The notes beneath the pieces are model-generated. The model was not told where the DNA came from, ran no database searches, and was given only the letters and a program-made list of their open reading frames with translations. This document shows, piece after piece, positions 1 through 34,371 of a stretch of DNA of 34,371 nucleotides (its first letter is position 1; each line of letters begins with the position of its first letter). The position numbers were made by a program, and so were the translations under genes. Where the stretch lies: contig DASVTZ010000004.1 in NCBI GenBank assembly GCA_036387335.1, forward strand, positions 1 to 34,371. Direction: 5' to 3'. The stretch is from Longimicrobium sp. GTDB lineage: Bacteria; Gemmatimonadota; Gemmatimonadetes; Longimicrobiales; Longimicrobiaceae.

Positions 1-8
1 ATACGCTT

Positions 9-54
9 ATAAACGGCCACCGCGAGGACGGCAGCCTGCGTCCCGGCCGTTTAT
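9..54. terminator. Nested hairpin, probable terminator of an upstream gene
   Basis: A 10-bp perfect inverted repeat (ATAAACGGCC at 9-18, GGCCGTTTAT at 45-54) encloses a second 5-bp stem (GGACG at 26-30, CGTCC at 39-43). The outer ends are A/T-rich on both sides, so it could act in either direction. No gene is visible to its left inside the window. A terminator role is inferred; a processing or cruciform site is possible. Confidence 0.45.
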
Positions 55-65
55 CGTAGGAACTA

Positions 66-93
66 TTGACGCCTATAGTTGTTACGCTAGAGT
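66..93 (+). promoter_or_regulatory. Candidate sigma70-type promoter for the 184-1263 gene
   Basis: TTGACG at 66-71 and TAGAGT at 88-93 are separated by 16 bp, about 90 bases ahead of the first gene. The -35 is near consensus and the -10 matches 4 of 6. It is assigned by eye only. Confidence 0.3.
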
Positions 94-183
94 TAGCATG
101 GGACGTTGGTCGCTGATGCGGAGGAGCAAGTACGCGACAGAATGGGAACCCTGTGTTACGTTTTACGACAATCGGAGTAAGCT

Positions 184-1263
184 ATGTTCGTTAGCCCGGT
201 GCTGAATAGTCCTCGTCGGGGCCCTCCGGTTCGCCTCGCTGCCCTGTTGCTGTCAGCGGTGCTGGGAGCTGCGTGCCAGGATACGCCGACTCTATCACCG
301 CCAGCAGCAAACGCTGGGGTCGTGGGCGCGCGGGCCGGCGAGGGGCAGAGCCCGAGGGTGCGATTCTACTGCACGTTCGGGCGTTACTCGCCAACCGCGC
401 GGTACGGCTGGGAAACGCGCTCCGATACGCTCTACTTTTCGCCGGGCGAACTGGATGCTGCGGGTCGGACGGTCCGATACGAATACAGAGTCTCATTGAC
501 GGACGGTCGCCCTCTTGCCTCCGCAGACTGCCTTGTGCCCTACACGGAAGGGGCCCTCCGCAGGGTAGACCGGCGATTCGGCGTTACCGACGGAGGCGGG
601 GCGGAGCAGTACCACGAGCGGCAGGGGATGGCCGCGACGCAGGACTGCACCGTGGACGAGAACACCAACCGGTGTGTGTTCGACCCACTCGTCGTCACCG
701 CCCCTCCCCGGGAGGATCCGGACCCGTGTGAGGAGAGTCCCCTTGGGTGCCTCACGAAGCGGCCAGGTGGAGAATCCGATTGGTGGAACGACGGAAGTGG
801 CTCCTGGGGTAGCGGTACAGGCGGCGGTGAAGAGGCGCCGTTCGTTCCTACCGAGGAGGAAACCGATGGAAACTGCCCTTACTGTGGCGAGAAGCAGCCG
901 CTGGCGAAGCAGGACTCAGCGATGCGCGAAGCGATCGGCAGAGTAAAATGCGAGTCGATGAAAAGCGTGCTCCAGGAACGACTGCCGTACATTCAGGTGT
1001 TCACTCAGCAACCTGCTCATTTGCAAGGTACCGACCAGGCCGATTTGGGGTATCATGCGAACGGCGTGATCTACATCTATGAAGGATTGTTCAAGAACGA
1101 CGCAGATGGAAACCCAACAGTCGTTCGCGATTGGAATCAGTTCGTGCAAGTGCTCGTTCATGAAGCTGCGCACGCCTACTGGAGCTACTATCAGCAATAC
1201 TCAAGCGGAACGGGTACACACCACGAGCGCTGGAAGGCGACAATGGCAGAGTGTGGATACTGA
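184..1263 (+). CDS. Secreted lipoprotein with C-terminal SprT-like HExxH motif
   Basis: A 359-aa protein with an arginine-containing N-terminus, a hydrophobic stretch and a lipobox-like LGAAC (Cys31), so it is probably exported and lipid-anchored. The middle (about 180-235) is rich in Gly, Ser, Pro and acidic residues and looks like a disordered linker. Near the C-terminus VHEAAH (His326, Glu327, His330) is followed about 16 residues later by THHERWK, the spacing of SprT-like zinc metallopeptidases (HExxH, then a third His before W/F-K). A CPYCGEK pair of cysteines precedes this domain. The start is supported by GGAG about 7 bases upstream. Peptidase function is inferred from the motif alone. 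The substrate is unknown, and the rest of the protein is not recognised. Confidence 0.7.
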   Translation: MFVSPVLNSPRRGPPVRLAALLLSAVLGAACQDTPTLSPPAANAGVVGARAGEGQSPRVRFYCTFGRYSPTARYGWETRSDTLYFSPGELDAAGRTVRYEYRVSLTDGRPLASADCLVPYTEGALRRVDRRFGVTDGGGAEQYHERQGMAATQDCTVDENTNRCVFDPLVVTAPPREDPDPCEESPLGCLTKRPGGESDWWNDGSGSWGSGTGGGEEAPFVPTEEETDGNCPYCGEKQPLAKQDSAMREAIGRVKCESMKSVLQERLPYIQVFTQQPAHLQGTDQADLGYHANGVIYIYEGLFKNDADGNPTVVRDWNQFVQVLVHEAAHAYWSYYQQYSSGTGTHHERWKATMAECGY

Positions 1264-1278
1264 TTACGGAAAGAGGGC

Positions 1279-1884
1279 ATGAGATTCAACTTCCGAAGCT
1301 GCATCGTCGTGCTGATCTCCGGGTTCAGCTTGCTTGGAGTGTCCGACTGCCTGGCACAGGGCGACGACTCGGTGGCCGTGATCTCCGCGACGCTCGCGGG
1401 TGTGTACGACATGCTTAGCGCGAGCCCTGATGCCGCCGTCCAGGGGCCGCTCGCGTTCGATCCCCGCGTGTTGCGTGCGGGCCGAGGTCCCGCACCGCGA
1501 GCCCGGCATGACTCAGCCAGTCTGCCACACCCGCCGCGCGCGGCTACCCTGAGATGGATGGGGGACGTCAGGGATTCGGCGATCTCGTCCGAACGAGTGC
1601 GCGCGGTGCTGTACGATGCCAACCGCGCCATGCAGAACCCGATCCGATGGGTTGCTTGCGGAGCTTCCTCCGGACAAGAGAATTGCTCGCCCGTCGAGTT
1701 CTCCGTTATCGTCGCCGTCAGCGAACCGCGGATATGCGGGGATGTAGCTGAGGTGCTGACCTCCATCCGCTACACGTCCAAGGACGAGCTACACCGGTCC
1801 GCCTGGCAGGCGAGTGTTCTCCGGCTCCGGCGAGTGGATGGAAAGTGGATTCCTGGCGAGTGGGACCACCAGTCTACGAACTGA
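1279..1884 (+). CDS. Hypothetical secreted protein
   Basis: A 201-aa protein beginning 15 bases after the preceding stop, with an AGAGG-type ribosome site just before the ATG. The first 27 residues form a typical Sec signal (charged start, hydrophobic core, cleavage near LAQG). The mature part has three Cys (CGASSGQENC, then C in EPRICGD), consistent with disulfides in the envelope. The end (LRLRRVDGKWIPGEW) resembles a compact beta domain. No family is recognised. It probably shares an operon with the lipoprotein upstream, since no promoter or terminator is visible between them. Confidence 0.65.
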   Translation: MRFNFRSCIVVLISGFSLLGVSDCLAQGDDSVAVISATLAGVYDMLSASPDAAVQGPLAFDPRVLRAGRGPAPRARHDSASLPHPPRAATLRWMGDVRDSAISSERVRAVLYDANRAMQNPIRWVACGASSGQENCSPVEFSVIVAVSEPRICGDVAEVLTSIRYTSKDELHRSAWQASVLRLRRVDGKWIPGEWDHQSTN

Positions 1885-2037
1885 TGCCGCTGGTGGATAT
1901 CCGGCAGATGTACCGCGCGGCATTGAAGCCGCCCGACAGCGATCCGGCAGCTCTTCACTAATAACGCAACGCGTGCAACACATCGCCTGTGTTCGGCTGA
2001 TCCTAAATCCCAGCGAATTCACTAGAGGAACGAGCCT

Positions 2038-2541
2038 GTGCGATCCATGATGAAGCTGACCGCGCTTCTTGGTCTAGCCACCGCCTTTTCCGCGGCCGAT
2101 CCGATGGCCCAACTCACGGCGGAGGCGCGTCGAGTTGGGGCAGTTAACGCGGTCGTGGATTATCGCGTCGTCTGGATGCAGGATACCACCGCGTTCGACG
2201 CCTGCACCGTGTTCGTGGCGATGGGGCGGCCAGCGAATTTTTCGGCTGTCCTGGCTCCGCAGGCGCGGCGTGTCGTCGCCTCCGTGGCGGGCGATCCATG
2301 CAGCGAGGGCAAAGCCCTGGCGGGGCAACACCCGTCGCGGATCGTCCGCGTGGACTCGGTTGCGCTGGGAGATACCGTGGGGATTGTGGTATTGACGGTG
2401 CGGAAGGGTGAAAACCGCGTTCTCGAGACGTATCGGCTACGCCCCCGCTCCAGCGGATTGGAGTGGGGTGTCCGCGACGTGACGTTGTGGGGCGCTCTCC
2501 GGGTGTACGCGCGCCCATCCCGATCGGCGCCACGTAAGTAG
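2038..2541 (+). CDS. Hypothetical secreted protein
   Basis: A 167-aa protein. A GTG start at 2038 is favoured because AGAGGA lies 8 bases upstream; ATGs at 2047 and 2050 are alternatives. A short signal peptide is predicted up to about residue 24 (PMAQ). The mature part has two Cys (DACTVF and GDPCSEG) and a beta-rich tail. It is similar in style to its 1279-1884 neighbour (small, exported, two or more Cys), but no clear homology is visible by eye. It is followed by a strong palindromic terminator. Confidence 0.6.
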   Translation: MRSMMKLTALLGLATAFSAADPMAQLTAEARRVGAVNAVVDYRVVWMQDTTAFDACTVFVAMGRPANFSAVLAPQARRVVASVAGDPCSEGKALAGQHPSRIVRVDSVALGDTVGIVVLTVRKGENRVLETYRLRPRSSGLEWGVRDVTLWGALRVYARPSRSAPRK

Positions 2542-2583
2542 TTGCCGGGTGTTTTCGAGCGCTGACTACTGTTATGTGCTGAG

Positions 2584-2611
2584 GGGCGGGGACCGCGCGC
2601 GGTCCCCGCCC
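2584..2611. terminator. Perfect 28-bp palindrome, bidirectional-type terminator
   Basis: GGGCGGGGACCGCG at 2584-2597 is followed directly by its exact reverse complement at 2598-2611, then TCTTCCTTTC. It lies 43 bases after the secreted-protein gene and before the chemotaxis operon, so it separates the two transcription units. Confidence 0.65.
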
Positions 2612-2755
2612 TCTTCCTTTCACGCTTGGGCGGCGGTTATCTTGTTGCCCTTCCCCCTCGTCGCTCGAACGCCGCTCCTGGACGGACCTTCTGGCATACA
2701 TGGAACCGAAGAAGGCGCTCGTTGCGGGCGTGCAGCGGGTGGAGAGGGTGCCGGG

Positions 2756-3607
2756 ATGAGCGTGCCACCCGCCGGCGTCCCGCTCTTCCACCTTCCGCTG
2801 GAGGGGGACGACGAGGAGCTGGAGCTGCTGAAGCGCAAGATCGAGCGCGACCGGGGCTTCAACTGCCAGTTCTACAAGGACAAGTGCCTCCGCCGCCGCA
2901 TCGCGGTACGGATGCGGGCGCGCGGGGAGCGCACCTTCGCGGAGTACGGGTCGCTGCTGGACCGCGACCCCGGGGAGTACGACCTGCTGCTGGACACGCT
3001 CACCATCAACGTCACCAAGTTCTTTCGCAACCTGGAGACGTGGACGGCGGTGGAGGAGCAGGTGGCGCCGCACCTCTTCGCCGGGCACGGGCCGGTGCGC
3101 GTGTGGAGCGCGGGGTCGGCCAGCGGCGAGGAGGCGTACACCGTCTCCATCCTCCTGCGCGAGTGGGCGGAGCGCAACGGGCGCACGGCCGACCTGGGGC
3201 GTCTGCGCATCACCGGAACCGACATCGACCGGCGCTCGCTGGAGGCGGCGGAGCGCGGCGTGTACCCCGACCTTTCGCTGGCGGAGACGCCGGAGGAGGT
3301 GCGGCGGCGCTGGTTCAGCGCGGGGCCGCCGTACCACATCGACGCGGCGGCGAAGCAGGGCGTGCGCTTCGTGCACCGCGACCTGATCTCCGGACCGCCG
3401 GAGGAGGAGCAGTCGCTGATCTTCTGCAGAAACGTGGTGATCTACTTCGACCGAGAGATCCAGGAGCGCCTCTTCAAGCGCTTCCACGACGCGCTGGTGC
3501 CGGGAGGGTTCCTGGTGATGGGCAAGGTGGAGACACTGATCGGCGAGGCGCGCACGCTCTTCCGCTCGGTGAACAACCGCGAGCGGATCTTCCAGCGCCC
3601 CGCATGA
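2756..3607 (+). CDS. cheR: Chemotaxis protein methyltransferase CheR
   Basis: A 283-aa SAM-dependent methyltransferase that methylates glutamates of chemoreceptors. The N-terminal helical CheR domain (about 20-75, including ERDRGFNCQFYKDKCLRRRI) is followed by the Rossmann domain: SAM-binding WSAGSASGEEAYT near residue 117, GTDID, and the signature FCRNVVIYFD near 222. It is full length for the family. The reading frame is open further upstream, but the ATG at 2756 has GGAGAGG before it and matches the family start. It opens an operon: cheD begins within its stop (ATGA). Its SAM motif has A-S-A-S-G instead of the commoner A-x-C-S-x-G. Confidence 0.95.
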   Translation: MSVPPAGVPLFHLPLEGDDEELELLKRKIERDRGFNCQFYKDKCLRRRIAVRMRARGERTFAEYGSLLDRDPGEYDLLLDTLTINVTKFFRNLETWTAVEEQVAPHLFAGHGPVRVWSAGSASGEEAYTVSILLREWAERNGRTADLGRLRITGTDIDRRSLEAAERGVYPDLSLAETPEEVRRRWFSAGPPYHIDAAAKQGVRFVHRDLISGPPEEEQSLIFCRNVVIYFDREIQERLFKRFHDALVPGGFLVMGKVETLIGEARTLFRSVNNRERIFQRPA

Positions 3608-4092
3608 AGCACGTCCATCACTTCGTAAAGGTGGCGCAGCACGCCGTGGGCGGGCGGGGCGACATGCTGGTGACGCTGGGGCTGGGCTCGTGCGTGGCGA
3701 TCCTCCTGCAGGATCCGAAAGCGGGGGTGATGGGGATGGCGCACGCCCTGCTCCCCGAGCCGGGGCTCTCGCGCGACGCCAGCAACCCCTTCAAGTTCGC
3801 CACCACCGCCGTCCCCGCACTGGTGCAGGAGCTGAAGGCGAGGGGGGCGCGCGAAGCCCGGCTGGAGGCGCGGCTGGTGGGAGGCGCGGCGATGTTCTCC
3901 GCGCTGATGGTGCCGGGGACGCTCAACATGGGGGAGCGCAACCTGCGCGCGGCCCGGGCGGCGCTGGAGGAGGCGGGGATCCCCATCCTGGGCGAGGAGG
4001 TGGGGCGCGACTACGGGAGGTCGGTGCGCATGACGATCGGGCCGGGGAACACCGTCGTCTCCTCCGTCGGCAAGCCGGATGTCGCTCTCTAA
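3604..4092 (+). CDS. cheD: Chemoreceptor glutamine deamidase CheD
   Basis: A 162-aa protein that deamidates receptor glutamines and, in some systems, binds CheC. The catalytic set is visible as Thr24, Cys30 (TLGLGSCV) and His47 (GMAHALLP). The spacing equals that of the T. maritima enzyme (Thr21, Cys27, His44). LVGGAAMF and NMGERN are further family motifs. The ATG overlaps the cheR stop as ATGA, implying translational coupling. The reading frame is open far upstream through cheR; that part is a high-GC shadow. No CheC is seen nearby. Confidence 0.95.
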   Translation: MKHVHHFVKVAQHAVGGRGDMLVTLGLGSCVAILLQDPKAGVMGMAHALLPEPGLSRDASNPFKFATTAVPALVQELKARGAREARLEARLVGGAAMFSALMVPGTLNMGERNLRAARAALEEAGIPILGEEVGRDYGRSVRMTIGPGNTVVSSVGKPDVAL

Positions 4093-5188
4093 CCCCGCGG
4101 GGCGCCCGCACACCGTCCTGGTGGTGGACGACAGCGCCTTCATGCGGAAGGTGATCTCGGACATCCTCTCGCGCGGCGACGAGTTCAGGGTGATCGGCAC
4201 GGCGCGCAACGGCAACGACGCGCTGCGCAAGGTCCACAAGCTGAACCCGGACCTGGTGACGATGGACGTGGAGATGCCGGAGCTGGACGGGCTCTCCGCG
4301 CTCGGCTACATCATGAGCGAGACGCCGCGCCCCGTGGTGATGCTTTCCGCGTACACCACCGAGCGCGCCGAGGCCACCATGCGCGCGCTGGACTACGGCG
4401 CGGTGGACTTCATCGCCAAGCCGTCGGGCACCATCTCGCCGGACCTGGCCAAGGTGGCGGACCAGCTGCTGGACGCCCTGCGCGCCGCCGCCGCCGCGAA
4501 CCTCGCGGCCGTGCCGGTGCGCATGCCGCGCCGCCCGCGCCCCGACCTGCCGCCCGCGCCGCCACGGAGCGCGCGCGCCGCCGGGGGCGCACCGTCCGAC
4601 GTGGCGGTGGCGATCGCGGCATCGACGGGCGGGCCGCGGGCGCTGGCGGAGGTGATCCCCCGCATCCGCAACCCGCTGGGCGCGGCGGTGCTGGTGGTGC
4701 AGCACATGCCCCCGAACTTCACCCGCACCCTGGCCGAGCGGCTCGATGGGCTGGGCGGGCTCTCGGTGAGCGAGGCGGAGCACGGCGAGCCGGTGCGGCG
4801 CGACCACGTCTACCTGGCACCCGGCGACTTCCACATGCGCGTGGTGCGCGAGGGCGGCGAGGTGAGGATCGCGCTGGACCAGGAGCCGTCCGTGTGGGGC
4901 GTGCGCCCGGCCGCCGATCCGCTCTTCCACAGCGTGGCGGCGGTGTACGGCGCGCGCTCCGTAGGCGTGGTGCTCACCGGGATGGGGCGCGACGGGGCCG
5001 ACGGGCTGCGCGCGATCCGCGAGGCGGGGGGCGGCGCGCTGGCCCAGGACCGCGCCACCGCCGTCATCTGGGGGATGCCGCAGGCCGCCGCGGAGTGGGC
5101 GGAGCTCGTCCTGCCGCTCGACCGCGTGCCGGAGGAGATCGCGGGCGCCGTGGATGCGCGCCCCATTCCGCTGGCGGGGACCGGATGA
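4079..5188 (+). CDS. cheB: Chemotaxis response regulator protein-glutamate methylesterase CheB
   Basis: A 369-aa protein with an N-terminal receiver domain (acidic Asp17/Asp18, phospho-acceptor Asp63 in TMDVEMPELDG) and a C-terminal methylesterase domain. The catalytic triad is Ser182 (ASTGGP), His209 (QHMPPNF) and Asp305 (GMGRDGADG). An Ala/Pro/Arg-rich linker (about 140-172) joins the domains. The gene overlaps cheD by 14 bases and its TGA overlaps the next ATG. It removes methyl groups opposite to CheR. Phosphorylation would need a CheA kinase, and none is present in this window. Confidence 0.96.
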   Translation: MSLSNPAGRPHTVLVVDDSAFMRKVISDILSRGDEFRVIGTARNGNDALRKVHKLNPDLVTMDVEMPELDGLSALGYIMSETPRPVVMLSAYTTERAEATMRALDYGAVDFIAKPSGTISPDLAKVADQLLDALRAAAAANLAAVPVRMPRRPRPDLPPAPPRSARAAGGAPSDVAVAIAASTGGPRALAEVIPRIRNPLGAAVLVVQHMPPNFTRTLAERLDGLGGLSVSEAEHGEPVRRDHVYLAPGDFHMRVVREGGEVRIALDQEPSVWGVRPAADPLFHSVAAVYGARSVGVVLTGMGRDGADGLRAIREAGGGALAQDRATAVIWGMPQAAAEWAELVLPLDRVPEEIAGAVDARPIPLAGTG

Positions 5189-5652
5189 GCGAGATGGACT
5201 TCCGCGCGCGCGCCGCGCTCGACGAGGGGGTGCAGGTGATCGCCTTCCGCATCGGCGGCGAGCTGCACGGGTGCGACATCCTCCTGGTGCACGAGGTGGT
5301 GGCGCGGCTCCCCGTCCATCCGCTTCCGGACATGCCGCCGCACCTGCTGGGCGTGGTGCGGCTGCGCGGCGAGCTGGTGCCGGTGCTGGACGTGGCCCCG
5401 TTGCTCGACCTGCGCCTGGAGGGCGTTCGCCCCGCCGTGCTCGTGACCGGCGAGGAGGGCGCGCGCGTCGGCGTCGCGGCGGACGGGGTGAGCGACGTGA
5501 TGACGGTGCCCCCCGGCGCGTTCAGGCCGGCGCCGCGCGGCGGCGGGTACCTGGTGGGAGTCGCCCGCGTGGGCGACCAGCTCGTCAACCTCATCGACCT
5601 GGCGGAGATCCTCCGCGACCAAGCCACCCTGTCCCACGGGGAAACGCCTTGA
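5185..5652 (+). CDS. cheW: CheW-like coupling protein (first copy)
   Basis: A 155-aa single CheW domain that scaffolds receptor-kinase arrays. Family features include VIAFRIGGELHGCDILLVHEVV, LLGVVRLRGELVPVLDV and a closing VNLIDLAEIL. The ATG sits in the cheB stop (ATGA). It is clearly diverged from the second CheW immediately downstream, so the two may couple different receptors or kinases. The VTGEEGARVGVAADGVSDV segment is the usual strand before the receptor-binding face. Confidence 0.9.
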   Translation: MSEMDFRARAALDEGVQVIAFRIGGELHGCDILLVHEVVARLPVHPLPDMPPHLLGVVRLRGELVPVLDVAPLLDLRLEGVRPAVLVTGEEGARVGVAADGVSDVMTVPPGAFRPAPRGGGYLVGVARVGDQLVNLIDLAEILRDQATLSHGETP

Positions 5653-6137
5653 GAAACGTACGCCAGGCGGCGGTGCCGCAGGTGCAGCTCGTCACCTTTC
5701 GCGTGGGGGGCGAGGAGTTCGGGCTGGACGTCTTCTCCGTGCACGAGATCCTCAGCTACCAGCAGCCCACCCCCATGCCCCGCGCCCCCGAGTTCGTGGA
5801 GGGCGTGCTGGACGTGCGCGGCACGCTGGTGCCCATCGTGGACCTGCGCCGCCGCTTCGAGACGCCCGAGGTGGTGTACGACCAGGAGACGCGCATCGTC
5901 CTCGTGGACTTCAACCACGAGCGGCTGGGGCTGGTGGTGGACAGCGTCACCGAGGTGCTGCGCGCGCCGGAGACGGCCGTGTCGCCGCCGCCGGCGTACA
6001 TCCGCGGGCTGGCGGCGGAGTTCGTGCGCGGCATCGTGCGGGTGGGCGAGCGGCTGGTGGTGCTGATCGACCTGGACCGCATCCTCAGCAGCGAGGAGCG
6101 CATCGCCCTGGCCCACGCGGACCCCGCCGGGGAATGA
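5649..6137 (+). CDS. cheW: CheW-like coupling protein (second copy)
   Basis: A 162-aa CheW domain: LVTFRVGGEEFGLDVFSVHEIL, VEGVLDVRGTLVPIVDLRRRF, IVLVDFNHERLGLVVDSV and RLVVLIDLDRIL. It is closer to textbook CheW than the first copy. No ATG is available at the junction. A TTG at 5649 overlapping the previous TGA (TTGA), with GGGG about 8 bases upstream, fits the 4-base-overlap pattern of the whole operon. A GTG at 5673 is an alternative that would shorten the protein by 8 residues. Confidence 0.9.
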   Translation: MRNVRQAAVPQVQLVTFRVGGEEFGLDVFSVHEILSYQQPTPMPRAPEFVEGVLDVRGTLVPIVDLRRRFETPEVVYDQETRIVLVDFNHERLGLVVDSVTEVLRAPETAVSPPPAYIRGLAAEFVRGIVRVGERLVVLIDLDRILSSEERIALAHADPAGE

Positions 6138-6982
6138 CGTTCGACGAGCTGAACGCCGCCCTCGAGGAGCGCTACACGCGCATCGAAGGCGAGCTGGAGT
6201 CCGCCGGCGAGGCGGCGCGCCCCGAGCGCGAACGGCTGCGCGGCGAGATCGTGGGGCTGTTCCGCGAGACGGAGGCGGCGCTGGAGCGGCTGGCCGAGTT
6301 CAAGGAGCGCATCCGCGGGCTGGTGGAGCGCTACAAGCAGCTCCCGTCACCAAAGGCCGCGCCGGCCGCGTCGACGGTTTCCGACCACCTGGGCTCGTCC
6401 ACGTACATCGAGCGCGGGTGGAGCGCCATCGCTGCGGGCGACGCGAGCCGCGCGGTCAAGGAGCTGGAGCGGGCCCTCTCGCTGGCTCCCAACGATCCGC
6501 AGGCGGAGTCGCTGCTGGGGTGGGCGCAGATGCTGCGCGAGCAGTACGACGAGGCGCTCTACACCTACAGCAAGGTGCTGATGCGTGACCCCAACAACCC
6601 GCTGGCGCGGGTGAACCTGGGGTACATCTGCCTCAAGAAGGGGATCTTCGGCGAGGCCATCGAGCACCTTTCCCGCGCCATCCGGCAGGACGACGACCGC
6701 AAGGCATCGCTGTACGCGCATCTCTACATGGGGATGCTGTACCTGGACCGCGAGATGTACGAGGACGCGCGCAGCTTCTTTCGCCGCACGCTGGAGCTGG
6801 GCCCCAACATGCTGCAGGCGTGGTGGGAGATCGGGCGGACCTTTTACCAGGAAGGGAACGTCTCCGCCGCCGCCGACGCGTGGCGGCGCGGCTTCGAGGC
6901 GAACCGCTTCAACCTGTGGGGGGAGCGGTGCGGGGAAGCGCTGAAGAAGCTGGACGCGGGCGAGCCGGTATCCTTCGCCTGA
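6134..6982 (+). CDS. Tetratricopeptide-repeat protein of the chemosensory operon
   Basis: A 282-aa cytoplasmic protein (no signal). Residues 1-75 are charged and predicted coiled coil. After a Pro/Ala linker, about 90-275 contains at least four TPR units, visible as ERGWSAIAAGDASRAVKELERAL, LLGWAQMLREQYDEALYTYSKVL and VNLGYICLKKGIFGEAIEHLSRAI. The ATG overlaps the second cheW stop (ATGA). TPR proteins in non-flagellar chemosensory clusters usually act as adaptors; that role here is inference from position only. Confidence 0.85.
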   Translation: MTFDELNAALEERYTRIEGELESAGEAARPERERLRGEIVGLFRETEAALERLAEFKERIRGLVERYKQLPSPKAAPAASTVSDHLGSSTYIERGWSAIAAGDASRAVKELERALSLAPNDPQAESLLGWAQMLREQYDEALYTYSKVLMRDPNNPLARVNLGYICLKKGIFGEAIEHLSRAIRQDDDRKASLYAHLYMGMLYLDREMYEDARSFFRRTLELGPNMLQAWWEIGRTFYQEGNVSAAADAWRRGFEANRFNLWGERCGEALKKLDAGEPVSFA

Positions 6983-7923
6983 TCCGCGCGCTCCTGCTGG
7001 CGCTCGCCCTCGCGTGGGGCGGGCCGGCGGGGGCGCAGCAGGTGCTGGCGGGCGGGGGCGTGCGCGTGATCCACGCGTCCCGGCATGCGCCGCTCGCGCG
7101 CGAGGTGCTGGCCGCCGCGCGCCGCCCGCTCGTCCTTCCGGGGCTCGGCTCCGCTGCGGCGCCGGAGTCCACCACCATCGTCCTGGCCGCCGACCCGGGG
7201 CAGTGGAGCGCGGCGACGGGCGGGATGGCGCCGGAGTGGGCGGGCGGCGTCGCCTTTCCTGACGAGCGGCTGATCGTCCTCCCCATCTACCCCTCCGCCG
7301 CCGTCCGCACCGCCGAGACGGGGACGGTGCTCCGCCACGAGCTGGTGCACGTCCTCCTCCAGGAGCGTCTTCCGGGCTCCATCCCCCGCTGGTTCCACGA
7401 AGGATACGCCGAGGTCGCGTCCGGCAGCTGGGACGTCGCCAGCGCCTGGCAGCTGCGCGTCGCCTTCGTCATGGGCCGCGCGCCGCCGCTGGACTCGCTG
7501 GCCCTGAGCTGGCCGCGCGGCTCGGGAGAGGCGCAGCTCGCCTACCTGCTCTCCGCCACCGCCGTGGAGCACATGCGCCGCCGCACGGGCGAGGACGGCT
7601 TCGCGCTGCTGATGGCGAACTGGCGGCGCGGCGGCTCACTGGAGCAGGCGGTGCGCTCCACGTGGGGGATGACGATGGGGCAGCTCGAGGACGAGTGGCG
7701 CGAGGACGTGCGCAGCCGCTACGGCTGGCTGCTGGCGGCGGGGAGCGTGGGGCTCGTCTGGTTCATCGCCACGGTCCTCGTGCTCCTCGCCTGGATCCCG
7801 CGCCGCCGCCGCAACCGCGCGCGCATGGACGCCATGCGCGCCGAGGAGCGCATGCTTCCGCCGCCCCGCGAAGACGGCTTCGACGTCGAGTATCCGCTCC
7901 CAGAGCCGCCGGCGGAGCGGTGA
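6928..7923 (+). CDS. Membrane-anchored MA-family-like metallopeptidase
   Basis: About 331 aa: an N-terminal signal or anchor (LLLALALAWGGPAGA), a periplasmic domain with HELVH (His137, Glu138, His141 counting from the GTG at 6928) and a second acidic motif WFHEGYAEV 25 residues on, as in peptidase MA-like gluzincins. One transmembrane helix follows (about 269-290, VGLVWFIATVLVLLAWI), then an Arg-rich tail and a Pro-rich C-terminus. GTG at 6928 overlaps the TPR gene by 55 bases. A CTG at 6979 would overlap the TPR stop as CTGA and give a neater signal peptide (MIRALLLALALAWGG), matching the operon's 4-base pattern. The start is unresolved and the substrate unknown. Confidence 0.75.
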   Translation: MRGSAEEAGRGRAGILRLIRALLLALALAWGGPAGAQQVLAGGGVRVIHASRHAPLAREVLAAARRPLVLPGLGSAAAPESTTIVLAADPGQWSAATGGMAPEWAGGVAFPDERLIVLPIYPSAAVRTAETGTVLRHELVHVLLQERLPGSIPRWFHEGYAEVASGSWDVASAWQLRVAFVMGRAPPLDSLALSWPRGSGEAQLAYLLSATAVEHMRRRTGEDGFALLMANWRRGGSLEQAVRSTWGMTMGQLEDEWREDVRSRYGWLLAAGSVGLVWFIATVLVLLAWIPRRRRNRARMDAMRAEERMLPPPREDGFDVEYPLPEPPAER

Positions 7924-7941
7924 CGGAACCGCGACAGCGGC

Positions 7942-8117
7942 CTCACGCGGAGACGCGGAGACGCAGAGGAACCACGACTGCAGGGCTCACACAGAGACAC
8001 AGAGACACAGAGAAAAGCAAGTAAGGTTTCTCTGTGGCTTGCGGTTCCCTCTGTGGCCTCTGTGTGAGCTTTTCCTTGTCGTGCCTCTGCGGCTCCGCGT
8101 CTCCGCGTGAGACTTCC
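7942..8117 (+). repeat. Dispersed palindromic repeat, copy 1
   Basis: This is a compound inverted repeat. An outer arm of CTCACGCGGAGACGCGGAG type near 7942 pairs with CTCCGCGTCTCCGCGTGAG near 8092-8111. An inner arm CTCACACAGAGACACAGAG pairs with CTCTGTGGCCTCTGTGTGAG. A related copy in the opposite orientation lies at 33121-33262; both include GGCTCACACAGAGACACAG and end near GAGACTTCC. It sits between two convergent genes. It could be a MITE- or REP-like element or a large terminator. Confidence 0.75.
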
Positions 8118-8135
8118 AGCTTCAGCGTCGGCGGA

Positions 8136-8588
8136 TCACGCAGGCTCCCGCATCGCGTCTCTCGGCAGGTGTAGATCGGCGGTGATCGGCCTCGCGCCGG
8201 GGCGGCCGTGCCGGCGCGGCTCGAGGATGATCTTCACTTCGTATCCCATTGCGTCGGCCATGCGCGTGAGCGTCGCGACCTCGAGGTTCGAGCTCCGCTC
8301 CAGTTCCCGCACGCGTCCGTGACTCACCCCCGCCACCGAAGCGACGTGACGAAGCGACTGGCCCGACTCCTTCCTGGCCCTGGCGATCAGCTCTCCCACG
8401 GAGTCGGCGACGATCGCGTCACTCAACTCCCGCGCGATCTCGGCCGCGGAGTACCCCTCCCCGGCTACAGGGCCGGCGCCGGTTACCACCTCCCCTTCGC
8501 CCAGATCGGCCAGGAGCGCCATGAACTCGTCATCAGGCGGCTCCGTGAGTCGGGACGCGTTCTGGACTTCCTTCTTGGTCTTCTTCAT
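8136..8588 (-). CDS. Xre-family helix-turn-helix regulator, antitoxin-like
   Basis: A 150-aa protein. Residues about 60-125 form a Cro/CI-type HTH (LRHVASVAGVSHGRVRELER) followed by LTRMADAMGYEVKIIL, the ending typical of HigA-like antitoxins. The N-terminus is Lys-rich, then acidic. GGAGG lies 6 bases before the ATG. The frame stays open for about 50 more codons upstream without a standard start, and that stretch looks protein-like (GIPVLPEAEAS). No toxin gene is visible next to it, so it may be an orphan or the remnant of a toxin-antitoxin pair. It is probably autoregulated through the direct repeats at 8743-8782. Confidence 0.8.
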   Translation of the reverse strand: MKKTKKEVQNASRLTEPPDDEFMALLADLGEGEVVTGAGPVAGEGYSAAEIARELSDAIVADSVGELIARARKESGQSLRHVASVAGVSHGRVRELERSSNLEVATLTRMADAMGYEVKIILEPRRHGRPGARPITADLHLPRDAMREPA

Positions 8589-8738
8589 CGATGCCTCCGC
8601 TTCTGGGAGAACTGGTATCCCATTTTTGTGAGCAACCGCGACACGAGCCGTGAGCTTCAGCTTCTCCAGATCCGCGGCTTCATCGAGTGCCTGGCTTGCA
8701 GGTTCTCCGGAAGCCGGGCCGGGTAAATGCGCACGAAT

Positions 8739-8782
8739 AGGCTACCCTATACAGTAACGAGGTGTCAACTGTACCCTATACA
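8739..8782 (-). promoter_or_regulatory. Promoter and twin operator of the Xre gene
   Basis: On the minus strand TTGACA (8768-8763) and TAGCCT (8744-8739) are separated by 18 bp. Two identical 11-bp copies of TACCCTATACA (8743-8753 and 8772-8782, plus-strand reading) begin 29 bp apart, roughly three helical turns. They bracket the -35 and overlap the -10, as expected for autorepressor binding. The rest of 8589-8912 holds no gene I can support; a TAGATT at 8866-8871 could be the -10 of the DUF305 gene. Confidence 0.55.
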
Positions 8783-8912
8783 CCGGTTTCATGCGCTATC
8801 GGGACTCCGCACGCCGATGACCGGCTCGTGGTGCGTCGCACCTCGCGGGGCGGGCTTGCCGCGTCTAGATTACGCGGAACCGCACATTACGGAGCACCCG
8901 AATGGCAGGAGT

Positions 8913-9536
8913 ATGCCTGTGCTGAGGCTGGGGATGGTTGTCGCGTGTATCGTTGCGGCAGGGTGTGCATCGCGCTCGCAGACCGTCGCTACGCCGCAGG
9001 GGGTGGCGGAGCCGGCGGCGCACCACCACATGCCGGATCTGCCGGCGACGGCGGGGCCGGGATTTACCGCGGCGGACGTGCGCTTCATGCAGCACATGAT
9101 CGGGCACCACGCGCAGGCCGTGCGGATGGCCGCGCTGGCGCCGAGCAACGGCGCGTCGGATGGCGTGGTGCGGCTCGCCAGGAAGATCGGCATCTCGCAG
9201 CGCGACGAGATCGTGATGATGAAGAACTGGCTCGCCGAGCGGCGGCAGGAGGTGCCCGACGAGGCGCACGCCCAGCACGCCATGATGATGCCCGGGATGC
9301 TGACCGACGAGCAGTTCGCGCAGCTCGGCGCGGCGCGGGGCCGCGAGTTCGACAGGCTCTTCCTCACCCTCATGACCCGCCATCACGAGGGTGCGCTGCA
9401 GATGGTGCGGGAGCTGTTCAGGACCCCGGGCGCGGGCCAGGAGCCGGACATCTTCCGCTTCGCCACCGACGTCGACGCGGACCAGCGCGACGAGCTCGTG
9501 GTGATGGAGCGGCTCCTCCACGCTCTTCCGGATTGA
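8913..9536 (+). CDS. DUF305 domain lipoprotein
   Basis: A 207-aa protein with a lipoprotein signal (hydrophobic core then VAAGC, Cys18). The DUF305 fold, a ferritin-like four-helix bundle, shows its paired His/Met motifs: FMQHMIGHHAQAVRMA and TRHHEGALQMVRELF, plus a Met/His stretch QHAMMMPG. Members are envelope proteins often found near metal-handling genes; the exact activity is not established. The ATG at 8913 has AGGAG only one base away. The GTG at 8919 (two codons in) has a better 7-base spacing and may be the true start. It is followed by the LVIVD gene 36 bases downstream. Confidence 0.85.
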   Translation: MPVLRLGMVVACIVAAGCASRSQTVATPQGVAEPAAHHHMPDLPATAGPGFTAADVRFMQHMIGHHAQAVRMAALAPSNGASDGVVRLARKIGISQRDEIVMMKNWLAERRQEVPDEAHAQHAMMMPGMLTDEQFAQLGAARGREFDRLFLTLMTRHHEGALQMVRELFRTPGAGQEPDIFRFATDVDADQRDELVVMERLLHALPD

Positions 9537-9572
9537 CCGCCGGACGTATTTCCACCCTCCTCTGAGAGACCG

Positions 9573-11345
9573 ATGAGAGATCGCGTTCGCACCCACAGGG
9601 CCGCCGCAGTGCTGGCCATCGCCGCGGCGGTGCAGCTCGCCACGCCCGCCCTCGCGCAGCAGGACACCATTCCCACGGTGAACGATCCGCGCGCGACGCT
9701 GCGGGCGGGCACCGGGAACACGGCCGGCATCGCCGCGAAGGGGATGCGGCTCGTCTCCTACACGCCGAAGCCGGCGCAGCTCGACTCGGCGCGCGGGCTC
9801 GCCTACATCAACTCGGACATCGCCTTCCGCGGGACCACGGTCTACCAGGGCAACTTCAGCGGCTTCAGCATCTGGAACGTCGCCAACCCGGCGCGTCCGG
9901 TGCAGCTCAGCACGGTGGTCTGCGCCACGGACCAGGCCGATCCATCGGTCTACGGCAACCTGCTCTTCATCTCCGCCGAATCGCCGCGCTCGCGCACCGA
10001 CTGCGGGATGCAGGGGGTGCAGGACGGCAAGGACCGCATGCGCGGCGTGCGCATCTACGACGTGAGCAACCCGCGCGCTCCGCGGCTGATCAAGAACGTG
10101 CAGACGTGCCGCGGCTCGCATACGCACACCATCGTGCCGCACCCCACCGACCCCACCGTGATCTACATCTACGTCGGCGGGTCGTCCAGCGTGCGCGACG
10201 CGGCCGAGGTGCCGGAGCTCGCGTGCTCCACGGGCTCGGTGGCCGAGAATCCGAACACGGCGGACTACCGGGTGGACATCATCCGCGTGCCGCTGCGTAA
10301 CCCCGAGCAGGCGGCGGTCTCCGGCTACGCGCGCATCTTCCAGGGGCTGCCGCGCCCGGCGGGCCGTGGCGGCGTGGCGCTGAGCGACACCGCGACGGGC
10401 CGCGCCGCGTCGGGGCCGTCGGGGTGCCACGACCTGACGTCGTACCCGGCCTTCCACCTGGTCGCCGGGTCGTGCGGCAGCTTCGGCATCCTGCTGGACG
10501 TGCGGAACCCGGAGCGGCCGGTGGTCACGGACGCCAAGTCGGACCTCAACTTCTCTCTGTGGCACACCGCCGTCTTCAGCAACGACGCCAGGCGCGTCGT
10601 GTTCACCGACGAGTGGGGCGGGGGCACGGCGCCACGCTGCCGCGCCACGGACCCGTTCCGGCTCGGCGGCAACACGGTGCTGAGCATCGCTGGCGGCAAG
10701 ATGACGCAGCACGGCTACTTCAAGCTGCCGGCCGCGCAGACGAACACGGAGAACTGCGTGTCGCACAACGGCGGGCTGGTTCCGGTGCCGGGCCGCGACA
10801 TCATGGTGCAGGGGTGGTACCAGGGCGGGGTGAACGTCTTCGACTTCACCGATCCGACCCGCCCCATGGAGATCGCCTACTTCGACCGCGGGCCGGTGAA
10901 CGCGGAGACGCTGGTGATGGGCGGCTCGTGGGGCGCGTACTACTGGAACGGCTACGTCTACTCGAGCGAGCTGTCGCGCGGGCTGGACATCCTGGAGCTG
11001 CTGCCGAGCGACCAGCTCTCGCGCAACGAGCTGGAGGCGGCCAAGCTCGCGCGGATGGAGGAGTACAATCCGCAGATGCAGCCGCGGATCACCTGGCCGG
11101 CCGCCTTCCCGGTCGTCCGCTCGTACCTCGACCAGCTCGTGCGCAACCGGGGGCTCGCCCCGGCGCGGACCACCTCCATCGCCTCCGCGCTCACGCGCGC
11201 CGAGCGTGTGCGCGGCGCCGTCCGCCGCAACCAGCTAAACGTGCTCGCCGCGCAGCTCGAACGGGACGCGCGTGGGGCGGCGGACGCCCCGCGCGTCACC
11301 GCCATGGCGGCGGCGGTGCGCGACCTGGCCCGCGCGGCGCGGTAG
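9573..11345 (+). CDS. Secreted LVIVD-repeat beta-propeller-like protein
   Basis: A 590-aa protein with a Sec signal (cleavage near LAQQD, about residue 29). The body is a series of beta units of the LVIVD type: FSIWNVANPARPVQLST, VRIYDVSNPRAPRLIKNV, ILLDVRNPERPVVTDA and VNVFDFTDPTRPMEIAYFD. These units build a surface beta-propeller. Several His/Cys motifs (CRGSHTHTIVPH, CVSHNGG) and paired Cys suggest metal binding or disulfides in the periplasm. The last 90 residues are helical and Arg/Ala-rich. It probably shares a transcript with the DUF305 gene, since both are exported and only 36 bases apart. Function is unknown. Confidence 0.8.
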   Translation: MRDRVRTHRAAAVLAIAAAVQLATPALAQQDTIPTVNDPRATLRAGTGNTAGIAAKGMRLVSYTPKPAQLDSARGLAYINSDIAFRGTTVYQGNFSGFSIWNVANPARPVQLSTVVCATDQADPSVYGNLLFISAESPRSRTDCGMQGVQDGKDRMRGVRIYDVSNPRAPRLIKNVQTCRGSHTHTIVPHPTDPTVIYIYVGGSSSVRDAAEVPELACSTGSVAENPNTADYRVDIIRVPLRNPEQAAVSGYARIFQGLPRPAGRGGVALSDTATGRAASGPSGCHDLTSYPAFHLVAGSCGSFGILLDVRNPERPVVTDAKSDLNFSLWHTAVFSNDARRVVFTDEWGGGTAPRCRATDPFRLGGNTVLSIAGGKMTQHGYFKLPAAQTNTENCVSHNGGLVPVPGRDIMVQGWYQGGVNVFDFTDPTRPMEIAYFDRGPVNAETLVMGGSWGAYYWNGYVYSSELSRGLDILELLPSDQLSRNELEAAKLARMEEYNPQMQPRITWPAAFPVVRSYLDQLVRNRGLAPARTTSIASALTRAERVRGAVRRNQLNVLAAQLERDARGAADAPRVTAMAAAVRDLARAAR

Positions 11346-11422
11346 AGGTGCGCGTGCGCGCCGTGAAGACGGGGTGACGGGGTGACGGGCGTCCGGCCGA
11401 GCCCCTCCATGCCCGACGAAAA

Positions 11423-11452
11423 GCGGGGGCCGGATCGTCATCCGGCCCCCGC
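11423..11452. terminator. Strong hairpin after the LVIVD gene
   Basis: A 13-bp perfect stem (GCGGGGGCCGGAT, loop CGTC, exact complement), 77 bases after the stop codon. No T-run follows, so termination would depend on stem strength. Confidence 0.55.
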
Positions 11453-11502
11453 GGCCGTTCGGGGGTGAGTCACAGCTGCCACGTACGTCTGATGTCCCGA
11501 TA

Positions 11503-11537
11503 GAAGCGGGGCAGCGCAACCAGCGCTGCCCCGCTTC
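11503..11537. terminator. Second strong hairpin in tandem
   Basis: A 15-bp perfect stem (GAAGCGGGGCAGCGC at 11503-11517, loop AACCA, complement at 11523-11537), only 50 bases after the first hairpin. Between this and the next gene lies the promoter at 11665-11693. No coding region is supported in 11346-11787. Confidence 0.55.
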
Positions 11538-11664
11538 GACGTGCGGAAGTGGACGAACGTGACGTTTGCGGCGCAAGGAAGTTATTGAAACACATCGTCT
11601 TGACGCGAAGCGGGCGTTGCCCGGAATCATCTTGCGCGACGCTGCGAGGGGGTGAAAAAAAGGC

Positions 11665-11693
11665 TGGGCAAAACGCTCCGATGATGCTATCGT
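11665..11693 (+). promoter_or_regulatory. Promoter of beta-helix gene 1, conserved block
   Basis: TGGGCA (11665-11670), a 17-bp spacer and TATCGT (11688-11693) preceded by TG (extended -10). A 43-bp block at 11668-11710 recurs without a mismatch upstream of the third paralogue (13886-13928), and similarity continues into the leader. A further CGTCTTGACGC box lies about 75 bases upstream in both. Conservation outside coding sequence supports a regulatory role. Confidence 0.55.
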
Positions 11694-11787
11694 ACGCACC
11701 GCGTTACCCCCGGTGACGCGTTCCCGCCGCAGTTCTGTTCCCGCTGTTCCTCTATCCCCACCGTTCCAACCCACACAGGAGTTCTGT

Positions 11788-12639
11788 ATGATCAAGCGTG
11801 TACTCGCGTCCGCACTGTGCCTCGGCGCCATGGCCATGGCCGCCCCCTCGCACGCCTCCGCGCAGGCGACCCGTACCTGGGTCTCGGGCGTGGGCGACGA
11901 CGTGAATCCCTGCTCGCGCACCGCCCCGTGCAAGACGTTCGCGGGCGCCATCTCCAAGACCGCCGCCGGCGGCGAGATCGACTGCCTGGACCCGGGCGGC
12001 TTCGGCGGGGTGACCATCACCAAGTCCATCACCATCGACTGCAACGGCGTGGTCGGCAGTGCCCTCTTCGCGGGTGCCACCAGCGGCATCAGCGTCAACG
12101 GCACCGACATCGTCGTCGTCCTCCGCAACCTGCAGGTCAACGGCGCGGGCACGGGGCAGGTCGGAATCCGGTTCGTCAACGGGAAGCGGCTCGTCATCGA
12201 GAACGTCCTCGTGTCCCAGGCCTCGCAGACGGGGATCCTGGTCAACTCGATGGCCGGCTCGGGCCACGTGGTGATCAACAACTCGCAAATCATCAACGGC
12301 ACCAACGACGGGATCCGGGTGAGCTACGGCGTCACCTCGATCAACAACTCGACGATCGCCGGCAACAGCATCTTCGCGCTGATCGCCGAGAACGGCGGGG
12401 TGATCAACGCCAACAACAACATGATCACCTACAACGGCATCGCGGTGCAGGCCGGCAACGGCGGCGCGGGCCAGAGCGGCTCGTTCGTGAACGTCTCCAA
12501 CAACGGCGTGCACGGGAACCTCACCGCCTTCGTGTGCGCGGGCGGGTTCGTGGCGTCGGACGGCAGCAACCGGCTGTCGAACAACGCCGGCGGCGGCGCG
12601 GCGCCCTGCACGCCGAACGCCACCATCACCAAGCAGTAG
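11788..12639 (+). CDS. Secreted right-handed beta-helix protein, paralogue 1
   Basis: A 283-aa protein with a signal peptide ending at about ASA-QA (residue 28). The mature part begins TRTWVSGVGDDVNPCSRTAPCKTFAGAI, the DUF1565/choice-of-anchor-Q style opening that precedes a parallel beta-helix, and continues with short Asn-rich coils (INNSQIING, INNSTIAGNS, INANNNMITYNGIAV). It ends with Cys pairs (FVCAGGF, APCTPN). AGGAG lies 6 bases before the ATG. No catalytic residues of a pectate lyase are evident, so it could be a surface or matrix protein. It is the first of three tandem copies; a 17-bp stem follows it. Confidence 0.8.
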   Translation: MIKRVLASALCLGAMAMAAPSHASAQATRTWVSGVGDDVNPCSRTAPCKTFAGAISKTAAGGEIDCLDPGGFGGVTITKSITIDCNGVVGSALFAGATSGISVNGTDIVVVLRNLQVNGAGTGQVGIRFVNGKRLVIENVLVSQASQTGILVNSMAGSGHVVINNSQIINGTNDGIRVSYGVTSINNSTIAGNSIFALIAENGGVINANNNMITYNGIAVQAGNGGAGQSGSFVNVSNNGVHGNLTAFVCAGGFVASDGSNRLSNNAGGGAAPCTPNATITKQ

Positions 12640-12646
12640 CCGCACC

Positions 12647-12685
12647 TTCCTCTCCGCGCCGCCACGCCGGCGGCGCGGAGAGGAA
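12647..12685. terminator. 17-bp stem hairpin between beta-helix genes 1 and 2
   Basis: TTCCTCTCCGCGCCGCC at 12647-12663 pairs perfectly with 12669-12685 around a 5-base loop, 8 bases after the stop of gene 1. The same arm sequence, with a bulged base, reappears after gene 2 (13639-13675), showing that the terminator was duplicated with the gene. Confidence 0.65.
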
Positions 12686-12777
12686 TCGCATCACACCGAG
12701 GCGCACTGGGGAAATCCCGTGACGCGCCCCCCCGCTGTTCGGCTCCGCCCCCGCCCCTTCCACAGAGAGGAACCCGT

Positions 12778-13626
12778 ATGATCAAGCGCATCCTGGCGAT
12801 CGCACTTTGTCTCGGCGCCGCCGCCACGGCCGCTCCTTCGAACGCCTCCGCGCAGGCGACCCGCACCTGGGTCTCGGGCGTGGGCGACGACGTGAATCCC
12901 TGCTCGCGCACGGCGCCGTGCAAGACGTTCGCGGGCGCCATCTCCAAGACCGCCGCCGGCGGCGAGATCGACTGCCTGGACCCGGGCGGCTTCGGCGCGA
13001 TCACGATCACCAAGTCCATCACCATCGACTGCAACGGAGTGATCGGCGGCGTCCTGTACTCGGCCGGCAGCGGCGTCACCGTCAACGGCACGGACATCGT
13101 CGTCACGCTCCGCAACATCCAGATCAACGGCCTGGGAACCGGCACCAACGGGGTCCGCTTCTTCAATGGGAAGCGCGTCATCCTCGAGAACGTCTTCATC
13201 ACCGGGAACGCCACGGCGGGGGTCGTGGTGAATTCGATGGCCGGCTCCGGCCACCTGGTGATCAACAACTCGGAGATCGTCAACGGCACCAACGACGGAA
13301 TCCGGGTGAGCTACGGCGTCACCTCGGTCAACAACTCGACGATCGCCGGCAACAGCATCTTCGCGCTGATCGCCGAGAACGGCGGGGTGATCAACGCCAA
13401 CAACAACATGATCACCTACAACGGCATCGCGGTGCAGGCCGGCAACGGCGGCGCGGGCCAGAGCGGGTCGTTCGTGAACGTCTCCAACAACGGCGTGCAC
13501 GGAAACCTCACCGCCTTCGTGTGCGCGGGCGGGTTCGTGGCGTCGGATGGCAGCAACCGGCTGTCGAACAACGCCGGCGGCGGCGCGGCGCCCTGCACGC
13601 CGAACGCCACCATCACCAAGCAGTAG
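12778..13626 (+). CDS. Secreted right-handed beta-helix protein, paralogue 2
   Basis: A 282-aa protein with the same signal peptide, Cys-containing opening and beta-helix coils as paralogue 1. Its last third is nearly base-for-base identical to gene 1: from about 13330 to the stop only three differences are visible against 12345-12639. The centre (GGVLYSAGSGVTVNG, GLGTGTNGVRFFNGK, FITGNATAGVVVNS) is clearly different. GAGAGGA lies 6 bases before the ATG. It lacks the promoter block found before genes 1 and 3, retaining only part of the leader. It may therefore depend on readthrough past the 12647 hairpin or on an unseen promoter. Confidence 0.8.
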   Translation: MIKRILAIALCLGAAATAAPSNASAQATRTWVSGVGDDVNPCSRTAPCKTFAGAISKTAAGGEIDCLDPGGFGAITITKSITIDCNGVIGGVLYSAGSGVTVNGTDIVVTLRNIQINGLGTGTNGVRFFNGKRVILENVFITGNATAGVVVNSMAGSGHLVINNSEIVNGTNDGIRVSYGVTSVNNSTIAGNSIFALIAENGGVINANNNMITYNGIAVQAGNGGAGQSGSFVNVSNNGVHGNLTAFVCAGGFVASDGSNRLSNNAGGGAAPCTPNATITKQ

Positions 13627-13638
13627 CAGCCGCGCGGC

Positions 13639-13731
13639 TTCCTCTCCGCGCCGCCGGGACGGGGCGCGGGAGGAACGCATCACGTGGAGCACGGACGAAG
13701 CGGGAGGACCTCCACAGGGGGGCCTCCCGCT
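13639..13731 (+). terminator. Two successive hairpins after beta-helix gene 2
   Basis: The first (13639-13675) is an imperfect copy of the 12647 stem with one bulged T. The second pairs AGCGGGAGG (13699-13707) with CCTCCCGCT (13723-13731) and is followed by CTTTCC. Together they should end transcription of gene 2. Confidence 0.55.
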
Positions 13732-13882
13732 CTTTCCGTGTCTCCGTCTGACGTTGCCGCCGGCCGGTCGGGGTCGTGGCGGGGCGGAGGACCGGCGCGC
13801 CGGGGAAGCTCATGGGCCGCTTCGTCTTGACGCAAACCGGGCGCATGCGGCGCGAGCCCCCGGCCCGCTGAAGGTCGGGGAC

Positions 13883-13911
13883 TGTGCAAAACGCTCCGAT
13901 GATGCTATCGT
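13883..13911 (+). promoter_or_regulatory. Promoter of beta-helix gene 3, conserved block
   Basis: TGTGCA (13883-13888), 17-bp spacer, TATCGT (13906-13911) with the extended TG. It lies inside the 43-bp block shared with 11668-11710, and the following leader (GTGACGC.TTCCCGCCGCAGTT) is also shared. Confidence 0.55.
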
Positions 13912-14007
13912 ACGCACCGCGTTACCCCGCGTGACGCATTCCCGCCGCAGTTTCGTTCCCGCTCTTCCCGTTCCTGTCGACCAATCCGCACCCACAGAGG
14001 AGTTCTC

Positions 14008-14856
14008 ATGATCAAGCGTGCACTGGCTTTCGCGACGTGCCTCGTCGCCGTGGCCTTCGCTGCCCCTTCGGCCGTTTCCGCGCAGGCGACCCGCACCTGG
14101 GTCTCGGGCGTGGGCGACGACGTGAATCCCTGCTCGCGCACCGCCCCGTGCAAGACGTTCGCGGGCGCCATCTCCAAGACCGCGGCCGGCGGCGAGATCG
14201 ACTGCCTGGACCCGGGCGGCTTCGGCGCCGTGACCATCACCAAGTCCATCACTATCGACTGCAACGGGGTGACCGGCGGCTCCCTCTTCGCGGGTGCCAC
14301 CAGCGGCATCAGCGTGAACGGCACGGACATCGTGGTGGTGCTCCGCAACCTGCAGATCAACGGCGCGGGGACGGGGCAGGTTGGCGTCCGCTTCGTGAAC
14401 GGCAAGCGCGTCATCATGGAGAACGTCCTGGTTGCCCAGGCCTCGGTGGCCGGGGTGCTGGTGAGCTCGATGGCCGGCTCCGGGCACCTGGTGATCAACA
14501 ACTCGCAGATCCTCAACAACTACGACGGGCTCCGCGTCGGCTACGGCATCACGTCGATCAGCAACTCGACCATCGCCGGCAACCAGATCTTCGCGCTGAT
14601 CGCCGAGAACAGCGGCGTCATCAACGCCCACGACAACCTGATCGCCAGCAACGGGATCGCGGTGCAGGCCGGCAACGGCGGGGCGGGGCAGGCCAGCGCG
14701 ACGGTGAACATCTCCAGCAACGGCGTCAACGGAAACCTCACCGGCTTCGTGTGCGCCGGCGGGATCGTGGCCTCGGACGGCACCAACCGGAAGTCGAACA
14801 ACTCGGGCGGCGGCGCGGTGCCCTGCTCGCCGAACGGCGTCATCACCAAGCAGTAG
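14008..14856 (+). CDS. Secreted right-handed beta-helix protein, paralogue 3
   Basis: A 282-aa protein. The signal peptide, opening (WVSGVGDDVNPCSRTAPC) and central coils (LFAGATSGISVNGTDIVVVL, GAGTGQVGVRFVNGK) match paralogue 1 closely. The C-terminal third (NNYDGLRVGYGITSISNS, INAHDNLIASNG, GQASATVNISSNG) has drifted from both others. GAGGAG precedes the ATG by about 5 bases. It has its own copy of the conserved promoter and a strong terminator. As with its paralogues the fold is recognised but no enzyme activity is. Confidence 0.8.
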   Translation: MIKRALAFATCLVAVAFAAPSAVSAQATRTWVSGVGDDVNPCSRTAPCKTFAGAISKTAAGGEIDCLDPGGFGAVTITKSITIDCNGVTGGSLFAGATSGISVNGTDIVVVLRNLQINGAGTGQVGVRFVNGKRVIMENVLVAQASVAGVLVSSMAGSGHLVINNSQILNNYDGLRVGYGITSISNSTIAGNQIFALIAENSGVINAHDNLIASNGIAVQAGNGGAGQASATVNISSNGVNGNLTGFVCAGGIVASDGTNRKSNNSGGGAVPCSPNGVITKQ

Positions 14857-14900
14857 CCGCAACCGCGCCTCACACGGAGGCACAGAGGGAAACGACGAGG

Positions 14901-14929
14901 GGAGGAGGATCGGCGAGCGATCCTCCTCC
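14901..14929 (+). terminator. Terminator after beta-helix gene 3
   Basis: A 12-bp perfect stem (GGAGGAGGATCG, loop GCGAG, complement) followed by TCTTCCGGTTT. The flanks also carry a short CACACGGAGGCACAGAG segment resembling the dispersed palindromic repeat. Confidence 0.65.
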
Positions 14930-14961
14930 TCTTCCGGTTTCCTCCGTTTGCCCGGCGGGGG

Positions 14962-14991
14962 TTGACCCTCCGGAGCGCACCCGGTTACTTT
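14962..14991 (+). promoter_or_regulatory. Promoter of the small membrane protein gene, leaderless type
   Basis: TTGACC (14962-14967) and TTACTT (14985-14990; in the TAnnnT register, TACTTT 14986-14991) are 17-18 bp apart. The -10 ends only 6-7 bases before the ATG at 14998, so the expected transcription start coincides with the start codon. No Shine-Dalgarno sequence is present. Confidence 0.5.
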
Positions 14992-14997
14992 CTCCGC

Positions 14998-15234
14998 ATG
15001 CCGAGACCTACTCCAGCACCCAGCACGCGCACGCCCGCCCGCATCCCGGCGCCGCCCCCGAGCGACACGGAAAGCTCGTTGCGCTTCTCCGTTCCCAATC
15101 TGGCGCTGATCGCCGCCGGGCTGGCCGCCATCGTCCTGGGGTACGTGCTCCTGGCCGGCGGCTCCACGGTGGGGGCTCCGCTCCTGCTGGTGCTCGGCTA
15201 CGCCGTGCTCATCCCGCTCGGCATCATCTGGTAG
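14998..15234 (+). CDS. Small two-helix membrane protein, DUF3098-like
   Basis: A 78-aa protein. A Pro/Thr/Arg-rich cytoplasmic N-terminus (1-30) is followed by two hydrophobic helices (about 33-52 NLALIAAGLAAIVLGYVLL and 58-77 APLLLVLGYAVLIPLGIIW) joined by GGSTVG. The pattern N-x-A-L-I, then G-Y-x-L-L-A-G-G, then a Gly-containing second helix resembles DUF3098 proteins; this assignment is from memory. An upstream in-frame start at 14962 lies inside the promoter and is unlikely. The stop codon is one base from tRNA-Val, so the two are probably on one transcript cut by RNase P. Confidence 0.65.
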   Translation: MPRPTPAPSTRTPARIPAPPPSDTESSLRFSVPNLALIAAGLAAIVLGYVLLAGGSTVGAPLLLVLGYAVLIPLGIIW

Positions 15235-15235
15235 A

Positions 15236-15309
15236 GGGCGCTTAGCTCAGCTGGTTAGAGCACCTGTCTTACACACAGGGGGTCGGGGGTTCGAATCCCT
15301 CAGCGCCCA
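15236..15309 (+). tRNA. tRNA-Val (anticodon TAC)
   Basis: A full 74-nt cloverleaf. The acceptor GGGCGCT/AGCGCCC is perfect, the D arm is GCTC...GAGC, the anticodon stem CCTGT/ACAGG with loop CTTACAC has TAC at 15270-15272, and the T arm is GGGGG-TTCGAAT-CCCTC with one G-T pair. Discriminator A is at 15309; CCA is not encoded. It starts one base after the preceding stop codon. No duplicate of its 3' end is seen in the window, so there is no sign that it serves as an integration site here. Confidence 0.96.
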
Positions 15310-15473
15310 CTTCGTAAGTAGAACAACGGCAAGCACGCGGCACCATTTCCGGCAACACTGAACCTTCTACTACGCGCTGCTCGTCGGCTTCCCCTTACAC
15401 GCCGCCTGGCAGACGGTACCCGTCTATTGGCTCGGGTTTCGTCACGGCTAATTACAAGTTGAGAGGAATCACC

Positions 15474-17012
15474 GTGCACCGCTACCTGCTTTCAGGTGTT
15501 GTTTTGCTGGCGATGGCTTGCGGTGACGGTAGTCCGACGGCTACGGAGGAAGGCTCGAAACCTCGGCAGCCGGCGCAGGTCACGGCTGTCTCGGGCCAGA
15601 ACCAGGAAGGCACCGTCGGAGCCAAGCTCGCGTCTCCTCTCGTTGTAAAGGTGACGACCGGACGCGGGGAGGCAGTGGCGGGGAGCGCAGTCGTGTGGAC
15701 CGTCACCGCAGGTGGAGGAAGCCTCTCATCGTACGCCACGACCACCGACGCAGAGGGGCTCGCGCAGGTGGAGTGGACCGTGGGCACTATCGCGGAACTA
15801 AATACGGCTTCCGCCACTGTCGCCGGCCTTGCGCCTGCAACGTTTACCGTCACGCCGAAGGCTGGTGCGGTGGTCAAGGTGGAAAAGGTCAGCGGCGACG
15901 CCCAGACCGGGGTCGCGGGAAGTCCTCTTCCGACGCAGCTCGTGGTTCGGGCCACCGACATGTACGGCAACCCGGTCAGCGGAGCGACGGTCACGTGGCA
16001 GGTGACTGTCGGGAGTGGTTCCGTCACTCCCGCAACTTCCACCACCGACGCTCTGGGCCTTGCCCGGACAACCTGGAGTGTCGGCGGGGGAGTGAACGGT
16101 CTTTCCGGGGCCGCGACAGGTGCGCCACCGGTTACCTTCACGGCTGTCGCTCCGACCCTGGTCTCTGGCCTCCTCTCGACGAACACGACGTGGACGCTGT
16201 CGAAGTCGCCCTACAGAATGATCGGGAAAGTTCAGCTGGCATCGGGTGCAACCCTAACGATCGAGCCGGGTGTCACCGTCGACGGTCAGGGCAACGACCT
16301 GGAGTTCTGGGGCAGCGTTCGTGCGGTCGGCACCGCTGAATCGCGCATCCACTTGAATGGGGTCCGCCTGCGTTCGGAGGCATCGTTTGAGGATCGGTCC
16401 ACGGTCCTGATCGCCTATTCCGACGTGGCCGGCGGTGCGCTCGGCATCGGAGGGGGGATAAGCGATCTGGACGTGAGTCATTCCCTCATTAAGGGGATTG
16501 GAGCGATGTCCGTGACTGCCTCGTCAGCGGCGCGCCGGATCGAAGACAACGTCTTCAGAGACGGAACCGGCGTCGAGCTGATGTCCGTTGCCCCGACGCG
16601 GTTCGACGTCTACATCCAGCGCAACGTGTTCATCAACACGGGGGGAATCCGCGCGGGATTCTTTGCGGGGAGCTCACTCCCGAAGGCGTATATCCGTAAC
16701 AACTCTTTCTACGACCAGACGACCGATTTCGCCATCAGCGTGTCCAGTGCGGCGGCCGAGGCGACCGTGGTGGAGAACAACAGCTTCTGGAGCACGAACA
16801 GGGTTGCGTTGCGAACAGAGATCGGTGTGCTCGGATCCAACCGGGATTTTAGGGTGAACGCGCAAAACAACTTCTGGAACACGACGGATGAAGCAGTGAT
16901 CCAGTCCATGATCTACGATCGCAACGACGACCCTGCAGGCGCCGGGTATGTCGACTACCAGCCCTTCCTCGCCGCATCGCATCGCGAAACTCCGGTGCGC
17001 GGATCGCCTTGA
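15474..17012 (+). CDS. Lipoprotein with two Ig-like (invasin-type) domains and a beta-helix
   Basis: A 512-aa protein from a GTG at 15474, chosen because AGAGGA lies 6 bases upstream; a TTG at 15459 would add five residues. The lipobox LLAMAC (Cys16) makes it a lipoprotein. Two bacterial Ig-like repeats follow, each with a VSG-Q-G-V/A-G opening and a TDA-GLA-W-VG ending (about 35-120 and 125-215). Residues about 225-490 form a parallel beta-helix with Asn/Phe ladders (IRNNSFYDQTTDF, VVENNSFWSTNR, NAQNNFWNT). Such proteins are typically outer-membrane or surface displayed. Base composition is looser than in the che cluster, suggesting an accessory gene. Confidence 0.75.
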   Translation: MHRYLLSGVVLLAMACGDGSPTATEEGSKPRQPAQVTAVSGQNQEGTVGAKLASPLVVKVTTGRGEAVAGSAVVWTVTAGGGSLSSYATTTDAEGLAQVEWTVGTIAELNTASATVAGLAPATFTVTPKAGAVVKVEKVSGDAQTGVAGSPLPTQLVVRATDMYGNPVSGATVTWQVTVGSGSVTPATSTTDALGLARTTWSVGGGVNGLSGAATGAPPVTFTAVAPTLVSGLLSTNTTWTLSKSPYRMIGKVQLASGATLTIEPGVTVDGQGNDLEFWGSVRAVGTAESRIHLNGVRLRSEASFEDRSTVLIAYSDVAGGALGIGGGISDLDVSHSLIKGIGAMSVTASSAARRIEDNVFRDGTGVELMSVAPTRFDVYIQRNVFINTGGIRAGFFAGSSLPKAYIRNNSFYDQTTDFAISVSSAAAEATVVENNSFWSTNRVALRTEIGVLGSNRDFRVNAQNNFWNTTDEAVIQSMIYDRNDDPAGAGYVDYQPFLAASHRETPVRGSP

Positions 17013-17160
17013 AACAGACGTTCGAAGCGCCCGCAACATGTGGTGAGAGCTGCACCTACGATACGTGCAGCATCGAAGCACGATAGCAGGCGGACCGGGC
17101 GCCCCCCGCGTCTTGACGAAGCGGGTGCGCCCGTGCAATCTGAAGCTTTGACGAACCACG

Positions 17161-17271
17161 GTGGGAGAGACCTTCGGCTACGAGCTGGTGCTCGACCGGC
17201 CCGGTGAATACCAGCTCGAGGTTCGAAGTGGTGGCGATCTCATGGTCAAGCAGCCGATCGTGATCCGGTGA
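17161..17271 (+). pseudogene. Possible C-terminal gene fragment, 36 codons
   Basis: A GTG-initiated frame reads like the end of a real protein (GYELVLDRPGEYQLEVRSG, then a short strand and stop), with a strong beta-strand pattern and no obvious start context; a stop lies 10 bases upstream. It may be a remnant of a deleted gene or a very short ORF. Otherwise 17013-17441 holds two CTTGAC-type boxes (TTGACG near 17114, TTGACA at 17334-17339) and no supported gene. Confidence 0.3.
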
Positions 17272-17441
17272 GAGGTTGCTTCACGCAAGGCAGCACAGCT
17301 CCCCTCTCGCGGGCGCAGCCGCTGAGCTGACTCTTGACACGGGCCTGCCGCGGGAGCACCCTGCGTCAGCCCCGCACGCCGGGCGGCGAGAGATCCGGCC
17401 GCCGGGCACCCACGCGTCCCCCTCCGATCAAGCATACCCCC

Positions 17442-18083
17442 ATGTCCACGCCCCCCTCACCCAGCGGCACGGCCGACGCGATCCCCGCCTGGCGGATCGG
17501 CGGCCACGTGATCCTCGCGTGCAACTGCGATTACGGCTGCCCGTGCAACTTCAACGGCCTTCCAACCACCGGGAAGTGCGAGGGCAACTGGAACTGGCAC
17601 GTAGAGCAGGGCAGCTTCGGCGAGGTAGAGCTCTCCGGCCTCTCCTTTGGGGTGGCGGTCAACTGGCCTGGCGCCATCCACGAGGGTCGGGGCGAGGCGC
17701 TCGTGGTGATCGACGAGCGGGCCGACGACGCGCAGCGCGAGGCGCTCCTCACCCTCGTTTCCGGACGAGCGGGCGGCCCGTGGAAGATCATCGGCACCAC
17801 CATCGACACGGTTCATCCCCCGCGGTTCGCGCCGTTCGAGGTCATCGTCGAAGGGTTTTCGAGCAGCGTGCACGCCGGCGATCTCATCACGCTGGAGATG
17901 GAGCCGGTGCGCAACAAGGTCACCGGCGCCGAGACGCACGCGCGCGCCATCCTCCCGGAGGGATTCGTCTTCCGCGAGGCGGATCTCGGCGCATCGTCGA
18001 CGTTCCGCATCTCGGGGCCGGTGAGCTTCGACCACTCCGGGCGCTACGCGGCCGCCGCGCCGTTCGAGTACCAGGGTCCGTGA
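17442..18083 (+). CDS. DUF1326 protein
   Basis: A 213-aa soluble protein. The defining motif ACNCDYGCPCNFNG is at about 29-42 and supplies four Cys for metal or thiol chemistry, followed by G-C-E-G and long beta-strands (ALVVIDERADDAQREALLTL). It is full length for the family. The 3' end overlaps the DUF2182 gene by four bases (GTGA), and DUF1326-DUF2182 pairs recur in many genomes. The joint function is not established; the membrane partner is often described as a predicted metal-binding protein. There is no clear Shine-Dalgarno. A TTGACA at 17334 could be a -35 of a distant promoter. Confidence 0.88.
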   Translation: MSTPPSPSGTADAIPAWRIGGHVILACNCDYGCPCNFNGLPTTGKCEGNWNWHVEQGSFGEVELSGLSFGVAVNWPGAIHEGRGEALVVIDERADDAQREALLTLVSGRAGGPWKIIGTTIDTVHPPRFAPFEVIVEGFSSSVHAGDLITLEMEPVRNKVTGAETHARAILPEGFVFREADLGASSTFRISGPVSFDHSGRYAAAAPFEYQGP

Positions 18084-18886
18084 GGGCCGGCGGCCTCGCG
18101 AAGCCGGCCGTCGCGTGGCCCGGCGCGGCGTCCCTCGTCCTGGGCGCCGCGCTTCTGGCGTGGGTGGTCATGCTCCGCCAGATGTCCGCCATGGATATGT
18201 CCGCGCCCGGCGGCGCGCCGTCGCTCGGGGATGCGGCGTCGTTCACCGGGCAGTGGGGAGTGATGATGGCGGCGATGATGCTCCCCGGTGCCGCCCCCAT
18301 GATCCTGCTGTACCGCACCGTCAGCCGCCGGCTCTCCGGCGACGGCGACCGCGTGCTGCCGGCGCCCCTTTTCGCGGTAGTGTACCTCCTCCTCTGGCTG
18401 GCGGCTGGCGTGCCGGTGTACGGAGGCTACGTGGTGGTGGGATGGCTAGTCGGCCGCTGGCCCTCGTTCCACGTCGCATGGCCGTACGCGGTAGCGGCCG
18501 TGCTCACCGCCGCCGGGGCCTACCAGTTCACGGCCGCCAAGCGCGCCTGCCTCCGCCACTGCGAATCGCCGCTGGACTTCCTCATGCGGCGCTGGCGAAG
18601 CGGCTACGCGGCGACCCTGGGACTCGCGGTGCGCCACGGGGCGTACTGCATCGGCTGCTGCTGGGGGCTGATGGCGATCCTGGTGGCCGCCGGGGCGATG
18701 GGTCTCCCGTGGGTGGCGGTCATCACCCTGGTCGTCCTCGCCGAAAAGGTGCTGCCTCTTGACGGGTGGACGGCCCGCGCGGTGGGCGCCGGGCTCCTCC
18801 TCCTGGCGCTCGCGGTCGCCCTGCGCCCGGAGCTCGCCGGAACGCTGCGCGGCGATGGGGCGCATGGGACGGCGCACGCGATGTAG
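18080..18886 (+). CDS. DUF2182 integral membrane protein, predicted metal-binding
   Basis: A 268-aa protein with about seven hydrophobic segments. Family motifs are WGVMMAAMMLPGAAPM, YQFTAAKRACLRHCESPLDF and GAYCIGCCWGLM, which place Met, Cys and His residues near the membrane face. The GTG at 18080 overlaps the DUF1326 stop and no other start fits as well. The C-terminus has Gly/His residues (DGAHGTAHAM). It probably acts with DUF1326 as a two-component membrane system. A hairpin at 18930 ends the unit. Confidence 0.88.
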   Translation: MRAGGLAKPAVAWPGAASLVLGAALLAWVVMLRQMSAMDMSAPGGAPSLGDAASFTGQWGVMMAAMMLPGAAPMILLYRTVSRRLSGDGDRVLPAPLFAVVYLLLWLAAGVPVYGGYVVVGWLVGRWPSFHVAWPYAVAAVLTAAGAYQFTAAKRACLRHCESPLDFLMRRWRSGYAATLGLAVRHGAYCIGCCWGLMAILVAAGAMGLPWVAVITLVVLAEKVLPLDGWTARAVGAGLLLLALAVALRPELAGTLRGDGAHGTAHAM

Positions 18887-18929
18887 GTCCGGCGGAGCGT
18901 CGCCCGGGATGGCGTGCATCAAACGAATC

Positions 18930-18958
18930 CGGGGGCGGTCGCATGGCGGTCGCCCCCG
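18930..18958 (+). terminator. Hairpin after the DUF1326-DUF2182 pair
   Basis: CGGGGGCG (18930-18937) pairs with CGCCCCCG (18951-18958) across a 13-base loop, 43 bases after the stop codon. The U-tract is absent. Confidence 0.45.
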
Positions 18959-18976
18959 ACTCGTGTGCGTTGGTGG

Positions 18977-19029
18977 TCAGTACCGGAACGCCACCTTGAT
19001 GCTCCCGCTCCCCTTCCTGTCATTTGCGG
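18977..19029 (-). repeat. Alcohol dehydrogenase 3'-end fragment A
   Basis: 53 bases match the 3' end of the dehydrogenase gene (27812-27864) with four mismatches, the first 40 being identical. Read on the minus strand it still encodes KGSGSIKVAFRY and a stop. It carries no start and is separated from the rest of the gene by about 9 kb. Confidence 0.85.
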
Positions 19030-19053
19030 AAAGGCGGGGCATGTGCGTGCCCA

Positions 19054-19084
19054 TTGACCCTCACGTTGCGTGATCCCTTAGCTT
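19054..19084 (+). promoter_or_regulatory. MerR-type promoter with 19-bp spacer
   Basis: TTGACC (19054-19059) and TAGCTT (19079-19084) are separated by 19 bp, the over-long spacing characteristic of MerR-activated promoters. The spacer is centred on the inverted repeat TCACG-TTG-CGTGA (19061-19073). The MerR-cupin gene starts 49 bases downstream, so autoregulation by DNA twisting is likely. Confidence 0.7.
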
Positions 19085-19132
19085 GCGACGCACCCGTGGG
19101 GGAAGGGTCCACCGGAGAGGGGGAGGAGAGCG

Positions 19133-19966
19133 ATGGCCTACACGGTCAAGCAGGTAGCGCGGCTGTCGGGCGTCAGCGTGCGCACGCTGCACTTTTACGA
19201 CGAGGAGGGCCTGCTGAAGCCCGCCTACACCGGCGCGAACGGTTACCGCTTCTACGAGGAGCCGCAGCTCCTGACCCTCCAGCAGATCCTCTTCTACCGG
19301 GAGCTCGGGTTCGAGCTGCGGCAGATCCGGGAGCTCCTCGGCCGGGCCGACTTCCAGCGGGTCGACGCGCTGCGGGCGCACCGCGTGGCACTGGAGGAAA
19401 GGCTCGCGCGGTCGCGGCGGCTGCTGGAGACGATCGACCACACCATCGACCACCTGGAAGGGAGGAAACCGATGAACGACGAGCAGATCTTCGCGGGGTT
19501 CACCGTCGGCGCGGGGGACGACCGTTTTGGCGAGCGCGTGCGGCTCGCCGGGGAGCCGAACGACTGCAAGGTGGCGGCGGCGGATACCGGCGGCGCGATG
19601 TCCGTCTTCGAGTTCCGTGGGCGCAACGGCTGGCCGCGGCACTCCCACCACGAGCAGGACGAGTGGCTCTACGTCGTCGACGGCGAGATCGCCTGCGACG
19701 TGGGCGACCGGCGGTTGCGCCTGCTCCGCGGTGAGTCGGTATTCGTGCCGCGCACCGTGGCGCATGCGTGGGCATCGCGGGGCGAGGAGCCGGCCACGGT
19801 CCTCGAAGTGTACCAGCCCGCCGGCCGCCTGGAGCAGTTCTTTCGCGAGCTCGGCCGGTTCACGGACCCGCCGGTCCACGAGGCGCTCTCGATCGACGAG
19901 ATGAAGCAGCTGTTCGACGCGCACGGCATGCGCCTTCTTGGGCCCGGGCTCGGCTATCCCGACTGA
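19133..19966 (+). CDS. MerR-family regulator fused to a cupin sensor domain
   Basis: A 277-aa protein. Residues 1-70 form a MerR winged helix (YTVKQVARLSGVSVRTLHFYDEEGLL), residues 75-110 the usual antiparallel dimer helix, then a linker beginning PMNDEQIF. Residues about 140-235 are a cupin: HSHHEQDEWLYVVDGE gives the HxH...E metal site and VFVPRTVAHAW the second His. The C-terminal 40 residues are helical. A cupin in place of the commoner TipAS-type ligand domain suggests sensing of a small polar ligand through a bound metal. GGGGAGGAGA precedes the ATG. A decayed fragment of the cupin part lies at 23318-23411. Confidence 0.88.
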   Translation: MAYTVKQVARLSGVSVRTLHFYDEEGLLKPAYTGANGYRFYEEPQLLTLQQILFYRELGFELRQIRELLGRADFQRVDALRAHRVALEERLARSRRLLETIDHTIDHLEGRKPMNDEQIFAGFTVGAGDDRFGERVRLAGEPNDCKVAAADTGGAMSVFEFRGRNGWPRHSHHEQDEWLYVVDGEIACDVGDRRLRLLRGESVFVPRTVAHAWASRGEEPATVLEVYQPAGRLEQFFRELGRFTDPPVHEALSIDEMKQLFDAHGMRLLGPGLGYPD

Positions 19967-20000
19967 ACGCCCGCCGATCGGCTTCGGTCGCCTTCCCGCA

Positions 20001-20342
20001 TCAACCAACCTCGTCGGCAATCCCAACTGCGGAGTAGTGGCACTTGGCGAAGTCGAGCCGCGAGTCTCGCAGGAGCGATTGATCCGTCACGAACGCAATA
20101 CCGATTGCCAGGTTTCTCATTCCGGCGACGATGCTCGTTCCTACCAGGCGCGCCACCACGATCAGGTGCGAAACAGAGTGCGGCGCACCGTCGCGATTCC
20201 AGATGATTGGCGTTTGCAGCTCCGCAATCCAGTAGTCTGGACGGTCCGAGCCTGGAATCTCACGAAGGAGAACCGCTTCTAGCGGAAGCTGCTCGTACAG
20301 CTCCTCGGGTGCAGAGTCGAGGGAGTGGATGGAGATCTTCAT
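20001..20342 (-). CDS. Hypothetical small protein
   Basis: A 113-aa cytoplasmic protein, mixed alpha/beta, rich in Leu/Ile. It begins KISIHSLDSAPEELYEQLPL and carries DYWIAELQTPIIWN. The frame is open far upstream, but sequence before Met 20342 looks like antisense shadow. The Shine-Dalgarno is weak. It is convergent with the MerR-cupin gene (34 bases apart) and followed upstream by dehydrogenase fragment B. The size and Trp/acidic content recall immunity-type proteins, but no family is recognised. Confidence 0.5.
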   Translation of the reverse strand: MKISIHSLDSAPEELYEQLPLEAVLLREIPGSDRPDYWIAELQTPIIWNRDGAPHSVSHLIVVARLVGTSIVAGMRNLAIGIAFVTDQSLLRDSRLDFAKCHYSAVGIADEVG

Positions 20343-20440
20343 GCGCGTGGCGGGGCTGCCGGGGGTGAGTGGTGTCAGCGGGGCGGTGCGGCGCGCCTCG
20401 TCCGCCTCACGTCTGAAAAGAGTGAGAGACGTTCGCTCGA

Positions 20441-20492
20441 TCAATACCGGAACGCCACCTTGATGCTCCCGTTCCCCTTGTTGTCCATCGCG
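20441..20492 (-). repeat. Alcohol dehydrogenase 3'-end fragment B
   Basis: 52 bases match 27812-27863 with three mismatches. On the minus strand it reads ALIAMDNKGNGSIKVAFRY and a stop, against ALLTAMDKKGSGSIKVAFRY in the intact gene, so similarity reaches a little further at protein level. It lies 14 bases after the stop of the winged-helix gene 20507-21181. Confidence 0.85.
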
Positions 20493-20506
20493 ATCAGGGC
20501 GCGGCG

Positions 20507-21181
20507 TCATTCCCACGCCGGCACCGGCCTCCAGTCCAGCAGGCGCACCGTCCTGCCCGCCTCGGTGGCGCGCCAGTAGACCACCCCCGCCCGGTCCGGA
20601 TCGTTCCGGCGCTCCGCAAAACCCCATCGGATGAGCCAGTGAAGGTCCGTGCCGTCGATCGCGATGTGCGGTTGGCGCTCGTCGCGTTGCGTGAAGTTGT
20701 GCACGTCCACGCGGGCGCCAAGCTCGCGCCCGCTCACCCAGCCGCGTCCGCCGAACCGCTCCGGCACGGCCGCGTCGTCGTACGCTTCGCGCAGCAGCCG
20801 GAGCGCGCCGCGCTGGCGGTCGGGCGCGTACACCGCCCCGCCCGTATCCTCCGTGCGCGGCCGGGGGACAGGCTTGTGCTCCTTCGGCTCGGCCTCGTTC
20901 ATCACCGCCAGGCCGCGCTCGCTGATCCGATACACCCACATCGGCCGCTTCTGCCCGGGCGCGCGCACGTCGGCGCGGGTCACGAAGCCCCGCTTATGGA
21001 GCCGGGGGAGAACTTCTGGAAAATAGCCGGCCAAGTGGTCCCGCAGGTCGGCGATGTGAGCCCAGCCGCGCACCCCCTGCACTTCATAGCCCGCGCGGCG
21101 GATCGCCAGCAGGCGCAGGAAGCGGAGAGCGTCCAGTTCCTCGCGCGTCCAACGCAAGCGGGTTGGCTGCGATTCGTCCAT
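20507..21181 (-). CDS. Double winged-helix protein, possible DNA-binding regulator
   Basis: A 224-aa protein without a signal. Residues about 12-95 look like a PadR/MarR-type winged helix (RFLRLLAIRRAGYEV, then HIADLRDHLAGYFPEVLPRL and a wing MWVYRISERGLAVM). After a Pro/acidic linker, residues about 120-215 repeat the pattern (GALRLLREAYDD, WLIRWGFAER, VVYWRATEAGRTV). A GGGGGGAG Shine-Dalgarno about 7 bases before the ATG supports the start. It could regulate the divergent lipoprotein gene at 21447. The family is not identified with certainty. Confidence 0.6.
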   Translation of the reverse strand: MDESQPTRLRWTREELDALRFLRLLAIRRAGYEVQGVRGWAHIADLRDHLAGYFPEVLPRLHKRGFVTRADVRAPGQKRPMWVYRISERGLAVMNEAEPKEHKPVPRPRTEDTGGAVYAPDRQRGALRLLREAYDDAAVPERFGGRGWVSGRELGARVDVHNFTQRDERQPHIAIDGTDLHWLIRWGFAERRNDPDRAGVVYWRATEAGRTVRLLDWRPVPAWE

Positions 21182-21446
21182 CGTATTCTCCCCCCAGGTG
21201 GCCTGACATGGGCGACTTCGCCTTTGCAGACGCTACGTGGGTGGGGCACCCTCCATCCAGACGAGTGGACTGGCTGAACGCGCACGCCGTCGCCCGCAGC
21301 ACGCACGTGCGGTCTGGGCGCTGGTTTACAGTGAGTGGATCGGTCGCTGGAGAGGCAGGCCTACGTAACTGGCGCAAACGGTACGCCCCACATCATAATT
21401 GGGGACCCTTCGCGGTTCCCCCCACTACACAACAGGATGGCGAAAG

Positions 21447-21698
21447 ATGAAAGCTCCCCGGATTGCTCTGGCCCTGCTGCTGACGTGCTCCGCGCTGGGC
21501 GCGTGCGCGGATGCGGACTCCATCAGCGGCGCGGCTCCGTCGCGGCCGGTGTTTGACGGCATCGGGATGGGTGGCGGCGGGATCGTGACGCCGCCGGACA
21601 CGACGAACGATGCGAGCACGGCCGGAACGACGGAGGTCACGTCCGATACCACTCCGGCAGTCGAGCGCGGCGGGCTCGGAATGGGCGGCGGGGGCTGA
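21447..21698 (+). CDS. Small lipoprotein with repeated GMGGGG motif
   Basis: An 83-aa protein. A textbook lipoprotein signal (LLLTCSALGAC, Cys18) is followed by a short disordered, Thr/Ser/Asp-rich chain carrying two near-identical motifs, GIGMGGGG (about 35-42) and GLGMGGGG at the extreme C-terminus. No fold is expected. A longer frame from 21399 exists, but the ATG at 21447 gives the signal peptide. An AGGA site lies 9 bases upstream, a CATAAT at 21394-21399 is a possible -10, and a G/C hairpin lies in the leader. Its stop is three bases from the stop of the convergent TPR gene. Confidence 0.65.
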   Translation: MKAPRIALALLLTCSALGACADADSISGAAPSRPVFDGIGMGGGGIVTPPDTTNDASTAGTTEVTSDTTPAVERGGLGMGGGG

Positions 21699-21701
21699 GT
21701 C

Positions 21702-22976
21702 CTACGTACGGCCGGACATGGTGAACTGACGCACGTCGATGCGCGTATCCGCTTCAGAGCTGGCCCGCAGGGCGCGCAGGCGAGCCAGGAAGAGGGACCG
21801 GAGTGAGGCGACACGATCAGCGGGGGGCGGTGCCTCTCGCTGATTCCCACCTCCGTCTAATACCCGCTTAGCCCGCCGCAGCGGTTCCCGCTCCCGGCGG
21901 CGCTCCGCCACCTCCAGCGCGCGAGCGGCCAGACCGTGCGCGCGCTCTGTGTCGCCAAGCAGGGCCGCGCCTTCCGCGGCGAGCGACAGAGATCCGGCCG
22001 CATGCGTCTCGGCGAAGGAGCCAAGCAGCAACAGGTCCGCGACGGCCTCCGCGTGCCGCTGCCGCTGACCCGCGCCGGCCGCCGCGAGTGCCACCGTCCC
22101 CATCATCGCCACGCGCTCCCACGGCCGCGTGAAGAATGGCAGCGCCGCGTCCAGCAGGGCCAGCGCATCCGCGTGAGCACCGTGGAGCGCCATCAAGCAC
22201 CCAACGTCGTGCGTCAGGTGCGGCAGGCGGGGGTGGCGAGCCGAGTACAGGTCCAGGGCGAGCCGGGCGTGGCGGTCGCCCGCGGCAAAGGTACCGGCCG
22301 AACACTCGACCAGCAGGAGGTTGTGATGCGCCGTCGCGGCGAAGGTGTAGTGCCCGGAGCGGAACGCCGACCACCGTGCGCGGTTGTGCGCCCGCCGTGC
22401 GCGCACCACGTCGCCAAGCTCGTAGAAGAGTAAGCCGAGCCGCAGATAGGCTCGCGCGTGCCACTCCCAATCCTGCGTGCGTCTCGCGGTCCGGACGGCC
22501 CTCGTCAGCCACAGCTCGGCCCGCTGGTCAGCAGCCTGTGCGGTGCACGCGGTCCCGGCCAGCGCGGCGGCGCGGGCGCTGGTGGGGTCGGCCAGCGCGG
22601 CGGCCTCCGCGAAGTGCAGCGCCGTTTCCGGCATCAGCTCACCTTCGGCCCACTCGCTGATCGCGAGGCACGCGGCCGAAGTGCCGGGGCCGCTCACGTG
22701 TTCAGGGTATTGCACCAACGCCGCCAATGCCCGCATCGGGATCGCCAGGGCTTCCGAGCGGCATTCAAGACCTTCCGGCTCCTGACGTGCGAAGAGCCCG
22801 GCGCGGCTTCCTTCTCCCGCGATCGCCCACAGGCGCACGTCTCGCGCGCGCTGCCACAGCAGGAGTGCCAACGGTGCGTCCGTCTCCACCAGGAGGGCGG
22901 TTTCGTCGCGCGGCCAGCTTGGAGGCGGGGGAAAGGTCAGGCCGTTCTTCGGCTGCGGTCGCTTGGGGCGCGGCAT
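21702..22976 (-). CDS. TPR-repeat protein, probable regulator or adaptor
   Basis: A 424-aa cytoplasmic protein. The N-terminus MPRPKRPQPKNGLTFPPPPS is followed by a helical region with WQRARDVRLW, then TPR-like helix pairs from about 150 to 390 (AISEWAEGELMPETALHFAEAAALADP, YLRLGLLFYELGDVVRARRAHNRA, EGAALLGDTERAHGLAARALE). The end is Arg-rich. I recall similar proteins as common in Longimicrobium-like genomes. The frame is open upstream to 23174, but the promoter at 23032-23060 lies inside that extension and supports the Met at 22976. No Shine-Dalgarno is evident. Its convergence with the GMGGGG lipoprotein may be functional. Confidence 0.7.
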   Translation of the reverse strand: MPRPKRPQPKNGLTFPPPPSWPRDETALLVETDAPLALLLWQRARDVRLWAIAGEGSRAGLFARQEPEGLECRSEALAIPMRALAALVQYPEHVSGPGTSAACLAISEWAEGELMPETALHFAEAAALADPTSARAAALAGTACTAQAADQRAELWLTRAVRTARRTQDWEWHARAYLRLGLLFYELGDVVRARRAHNRARWSAFRSGHYTFAATAHHNLLLVECSAGTFAAGDRHARLALDLYSARHPRLPHLTHDVGCLMALHGAHADALALLDAALPFFTRPWERVAMMGTVALAAAGAGQRQRHAEAVADLLLLGSFAETHAAGSLSLAAEGAALLGDTERAHGLAARALEVAERRREREPLRRAKRVLDGGGNQREAPPPADRVASLRSLFLARLRALRASSEADTRIDVRQFTMSGRT

Positions 22977-23031
22977 AAGAAGAGGCGCAGGAGGAATGGG
23001 GGTCCATCTATTTGGCCCGTTGTACCGGGCG

Positions 23032-23060
23032 AGTATATTGCGCGCTCCGCCGGGTGCCAA
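23032..23060 (-). promoter_or_regulatory. Sigma70 promoter of the TPR gene
   Basis: On the minus strand TTGGCA (23060-23055), a 17-bp spacer and TATACT (23037-23032). Both hexamers are 5 of 6. Transcription would start near 23025, giving a leader of about 50 bases. The remainder of 22977-23292 shows no gene I can support. Confidence 0.65.
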
Positions 23061-23292
23061 AGAAGTGCTCGCTGCTTGCATTCGCCTGGACGATTGGCTC
23101 ACACCGATTCGCTTTCGCCAACACTCGCGTGCTTCGGCAGTGTACGTTCTGTCCGGTTCGCAGCGCCAGCCCACGCTTTCGTCTCAATGTGAGCGAAAGG
23201 AGGGGTGGCCCCAGGCGTACAGCGGGCGGCAACCCTTCGCTTGAGGGTTACCGCGTCAACGTTCTACGGGTGGTCCCGGCCCCACCAGCCGA

Positions 23293-23314
23293 TCAGTACC
23301 GGAACGCCGCCTTG
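23293..23314 (-). repeat. Alcohol dehydrogenase 3'-end fragment C
   Basis: 22 bases match the last 22 bases of the dehydrogenase gene with one mismatch (KAAFRY and stop on the minus strand). It is the shortest fragment and abuts the cupin remnant almost directly. Confidence 0.7.
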
Positions 23315-23317
23315 GGC

Positions 23318-23411
23318 GGCGAGATCGCGTGCGATGTGGGTGACCCGGGGGGTTGCGCCGGCACTGCGGCGAGTCGGTGTTCGTGCCGCGCACCGTGGCG
23401 CACGCCTGGGC
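23318..23411 (+). pseudogene. Decayed fragment of the MerR-cupin gene
   Basis: About 94 bases align with 19682-19774, the centre of the cupin domain: GGCGAGATCGC, TGCGA.GTGGG.GACC, then GAGTCGGT.TTCGTGCCGC and ACCGTGGCGCA. One extra base in the middle shifts the frame, and neither the MerR half nor the C-terminus is present. No gene is supported between here and 23667. Confidence 0.75.
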
Positions 23412-23666
23412 GCGTGTAAATCGGCGGAAGCCCTGACAGTGCAAGGGCATCCGCCCATGTTGTGTTCGGGTGGTCTCTATCGGCAATGCGCTTCTTGCCC
23501 GCCTTCCGCCAGTCCATCCGGCAGTCCGTCGAGCATTTGTGCTGGTCCGGCGCAATCGGAATCCACCCACTAACACAAAATTCTGGTGCGAAACCGGCAT
23601 GGGAGCCAACGTGAATGGATAGTGCCGACTCCCGGCGACGCCAATACCCTCCGCCCTAGTTCACTC

Positions 23667-24167
23667 ATGCTCGACATTTCCACGACCGCTGCGGAGTTCA
23701 TTAACCTGATCGGCCCGTACCTTCCTGCGTTAACGGGGTTCCGGACGCAACTGGCGGAGCAGGCTACGAGTGTAGCCAAGGACGCTGCCGGAACCGCTGC
23801 CCGCGCGCTGAGCGAGACAGCTTGGGAGAGGCTCCGCCGGCTTTGGGAACGGATTTCCGCACCTAGTGACGGGAAGCCGCCTATCGGCCCGGCAACACAG
23901 GACGTCATCGCAGCGCCCGAAGACCCGGATGCTCTCGCGGCGCTCCGGCTTCAGCTTCGCAAGCTTCTCCAGCAGGAACCGGATCTCGCGGAAGAGGTGG
24001 CGGGGTGGCTTGAGTCCGTCCGCACCGAATCCGTCTCCGCGCACGGCGACCGGAGTGTCGCCATCGGCGGGGACGTGCGGGAAAGCCTCATCATTACAGG
24101 CGACCAGGCCCGCGTCAACTCGCCGAATAGCAACTCGGTCGGTCGGGGCCGCACACGCGGAGACTGA
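23667..24167 (+). CDS. Small helical partner protein of the TPR/GreAB-C/PIN system
   Basis: A 166-aa protein. Residues about 1-55 form an amphipathic helical segment (EFINLIGPYLPALTGF, ETAWERLRRLWERI). A linker follows, then DALAALRLQLRKLLQQEPDLAEEVAGWL (about 90-118), and a C-terminal glycine-rich motif SVAIGGDVRESLIITGD (about 130-146). This layout recurs in small proteins and N-termini associated with bacterial NLR-like and other conflict systems, where it probably mediates oligomerisation; that is recollection, not a search. The ATG at 23667 is chosen over an in-frame ATG at 23586 because the added residues look unstructured. It ends 5 bases before the large gene. Confidence 0.65.
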   Translation: MLDISTTAAEFINLIGPYLPALTGFRTQLAEQATSVAKDAAGTAARALSETAWERLRRLWERISAPSDGKPPIGPATQDVIAAPEDPDALAALRLQLRKLLQQEPDLAEEVAGWLESVRTESVSAHGDRSVAIGGDVRESLIITGDQARVNSPNSNSVGRGRTRGD

Positions 24168-24172
24168 CCCGA

Positions 24173-27100
24173 ATGCGCTTCTGGAGCTGGCTGAGTCGCG
24201 GATTGAGGAGCCTGCTCGCTGGAGCGAATTCCGACTCCGACGCACACTCCCAAGGAGTTGAGACGCCAACGCAGTCCGGCATGGACACGAGTTCTGCGGT
24301 AGCAGCAGGCGCTCGCGCTGTCGCGATCGGCGGAAACGCGGACAGGAGCACCATCGTTACGGGAGACTACGTAACTGTCCACGTCAGTTACAGTGCACCC
24401 GAAGCTCACGAGAGCCACCAACGCGCCATCGAAACACTCGCCCTCGTGCGGCAGATCGCGGCCAATCAGCCCGCGCATGTTGCCATACCGCCTGCCCCCG
24501 AGGCGGAGCAAACCCGTTGGTCTGCGAAGCTCGACCTAGTCAGAGAGCTGATCAACAGCGGGAAACTGGCGTCGGCGCTGGCGGCGCTTGACGCGATGGA
24601 GCGCGACTCCGCCCCGCCGGCTGTCGATGTGGAGTTGGAGCGTTTGCACCGGTACTCCGGTATCGTACTGTACCGAGTCGGCCGCACTGCAGAGGCTCGG
24701 GAGCGACTGCAGAAGGCTCTGACATACAACCCCCGGGAGTTTTCGACCCTCGCCATCATGGCCGCAGTGCATTCATCGCTTGGCCACAATGACGAGGCTA
24801 TCGGCTTTGCGCAGCGTGCGGTCGCCTTGGATCAAGCGTCCGCGTCCGCATGGGCGATCCTCTGCGACGCAGCGACTGCCGCCGGGCAGGAGGTGGATGT
24901 CCCCGAGGCGATCGCGAGAGCCCCGGAGGTGCTCGTCTCGCGAGCCAACGCCGCGCTTGTAAAAGAAGAATGGACTTCCGCGATCCAGTTGCTCGAAGAT
25001 GCCGCCGGTGCGGCTGGGGCGTCCGGTTACTCCCGAATGCTGCTCCTCGCGCATGCGTACATCGCCCGGAGCCGATCGTCGGACCCGGTGCATGCCGCTT
25101 GTGATCTGAACGCGGCGCGGCGAGTGGTGGATGAACTCCTGGTTACAGTTCCAGAGGACGACGAGAAGCCACGATATGTCAGCCAGGCACTCCTGCTTCG
25201 GGCCGCCGTCCGGGGCCGACTCGGGGATGCAGACGGCGAGCTGCAGGATCTTCGTGCGGCGGTTCGGAACGATCCCAGCTCCACCGCGGCGGTGTTCACC
25301 CTGTCAGCGGCTTACCTGGAGCGCGATAGGCCCGGTGAAGCTGCTGAACTCCTCGCGGACCATCCTGAACTCGGAAATGATCCGATGCTTGGGGCGCTCC
25401 GCCCTTCCATACTTCGGGCTACCGGTCAGTCCGCCGAGCAGGTGCGGTCTGCGCTGATAGAGGCACTCCGCAGGGCTTTCGGCGCACCGAACGAGGCACA
25501 GATCAGGACCATGCTCGCGGAGATTGCGCTGGAGGCGGAGCTGATCGACGCCGCGGTGGATCTGCTCGCCACCGTCACCGAAGCGGACTACTGGTTCCAA
25601 ACCATCCTCCGCGCCAGGATTGCGGACCGGTCGGGGGACGCGCACGGGGCGAATGTCCTGTATCGCCGCGCTGTCGAGACCGCTTCTACGAACGATCAGG
25701 TCGGAGCGCGGATGGAGTGGGCATCGTTCCTCCGTCGCCAGGGCGATCTGGAGGCTGCGCTGGCGCAGCTGACCGCGGCGGACGCAGCTAGTGCCGACGA
25801 GGACACGCGCCGGCGTTACGTGAAGTGGCTGCACGAGGCTGGCGATTACGAACGGGTTGCAGAAGTCGTAGACCGCGCAAACCGCGACGGGATCCGCTCT
25901 GCGTGGGTGCTCGAGGTCCAGAGTTGGCTCGCACACGTCCGGGGGGACGTACCGGGCGAGCTCCGCACCCTTTCAGAGTGGATCAAAGTGGAGCCGGGGC
26001 GCGCAGATGCGCACCTCAACCTTGCACACGCGCACCTGCGTCTGGGCGATCGGGAAACGGCTGCGGCCGTTCTCGATGGCTTTACGCACCTCTCGGTACT
26101 CACTCCAACCGAGGAGATGGGCTTCGCGCAACTACTGTTTGAAGTAGGCCGCGTCGGCGCCGGCTTGGAGATGGCGCTTCACGCTGTCCGGCGGGACCGT
26201 TCCGATGAGAGGCTCAAGGGTGCGTTCGCCCATATGTTCCTGAGTCGTAGGGATTCGGTTCTGAGCACTCCCCCCACCAAGGTTGCGGCCGGGGTGCACG
26301 TGGTTCTTGTGGGACAGAGCGGGGAGCGACAGGAGTACACGATTTTCGCCGATGAACCAGTAGATCCGTCACGCGGAGAGTACCTACCCACGGACCCGGT
26401 CGTTCAGTCACTCATCGGGTTGACAAAAGGAGAACGCGTTGTGCGGCGGCCTGGGGCGCCGACGGAGGCGGTATACGAGGTAGCCGAGTTGAAGCCAGTG
26501 CTGCTGCACATGTTTCATCAGATTCTGAGCCGGTTCGGTCAGGAGCACCCCGACAGCCGGATCATGCAGCAGGTCCACATCGGTGAGGAGCCCTCTCTCC
26601 AGCGGTTCGCGCCCGTCATTCAGTCGGTGTTTCAGCGCGCAGCAGGTGCCGACGAAGCGGTGCGCGTATACGAGGAGCTGAGGGTCCCGCTGGGATCTCT
26701 CGCCGCAATACTGGGACGCAGAATTCCTGATGTTTATGCTTACCTTGCCGGTACCGATGGCAAGCATCTGTATGCGGAGTTCGGGGATGCGCTGCACTTC
26801 GAGTTGGCTGTGCGGGAGGCGTCCCAGCCAACTATCGTTCTGACACGGTCAGCGCTCCTCACTGCGGGTGAGCTCGGGTTTCGACATCAACTACCTGAGT
26901 GGTTTGTGCGCCTGATCGTACCTCGGTCCCTCGTCGACGATCTCGCCGACGAGCTCAGGGAGCTTGAGAAACCGCTGGGTGAGAGCCGACAGACACTGAG
27001 CTCGACCGGAGGCCGGCTCGTCCTCCACGAGTTTACTCATGAAGAGCTTCGCACCGCTAAGGCGGAGCGGGAGGAGGTCCTTCGCTGGGTTCGTGACACG

Positions 27101-27730
27101 TGCTCCGTCGAACCGCTGCCTTCCAATTCGCTCACGACTGCGGATCGGTGGTGGCGTGAGGCCATCGGCACCAGCTCATACGACTCCTACGTTCTGGGGG
27201 TCGCGCTGAACATACCGGTGCACGCGGACGACCTGGGGTTGCGCCTCGTGTCTCCCGGAGATTGTGGCAAGCAAGTACGGGGATTCTCGAGTTCGGCGCT
27301 TCTTACGTCGTTGCATGCGCGGCGTATGCTGGAATCCGCCGAGTACCACCGGCACCTCACGCGGCTCGTGGAACTCCAGCATGTGCACGTACCGGTCTCT
27401 TCAAGCTTATTTGAGGCGGTGCTGTTCGAGGCGGGGTTTTTGGTCGATCCGAGTGTAATGAGGGTATTCGCCCGGCTGTCAGGCGTCTACTCGCTCGCTC
27501 AAGACGCGATCGATGTGGCTGCGGAGCTCATCAGGGCTGTTGCCAAGTCGACCGCCTCTCATCGACTTTACGCGGTGGCGACCCTCTGCATGGAGTACCT
27601 GTGGGACGGCCACCCGCAGCCGGGGACGCTCTCCGCATTCGCCGCCGCTGTCCGCATAAGGTTGTATCTTCTCCCGCTGGCGAGGGACAGCTTCGAGCAG
27701 GCCCTCAATGACTTCCGTCAGGCGCGGTAG
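24173..27730 (+). CDS. Large TPR / GreAB-C-like / PIN-like conflict-system protein
   Basis: A 1185-aa cytoplasmic protein. Residues 43-70 repeat the partner's motif (AVAIGGNADRSTIVTGD). About 110-700 is a long array of TPR-like helices (VLYRVGRTAEARERLQKALTYNP, EAIGFAQRAVALD, DAHLNLAHAHLRLGDRETAAAVL). About 705-770 resembles the C-terminal domain of GreA/GreB (EYTIFADEPVDPSRGEYLP, VVQSLIGLTKGERVVRR, YEVAELKP). About 885-1030 is PIN-like (PTIVLTRSALLTAGELGF; SYDSYVLGVALNIPVHADDL), with a helical C-terminal region. This order matches what I recall as the TPR-GreAB-C-PIN predicted conflict system; the PIN part would be the RNase effector. The first PIN position, usually Asp, is Thr here. Third-position GC is visibly lower than in the che cluster, suggesting transfer. 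Confidence 0.75.
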   Translation: MRFWSWLSRGLRSLLAGANSDSDAHSQGVETPTQSGMDTSSAVAAGARAVAIGGNADRSTIVTGDYVTVHVSYSAPEAHESHQRAIETLALVRQIAANQPAHVAIPPAPEAEQTRWSAKLDLVRELINSGKLASALAALDAMERDSAPPAVDVELERLHRYSGIVLYRVGRTAEARERLQKALTYNPREFSTLAIMAAVHSSLGHNDEAIGFAQRAVALDQASASAWAILCDAATAAGQEVDVPEAIARAPEVLVSRANAALVKEEWTSAIQLLEDAAGAAGASGYSRMLLLAHAYIARSRSSDPVHAACDLNAARRVVDELLVTVPEDDEKPRYVSQALLLRAAVRGRLGDADGELQDLRAAVRNDPSSTAAVFTLSAAYLERDRPGEAAELLADHPELGNDPMLGALRPSILRATGQSAEQVRSALIEALRRAFGAPNEAQIRTMLAEIALEAELIDAAVDLLATVTEADYWFQTILRARIADRSGDAHGANVLYRRAVETASTNDQVGARMEWASFLRRQGDLEAALAQLTAADAASADEDTRRRYVKWLHEAGDYERVAEVVDRANRDGIRSAWVLEVQSWLAHVRGDVPGELRTLSEWIKVEPGRADAHLNLAHAHLRLGDRETAAAVLDGFTHLSVLTPTEEMGFAQLLFEVGRVGAGLEMALHAVRRDRSDERLKGAFAHMFLSRRDSVLSTPPTKVAAGVHVVLVGQSGERQEYTIFADEPVDPSRGEYLPTDPVVQSLIGLTKGERVVRRPGAPTEAVYEVAELKPVLLHMFHQILSRFGQEHPDSRIMQQVHIGEEPSLQRFAPVIQSVFQRAAGADEAVRVYEELRVPLGSLAAILGRRIPDVYAYLAGTDGKHLYAEFGDALHFELAVREASQPTIVLTRSALLTAGELGFRHQLPEWFVRLIVPRSLVDDLADELRELEKPLGESRQTLSSTGGRLVLHEFTHEELRTAKAEREEVLRWVRDTCSVEPLPSNSLTTADRWWREAIGTSSYDSYVLGVALNIPVHADDLGLRLVSPGDCGKQVRGFSSSALLTSLHARRMLESAEYHRHLTRLVELQHVHVPVSSSLFEAVLFEAGFLVDPSVMRVFARLSGVYSLAQDAIDVAAELIRAVAKSTASHRLYAVATLCMEYLWDGHPQPGTLSAFAAAVRIRLYLLPLARDSFEQALNDFRQAR

Positions 27731-27811
27731 AAGAACCCTTATTGTGTCACCTGACCGACTTGAAACACAGGATGGGCTCCGCTCTAGGCGGGTATCTCCG
27801 CGCCCGGCCAA

Positions 27812-29029
27812 TCAGTACCGGAACGCCACCTTGATGCTCCCGCTCCCCTTCTTGTCCATCGCGGTGAGGAGGGCGTCGCGGAGCTGGTCGAGGCGGAAGG
27901 TGTGGGTAAGGAGGGGGGCGAGGCGGGCGCGGCCGTCGGCGACGAGGGCGGCGGCTTCGGTGAAGGCGTGGGCGCCGGCGCCGCCGTGGGAGTGGCCGCT
28001 GTAGCAGAGGCTGCCGCGGATGGTCAGCTCCTTGAGCCAGACCGGGCTCCAGTCGATCCCGTTGAGCTGCGTGCTGTTGCCCAGGAGCACGATGGTGCCG
28101 CCGGAGCGGGTGAAGCGGAGCGCGTCCTCCATGCCGCGCACGCCGCCCACGCACACGTACACCTGGTCGAACCCGCCCACCGCGATGCGCTTGCCGATAA
28201 TCGGCTTGAGGAGGCGTGCGCCCGAGATCTCGGCCAGCGCCTCGAAGTAGTCGCCGCGGCCGCTGACGGTGCGGGCGGCGCCCAGGCGCTCGGCCTGCTC
28301 GGCCTGGAAGGGGTACCGCGCCACGATCGTCACGTCCGCGGTGGGGGCGAGCGCCTGGAGGGCGGCGACGGTCACGAGGCCGATGGCGCCCGAGCCGATC
28401 ACCAGCACGCGCGCACCGGCGGGCGGCAGGTTCGCGCGCACGGCCTGGACGGAGCAGGCGAGCGGCTCGATCAGCACCGCCTCCTCGTCGGCCAGCGAGT
28501 CCGGCACCGCGACGAGCTGGCTCTGGTGCGCCACGAACTCCTCGCCCCAGCCGCCGCCCAGGCCCTTCGTGGTGCCGATGAGCATCCCGGGCGCGAGGTG
28601 GCCGTCGGTGAAGTGCTCGCAACGCGAAGGGTGACCGTCCGCGCAGCCGGCGCAGAGGGGCTCGACGCCGCGCGGGACGCAGGAGAGCAGGGGATTCACT
28701 ACCACGCGCTGCCCGACGCCCCACCCCTTCACCGCCGCGCCCAGCTCCGCCACCGTGCCGACGTTTTCGTGACCGGGGGTGAACGGGAACGACGAAAAGG
28801 GCGAGGTGGAGGGTGATGCGCTCAGCGTCACAATGCCGAGGTCGCTTCCGCAGATGCCGCCCATCCGCGTCTGGATGCGCACCCAGTCGGGGCCGGGGAG
28901 GGCGGGGGAGGGAGCGTCGGAGAGGCGGGTGCAGGAGTGCGGCCCCACGTACAGGCCGGAGTTCAGCCGCCCGGCGCCGGCGGTGACCAGGTAGCGTGGG
29001 ATGGGCGCCGCGAAGGTGACCGCCTTCAC
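27812..29029 (-). CDS. Zinc-dependent alcohol dehydrogenase family protein
   Basis: A 405-aa medium-chain dehydrogenase. Catalytic zinc ligands are in GGICGSD and PGHENVG. The structural zinc loop has four Cys (CVPRGVEPLCAGCADGHPSRC in outline). The Rossmann motif is VLVIGSGAIGLV, followed by the substrate cap and C-terminal KKGSGSIKVAFRY. The GTG at 29029 overlaps the kinase gene stop by four bases. It is the last gene of the lipid-type operon and could reduce a keto intermediate. Its 3' end is duplicated at 18977, 20441 and 23293. It converges with the large PIN gene (81 bases apart) with no clear terminator between them. Confidence 0.92.
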   Translation of the reverse strand: MKAVTFAAPIPRYLVTAGAGRLNSGLYVGPHSCTRLSDAPSPALPGPDWVRIQTRMGGICGSDLGIVTLSASPSTSPFSSFPFTPGHENVGTVAELGAAVKGWGVGQRVVVNPLLSCVPRGVEPLCAGCADGHPSRCEHFTDGHLAPGMLIGTTKGLGGGWGEEFVAHQSQLVAVPDSLADEEAVLIEPLACSVQAVRANLPPAGARVLVIGSGAIGLVTVAALQALAPTADVTIVARYPFQAEQAERLGAARTVSGRGDYFEALAEISGARLLKPIIGKRIAVGGFDQVYVCVGGVRGMEDALRFTRSGGTIVLLGNSTQLNGIDWSPVWLKELTIRGSLCYSGHSHGGAGAHAFTEAAALVADGRARLAPLLTHTFRLDQLRDALLTAMDKKGSGSIKVAFRY

Positions 29030-29925
29030 GCCGGCACCCCCGGCGTCACCACCCGCAGCGCCGCGGGGAGCGATGTGATCTCCAGCCGCGCGCTGCTCGC
29101 GCGGTTGTACTCGCCGTCCGTCTCGTAGGCGGGGGGCGAGTCGAAGTCGAGGGTGAAGGCGCGCGCCTGCTCCACCTTGACCTCGGGCGCGGTGACGTGC
29201 GTTCCCTTGATCGCGGCGCCGAAGATGGAGATGCGGCGCGCGGCCGAGGCGTCGAGGATGCTGACCGCGTCCAACATGCCGTCGGTGAGCGACGCGCCCG
29301 GCGCGATGGCGAAGGCGCCGCCAAAGTTGCGCGCGTTGGCCACGATCAGCATCAGGTGCCGCCCGCGCGAGGTGCCCGCGGCCGTAGTCAGCCCGATGTC
29401 GACGCCGCGGTAGCCGAACAGCTGGCGGACGGCGGAGAACATGTACAGCGCGTTGCCGCGCAGCAGGGGGATGCGACCCACGTCCTCGAGCACGGCGATG
29501 TCGAACCCGAAGCCGGAGACGTTCAGGAAGTGGCGGTCCTCGATGCGGCCCACGTCCACCCGCGTGTCCGGGCCCTCGACGGCCAGGCGCGCGGTGGCCT
29601 CCGGGTCGCCCGCGGGGGAGCCGGTCGTCTTGGCGAAGTCGCACCCCGTGCCGCCCGCGAGCAGCGCCAGGCGCACGTCGGCGCGCGCGCCCAGGATCTG
29701 GTTCGCCACGTTGCTCCAGGTGCCGTCGCCGCCCACGGCCACCAGCGTGTCGAAGCCGTCCTCGATGGCGCGCCGGGCCAGCTCGCCCTCCTGCCCCGGC
29801 CCCGTGCTGACCCGAACGTCGGTGACTCCGTGCGCGGCGAAGGCGGCCTTCACGCGGGGGAGCAAGCGCGAACCCCGCCCCCTTCCGGCGGCGGGGTTCG
29901 CGATGACGCATACCCGGTGGGTCAC
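29026..29925 (-). CDS. Diacylglycerol/sphingoid-kinase family lipid kinase
   Basis: A 299-aa protein of the DAGK catalytic fold. VIANPAAGRGRG at the start, VAVGGDGTWSNVANQIL (nucleotide-binding GGDGT) and LLAGGTGCDFAKT are family landmarks, and PPAYETDGE near the end is the usual C-terminal D-G-E motif. The family includes bacterial DgkB/YegS and eukaryotic sphingosine kinases, and sequence alone does not fix the lipid. The GTG at 29925 overlaps the preceding stop (GTGA); the longer open frame upstream is antisense shadow. In this operon a sphingoid-base or related amino-alcohol substrate is plausible. Confidence 0.88.
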   Translation of the reverse strand: MTHRVCVIANPAAGRGRGSRLLPRVKAAFAAHGVTDVRVSTGPGQEGELARRAIEDGFDTLVAVGGDGTWSNVANQILGARADVRLALLAGGTGCDFAKTTGSPAGDPEATARLAVEGPDTRVDVGRIEDRHFLNVSGFGFDIAVLEDVGRIPLLRGNALYMFSAVRQLFGYRGVDIGLTTAAGTSRGRHLMLIVANARNFGGAFAIAPGASLTDGMLDAVSILDASAARRISIFGAAIKGTHVTAPEVKVEQARAFTLDFDSPPAYETDGEYNRASSARLEITSLPAALRVVTPGVPA

Positions 29926-30620
29926 GGCTGCACCGTCATGGCGAGCTCGCGCAGCGGCTGAAAGGTCTGCACCCCGCCGCGCATCCACATCTCGCGGATC
30001 GGCAGCTCGCTCACCTCCTCCAGCTCGTCGAGCGGCTCCGTCATCGGGTGGGGGTAGAGCTTCAGGTAGCCGCCCTCCTCCTCGCTCTCGCTCAGCGCGC
30101 CCTGCATGGTGATTTCGGCCAGGAAACCACCCGCCTCGTCGAACATGAACGACTGGTGAAGCTGCGCCGCGTCGCGCCATCCGTGCGAGGTGATCGCCAT
30201 CTCCACGATCGGCCGTCCCTCGTCCGACACGCGGACCATCATGCGGCCGTTGCTCGCGTCCGGCTCCATCGACATCTGCACGTCGCGCATGTAGTGCGGC
30301 AGGTGCCAGCGCTCGATGGCGTGCTCACGGGCCTCGCGCGTGGTGGTGCCCAGCAGGAAGGGGTAGAAGGCGGAGTGCGGCATCGCCATCCCCGGCTCCA
30401 CGCGCGGCGAGACGAGGATGCCCAGGATGACCTCCTGGTACGCGCCCACCATGCTCTCGCTGAAGTCGAACGCCATCACCGACAGGATGCCGGAGCCGTG
30501 GTGCAGCTCCGCCGGCTGCAGGTGGCGCGGGAGGATGGCGCGGGCCTGCTCCACCGGGAACTCGAAGAAACCGCCCACCGCGTTGCGGAAGACGTAGACC
30601 GTGGTGCCGTCCTGGCTCAT
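29922..30620 (-). CDS. Acetoacetate decarboxylase-like protein
   Basis: A 232-aa cytoplasmic protein. FFEFPVEQARAILPRHLQP, the beta-barrel strands ILSVMAFDFSESMVGAYQEV and the TTREAREHA segment resemble the acetoacetate decarboxylase superfamily. I do not see the classic active-site Lys context, so it may catalyse another reaction or only bind a lipid or ketone. The ATG overlaps the PLP-enzyme stop (ATGA) and the end overlaps the kinase start. Placement between an alpha-oxoamine synthase and a lipid kinase suggests it works on the amino-ketone product. Family call moderate, function unknown. Confidence 0.65.
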   Translation of the reverse strand: MSQDGTTVYVFRNAVGGFFEFPVEQARAILPRHLQPAELHHGSGILSVMAFDFSESMVGAYQEVILGILVSPRVEPGMAMPHSAFYPFLLGTTTREAREHAIERWHLPHYMRDVQMSMEPDASNGRMMVRVSDEGRPIVEMAITSHGWRDAAQLHQSFMFDEAGGFLAEITMQGALSESEEEGGYLKLYPHPMTEPLDELEEVSELPIREMWMRGGVQTFQPLRELAMTVQP

Positions 30621-31936
30621 TTGAGGATTCCTTCCTGGCGAAGCACGGAGACCAGGATCTCGCTCGCGCGCTCGAGCTGCGCGAAGTTGTGGGCGGCGGA
30701 TACGGAGATGCGGAAGCGCGAGCGGTTCTTGGTGACGGCGGGGTACTTCACGGGCTGCACGTACAGCCCGGACTCCTGCATGCGCCGCCCGATCCCCATC
30801 ACGCGGCGGTCGTCGCGCACCATGACCGGGATGATCTGCGAGGTGGACTCGCCCACGTCCACGCCGTGTTCGGCGAGCAGCCCGCGCATGTGCGCGACGT
30901 TGGCCCAGAGCCGGTCCCGCAGCTCCGGCTCGCGCTGCACGATGCGGAGCGCCTCCAGCACCCCCGCCGCGATCACCGGCGACAGCGCGCACGAGAAGAA
31001 GCGCGAGCGGGAGAAGGCGTCCAGGTAGCGCTTCATCTGGAGCGAGCAGGCCACGTAGCCGCCCATCCCGCCCAGCGCCTTGCTGAACGTTCCCAGGTGG
31101 ATGTCGATCTCGTCCTTGAGCCCGAACTGCTCCGCCACCCCGCCGCCGTTGGGGCCGTAGATGAAGGACGAGTGCGCCTCGTCGATCATGATGCGGGCGC
31201 CGTATCGCTTCGTCACCTCCACGATCTCGGGGAGGGGGCAGACGTCGCCGTCCATGGAGTAGACGCCCTCCACCACGACGAGCACCTTCTTGCCGGCCAC
31301 CTTTTTGAGCTGCTTCTCCAAGTTCTCCGGCTGGTTGTGCCGGAAGAAGCGCGTGTCCGCCTTGCTCAGGATGGCGCCGTCTACGCAGCTCGCGTGGGCG
31401 TTCTGGTCCATGATGACCACGTCGCCCGCGCGCATCAGCCCCGAGATGAGCCCGACGTTGGTGGAGTAGCCGGACGGGTAGATTATGGCCGCCTCGGTGC
31501 CCTTGAAGCGCGCGATCTCGTTCTGCAGCTCCTCGTGCACCTCCATGGTGCCGCTCAGGATGGGCGACCCCGCGGCGCCGAGGCCGTAGCGGTCGAGCGC
31601 GCTCTTGGCGGCGTCGATCACCTCCTGGCGGTACGAAAGCCCCAGGTAGTTGTACGACGACAGGTTCAGAAGCTGCAGCCGGCGCTTGCCGATCGGCTCC
31701 TGCACCTCCACCTGCGGCTTCGGCGCGGCGGCCATCGGCTGGCCCAGGAGGAAGTACCCCGTGGGGCGCACCTCGTCGTACCACTCGTTGTACGGCGTGA
31801 GCACCGCCAGCACGTCGTCGCTGCTCGAGTAGTAGAAGCTGTTGAGGTCGTGCTCCGTGGCGCGCGGGGGCGGGGGAGCCTCGACTTCATCGAGCCAGCG
31901 GTCCGGCTGTACCGCGGCGGTGCTCACACTCTCCAT
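30617..31936 (-). CDS. Alpha-oxoamine synthase, serine palmitoyltransferase/AONS-like
   Basis: A 439-aa PLP-dependent enzyme condensing an amino acid with an acyl thioester. Landmarks are LNLSSYNYLGLS, HASCVDG (PLP-stacking His), VVEGVYSMDGD, IDEAHS (Asp252) and the Schiff-base Lys286 in GTFSKALGG. An N-terminal extension of about 75 residues with FYYSSSDDVLAVLTPYNEWYDE is longer than in E. coli BioF or Kbl and recalls serine palmitoyltransferases, as does SYNYLG. CqsA-like or BioF function cannot be excluded. GGAGGAG 4 bases upstream fixes the start at 31936; the frame upstream is not gene-like. First gene of the operon. The 261 bases before it show no clear promoter. Confidence 0.9.
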   Translation of the reverse strand: MESVSTAAVQPDRWLDEVEAPPPPRATEHDLNSFYYSSSDDVLAVLTPYNEWYDEVRPTGYFLLGQPMAAAPKPQVEVQEPIGKRRLQLLNLSSYNYLGLSYRQEVIDAAKSALDRYGLGAAGSPILSGTMEVHEELQNEIARFKGTEAAIIYPSGYSTNVGLISGLMRAGDVVIMDQNAHASCVDGAILSKADTRFFRHNQPENLEKQLKKVAGKKVLVVVEGVYSMDGDVCPLPEIVEVTKRYGARIMIDEAHSSFIYGPNGGGVAEQFGLKDEIDIHLGTFSKALGGMGGYVACSLQMKRYLDAFSRSRFFSCALSPVIAAGVLEALRIVQREPELRDRLWANVAHMRGLLAEHGVDVGESTSQIIPVMVRDDRRVMGIGRRMQESGLYVQPVKYPAVTKNRSRFRISVSAAHNFAQLERASEILVSVLRQEGILK

Positions 31937-32197
31937 GGGGCTCCTCCAGGTGGATACCGCCACCCGCGTCTGGGTCGGCGGGCCCGCTGAGCGGCTCCTG
32001 CCCCGCATGCTGGCGGGGACGGGGATGGCTCGCGGGACGTCGTCGGGATAGTCGGCGGCCCGGCCCTGCTTGGGCGCGGGACGAGATCGGTTCTGAAGCG
32101 GGTCGTGATGGGCCGGCAAGCGCCGGGTCGCGATGCAGCGGGTCTGTACAGCGTTAGCACTTTTATCGCGCGCGGGAGACAACCGCATTCCACAACG

Positions 32198-33001
32198 CTA
32201 TCCATGCGTTTCCGCCTCCGCAACCCCGCGAGGCGCCGGAAGCGTAACACGGCCGTTCTGCGGTCCCAATTCGTGGAGCAGCTCGTCGCGCGCGGAGTCG
32301 ATCATGGCGCGCACGCGGTCGCGGAGCGCGGGGACGTCCGCCAGCGTGAGACCGTCCGTCTCCACCGGAGGTAGAACGCGGGCCACGGCGCGGGCGGGGT
32401 TCATCACCCAGCTCCCCTTGGCGAGCGCATGGTTGGCTCCCGCAACCGCGATGGGGAGCACCGGGCACTTCAACTCCACCGCCAGGCGGAACGCGCCGTC
32501 CTGGAACGGGCCCAGGCGGCCGTCGAGCGTGCGGGTGCCTTCGGGCATGATGAGGATCGAGACGCCCCTCTCCAGCCGGTCGCGGCACTGCTCCAGGGCG
32601 CGGCCGCGGCTGCGGGTGCTTCCGCGCTCCACGCCCACGTCGCCGGCCATGCGCATCATCCACCCCATCAGCGGGATGTTGAACGCGGTCCGCCTGGCCA
32701 GCCACTTCATCTCCCAGGGGAGAAGGCTGATCAGAAAGATGTCCGCGATGCTCTCGTGGTTCGCGACGGCCACGTACGGGCGCCGCGGATCGGTGATGCG
32801 CACGCCCTCGGTGCGGAAGCGCCAGAGCGGGTTGAGCTTCACCACCGTCACCGCCGCGCGCCGGAACCACCAGCCAACCGCGTACCGCCCCGGGTCGCGC
32901 GGCACGGTCACCACGTACAGCAGCGCCATGGTGGGGACCCAGACCAGCCCCACCATCAGCATGCTCGCCCAGGACCAGAGGGAGATCAGTCGTCGGAGCA
33001 C
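32198..33001 (-). CDS. PlsC-type 1-acylglycerol-3-phosphate acyltransferase
   Basis: A 267-aa membrane-associated acyltransferase. A hydrophobic N-terminal helix (ASMLMVGLVWVPTMALLYVV) is followed by the catalytic NHESIAD (HxxxxD), FNIPLMGWMMRM, then ILIMPEGTRT (acyl-acceptor motif) and PVLPIAVAG. The open frame extends to a TTG at 33115, but a promoter (33059-33085) lies within that extension. The GTG at 33001 is therefore preferred even though no Shine-Dalgarno is visible. It lies beside, but on a separate unit from, the sphingoid-type operon and is transcribed the same way. It would acylate lysophosphatidate or a related lipid. Confidence 0.9.
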   Translation of the reverse strand: MLRRLISLWSWASMLMVGLVWVPTMALLYVVTVPRDPGRYAVGWWFRRAAVTVVKLNPLWRFRTEGVRITDPRRPYVAVANHESIADIFLISLLPWEMKWLARRTAFNIPLMGWMMRMAGDVGVERGSTRSRGRALEQCRDRLERGVSILIMPEGTRTLDGRLGPFQDGAFRLAVELKCPVLPIAVAGANHALAKGSWVMNPARAVARVLPPVETDGLTLADVPALRDRVRAMIDSARDELLHELGPQNGRVTLPAPRGVAEAETHG

Positions 33002-33058
33002 TGAGGCGGCTTGTGGGGCGGACGGTACGAGGGGAGCGACGAGGGATTGCCGACTAGG

Positions 33059-33085
33059 AATATAACGAAATCCGCCATTCGGCAA
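33059..33085 (-). promoter_or_regulatory. Candidate promoter of the acyltransferase gene
   Basis: On the minus strand TTGCCG (33085-33080) and TATATT (33064-33059) are 15 bp apart. The -10 is strong and the spacer short. Transcription would begin near 33052, about 50 bases before the GTG at 33001. Confidence 0.4.
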
Positions 33086-33120
33086 TCCCGCCGCCTCGTC
33101 GGAGACAGAGAACAACAGCG

Positions 33121-33262
33121 AAAAGCCTCACACAGAGGCCACAGAAGGAACTGAAAGGCCACAGAAAACCCTTCTGCGGTTCTCTCTGTGCCTCTGTGTC
33201 TCTGTGTGAGCCATGCAGTTGCGGTTCTTTCCTGCGTCTCTGCGCCTCTGCGTGAGACTTCC
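33121..33262 (-). repeat. Dispersed palindromic repeat, copy 2
   Basis: On the minus strand it parallels the 7942-8117 element: TCACGCAGAGGCGCAGAGACG, then CTGCATGGCTCACACAGAGA, CACAGAG units, a turn, and CTGTGGCCTCTGTGTGAG. It has the same compound stem architecture and opposite orientation. It fills nearly all the space between the TlpA-like gene stop (33264) and the start region of the acyltransferase. Confidence 0.75.
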
Positions 33263-33263
33263 G

Positions 33264-34079
33264 TTACCGGCTTCGCGCGGACCTGTATGACAGGTGATCG
33301 ACAGGCGCGTGGCGGAGCGCCTCGGCAACGGCGCTCTTGAGCTTTCCGGCGCTCACGTGTCCCGCGGCCTGCACGCTCCCATCCGGCCGCACGACGAGCG
33401 TGTAGGGAATGCCGTACACGCGATAGAGCCGCGCGATGCGGTTGTCCGGATCGGCGATGAAGGGGACGCCCGAGCCGTGTTCCTCCTGCCACGCGCGCAG
33501 AGTCGCCTCGGAGTCGTGGCTGAGGACCGCGTAGGTCGACACGCGCTCGGCCGGCGGGCGTGCCGCGAGCTCCTGCAGCACCCTGTACTCGTCGCGGCAC
33601 GCCTTGCACCACGTGGACCAGAAGACCAGCACCACCGCGCGTCCCTTCAGGTCGGAGAGGCGCCTGGGGGCGGACGTCTTCGCCGCACCGAGCGGCGTGA
33701 GAACGACGTCCGGCGGTGTGCTCCCCATCTCGGGAAAACGCGGCTGGCGGGTGGGAGGTGCGCCGTGCACGCAGACGTAGCGCGCGACCGCGCGCGCCAG
33801 CGCCGGCATGTCCCCGCGCGCATGCGCCGCCCGAACGGCCGCCGACTCCGCCGAGCCCGCGGTGCTCCCCCGCGCCGCGATGATGTGCTCCGACGTCTCC
33901 CGCACCACCATGTCCCGTACGAGGGTTCCGGCACCGGGGTCGAGCGGCCGCGGGACCGAGTCCGTGCAGGCATACGACAGCGCCAGCTTCCCGTTGTCGC
34001 TGGCGAGCCTCGCCACCTTTTCATCGGAGCAACCCACCGCCACGGCGAGCACCGGAATCGCCCAGATCAGCTTGCGCAT
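33264..34079 (-). CDS. TlpA-like thioredoxin-fold lipoprotein
   Basis: A 271-aa protein. The lipobox VLAVAVGC (Cys17) marks a lipoprotein facing the periplasm. Residues about 20-115 are an extra helical domain of unknown role with two Cys (YACTDS, VCVHG). About 125-255 is a thioredoxin fold with the redox-active WCKAC, preceded by VVLVFWST, and the cis-Pro loop GIPYTLVV. TlpA-type proteins reduce disulfides in cytochrome maturation or envelope proteins; the partner is unknown here. The C-terminal end stops two bases from the dispersed repeat. The Shine-Dalgarno is weak. Confidence 0.85.
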   Translation of the reverse strand: MRKLIWAIPVLAVAVGCSDEKVARLASDNGKLALSYACTDSVPRPLDPGAGTLVRDMVVRETSEHIIAARGSTAGSAESAAVRAAHARGDMPALARAVARYVCVHGAPPTRQPRFPEMGSTPPDVVLTPLGAAKTSAPRRLSDLKGRAVVLVFWSTWCKACRDEYRVLQELAARPPAERVSTYAVLSHDSEATLRAWQEEHGSGVPFIADPDNRIARLYRVYGIPYTLVVRPDGSVQAAGHVSAGKLKSAVAEALRHAPVDHLSYRSARSR

Positions 34080-34145
34080 GGGTACCGTACAGGATGAGGC
34101 GGAGGATGTTCGGCGTCAGGCTAGTGGGGTCCGGTCGAACGGATC

Positions 34146-34371
34146 TTACGGCCCCAGTCCGATCTCGTAACGGTCGAACCAGCTCCCGAGCTCCGCGCTC
34201 AGTGAAAGGTCGAGCAGCGGAGTGCTGTCGAGCACCGCAATGGCATCACGGGCTCGCTCGAAGAGAGCCACGGCGAGGTCGTCATCGTCGTGCCGCGCCC
34301 GGTAGATGATGCCGTCCACGCTATCCGGGTGCTCGTGGAGCGCGTGGGACCAGGCCCACGTCACGTCGTAG
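34146..34371 (-). CDS. RES-domain protein, C-terminal part (runs off the window)
   Basis: The frame enters from the right edge (YDVTWAWSHALHEH) and continues DGIIYRARHDDDDLAVALFERA to a Leu-rich C-terminus ending IGLGP. DGI-Y-R/S-R-H and A-L-F-x-R-A are signatures of the RES domain, a NAD+-degrading toxin usually paired with an Xre antitoxin encoded upstream. About 75 of the usual 150 or more residues are inside the window, and the catalytic Arg/Tyr/Glu of the N-terminal part lie beyond it. An internal Met at 34364 is unlikely to be the start. Confidence 0.75.
   Translation of the reverse strand, partial: YDVTWAWSHALHEHPDSVDGIIYRARHDDDDLAVALFERARDAIAVLDSTPLLDLSLSAELGSWFDRYEIGLGP

Follow-up and report, generated by a model that had tools for sequence, protein, structure and literature searches.

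Antigenic variation by segmental conversion is well established for gonococcal pilE/pilS, Borrelia vlsE and Anaplasma msp2. For proteins built on a parallel β-helix or β-solenoid, two described systems come closest. In Bartonella, the pbhR clusters consist of tandem duplicates with parallel β-helix repeats, for which the authors suppose diversification (PMC3610622), while the genes Giant1-5 of Apilactobacillus kunkeei are consecutive, encode extracellular β-solenoids and contain predicted recombination tracts (PMC12863079). Judged by titles and the opening of abstracts, no paper under an open licence was found that describes the β-helix family treated here.

The array of interest lies in a 34,371-nucleotide stretch of Longimicrobium sp. 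(assembly GCA_036387335.1, contig DASVTZ010000004.1), which is referred to as the window. Its three genes, all on the forward strand, lie at 11788-14856, as correctly located in a preliminary description of this DNA: gene 1 (g1, 11788-12639) encodes a secreted protein of 283 aa with a predicted right-handed β-helix and a match to PF13229, and its paralogues gene 2 (g2, 12778-13626) and gene 3 (g3, 14008-14856) encode 282 aa each. All three proteins share one layout, in which a signal-peptide-like start, ending by eye at about ...AQA, is followed by the head TRTWVSGVGDDVNPCSRTAPCKTFAGAISKTAAGGEIDCLDPGGFG... and then by a body of β-helix coils. No anchor was recognised in any of them. The head forms the mature N terminus (columns 76-240 of the codon alignment; 11863-12027 on the forward strand in g1) and is near-constant in g1-g3 and across phyla. 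The genome itself (G000) holds these three copies only; the triplet of the congener G006 is denoted h1-h3 and the single gene of G001 k1.

The preliminary description had proposed that the genes are a patchwork generated by recent segmental conversion, and identity computed along the codon alignment is indeed clearly non-uniform, so that the even identity it had named as a refutation is not observed. The near-identity it reported for g1 and g2 over the last 300 bases is confirmed (308/312 in columns 541-852), as are their difference in the centre (181/237 in columns 241-480) and the drift of g3 from g1 at the 3' end (267/312). The centre of g3 equals that of g1 in a relative sense only (203/240 or 85%, compared with 76% for g1/g2; g2/g3 181/237). 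Likewise, the supposedly fixed opening is fixed from near the signal peptide end onward (columns 61-240: 172/180 for both g1/g2 and g1/g3, 169/180 for g2/g3), whereas conservation is poor in the first 60 columns (46, 47 and 41 of 60 in the three pairs). Sites at which only g1 and g2 agree number 81 and fall mainly in the 3' half, those shared by g1 and g3 alone number 54 and lie mainly before column 475, and a further 24 are exclusive to g2 and g3. Broken down into parts, the 5' two thirds of g1 are nearest to g3 and h3 at the protein level, and the remainder, from about 12286-12298 to the stop, is nearly that of g2; g2 has a centre of the other type, nearest to h2, together with the 3' third that it has in common with g1, and g3 carries a 3' third of its own. 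The homogenised 3' tract runs from 12298 to 12639 in g1 and from about 13285 to 13626 in g2 (forward strand), with 9 differences, silent and non-silent, over 369 compared sites. Identity drops right after the stop: the spacers behind g1 and g2 are about 88% identical over 49 bp only, directly after the stop codons.

Protein-level selection does not explain this tract, as the drop also affects silent sites, of which g1 and g2 differ at 5/91 in the 3' third versus 17/62 in the centre (Fisher p 0.0003; silent counts were rounded before all Fisher tests). The same 5/91 is low in comparison with the positional partners g1/h1 (18/91, p 0.006), g2/h2 (18/92, p 0.006) and g3/h3 (14/90, p 0.03) and with a flanking orthologue compared between the two species (74/460, p 0.008). 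Expressed as dS, the 3' third gives 0.06 for g1/g2 and 0.17-0.25 for comparisons with the h genes; the flanking orthologue has 0.18. Hence, because the two paralogues are closer at silent sites than cross-species orthologues are, their 3' third appears to have been homogenised after the split from G006. To this extent recent conversion is upheld, and weakly also for the heads of g1-g3, which may be partly homogenised too: their dS is 0.07-0.14 among themselves and 0.26-0.39 to the h genes, and the two silent comparisons made gave p 0.01 and 0.05 on small numbers.

The centre tells a different story. Here the proteins of g1 and g3 resemble each other (dN 0.09), but the dS of 0.45 between the two genes exceeds the 0.18 of the flank between species, so that the likeness is not a recent copy; a recent transfer of the g3 centre into g1 is thereby ruled out, and with it this part of the earlier proposal. 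Since the centre type of g1 and g3 also occurs in h3, and that of g2 in h2, the types predate the species split, and the resemblance between g1 and g3 is due to protein-level constraint or to older exchange. Over columns 241-852, dN/dS amounts to 0.44-0.63 in seven pairs; the head has 0.03-0.19, with g2/h2 (0.39) as the exception, and the flanking orthologue 0.16. The body of these proteins is under weak constraint, and the fixed opening is explained mainly by protein constraint, plus some homogenisation.

Taken together, a three-gene tandem array of secreted β-helix paralogues that evolves by segmental conversion is the reading we favour, with a probability of roughly 0.75. Presumably, RecA-type non-reciprocal homologous recombination between the direct copies exchanges segments, for which the conserved heads and 3' parts would supply the identity stretches needed to start an exchange, while the solenoid would tolerate swapped blocks of coils. 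From one exchange to the next, the body would drift under little constraint and the head would be held. The 3' third would then have been copied between g2 and g1 after the split from the congener G006, with g2 perhaps the likelier donor.

The surroundings of the array bear on how such chimeras could otherwise have arisen. Among 61 genomes searched, the gene was present in three, which belong to a single genus (G000, G006 with its triplet and G001 with one gene), and a phylum-wide search returned the same 3 of 395 genomes, sampled at one genome per species. The G006 triplet is syntenic, with 92% identity over the left 2.5 kb and equal gene number and order. From G004, the stretch corresponding to 11346-14856 (forward strand) is absent, with a stop codon at either bound: 15 bases separate the orthologue of the left-hand gene from the sequence found to the right of g3. 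In G005, the contig stops within the left-hand gene. As the array is rare in the phylum (3/395), gain by transfer is tentatively favoured over loss in G004. A plasmid or phage origin was dropped from consideration, since tblastn of g1 against 72,556 plasmid and 50,697 phage records gave no match under the limits used, and PHROG and PADLOC yielded none at E 0.001, with g1-g3 in one search and g1 and g3 in a second.

A palindromic repeat sits at the junction of the empty site in G004, and hairpins also follow the genes themselves. The g1-g2 spacer (12640-12777, forward strand) contains a GC-rich type A hairpin that is also present behind g2 and h3, and a type B hairpin lies behind g3 (14888-14942, forward strand) as well as behind h1 and h2; the latter belongs to or resembles a class of dispersed palindromic repeats. 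The two types are shuffled relative to gene order. Allowing at most one mismatch, the 19-mer CTCACACAGAGRCACAGAG has 221 matches in G000, 369 in G006 and 78 in G004, and its reversed control has none. Unequal crossing-over, or expansion and contraction of the array, might have made the chimeras, with the palindromic repeats after the stops aiding loss and rebuilding, a scenario that draws on the empty site, on the abundance of the repeats and on the shuffled hairpins. It has some plausibility and is nonetheless unlikely, because g1 and g2 cease to be nearly identical close to the stop codon, with no continuation into the next spacer, which a two-ended conversion tract fits better than a crossover, and because G000 and G006 have kept gene number and order.

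The genes also differ in their upstream regions. The 5' repeat of g1 (11664-11750) contains the box GCTCCGATNATGCTATCGT at 11675-11693 and is 92% identical to the 5' repeat of g3 (13882-13968), which carries an identical box at 13893-13911 (all forward strand). In both G000 and G006 the box precedes the first and the third gene of the triplet, and it was found at no other site in the six genomes searched. The middle gene is without it in both species, with a degenerate form at h2. The box, recognised by its conservation, may be a promoter or operator; a sigma-70 consensus was not found in 11300-15300.

As regards the fold, g1 matches Pfam PF13229 (Beta_helix) with 35.6 bits (cut-off 25.9) over residues 88-211, g2 and g3 do not at E 0.001, and 33/69 family members do at that threshold. 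PF13229 is a fold-level family, whose members we take to be those that NCBI names 'right-handed parallel beta-helix repeat-containing protein', and the near-constant head of the present subfamily (residues 26-85) lies outside the match. An AlphaFold2 model of g1 based on 69 sequences is a right-handed β-helix (pLDDT 86.8, pTM 0.81) with strands that reach near the C-terminal end, and with head residues 34-41 and 43-48 below pLDDT 50. Its best matches by Foldseek and VIA-align are right-handed β-helix proteins, alginate epimerase/lyases and pectate lyases (VIA-align Z 23.6; 8ja4 with rmsd 2.8 and 239 aligned, 6kfn with rmsd 2.7 and 227 aligned), and a PDB sequence search gave no relative at E below 0.2. 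In view of these structural matches, the proteins could be polysaccharide lyases or epimerases, with conversion simply keeping an enzyme family alike. This is rather doubtful: a fold does not by itself give a function, and the only ionisable body residues of g1 conserved to at least 70% among 62 distant members are R113 (97%) and E138 (85%), with no cluster. Their likeliest role would be to bind, without catalysis and outside the cell, a carbohydrate or some other ligand of outer layers, with several variants present together. A concentration of variation in loops was considered and is unsupported, as strand positions in the body vary more among six congener proteins (63/113) than the others (33/85).

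Relatives are widespread. A scan of genome contigs kept 78 distinct loci out of 181 candidate relatives, assigned by record titles to Acidobacteria, Alphaproteobacteria, Gammaproteobacteria, Myxococcota, Bacteroidota and others. Two or more member ORFs are present in 21/80 loci (the 78 together with the stretches from G006 and G001); some second ORFs at multi-member loci encode far longer proteins. The family alignment comprised 62 of the 89 ORFs found and seven congener proteins, with 27 omitted for size, including that of Legionella anisa. Across the 62 distant members, the frequency of the most common residue averages 0.92 over residues 26-85 and 0.44 over the body. The head value is inflated because loci were chosen via exact peptides, VGDDVNPC and KSITIDCN among them; it is still 0.92 without positions 35-42 and 79-85, though the linked bias stays. 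Heads are altered in more distant family members. Patchy identity along the gene recurs in several of 22 loci with at least two copies, including L132, L133 and L075 (one Blastocatellia pair was counted twice among the 22, as L046 and within L133). For one pair of Bradyrhizobium semiaridum (L132), successive 75-nt blocks are 67, 59, 44, 55, 61, 65, 68, 80, 91, 79, 95 and 97% identical, so that the gene resembles its neighbour by 44-68% in the first seven blocks and by 79-97% in the last five. One Blastocatellia pair (L133) starts with 93-100% in the first four blocks and drops to about 50%.

Formal recombination tests have to be weighed against the view that no recombination occurred and that, after an old duplication, uneven selection held the head while the g2 centre and the g3 3' part diverged fast. 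The longest run of g1=g2 agreement covers 52 polymorphic sites (columns 555-695) and was equalled in 0/5000 permutations, and the max-chi2 breakpoint of g1 falls at columns 499-511 (about 12286-12298; 0/10000 permutations). Yet simulations on a single topology, with branch lengths set separately for each segment, attain the observed max-chi2 in 145/300 cases on the overall tree, 251/300 on the centre tree and 2/300 on the 3'-third tree. Since they so often reproduce the g1 value, max-chi2 alone is not decisive and was set aside as sole proof of conversion; the same weakness is shared by the focal permutation tests on two four-copy alignments of the wider family, in each of which 8/12 reached at most 3/1000 permutations. 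With silent sites only, neither the g1/g2 runs (p 0.24) nor the g1 breakpoint (930/10000 permutations) were significant. Trees of the seven genes g1-g3, h1-h3 and k1 conflict between segments, which were picked after inspection of the data: the centre groups (g1,g3,h3) at 99 and g2 with h2, the 3' third (g1,g2) at 95. When all sites are used, 31 of the 945 topologies for the seven homologues fit the centre and 68 the 3' third at AU >= 0.05, and none fits both. At third positions alone, 93/945 are acceptable to both, so that silent sites are short of power in this test and a shared tree is still allowed by them. Evolution without recombination would also accord with the constrained head of all family members and with a g1/g3 centre that is alike in protein and unlike at silent sites. 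It is improbable all the same, given the absence of a common topology with all sites and the fall in g1/g2 silent differences from centre to 3' third, to below the level of cross-species orthologues. A collapse or crossing of reads from near-identical copies is very improbable even for a draft of 265 contigs with a contamination estimate of 3.07, because the tract holds both silent and non-silent differences, g1-g3 lie on one contig with differing spacers, and mosaics appear again in independent assemblies (Bradyrhizobium, Blastocatellia).

Segmental conversion, as the preferred reading, invites a more far-reaching suggestion. The preliminary description likened the genes to families that diversify surface proteins, which remains an analogy. 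That this secreted β-helix family of many phyla, with its near-invariant head and free body, serves free-living bacteria as a diversity-generating locus, in which tandem copies trade coil blocks by conversion and the box-less middle gene acts as donor, thereby altering a recognition surface, is a speculative and improbable extension; if true, recognition of phage, neighbours or glycans would be diversified without hosts or immune systems.

Compared with pilE/pilS, vlsE and msp2, the array similarly combines constant and variable parts and segments copied between paralogues; segmental exchange among paralogues, as in those cassette systems, is found in g1-g3 within the statistical limits given above. 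With regard to the single expressed copy and silent donors of such systems, two of the three genes here have their own 5' box. The Bartonella pbhR genes resemble g1-g3 as tandemly duplicated parallel β-helix genes and differ in belonging to a pathogen, in their complex repeats and in their link to autotransporters (PMC3610622). A C-terminal membrane-spanning autotransporter domain of the pbhR/iba kind is absent from the 282-283 aa proteins, for which Pfam lists Beta_helix only, in g1. Giant1-5 likewise are adjacent genes for extracellular β-solenoids with predicted recombination tracts, but these proteins comprise 3,000-8,000 residues and the tracts are predicted among strains (PMC12863079), whereas those of g1-g3 run among paralogues of one genome. 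Conversion among tandem paralogues is a known process, and recombining or diversifying β-solenoid arrays are already in print (PMC12863079, PMC3610622). Beside them, the present array stands out by the cross-phylum recurrence and by the fixed head, and it draws attention to a widespread secreted family that is most conserved in residues 26-85, including the stretches 34-41 and 43-48 that are modelled with low confidence. As a small natural example of how segmental exchange diversifies a solenoid scaffold, it makes rate, donor bias and selection measurable through the pair of sister species, the empty site and the parallel arrays in other phyla.

To the right of the array of three tandem beta-helix genes, positions 15312-20493 of the window show no nucleotide match to L086, the stretch of the congener genome G006 that carries the syntenic triplet h1-h3; a matching block lies on either side. 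This unmatched interval spans 5.2 kb in the window versus 6.4 kb in L086. In the window, positions 15459-17012 of it encode a Big_1 protein, and a protein of the PpoB2 type is encoded at 17276-18886. The left neighbour of the array (9573-11345), which matches choice-of-anchor B (TIGR04312) weakly and below the cut-off, has matches in nine of ten genomes of the genus, with several per genome in all nine.

Further to the right, positions 24173-27730 encode an 1185-aa protein with TPR repeats and a PIN-TPR-GreABC domain (PF20698). This protein also matches the GreA/GreB C-terminus weakly; a comparison with PADLOC returned no matches at an E-value of 0.001.

Among the beta-helix family members related to the array genes, L129 (G406:C105:27298-28179) contains two in-frame TGA codons and is apparently a decayed copy.

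Dispersed palindromic repeats of approximately 180 bp occur at 7939-8113 and 33107-33291. Their core, CTCACACAGAGACACAGAG, has more than 200 matches in the Longimicrobium sp. genome carrying the window, and in G006 a further copy of the repeat is located in the h1-h2 interval (L086 4087-4299).

Follow-up and report, generated by a model that had tools for sequence, protein, structure and literature searches.

A conserved alpha-oxoamine synthase operon in a Longimicrobium relative probably opens an apparently undescribed pathway to a phosphorylated sphingolipid-like membrane lipid

To our knowledge, sphingolipids are rare in bacteria and only in a few lineages have their biosynthetic routes been worked out. 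We questioned what might be made by an operon of a soil bacterium, a Longimicrobium relative, in which an alpha-oxoamine synthase (AOS) is followed by a protein of the acetoacetate decarboxylase (ADC) superfamily, a YegS/DAGK-type kinase and a Zn-dehydrogenase. These four intact genes run from 31936 to 27812 on the minus strand of the window, the whole stretch of 34,371 nucleotides that was analyzed, and the features of the locus are as follows.

30617..31936, minus strand: alpha-oxoamine synthase (AOS), 439 aa, leading the run of overlapping genes (Pfam, NCBIfam, tree, residues)
31941..31947, minus strand: Shine-Dalgarno-like GGAGGAG before the AOS start codon (read from the sequence)
29922..30620, minus strand: ADC-superfamily protein, 232 aa (Pfam, model fold, alignment)
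29026..29925, minus strand: YegS/DAGK-type lipid kinase, 299 aa, GTG start, GGDG motif (Pfam, NCBIfam)
27812..29029, minus strand: Zn-dependent medium-chain dehydrogenase, 405 aa, GTG start, candidate ketone reductase (Pfam, NCBIfam)
30617..30620, minus strand: ATGA stop/start overlap, AOS to ADC (sequence)
29922..29925, minus strand: GTGA stop/start overlap, ADC to DAGK (sequence)
29026..29029, minus strand: GTGA stop/start overlap, DAGK to dehydrogenase (sequence)
32198..33115, minus strand: PlsC-type acyltransferase, start codon uncertain (Pfam; same arrangement in Longimicrobium YPbin7, L080)

A sequence-only reading of this DNA had described a four-gene operon with 4-bp overlaps at every junction, and the three junctions and all four frames proved to be as it stated. 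Pfam likewise agrees with the domain identities it had given, assigning PF00155 to the AOS, PF06314 to the ADC-like protein (E 2.7e-8, above cut-off), PF00781 and PF19279 to the kinase, which also passes the YegS family model TIGR00147, and PF08240 and PF00107 to the Zn-dehydrogenase. Third-position GC of the four genes is about 0.95, and a promoter scan for the operon found none. The PlsC-type gene, 261 bp upstream of the AOS on the same strand, is a probable member of the gene set. Four-base overlaps are common in bacterial operons; those seen here indicate translational coupling yet are ordinary, and the real evidence lies in conservation.

Elsewhere in the window, a gene convergent with the 3' end of the operon (24173-27730, plus strand) encodes a 1185-aa protein with TPR, GreA/B-C and PIN domains (PF20698, PIN-TPR-GreABC), a proposed conflict- or defence-type architecture. 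Three tandem, highly similar and secreted-looking ORFs of about 282 aa occupy 11713-14883 on the plus strand (approximately 11785-12639, 12778-13626 and 14008-14856); they share blocks that are almost identical, which points to gene conversion or a recent duplication. Genes that look chemosensory by eye (CheR-, CheD-, CheB- and CheW-like) precede a TPR protein at 2549-6982, also on the plus strand.

To assess conservation, we surveyed 249 genomes of the phylum and found the ADC-like protein (P0002) in 47. The AOS, scored as present at E<=1e-100, occurs in exactly the same 47 genomes and is adjacent to the ADC-like gene in every one of them (Fisher p 6e-52), with 0-118 bp between the aligned stretches. 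It is this AOS/ADC-like conservation, together with an AOS-ADC-DAGK order seen again in several other phyla, and not the overlaps, that is beyond chance. A scan of genome contigs yielded 80 named loci, mostly from Gemmatimonadota, with others from Acidobacteriota/Vicinamibacteria, Krumholzibacteriota and Latescibacterota and a number of bins that bear other labels. The AOS-ADC-DAGK order is maintained in most loci that carry the AOS, and the gene order is common to Gemmatimonadota, Acidobacteriota, Krumholzibacteriota and Latescibacterota, so that the operon, whose synteny the sequence-only reading had left to be checked across the phylum, is conserved there and recurs beyond it. Among named relatives, Longimicrobium sp. 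YPbin7 is the nearest (92% for P0002); the module is absent from two other sampled genomes of the window's genus, and P0002 had no plasmid match. At least two ADC-like copies are present in 20 genomes, and these are often split, one beside the AOS and the other beside the kinase/PlsC/Tam41-like/CDP-transferase genes. One genome (G069, L061-L063) has three ADC-like paralogues, two of them without AOS and kinase neighbours.

In the window's family the Zn-dehydrogenase follows the kinase unless the contig stops there; it does so too in most of f5 and in a few further families, and no linked reductase was seen in family f3 loci. An SDR gene lies directly upstream of the AOS in all ten Acidobacteriota loci inspected, and in Gemmatimonadota the Zn-dehydrogenase lies downstream of the AOS instead. 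We read the SDR of Acidobacteriota and the Zn-dehydrogenase found elsewhere as two probable alternative ketone reductases.

Closer inspection of the AOS revealed the catalytic residues of the family (PLP lysine K286, stacking H181, D252, H255 and R409). In a maximum-likelihood tree of 44 sequences, all 31 module AOS form one branch (100/100) outside BioF, Kbl and ALAS; this branch adjoins SPT with weak support (86/60), and its exact sister is unsure given two SPT references and several long reference branches. The clade carries the signature GSPILSGT in place of the GSR, or comparable Arg, present in almost every other sequence, and its private residues include P125, H280 and C316. The AOS reaches no NCBIfam equivalog cut-off: the highest-scoring model is BioF (367.8 bits, below cut-off), and the three SPT models give 347, 332 and 270 bits against cut-offs of 640, 500 and 670. 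With SPT structures from Sphingobacterium (3a2b), its best PDB match, and Sphingomonas (2w8t), the nearest references sampled, it shares the PLP residues and 36-38% identity, but it has GSP for GSR, and neither cut-off nor clade places it within SPT in a tree holding two SPT references. Identity as BioF, Kbl or ALAS was rejected on equivalog scores and tree position, and the PLP enzyme does not cluster with BioF or Kbl, the placement that the sequence-only reading had treated as telling against it. CqsA structures are among the weaker PDB matches, and CqsA identity was rejected by score alone (218 bits against a cut-off of 428). The amino acid substrate is most likely serine, a choice made on pathway logic because the kinase needs a hydroxyl.

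The second gene poses a different problem. A model of the ADC-like protein (pLDDT 92) matches acetoacetate decarboxylases at Z 21-22 over about 205 residues, one match being Z 21.7 over 206 residues and the next family reaching 8.3, and the fold resembles the ADC superfamily (3bh2, MppR, Swit_4259) over the whole chain. A PDB sequence-profile search for ADC relatives returned no match, leaving the relation visible by fold comparison only. Aligned by profile with three ADCs of solved structure, the protein gives only a weak match (E 0.007); in this weak alignment the register around the active-site proline sets His109-Tyr110 at Lys115-Lys116 of ADC. Across 119 module homologues, position 109 is His in 116, Tyr in 2, Thr in 1 and Lys in none, E63 at the Glu76 position of ADC is conserved in 118, and R98, P108, E182, R209, E210 and W212 are also conserved. 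Unlike the characterized superfamily, the module protein thus has its Schiff-base lysine replaced and an AOS as partner. An ordinary decarboxylase role was rejected since Schiff-base Lys115 is missing in 119/119 homologues, and without that lysine decarboxylation cannot be assumed; the protein appears to be an ADC fold lacking the known ADC mechanism. The ADC label of the sequence-only reading therefore holds for the fold and not for the catalytic residue. Its remark that such a member lies outside known bacterial sphingolipid pathways agrees with the sphingolipid papers searched, in which we found no relevant mention of ADC-like proteins. The pairing of an AOS with a lysine-free ADC-fold protein points to a putative novel enzymatic step.

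We then considered the genes linked to the module in most relatives, namely a PlsC-type acyltransferase (PF01553), a Tam41-like protein and a CDP-alcohol phosphotransferase (PF01066). In most Gemmatimonadota they are transcribed divergently from the AOS, but they are collinear with it in Acidobacteriota, several of which have six collinear genes in an operon led by the SDR reductase. The PlsC of the window and the linked PlsC found in relatives have only weak similarity. The Tam41-like protein has no Pfam match, and Tam41 is the top PDB match of its profile at E 0.1. Its AlphaFold model (pLDDT 81) aligns with bacterial Tam41 7ecd at Z 20.4 (next unrelated family 7.2) and with mitochondrial Tam41 at Z 16.6-17.4, so that it has a fold in common with Tam41 CDP-DAG synthases (7ecd, 6ig2; Z 16.6-20.4) but only about 12% identity and an extra conserved C-terminal region. 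On this modelled fold we term it CDP-lipid synthase-like, with putative activity; no relevant literature was found on bacterial Tam41. Of the 47 module genomes, 38 have this gene (p 9e-34); so do two others of the 249, G075 and G127, in which both the AOS and the ADC-like gene of the module are missing. In the CDP-alcohol transferase, the catalytic motif D..DG..AR..(8)G...D...D is invariant in 12 aligned sequences, and its nearest NCBIfam models, below cut-off, are archaetidylinositol-phosphate and PI-phosphate synthases; these traits suggest a possible inositol-phosphate-type head group. MIPS was considered as support for an inositol head and is uninformative, being present in 227/249 genomes. 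On the Diaphorobacter plasmid pDCB2 (L179, 7754-15633), a conjugative IncP plasmid with mercury resistance genes, a Tam41-like protein adjoins a CDP-alcohol transferase, and genes for a lysophospholipid acyltransferase and a DAGK-type kinase lie close by; the stretch fetched has no annotated AOS.

This gene content can be compared with known sphingolipid systems. The Caulobacter ceramide phosphoglycerate cluster comprises SPT, the proven ceramide kinase CpgB (CC_1160), CC_1161 (CpgA), proposed to contain a CDP-DAG-synthase domain and to act through an NDP-activated ceramide, and the CDP-alcohol transferase CC_1159 (PMC11324152, PMC10331486). We tested homology to CpgA and CpgB through a Roseomonas plasmid cluster only, which encodes a CDP-alcohol transferase, a DAGK-family kinase, an AOS, ACP, an acyl-AMP ligase, GNAT and SDR/epimerase proteins. 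The Tam41-like family is homologous to a hypothetical protein of this cluster (blastp E 9e-23; hhalign 99.6%, E 3e-24) that adjoins the kinase, lies near the AOS and corresponds to CC_1161 by gene order; the module and Roseomonas kinases share a weak 108-aa match (E 0.006). The module resembles the Caulobacter/Roseomonas clusters in having an AOS, a DAGK-superfamily kinase, a CDP-DAG-synthase-like protein and a CDP-alcohol transferase, but its AOS belongs to a different clade, its kinase is YegS-type, its operon lacks the GNAT ceramide synthase, epimerase-type reductase, ACP and acyl-AMP ligase, and it has PlsC, an ADC-fold protein and either a Zn-dehydrogenase or an SDR in addition. The Bacteroides inositol lipid cluster BT_1522-1526 likewise has, in a sphingolipid context, a CDP-alcohol transferase resembling PIP synthases, but unlike the module it contains neither an ADC nor an AOS nor a kinase; BT_1523 yields a diacylglycerol-based product, and it is an AUR1-like synthase that transfers inositol phosphate to ceramide (PMC9246714).

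The window's own genome encodes a second AOS on contig C41, which scores highest with an SPT model (498/640 bits) and is flanked by a GNAT and an epimerase-type reductase that are 41% and 35% identical, respectively, to their Roseomonas counterparts.

C41 5577-8934, minus strand: canonical-looking ceramide cluster of GNAT, SPT-like AOS and epimerase-type reductase (sequence comparison)

Two downstream C41 ORFs, 5563-6612 and 4536-5549, were set aside as probable wrong-frame artefacts by codon-position GC, the real GNAT lying in another frame. The C41-type AOS is found in 95/249 genomes, and both AOS types coexist in 2 genomes against 18 expected. This low coexistence suggests functional replacement; it mostly splits families and may reflect phylogeny. 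No Tam41-like gene was found in the window's genome (assembly 96% complete, 265 contigs), and its only strongly scoring CDP-alcohol transferase adjoins MIPS and is probably the housekeeping PI synthase. For these reasons, the product in Longimicrobium may stop at the phosphorylated lipid, or the operon may borrow housekeeping enzymes. Our literature searches returned no relevant paper on AOS or SPT in Gemmatimonadota, and for the polar lipids of Longimicrobium they yielded nothing of use.

We weighed this evidence against other explanations. A divergent SPT operon making ordinary dihydroceramide phosphates, with ADC and PlsC as accessories, would account for the Sphingobacterium SPT structural match, for SPT as the nearest, weakly placed tree reference and for the kinase, CDP-lipid synthase-like protein and CDP-alcohol transferase that parallel Caulobacter and Roseomonas. 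We nevertheless consider it unlikely: the AOS falls far short of the 640-bit SPT cut-off and sits in its separate clade with private residues, and the GNAT ceramide synthase and epimerase-type reductase (CerS-like and CerR-like) are missing from the operon and stand beside the second, SPT-like AOS on C41. Primary metabolism, in which a BioF or Kbl/threonine-catabolism unit would use the Zn-dehydrogenase as threonine 3-dehydrogenase, draws on BioF as the top-scoring model and on tdh among the dehydrogenase's NCBIfam matches, yet the tdh score is 92 against a 458-bit cut-off, every score is below its curated cut-off, the AOS lies outside BioF and Kbl and the neighbourhood consists of lipid enzymes, which makes this idea scarcely credible.

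AOS enzymes are known to make CAI-1-type signals, and a secreted CqsA-like amino-ketone or alpha-hydroxyketone, modified by the kinase and dehydrogenase, fits the weaker CqsA structural matches and the signal pathway raised by the sequence-only reading. We regard such a signal as highly improbable given the CqsA-type score and the linked acyltransferase, Tam41-like and CDP-alcohol transferase genes, which indicate membrane phospholipid synthesis and favour a pathway to a phospholipid over one to a free amino-ketone signal. A true beta-keto acid decarboxylase making methyl-ketone-type amines would agree with the ADC fold and with E63 at the Glu76 position, but with His in place of the Schiff-base lysine in nearly all homologues, we find it rather implausible. 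AOS enzymes themselves decarboxylate their amino-acid substrate, a further point against that role.

Our best reading is that the module represents a bacterial phosphosphingolipid-type pathway in new form, and the operon is probably the front end of a conserved, apparently undescribed route to a phosphorylated sphingolipid-like membrane lipid. From the genes, linkage, co-occurrence, folds and motifs observed, we infer substrates, reaction order, product and a role for the ADC-fold protein as follows. The AOS would condense a fatty acyl thioester with an amino acid, probably serine, into a 2-amino-3-keto chain; the ADC-fold protein might then carry out a lysine-independent step on this product or on a keto intermediate, after which the Zn-dehydrogenase, or the SDR in Acidobacteriota, would reduce the ketone. 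A PlsC-type enzyme would acylate the reduced product, the YegS-type kinase would phosphorylate the lipid, a Tam41-like/CpgA-like enzyme may form a CDP-lipid in most relatives, and the CDP-alcohol phosphotransferase would exchange CMP for a polar head group. The synthase, reductase and kinase logic of the sequence-only reading survives as part of one conserved unit, though the linked genes for an acyltransferase, a CDP-lipid synthase-like protein and a CDP-alcohol transferase had escaped it; of its new lipid or signal pathway, the sphingoid-like side is partly supported and extends to a phospholipid, and the free amino-ketone signal is disfavoured.

More tentatively, the module could be a second, independently assembled route to amino-backbone membrane phospholipids, built on a new AOS clade, a lysine-independent ADC-fold partner and CDP-lipid activation, which replaces canonical sphingolipids in Gemmatimonadota, Acidobacteriota, Krumholzibacteriota and Latescibacterota and yields a lipid class not yet described. 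The gene set rarely co-occurs with canonical SPT in Gemmatimonadota and supplies defined genes to express, and the module lends independent genetic support to the CDP activation proposed in Caulobacter (PMC11324152). Conserved as a set of six to seven genes in several mostly uncultured phyla, it predicts which bacteria would be makers of phosphorylated sphingoid-like lipids.
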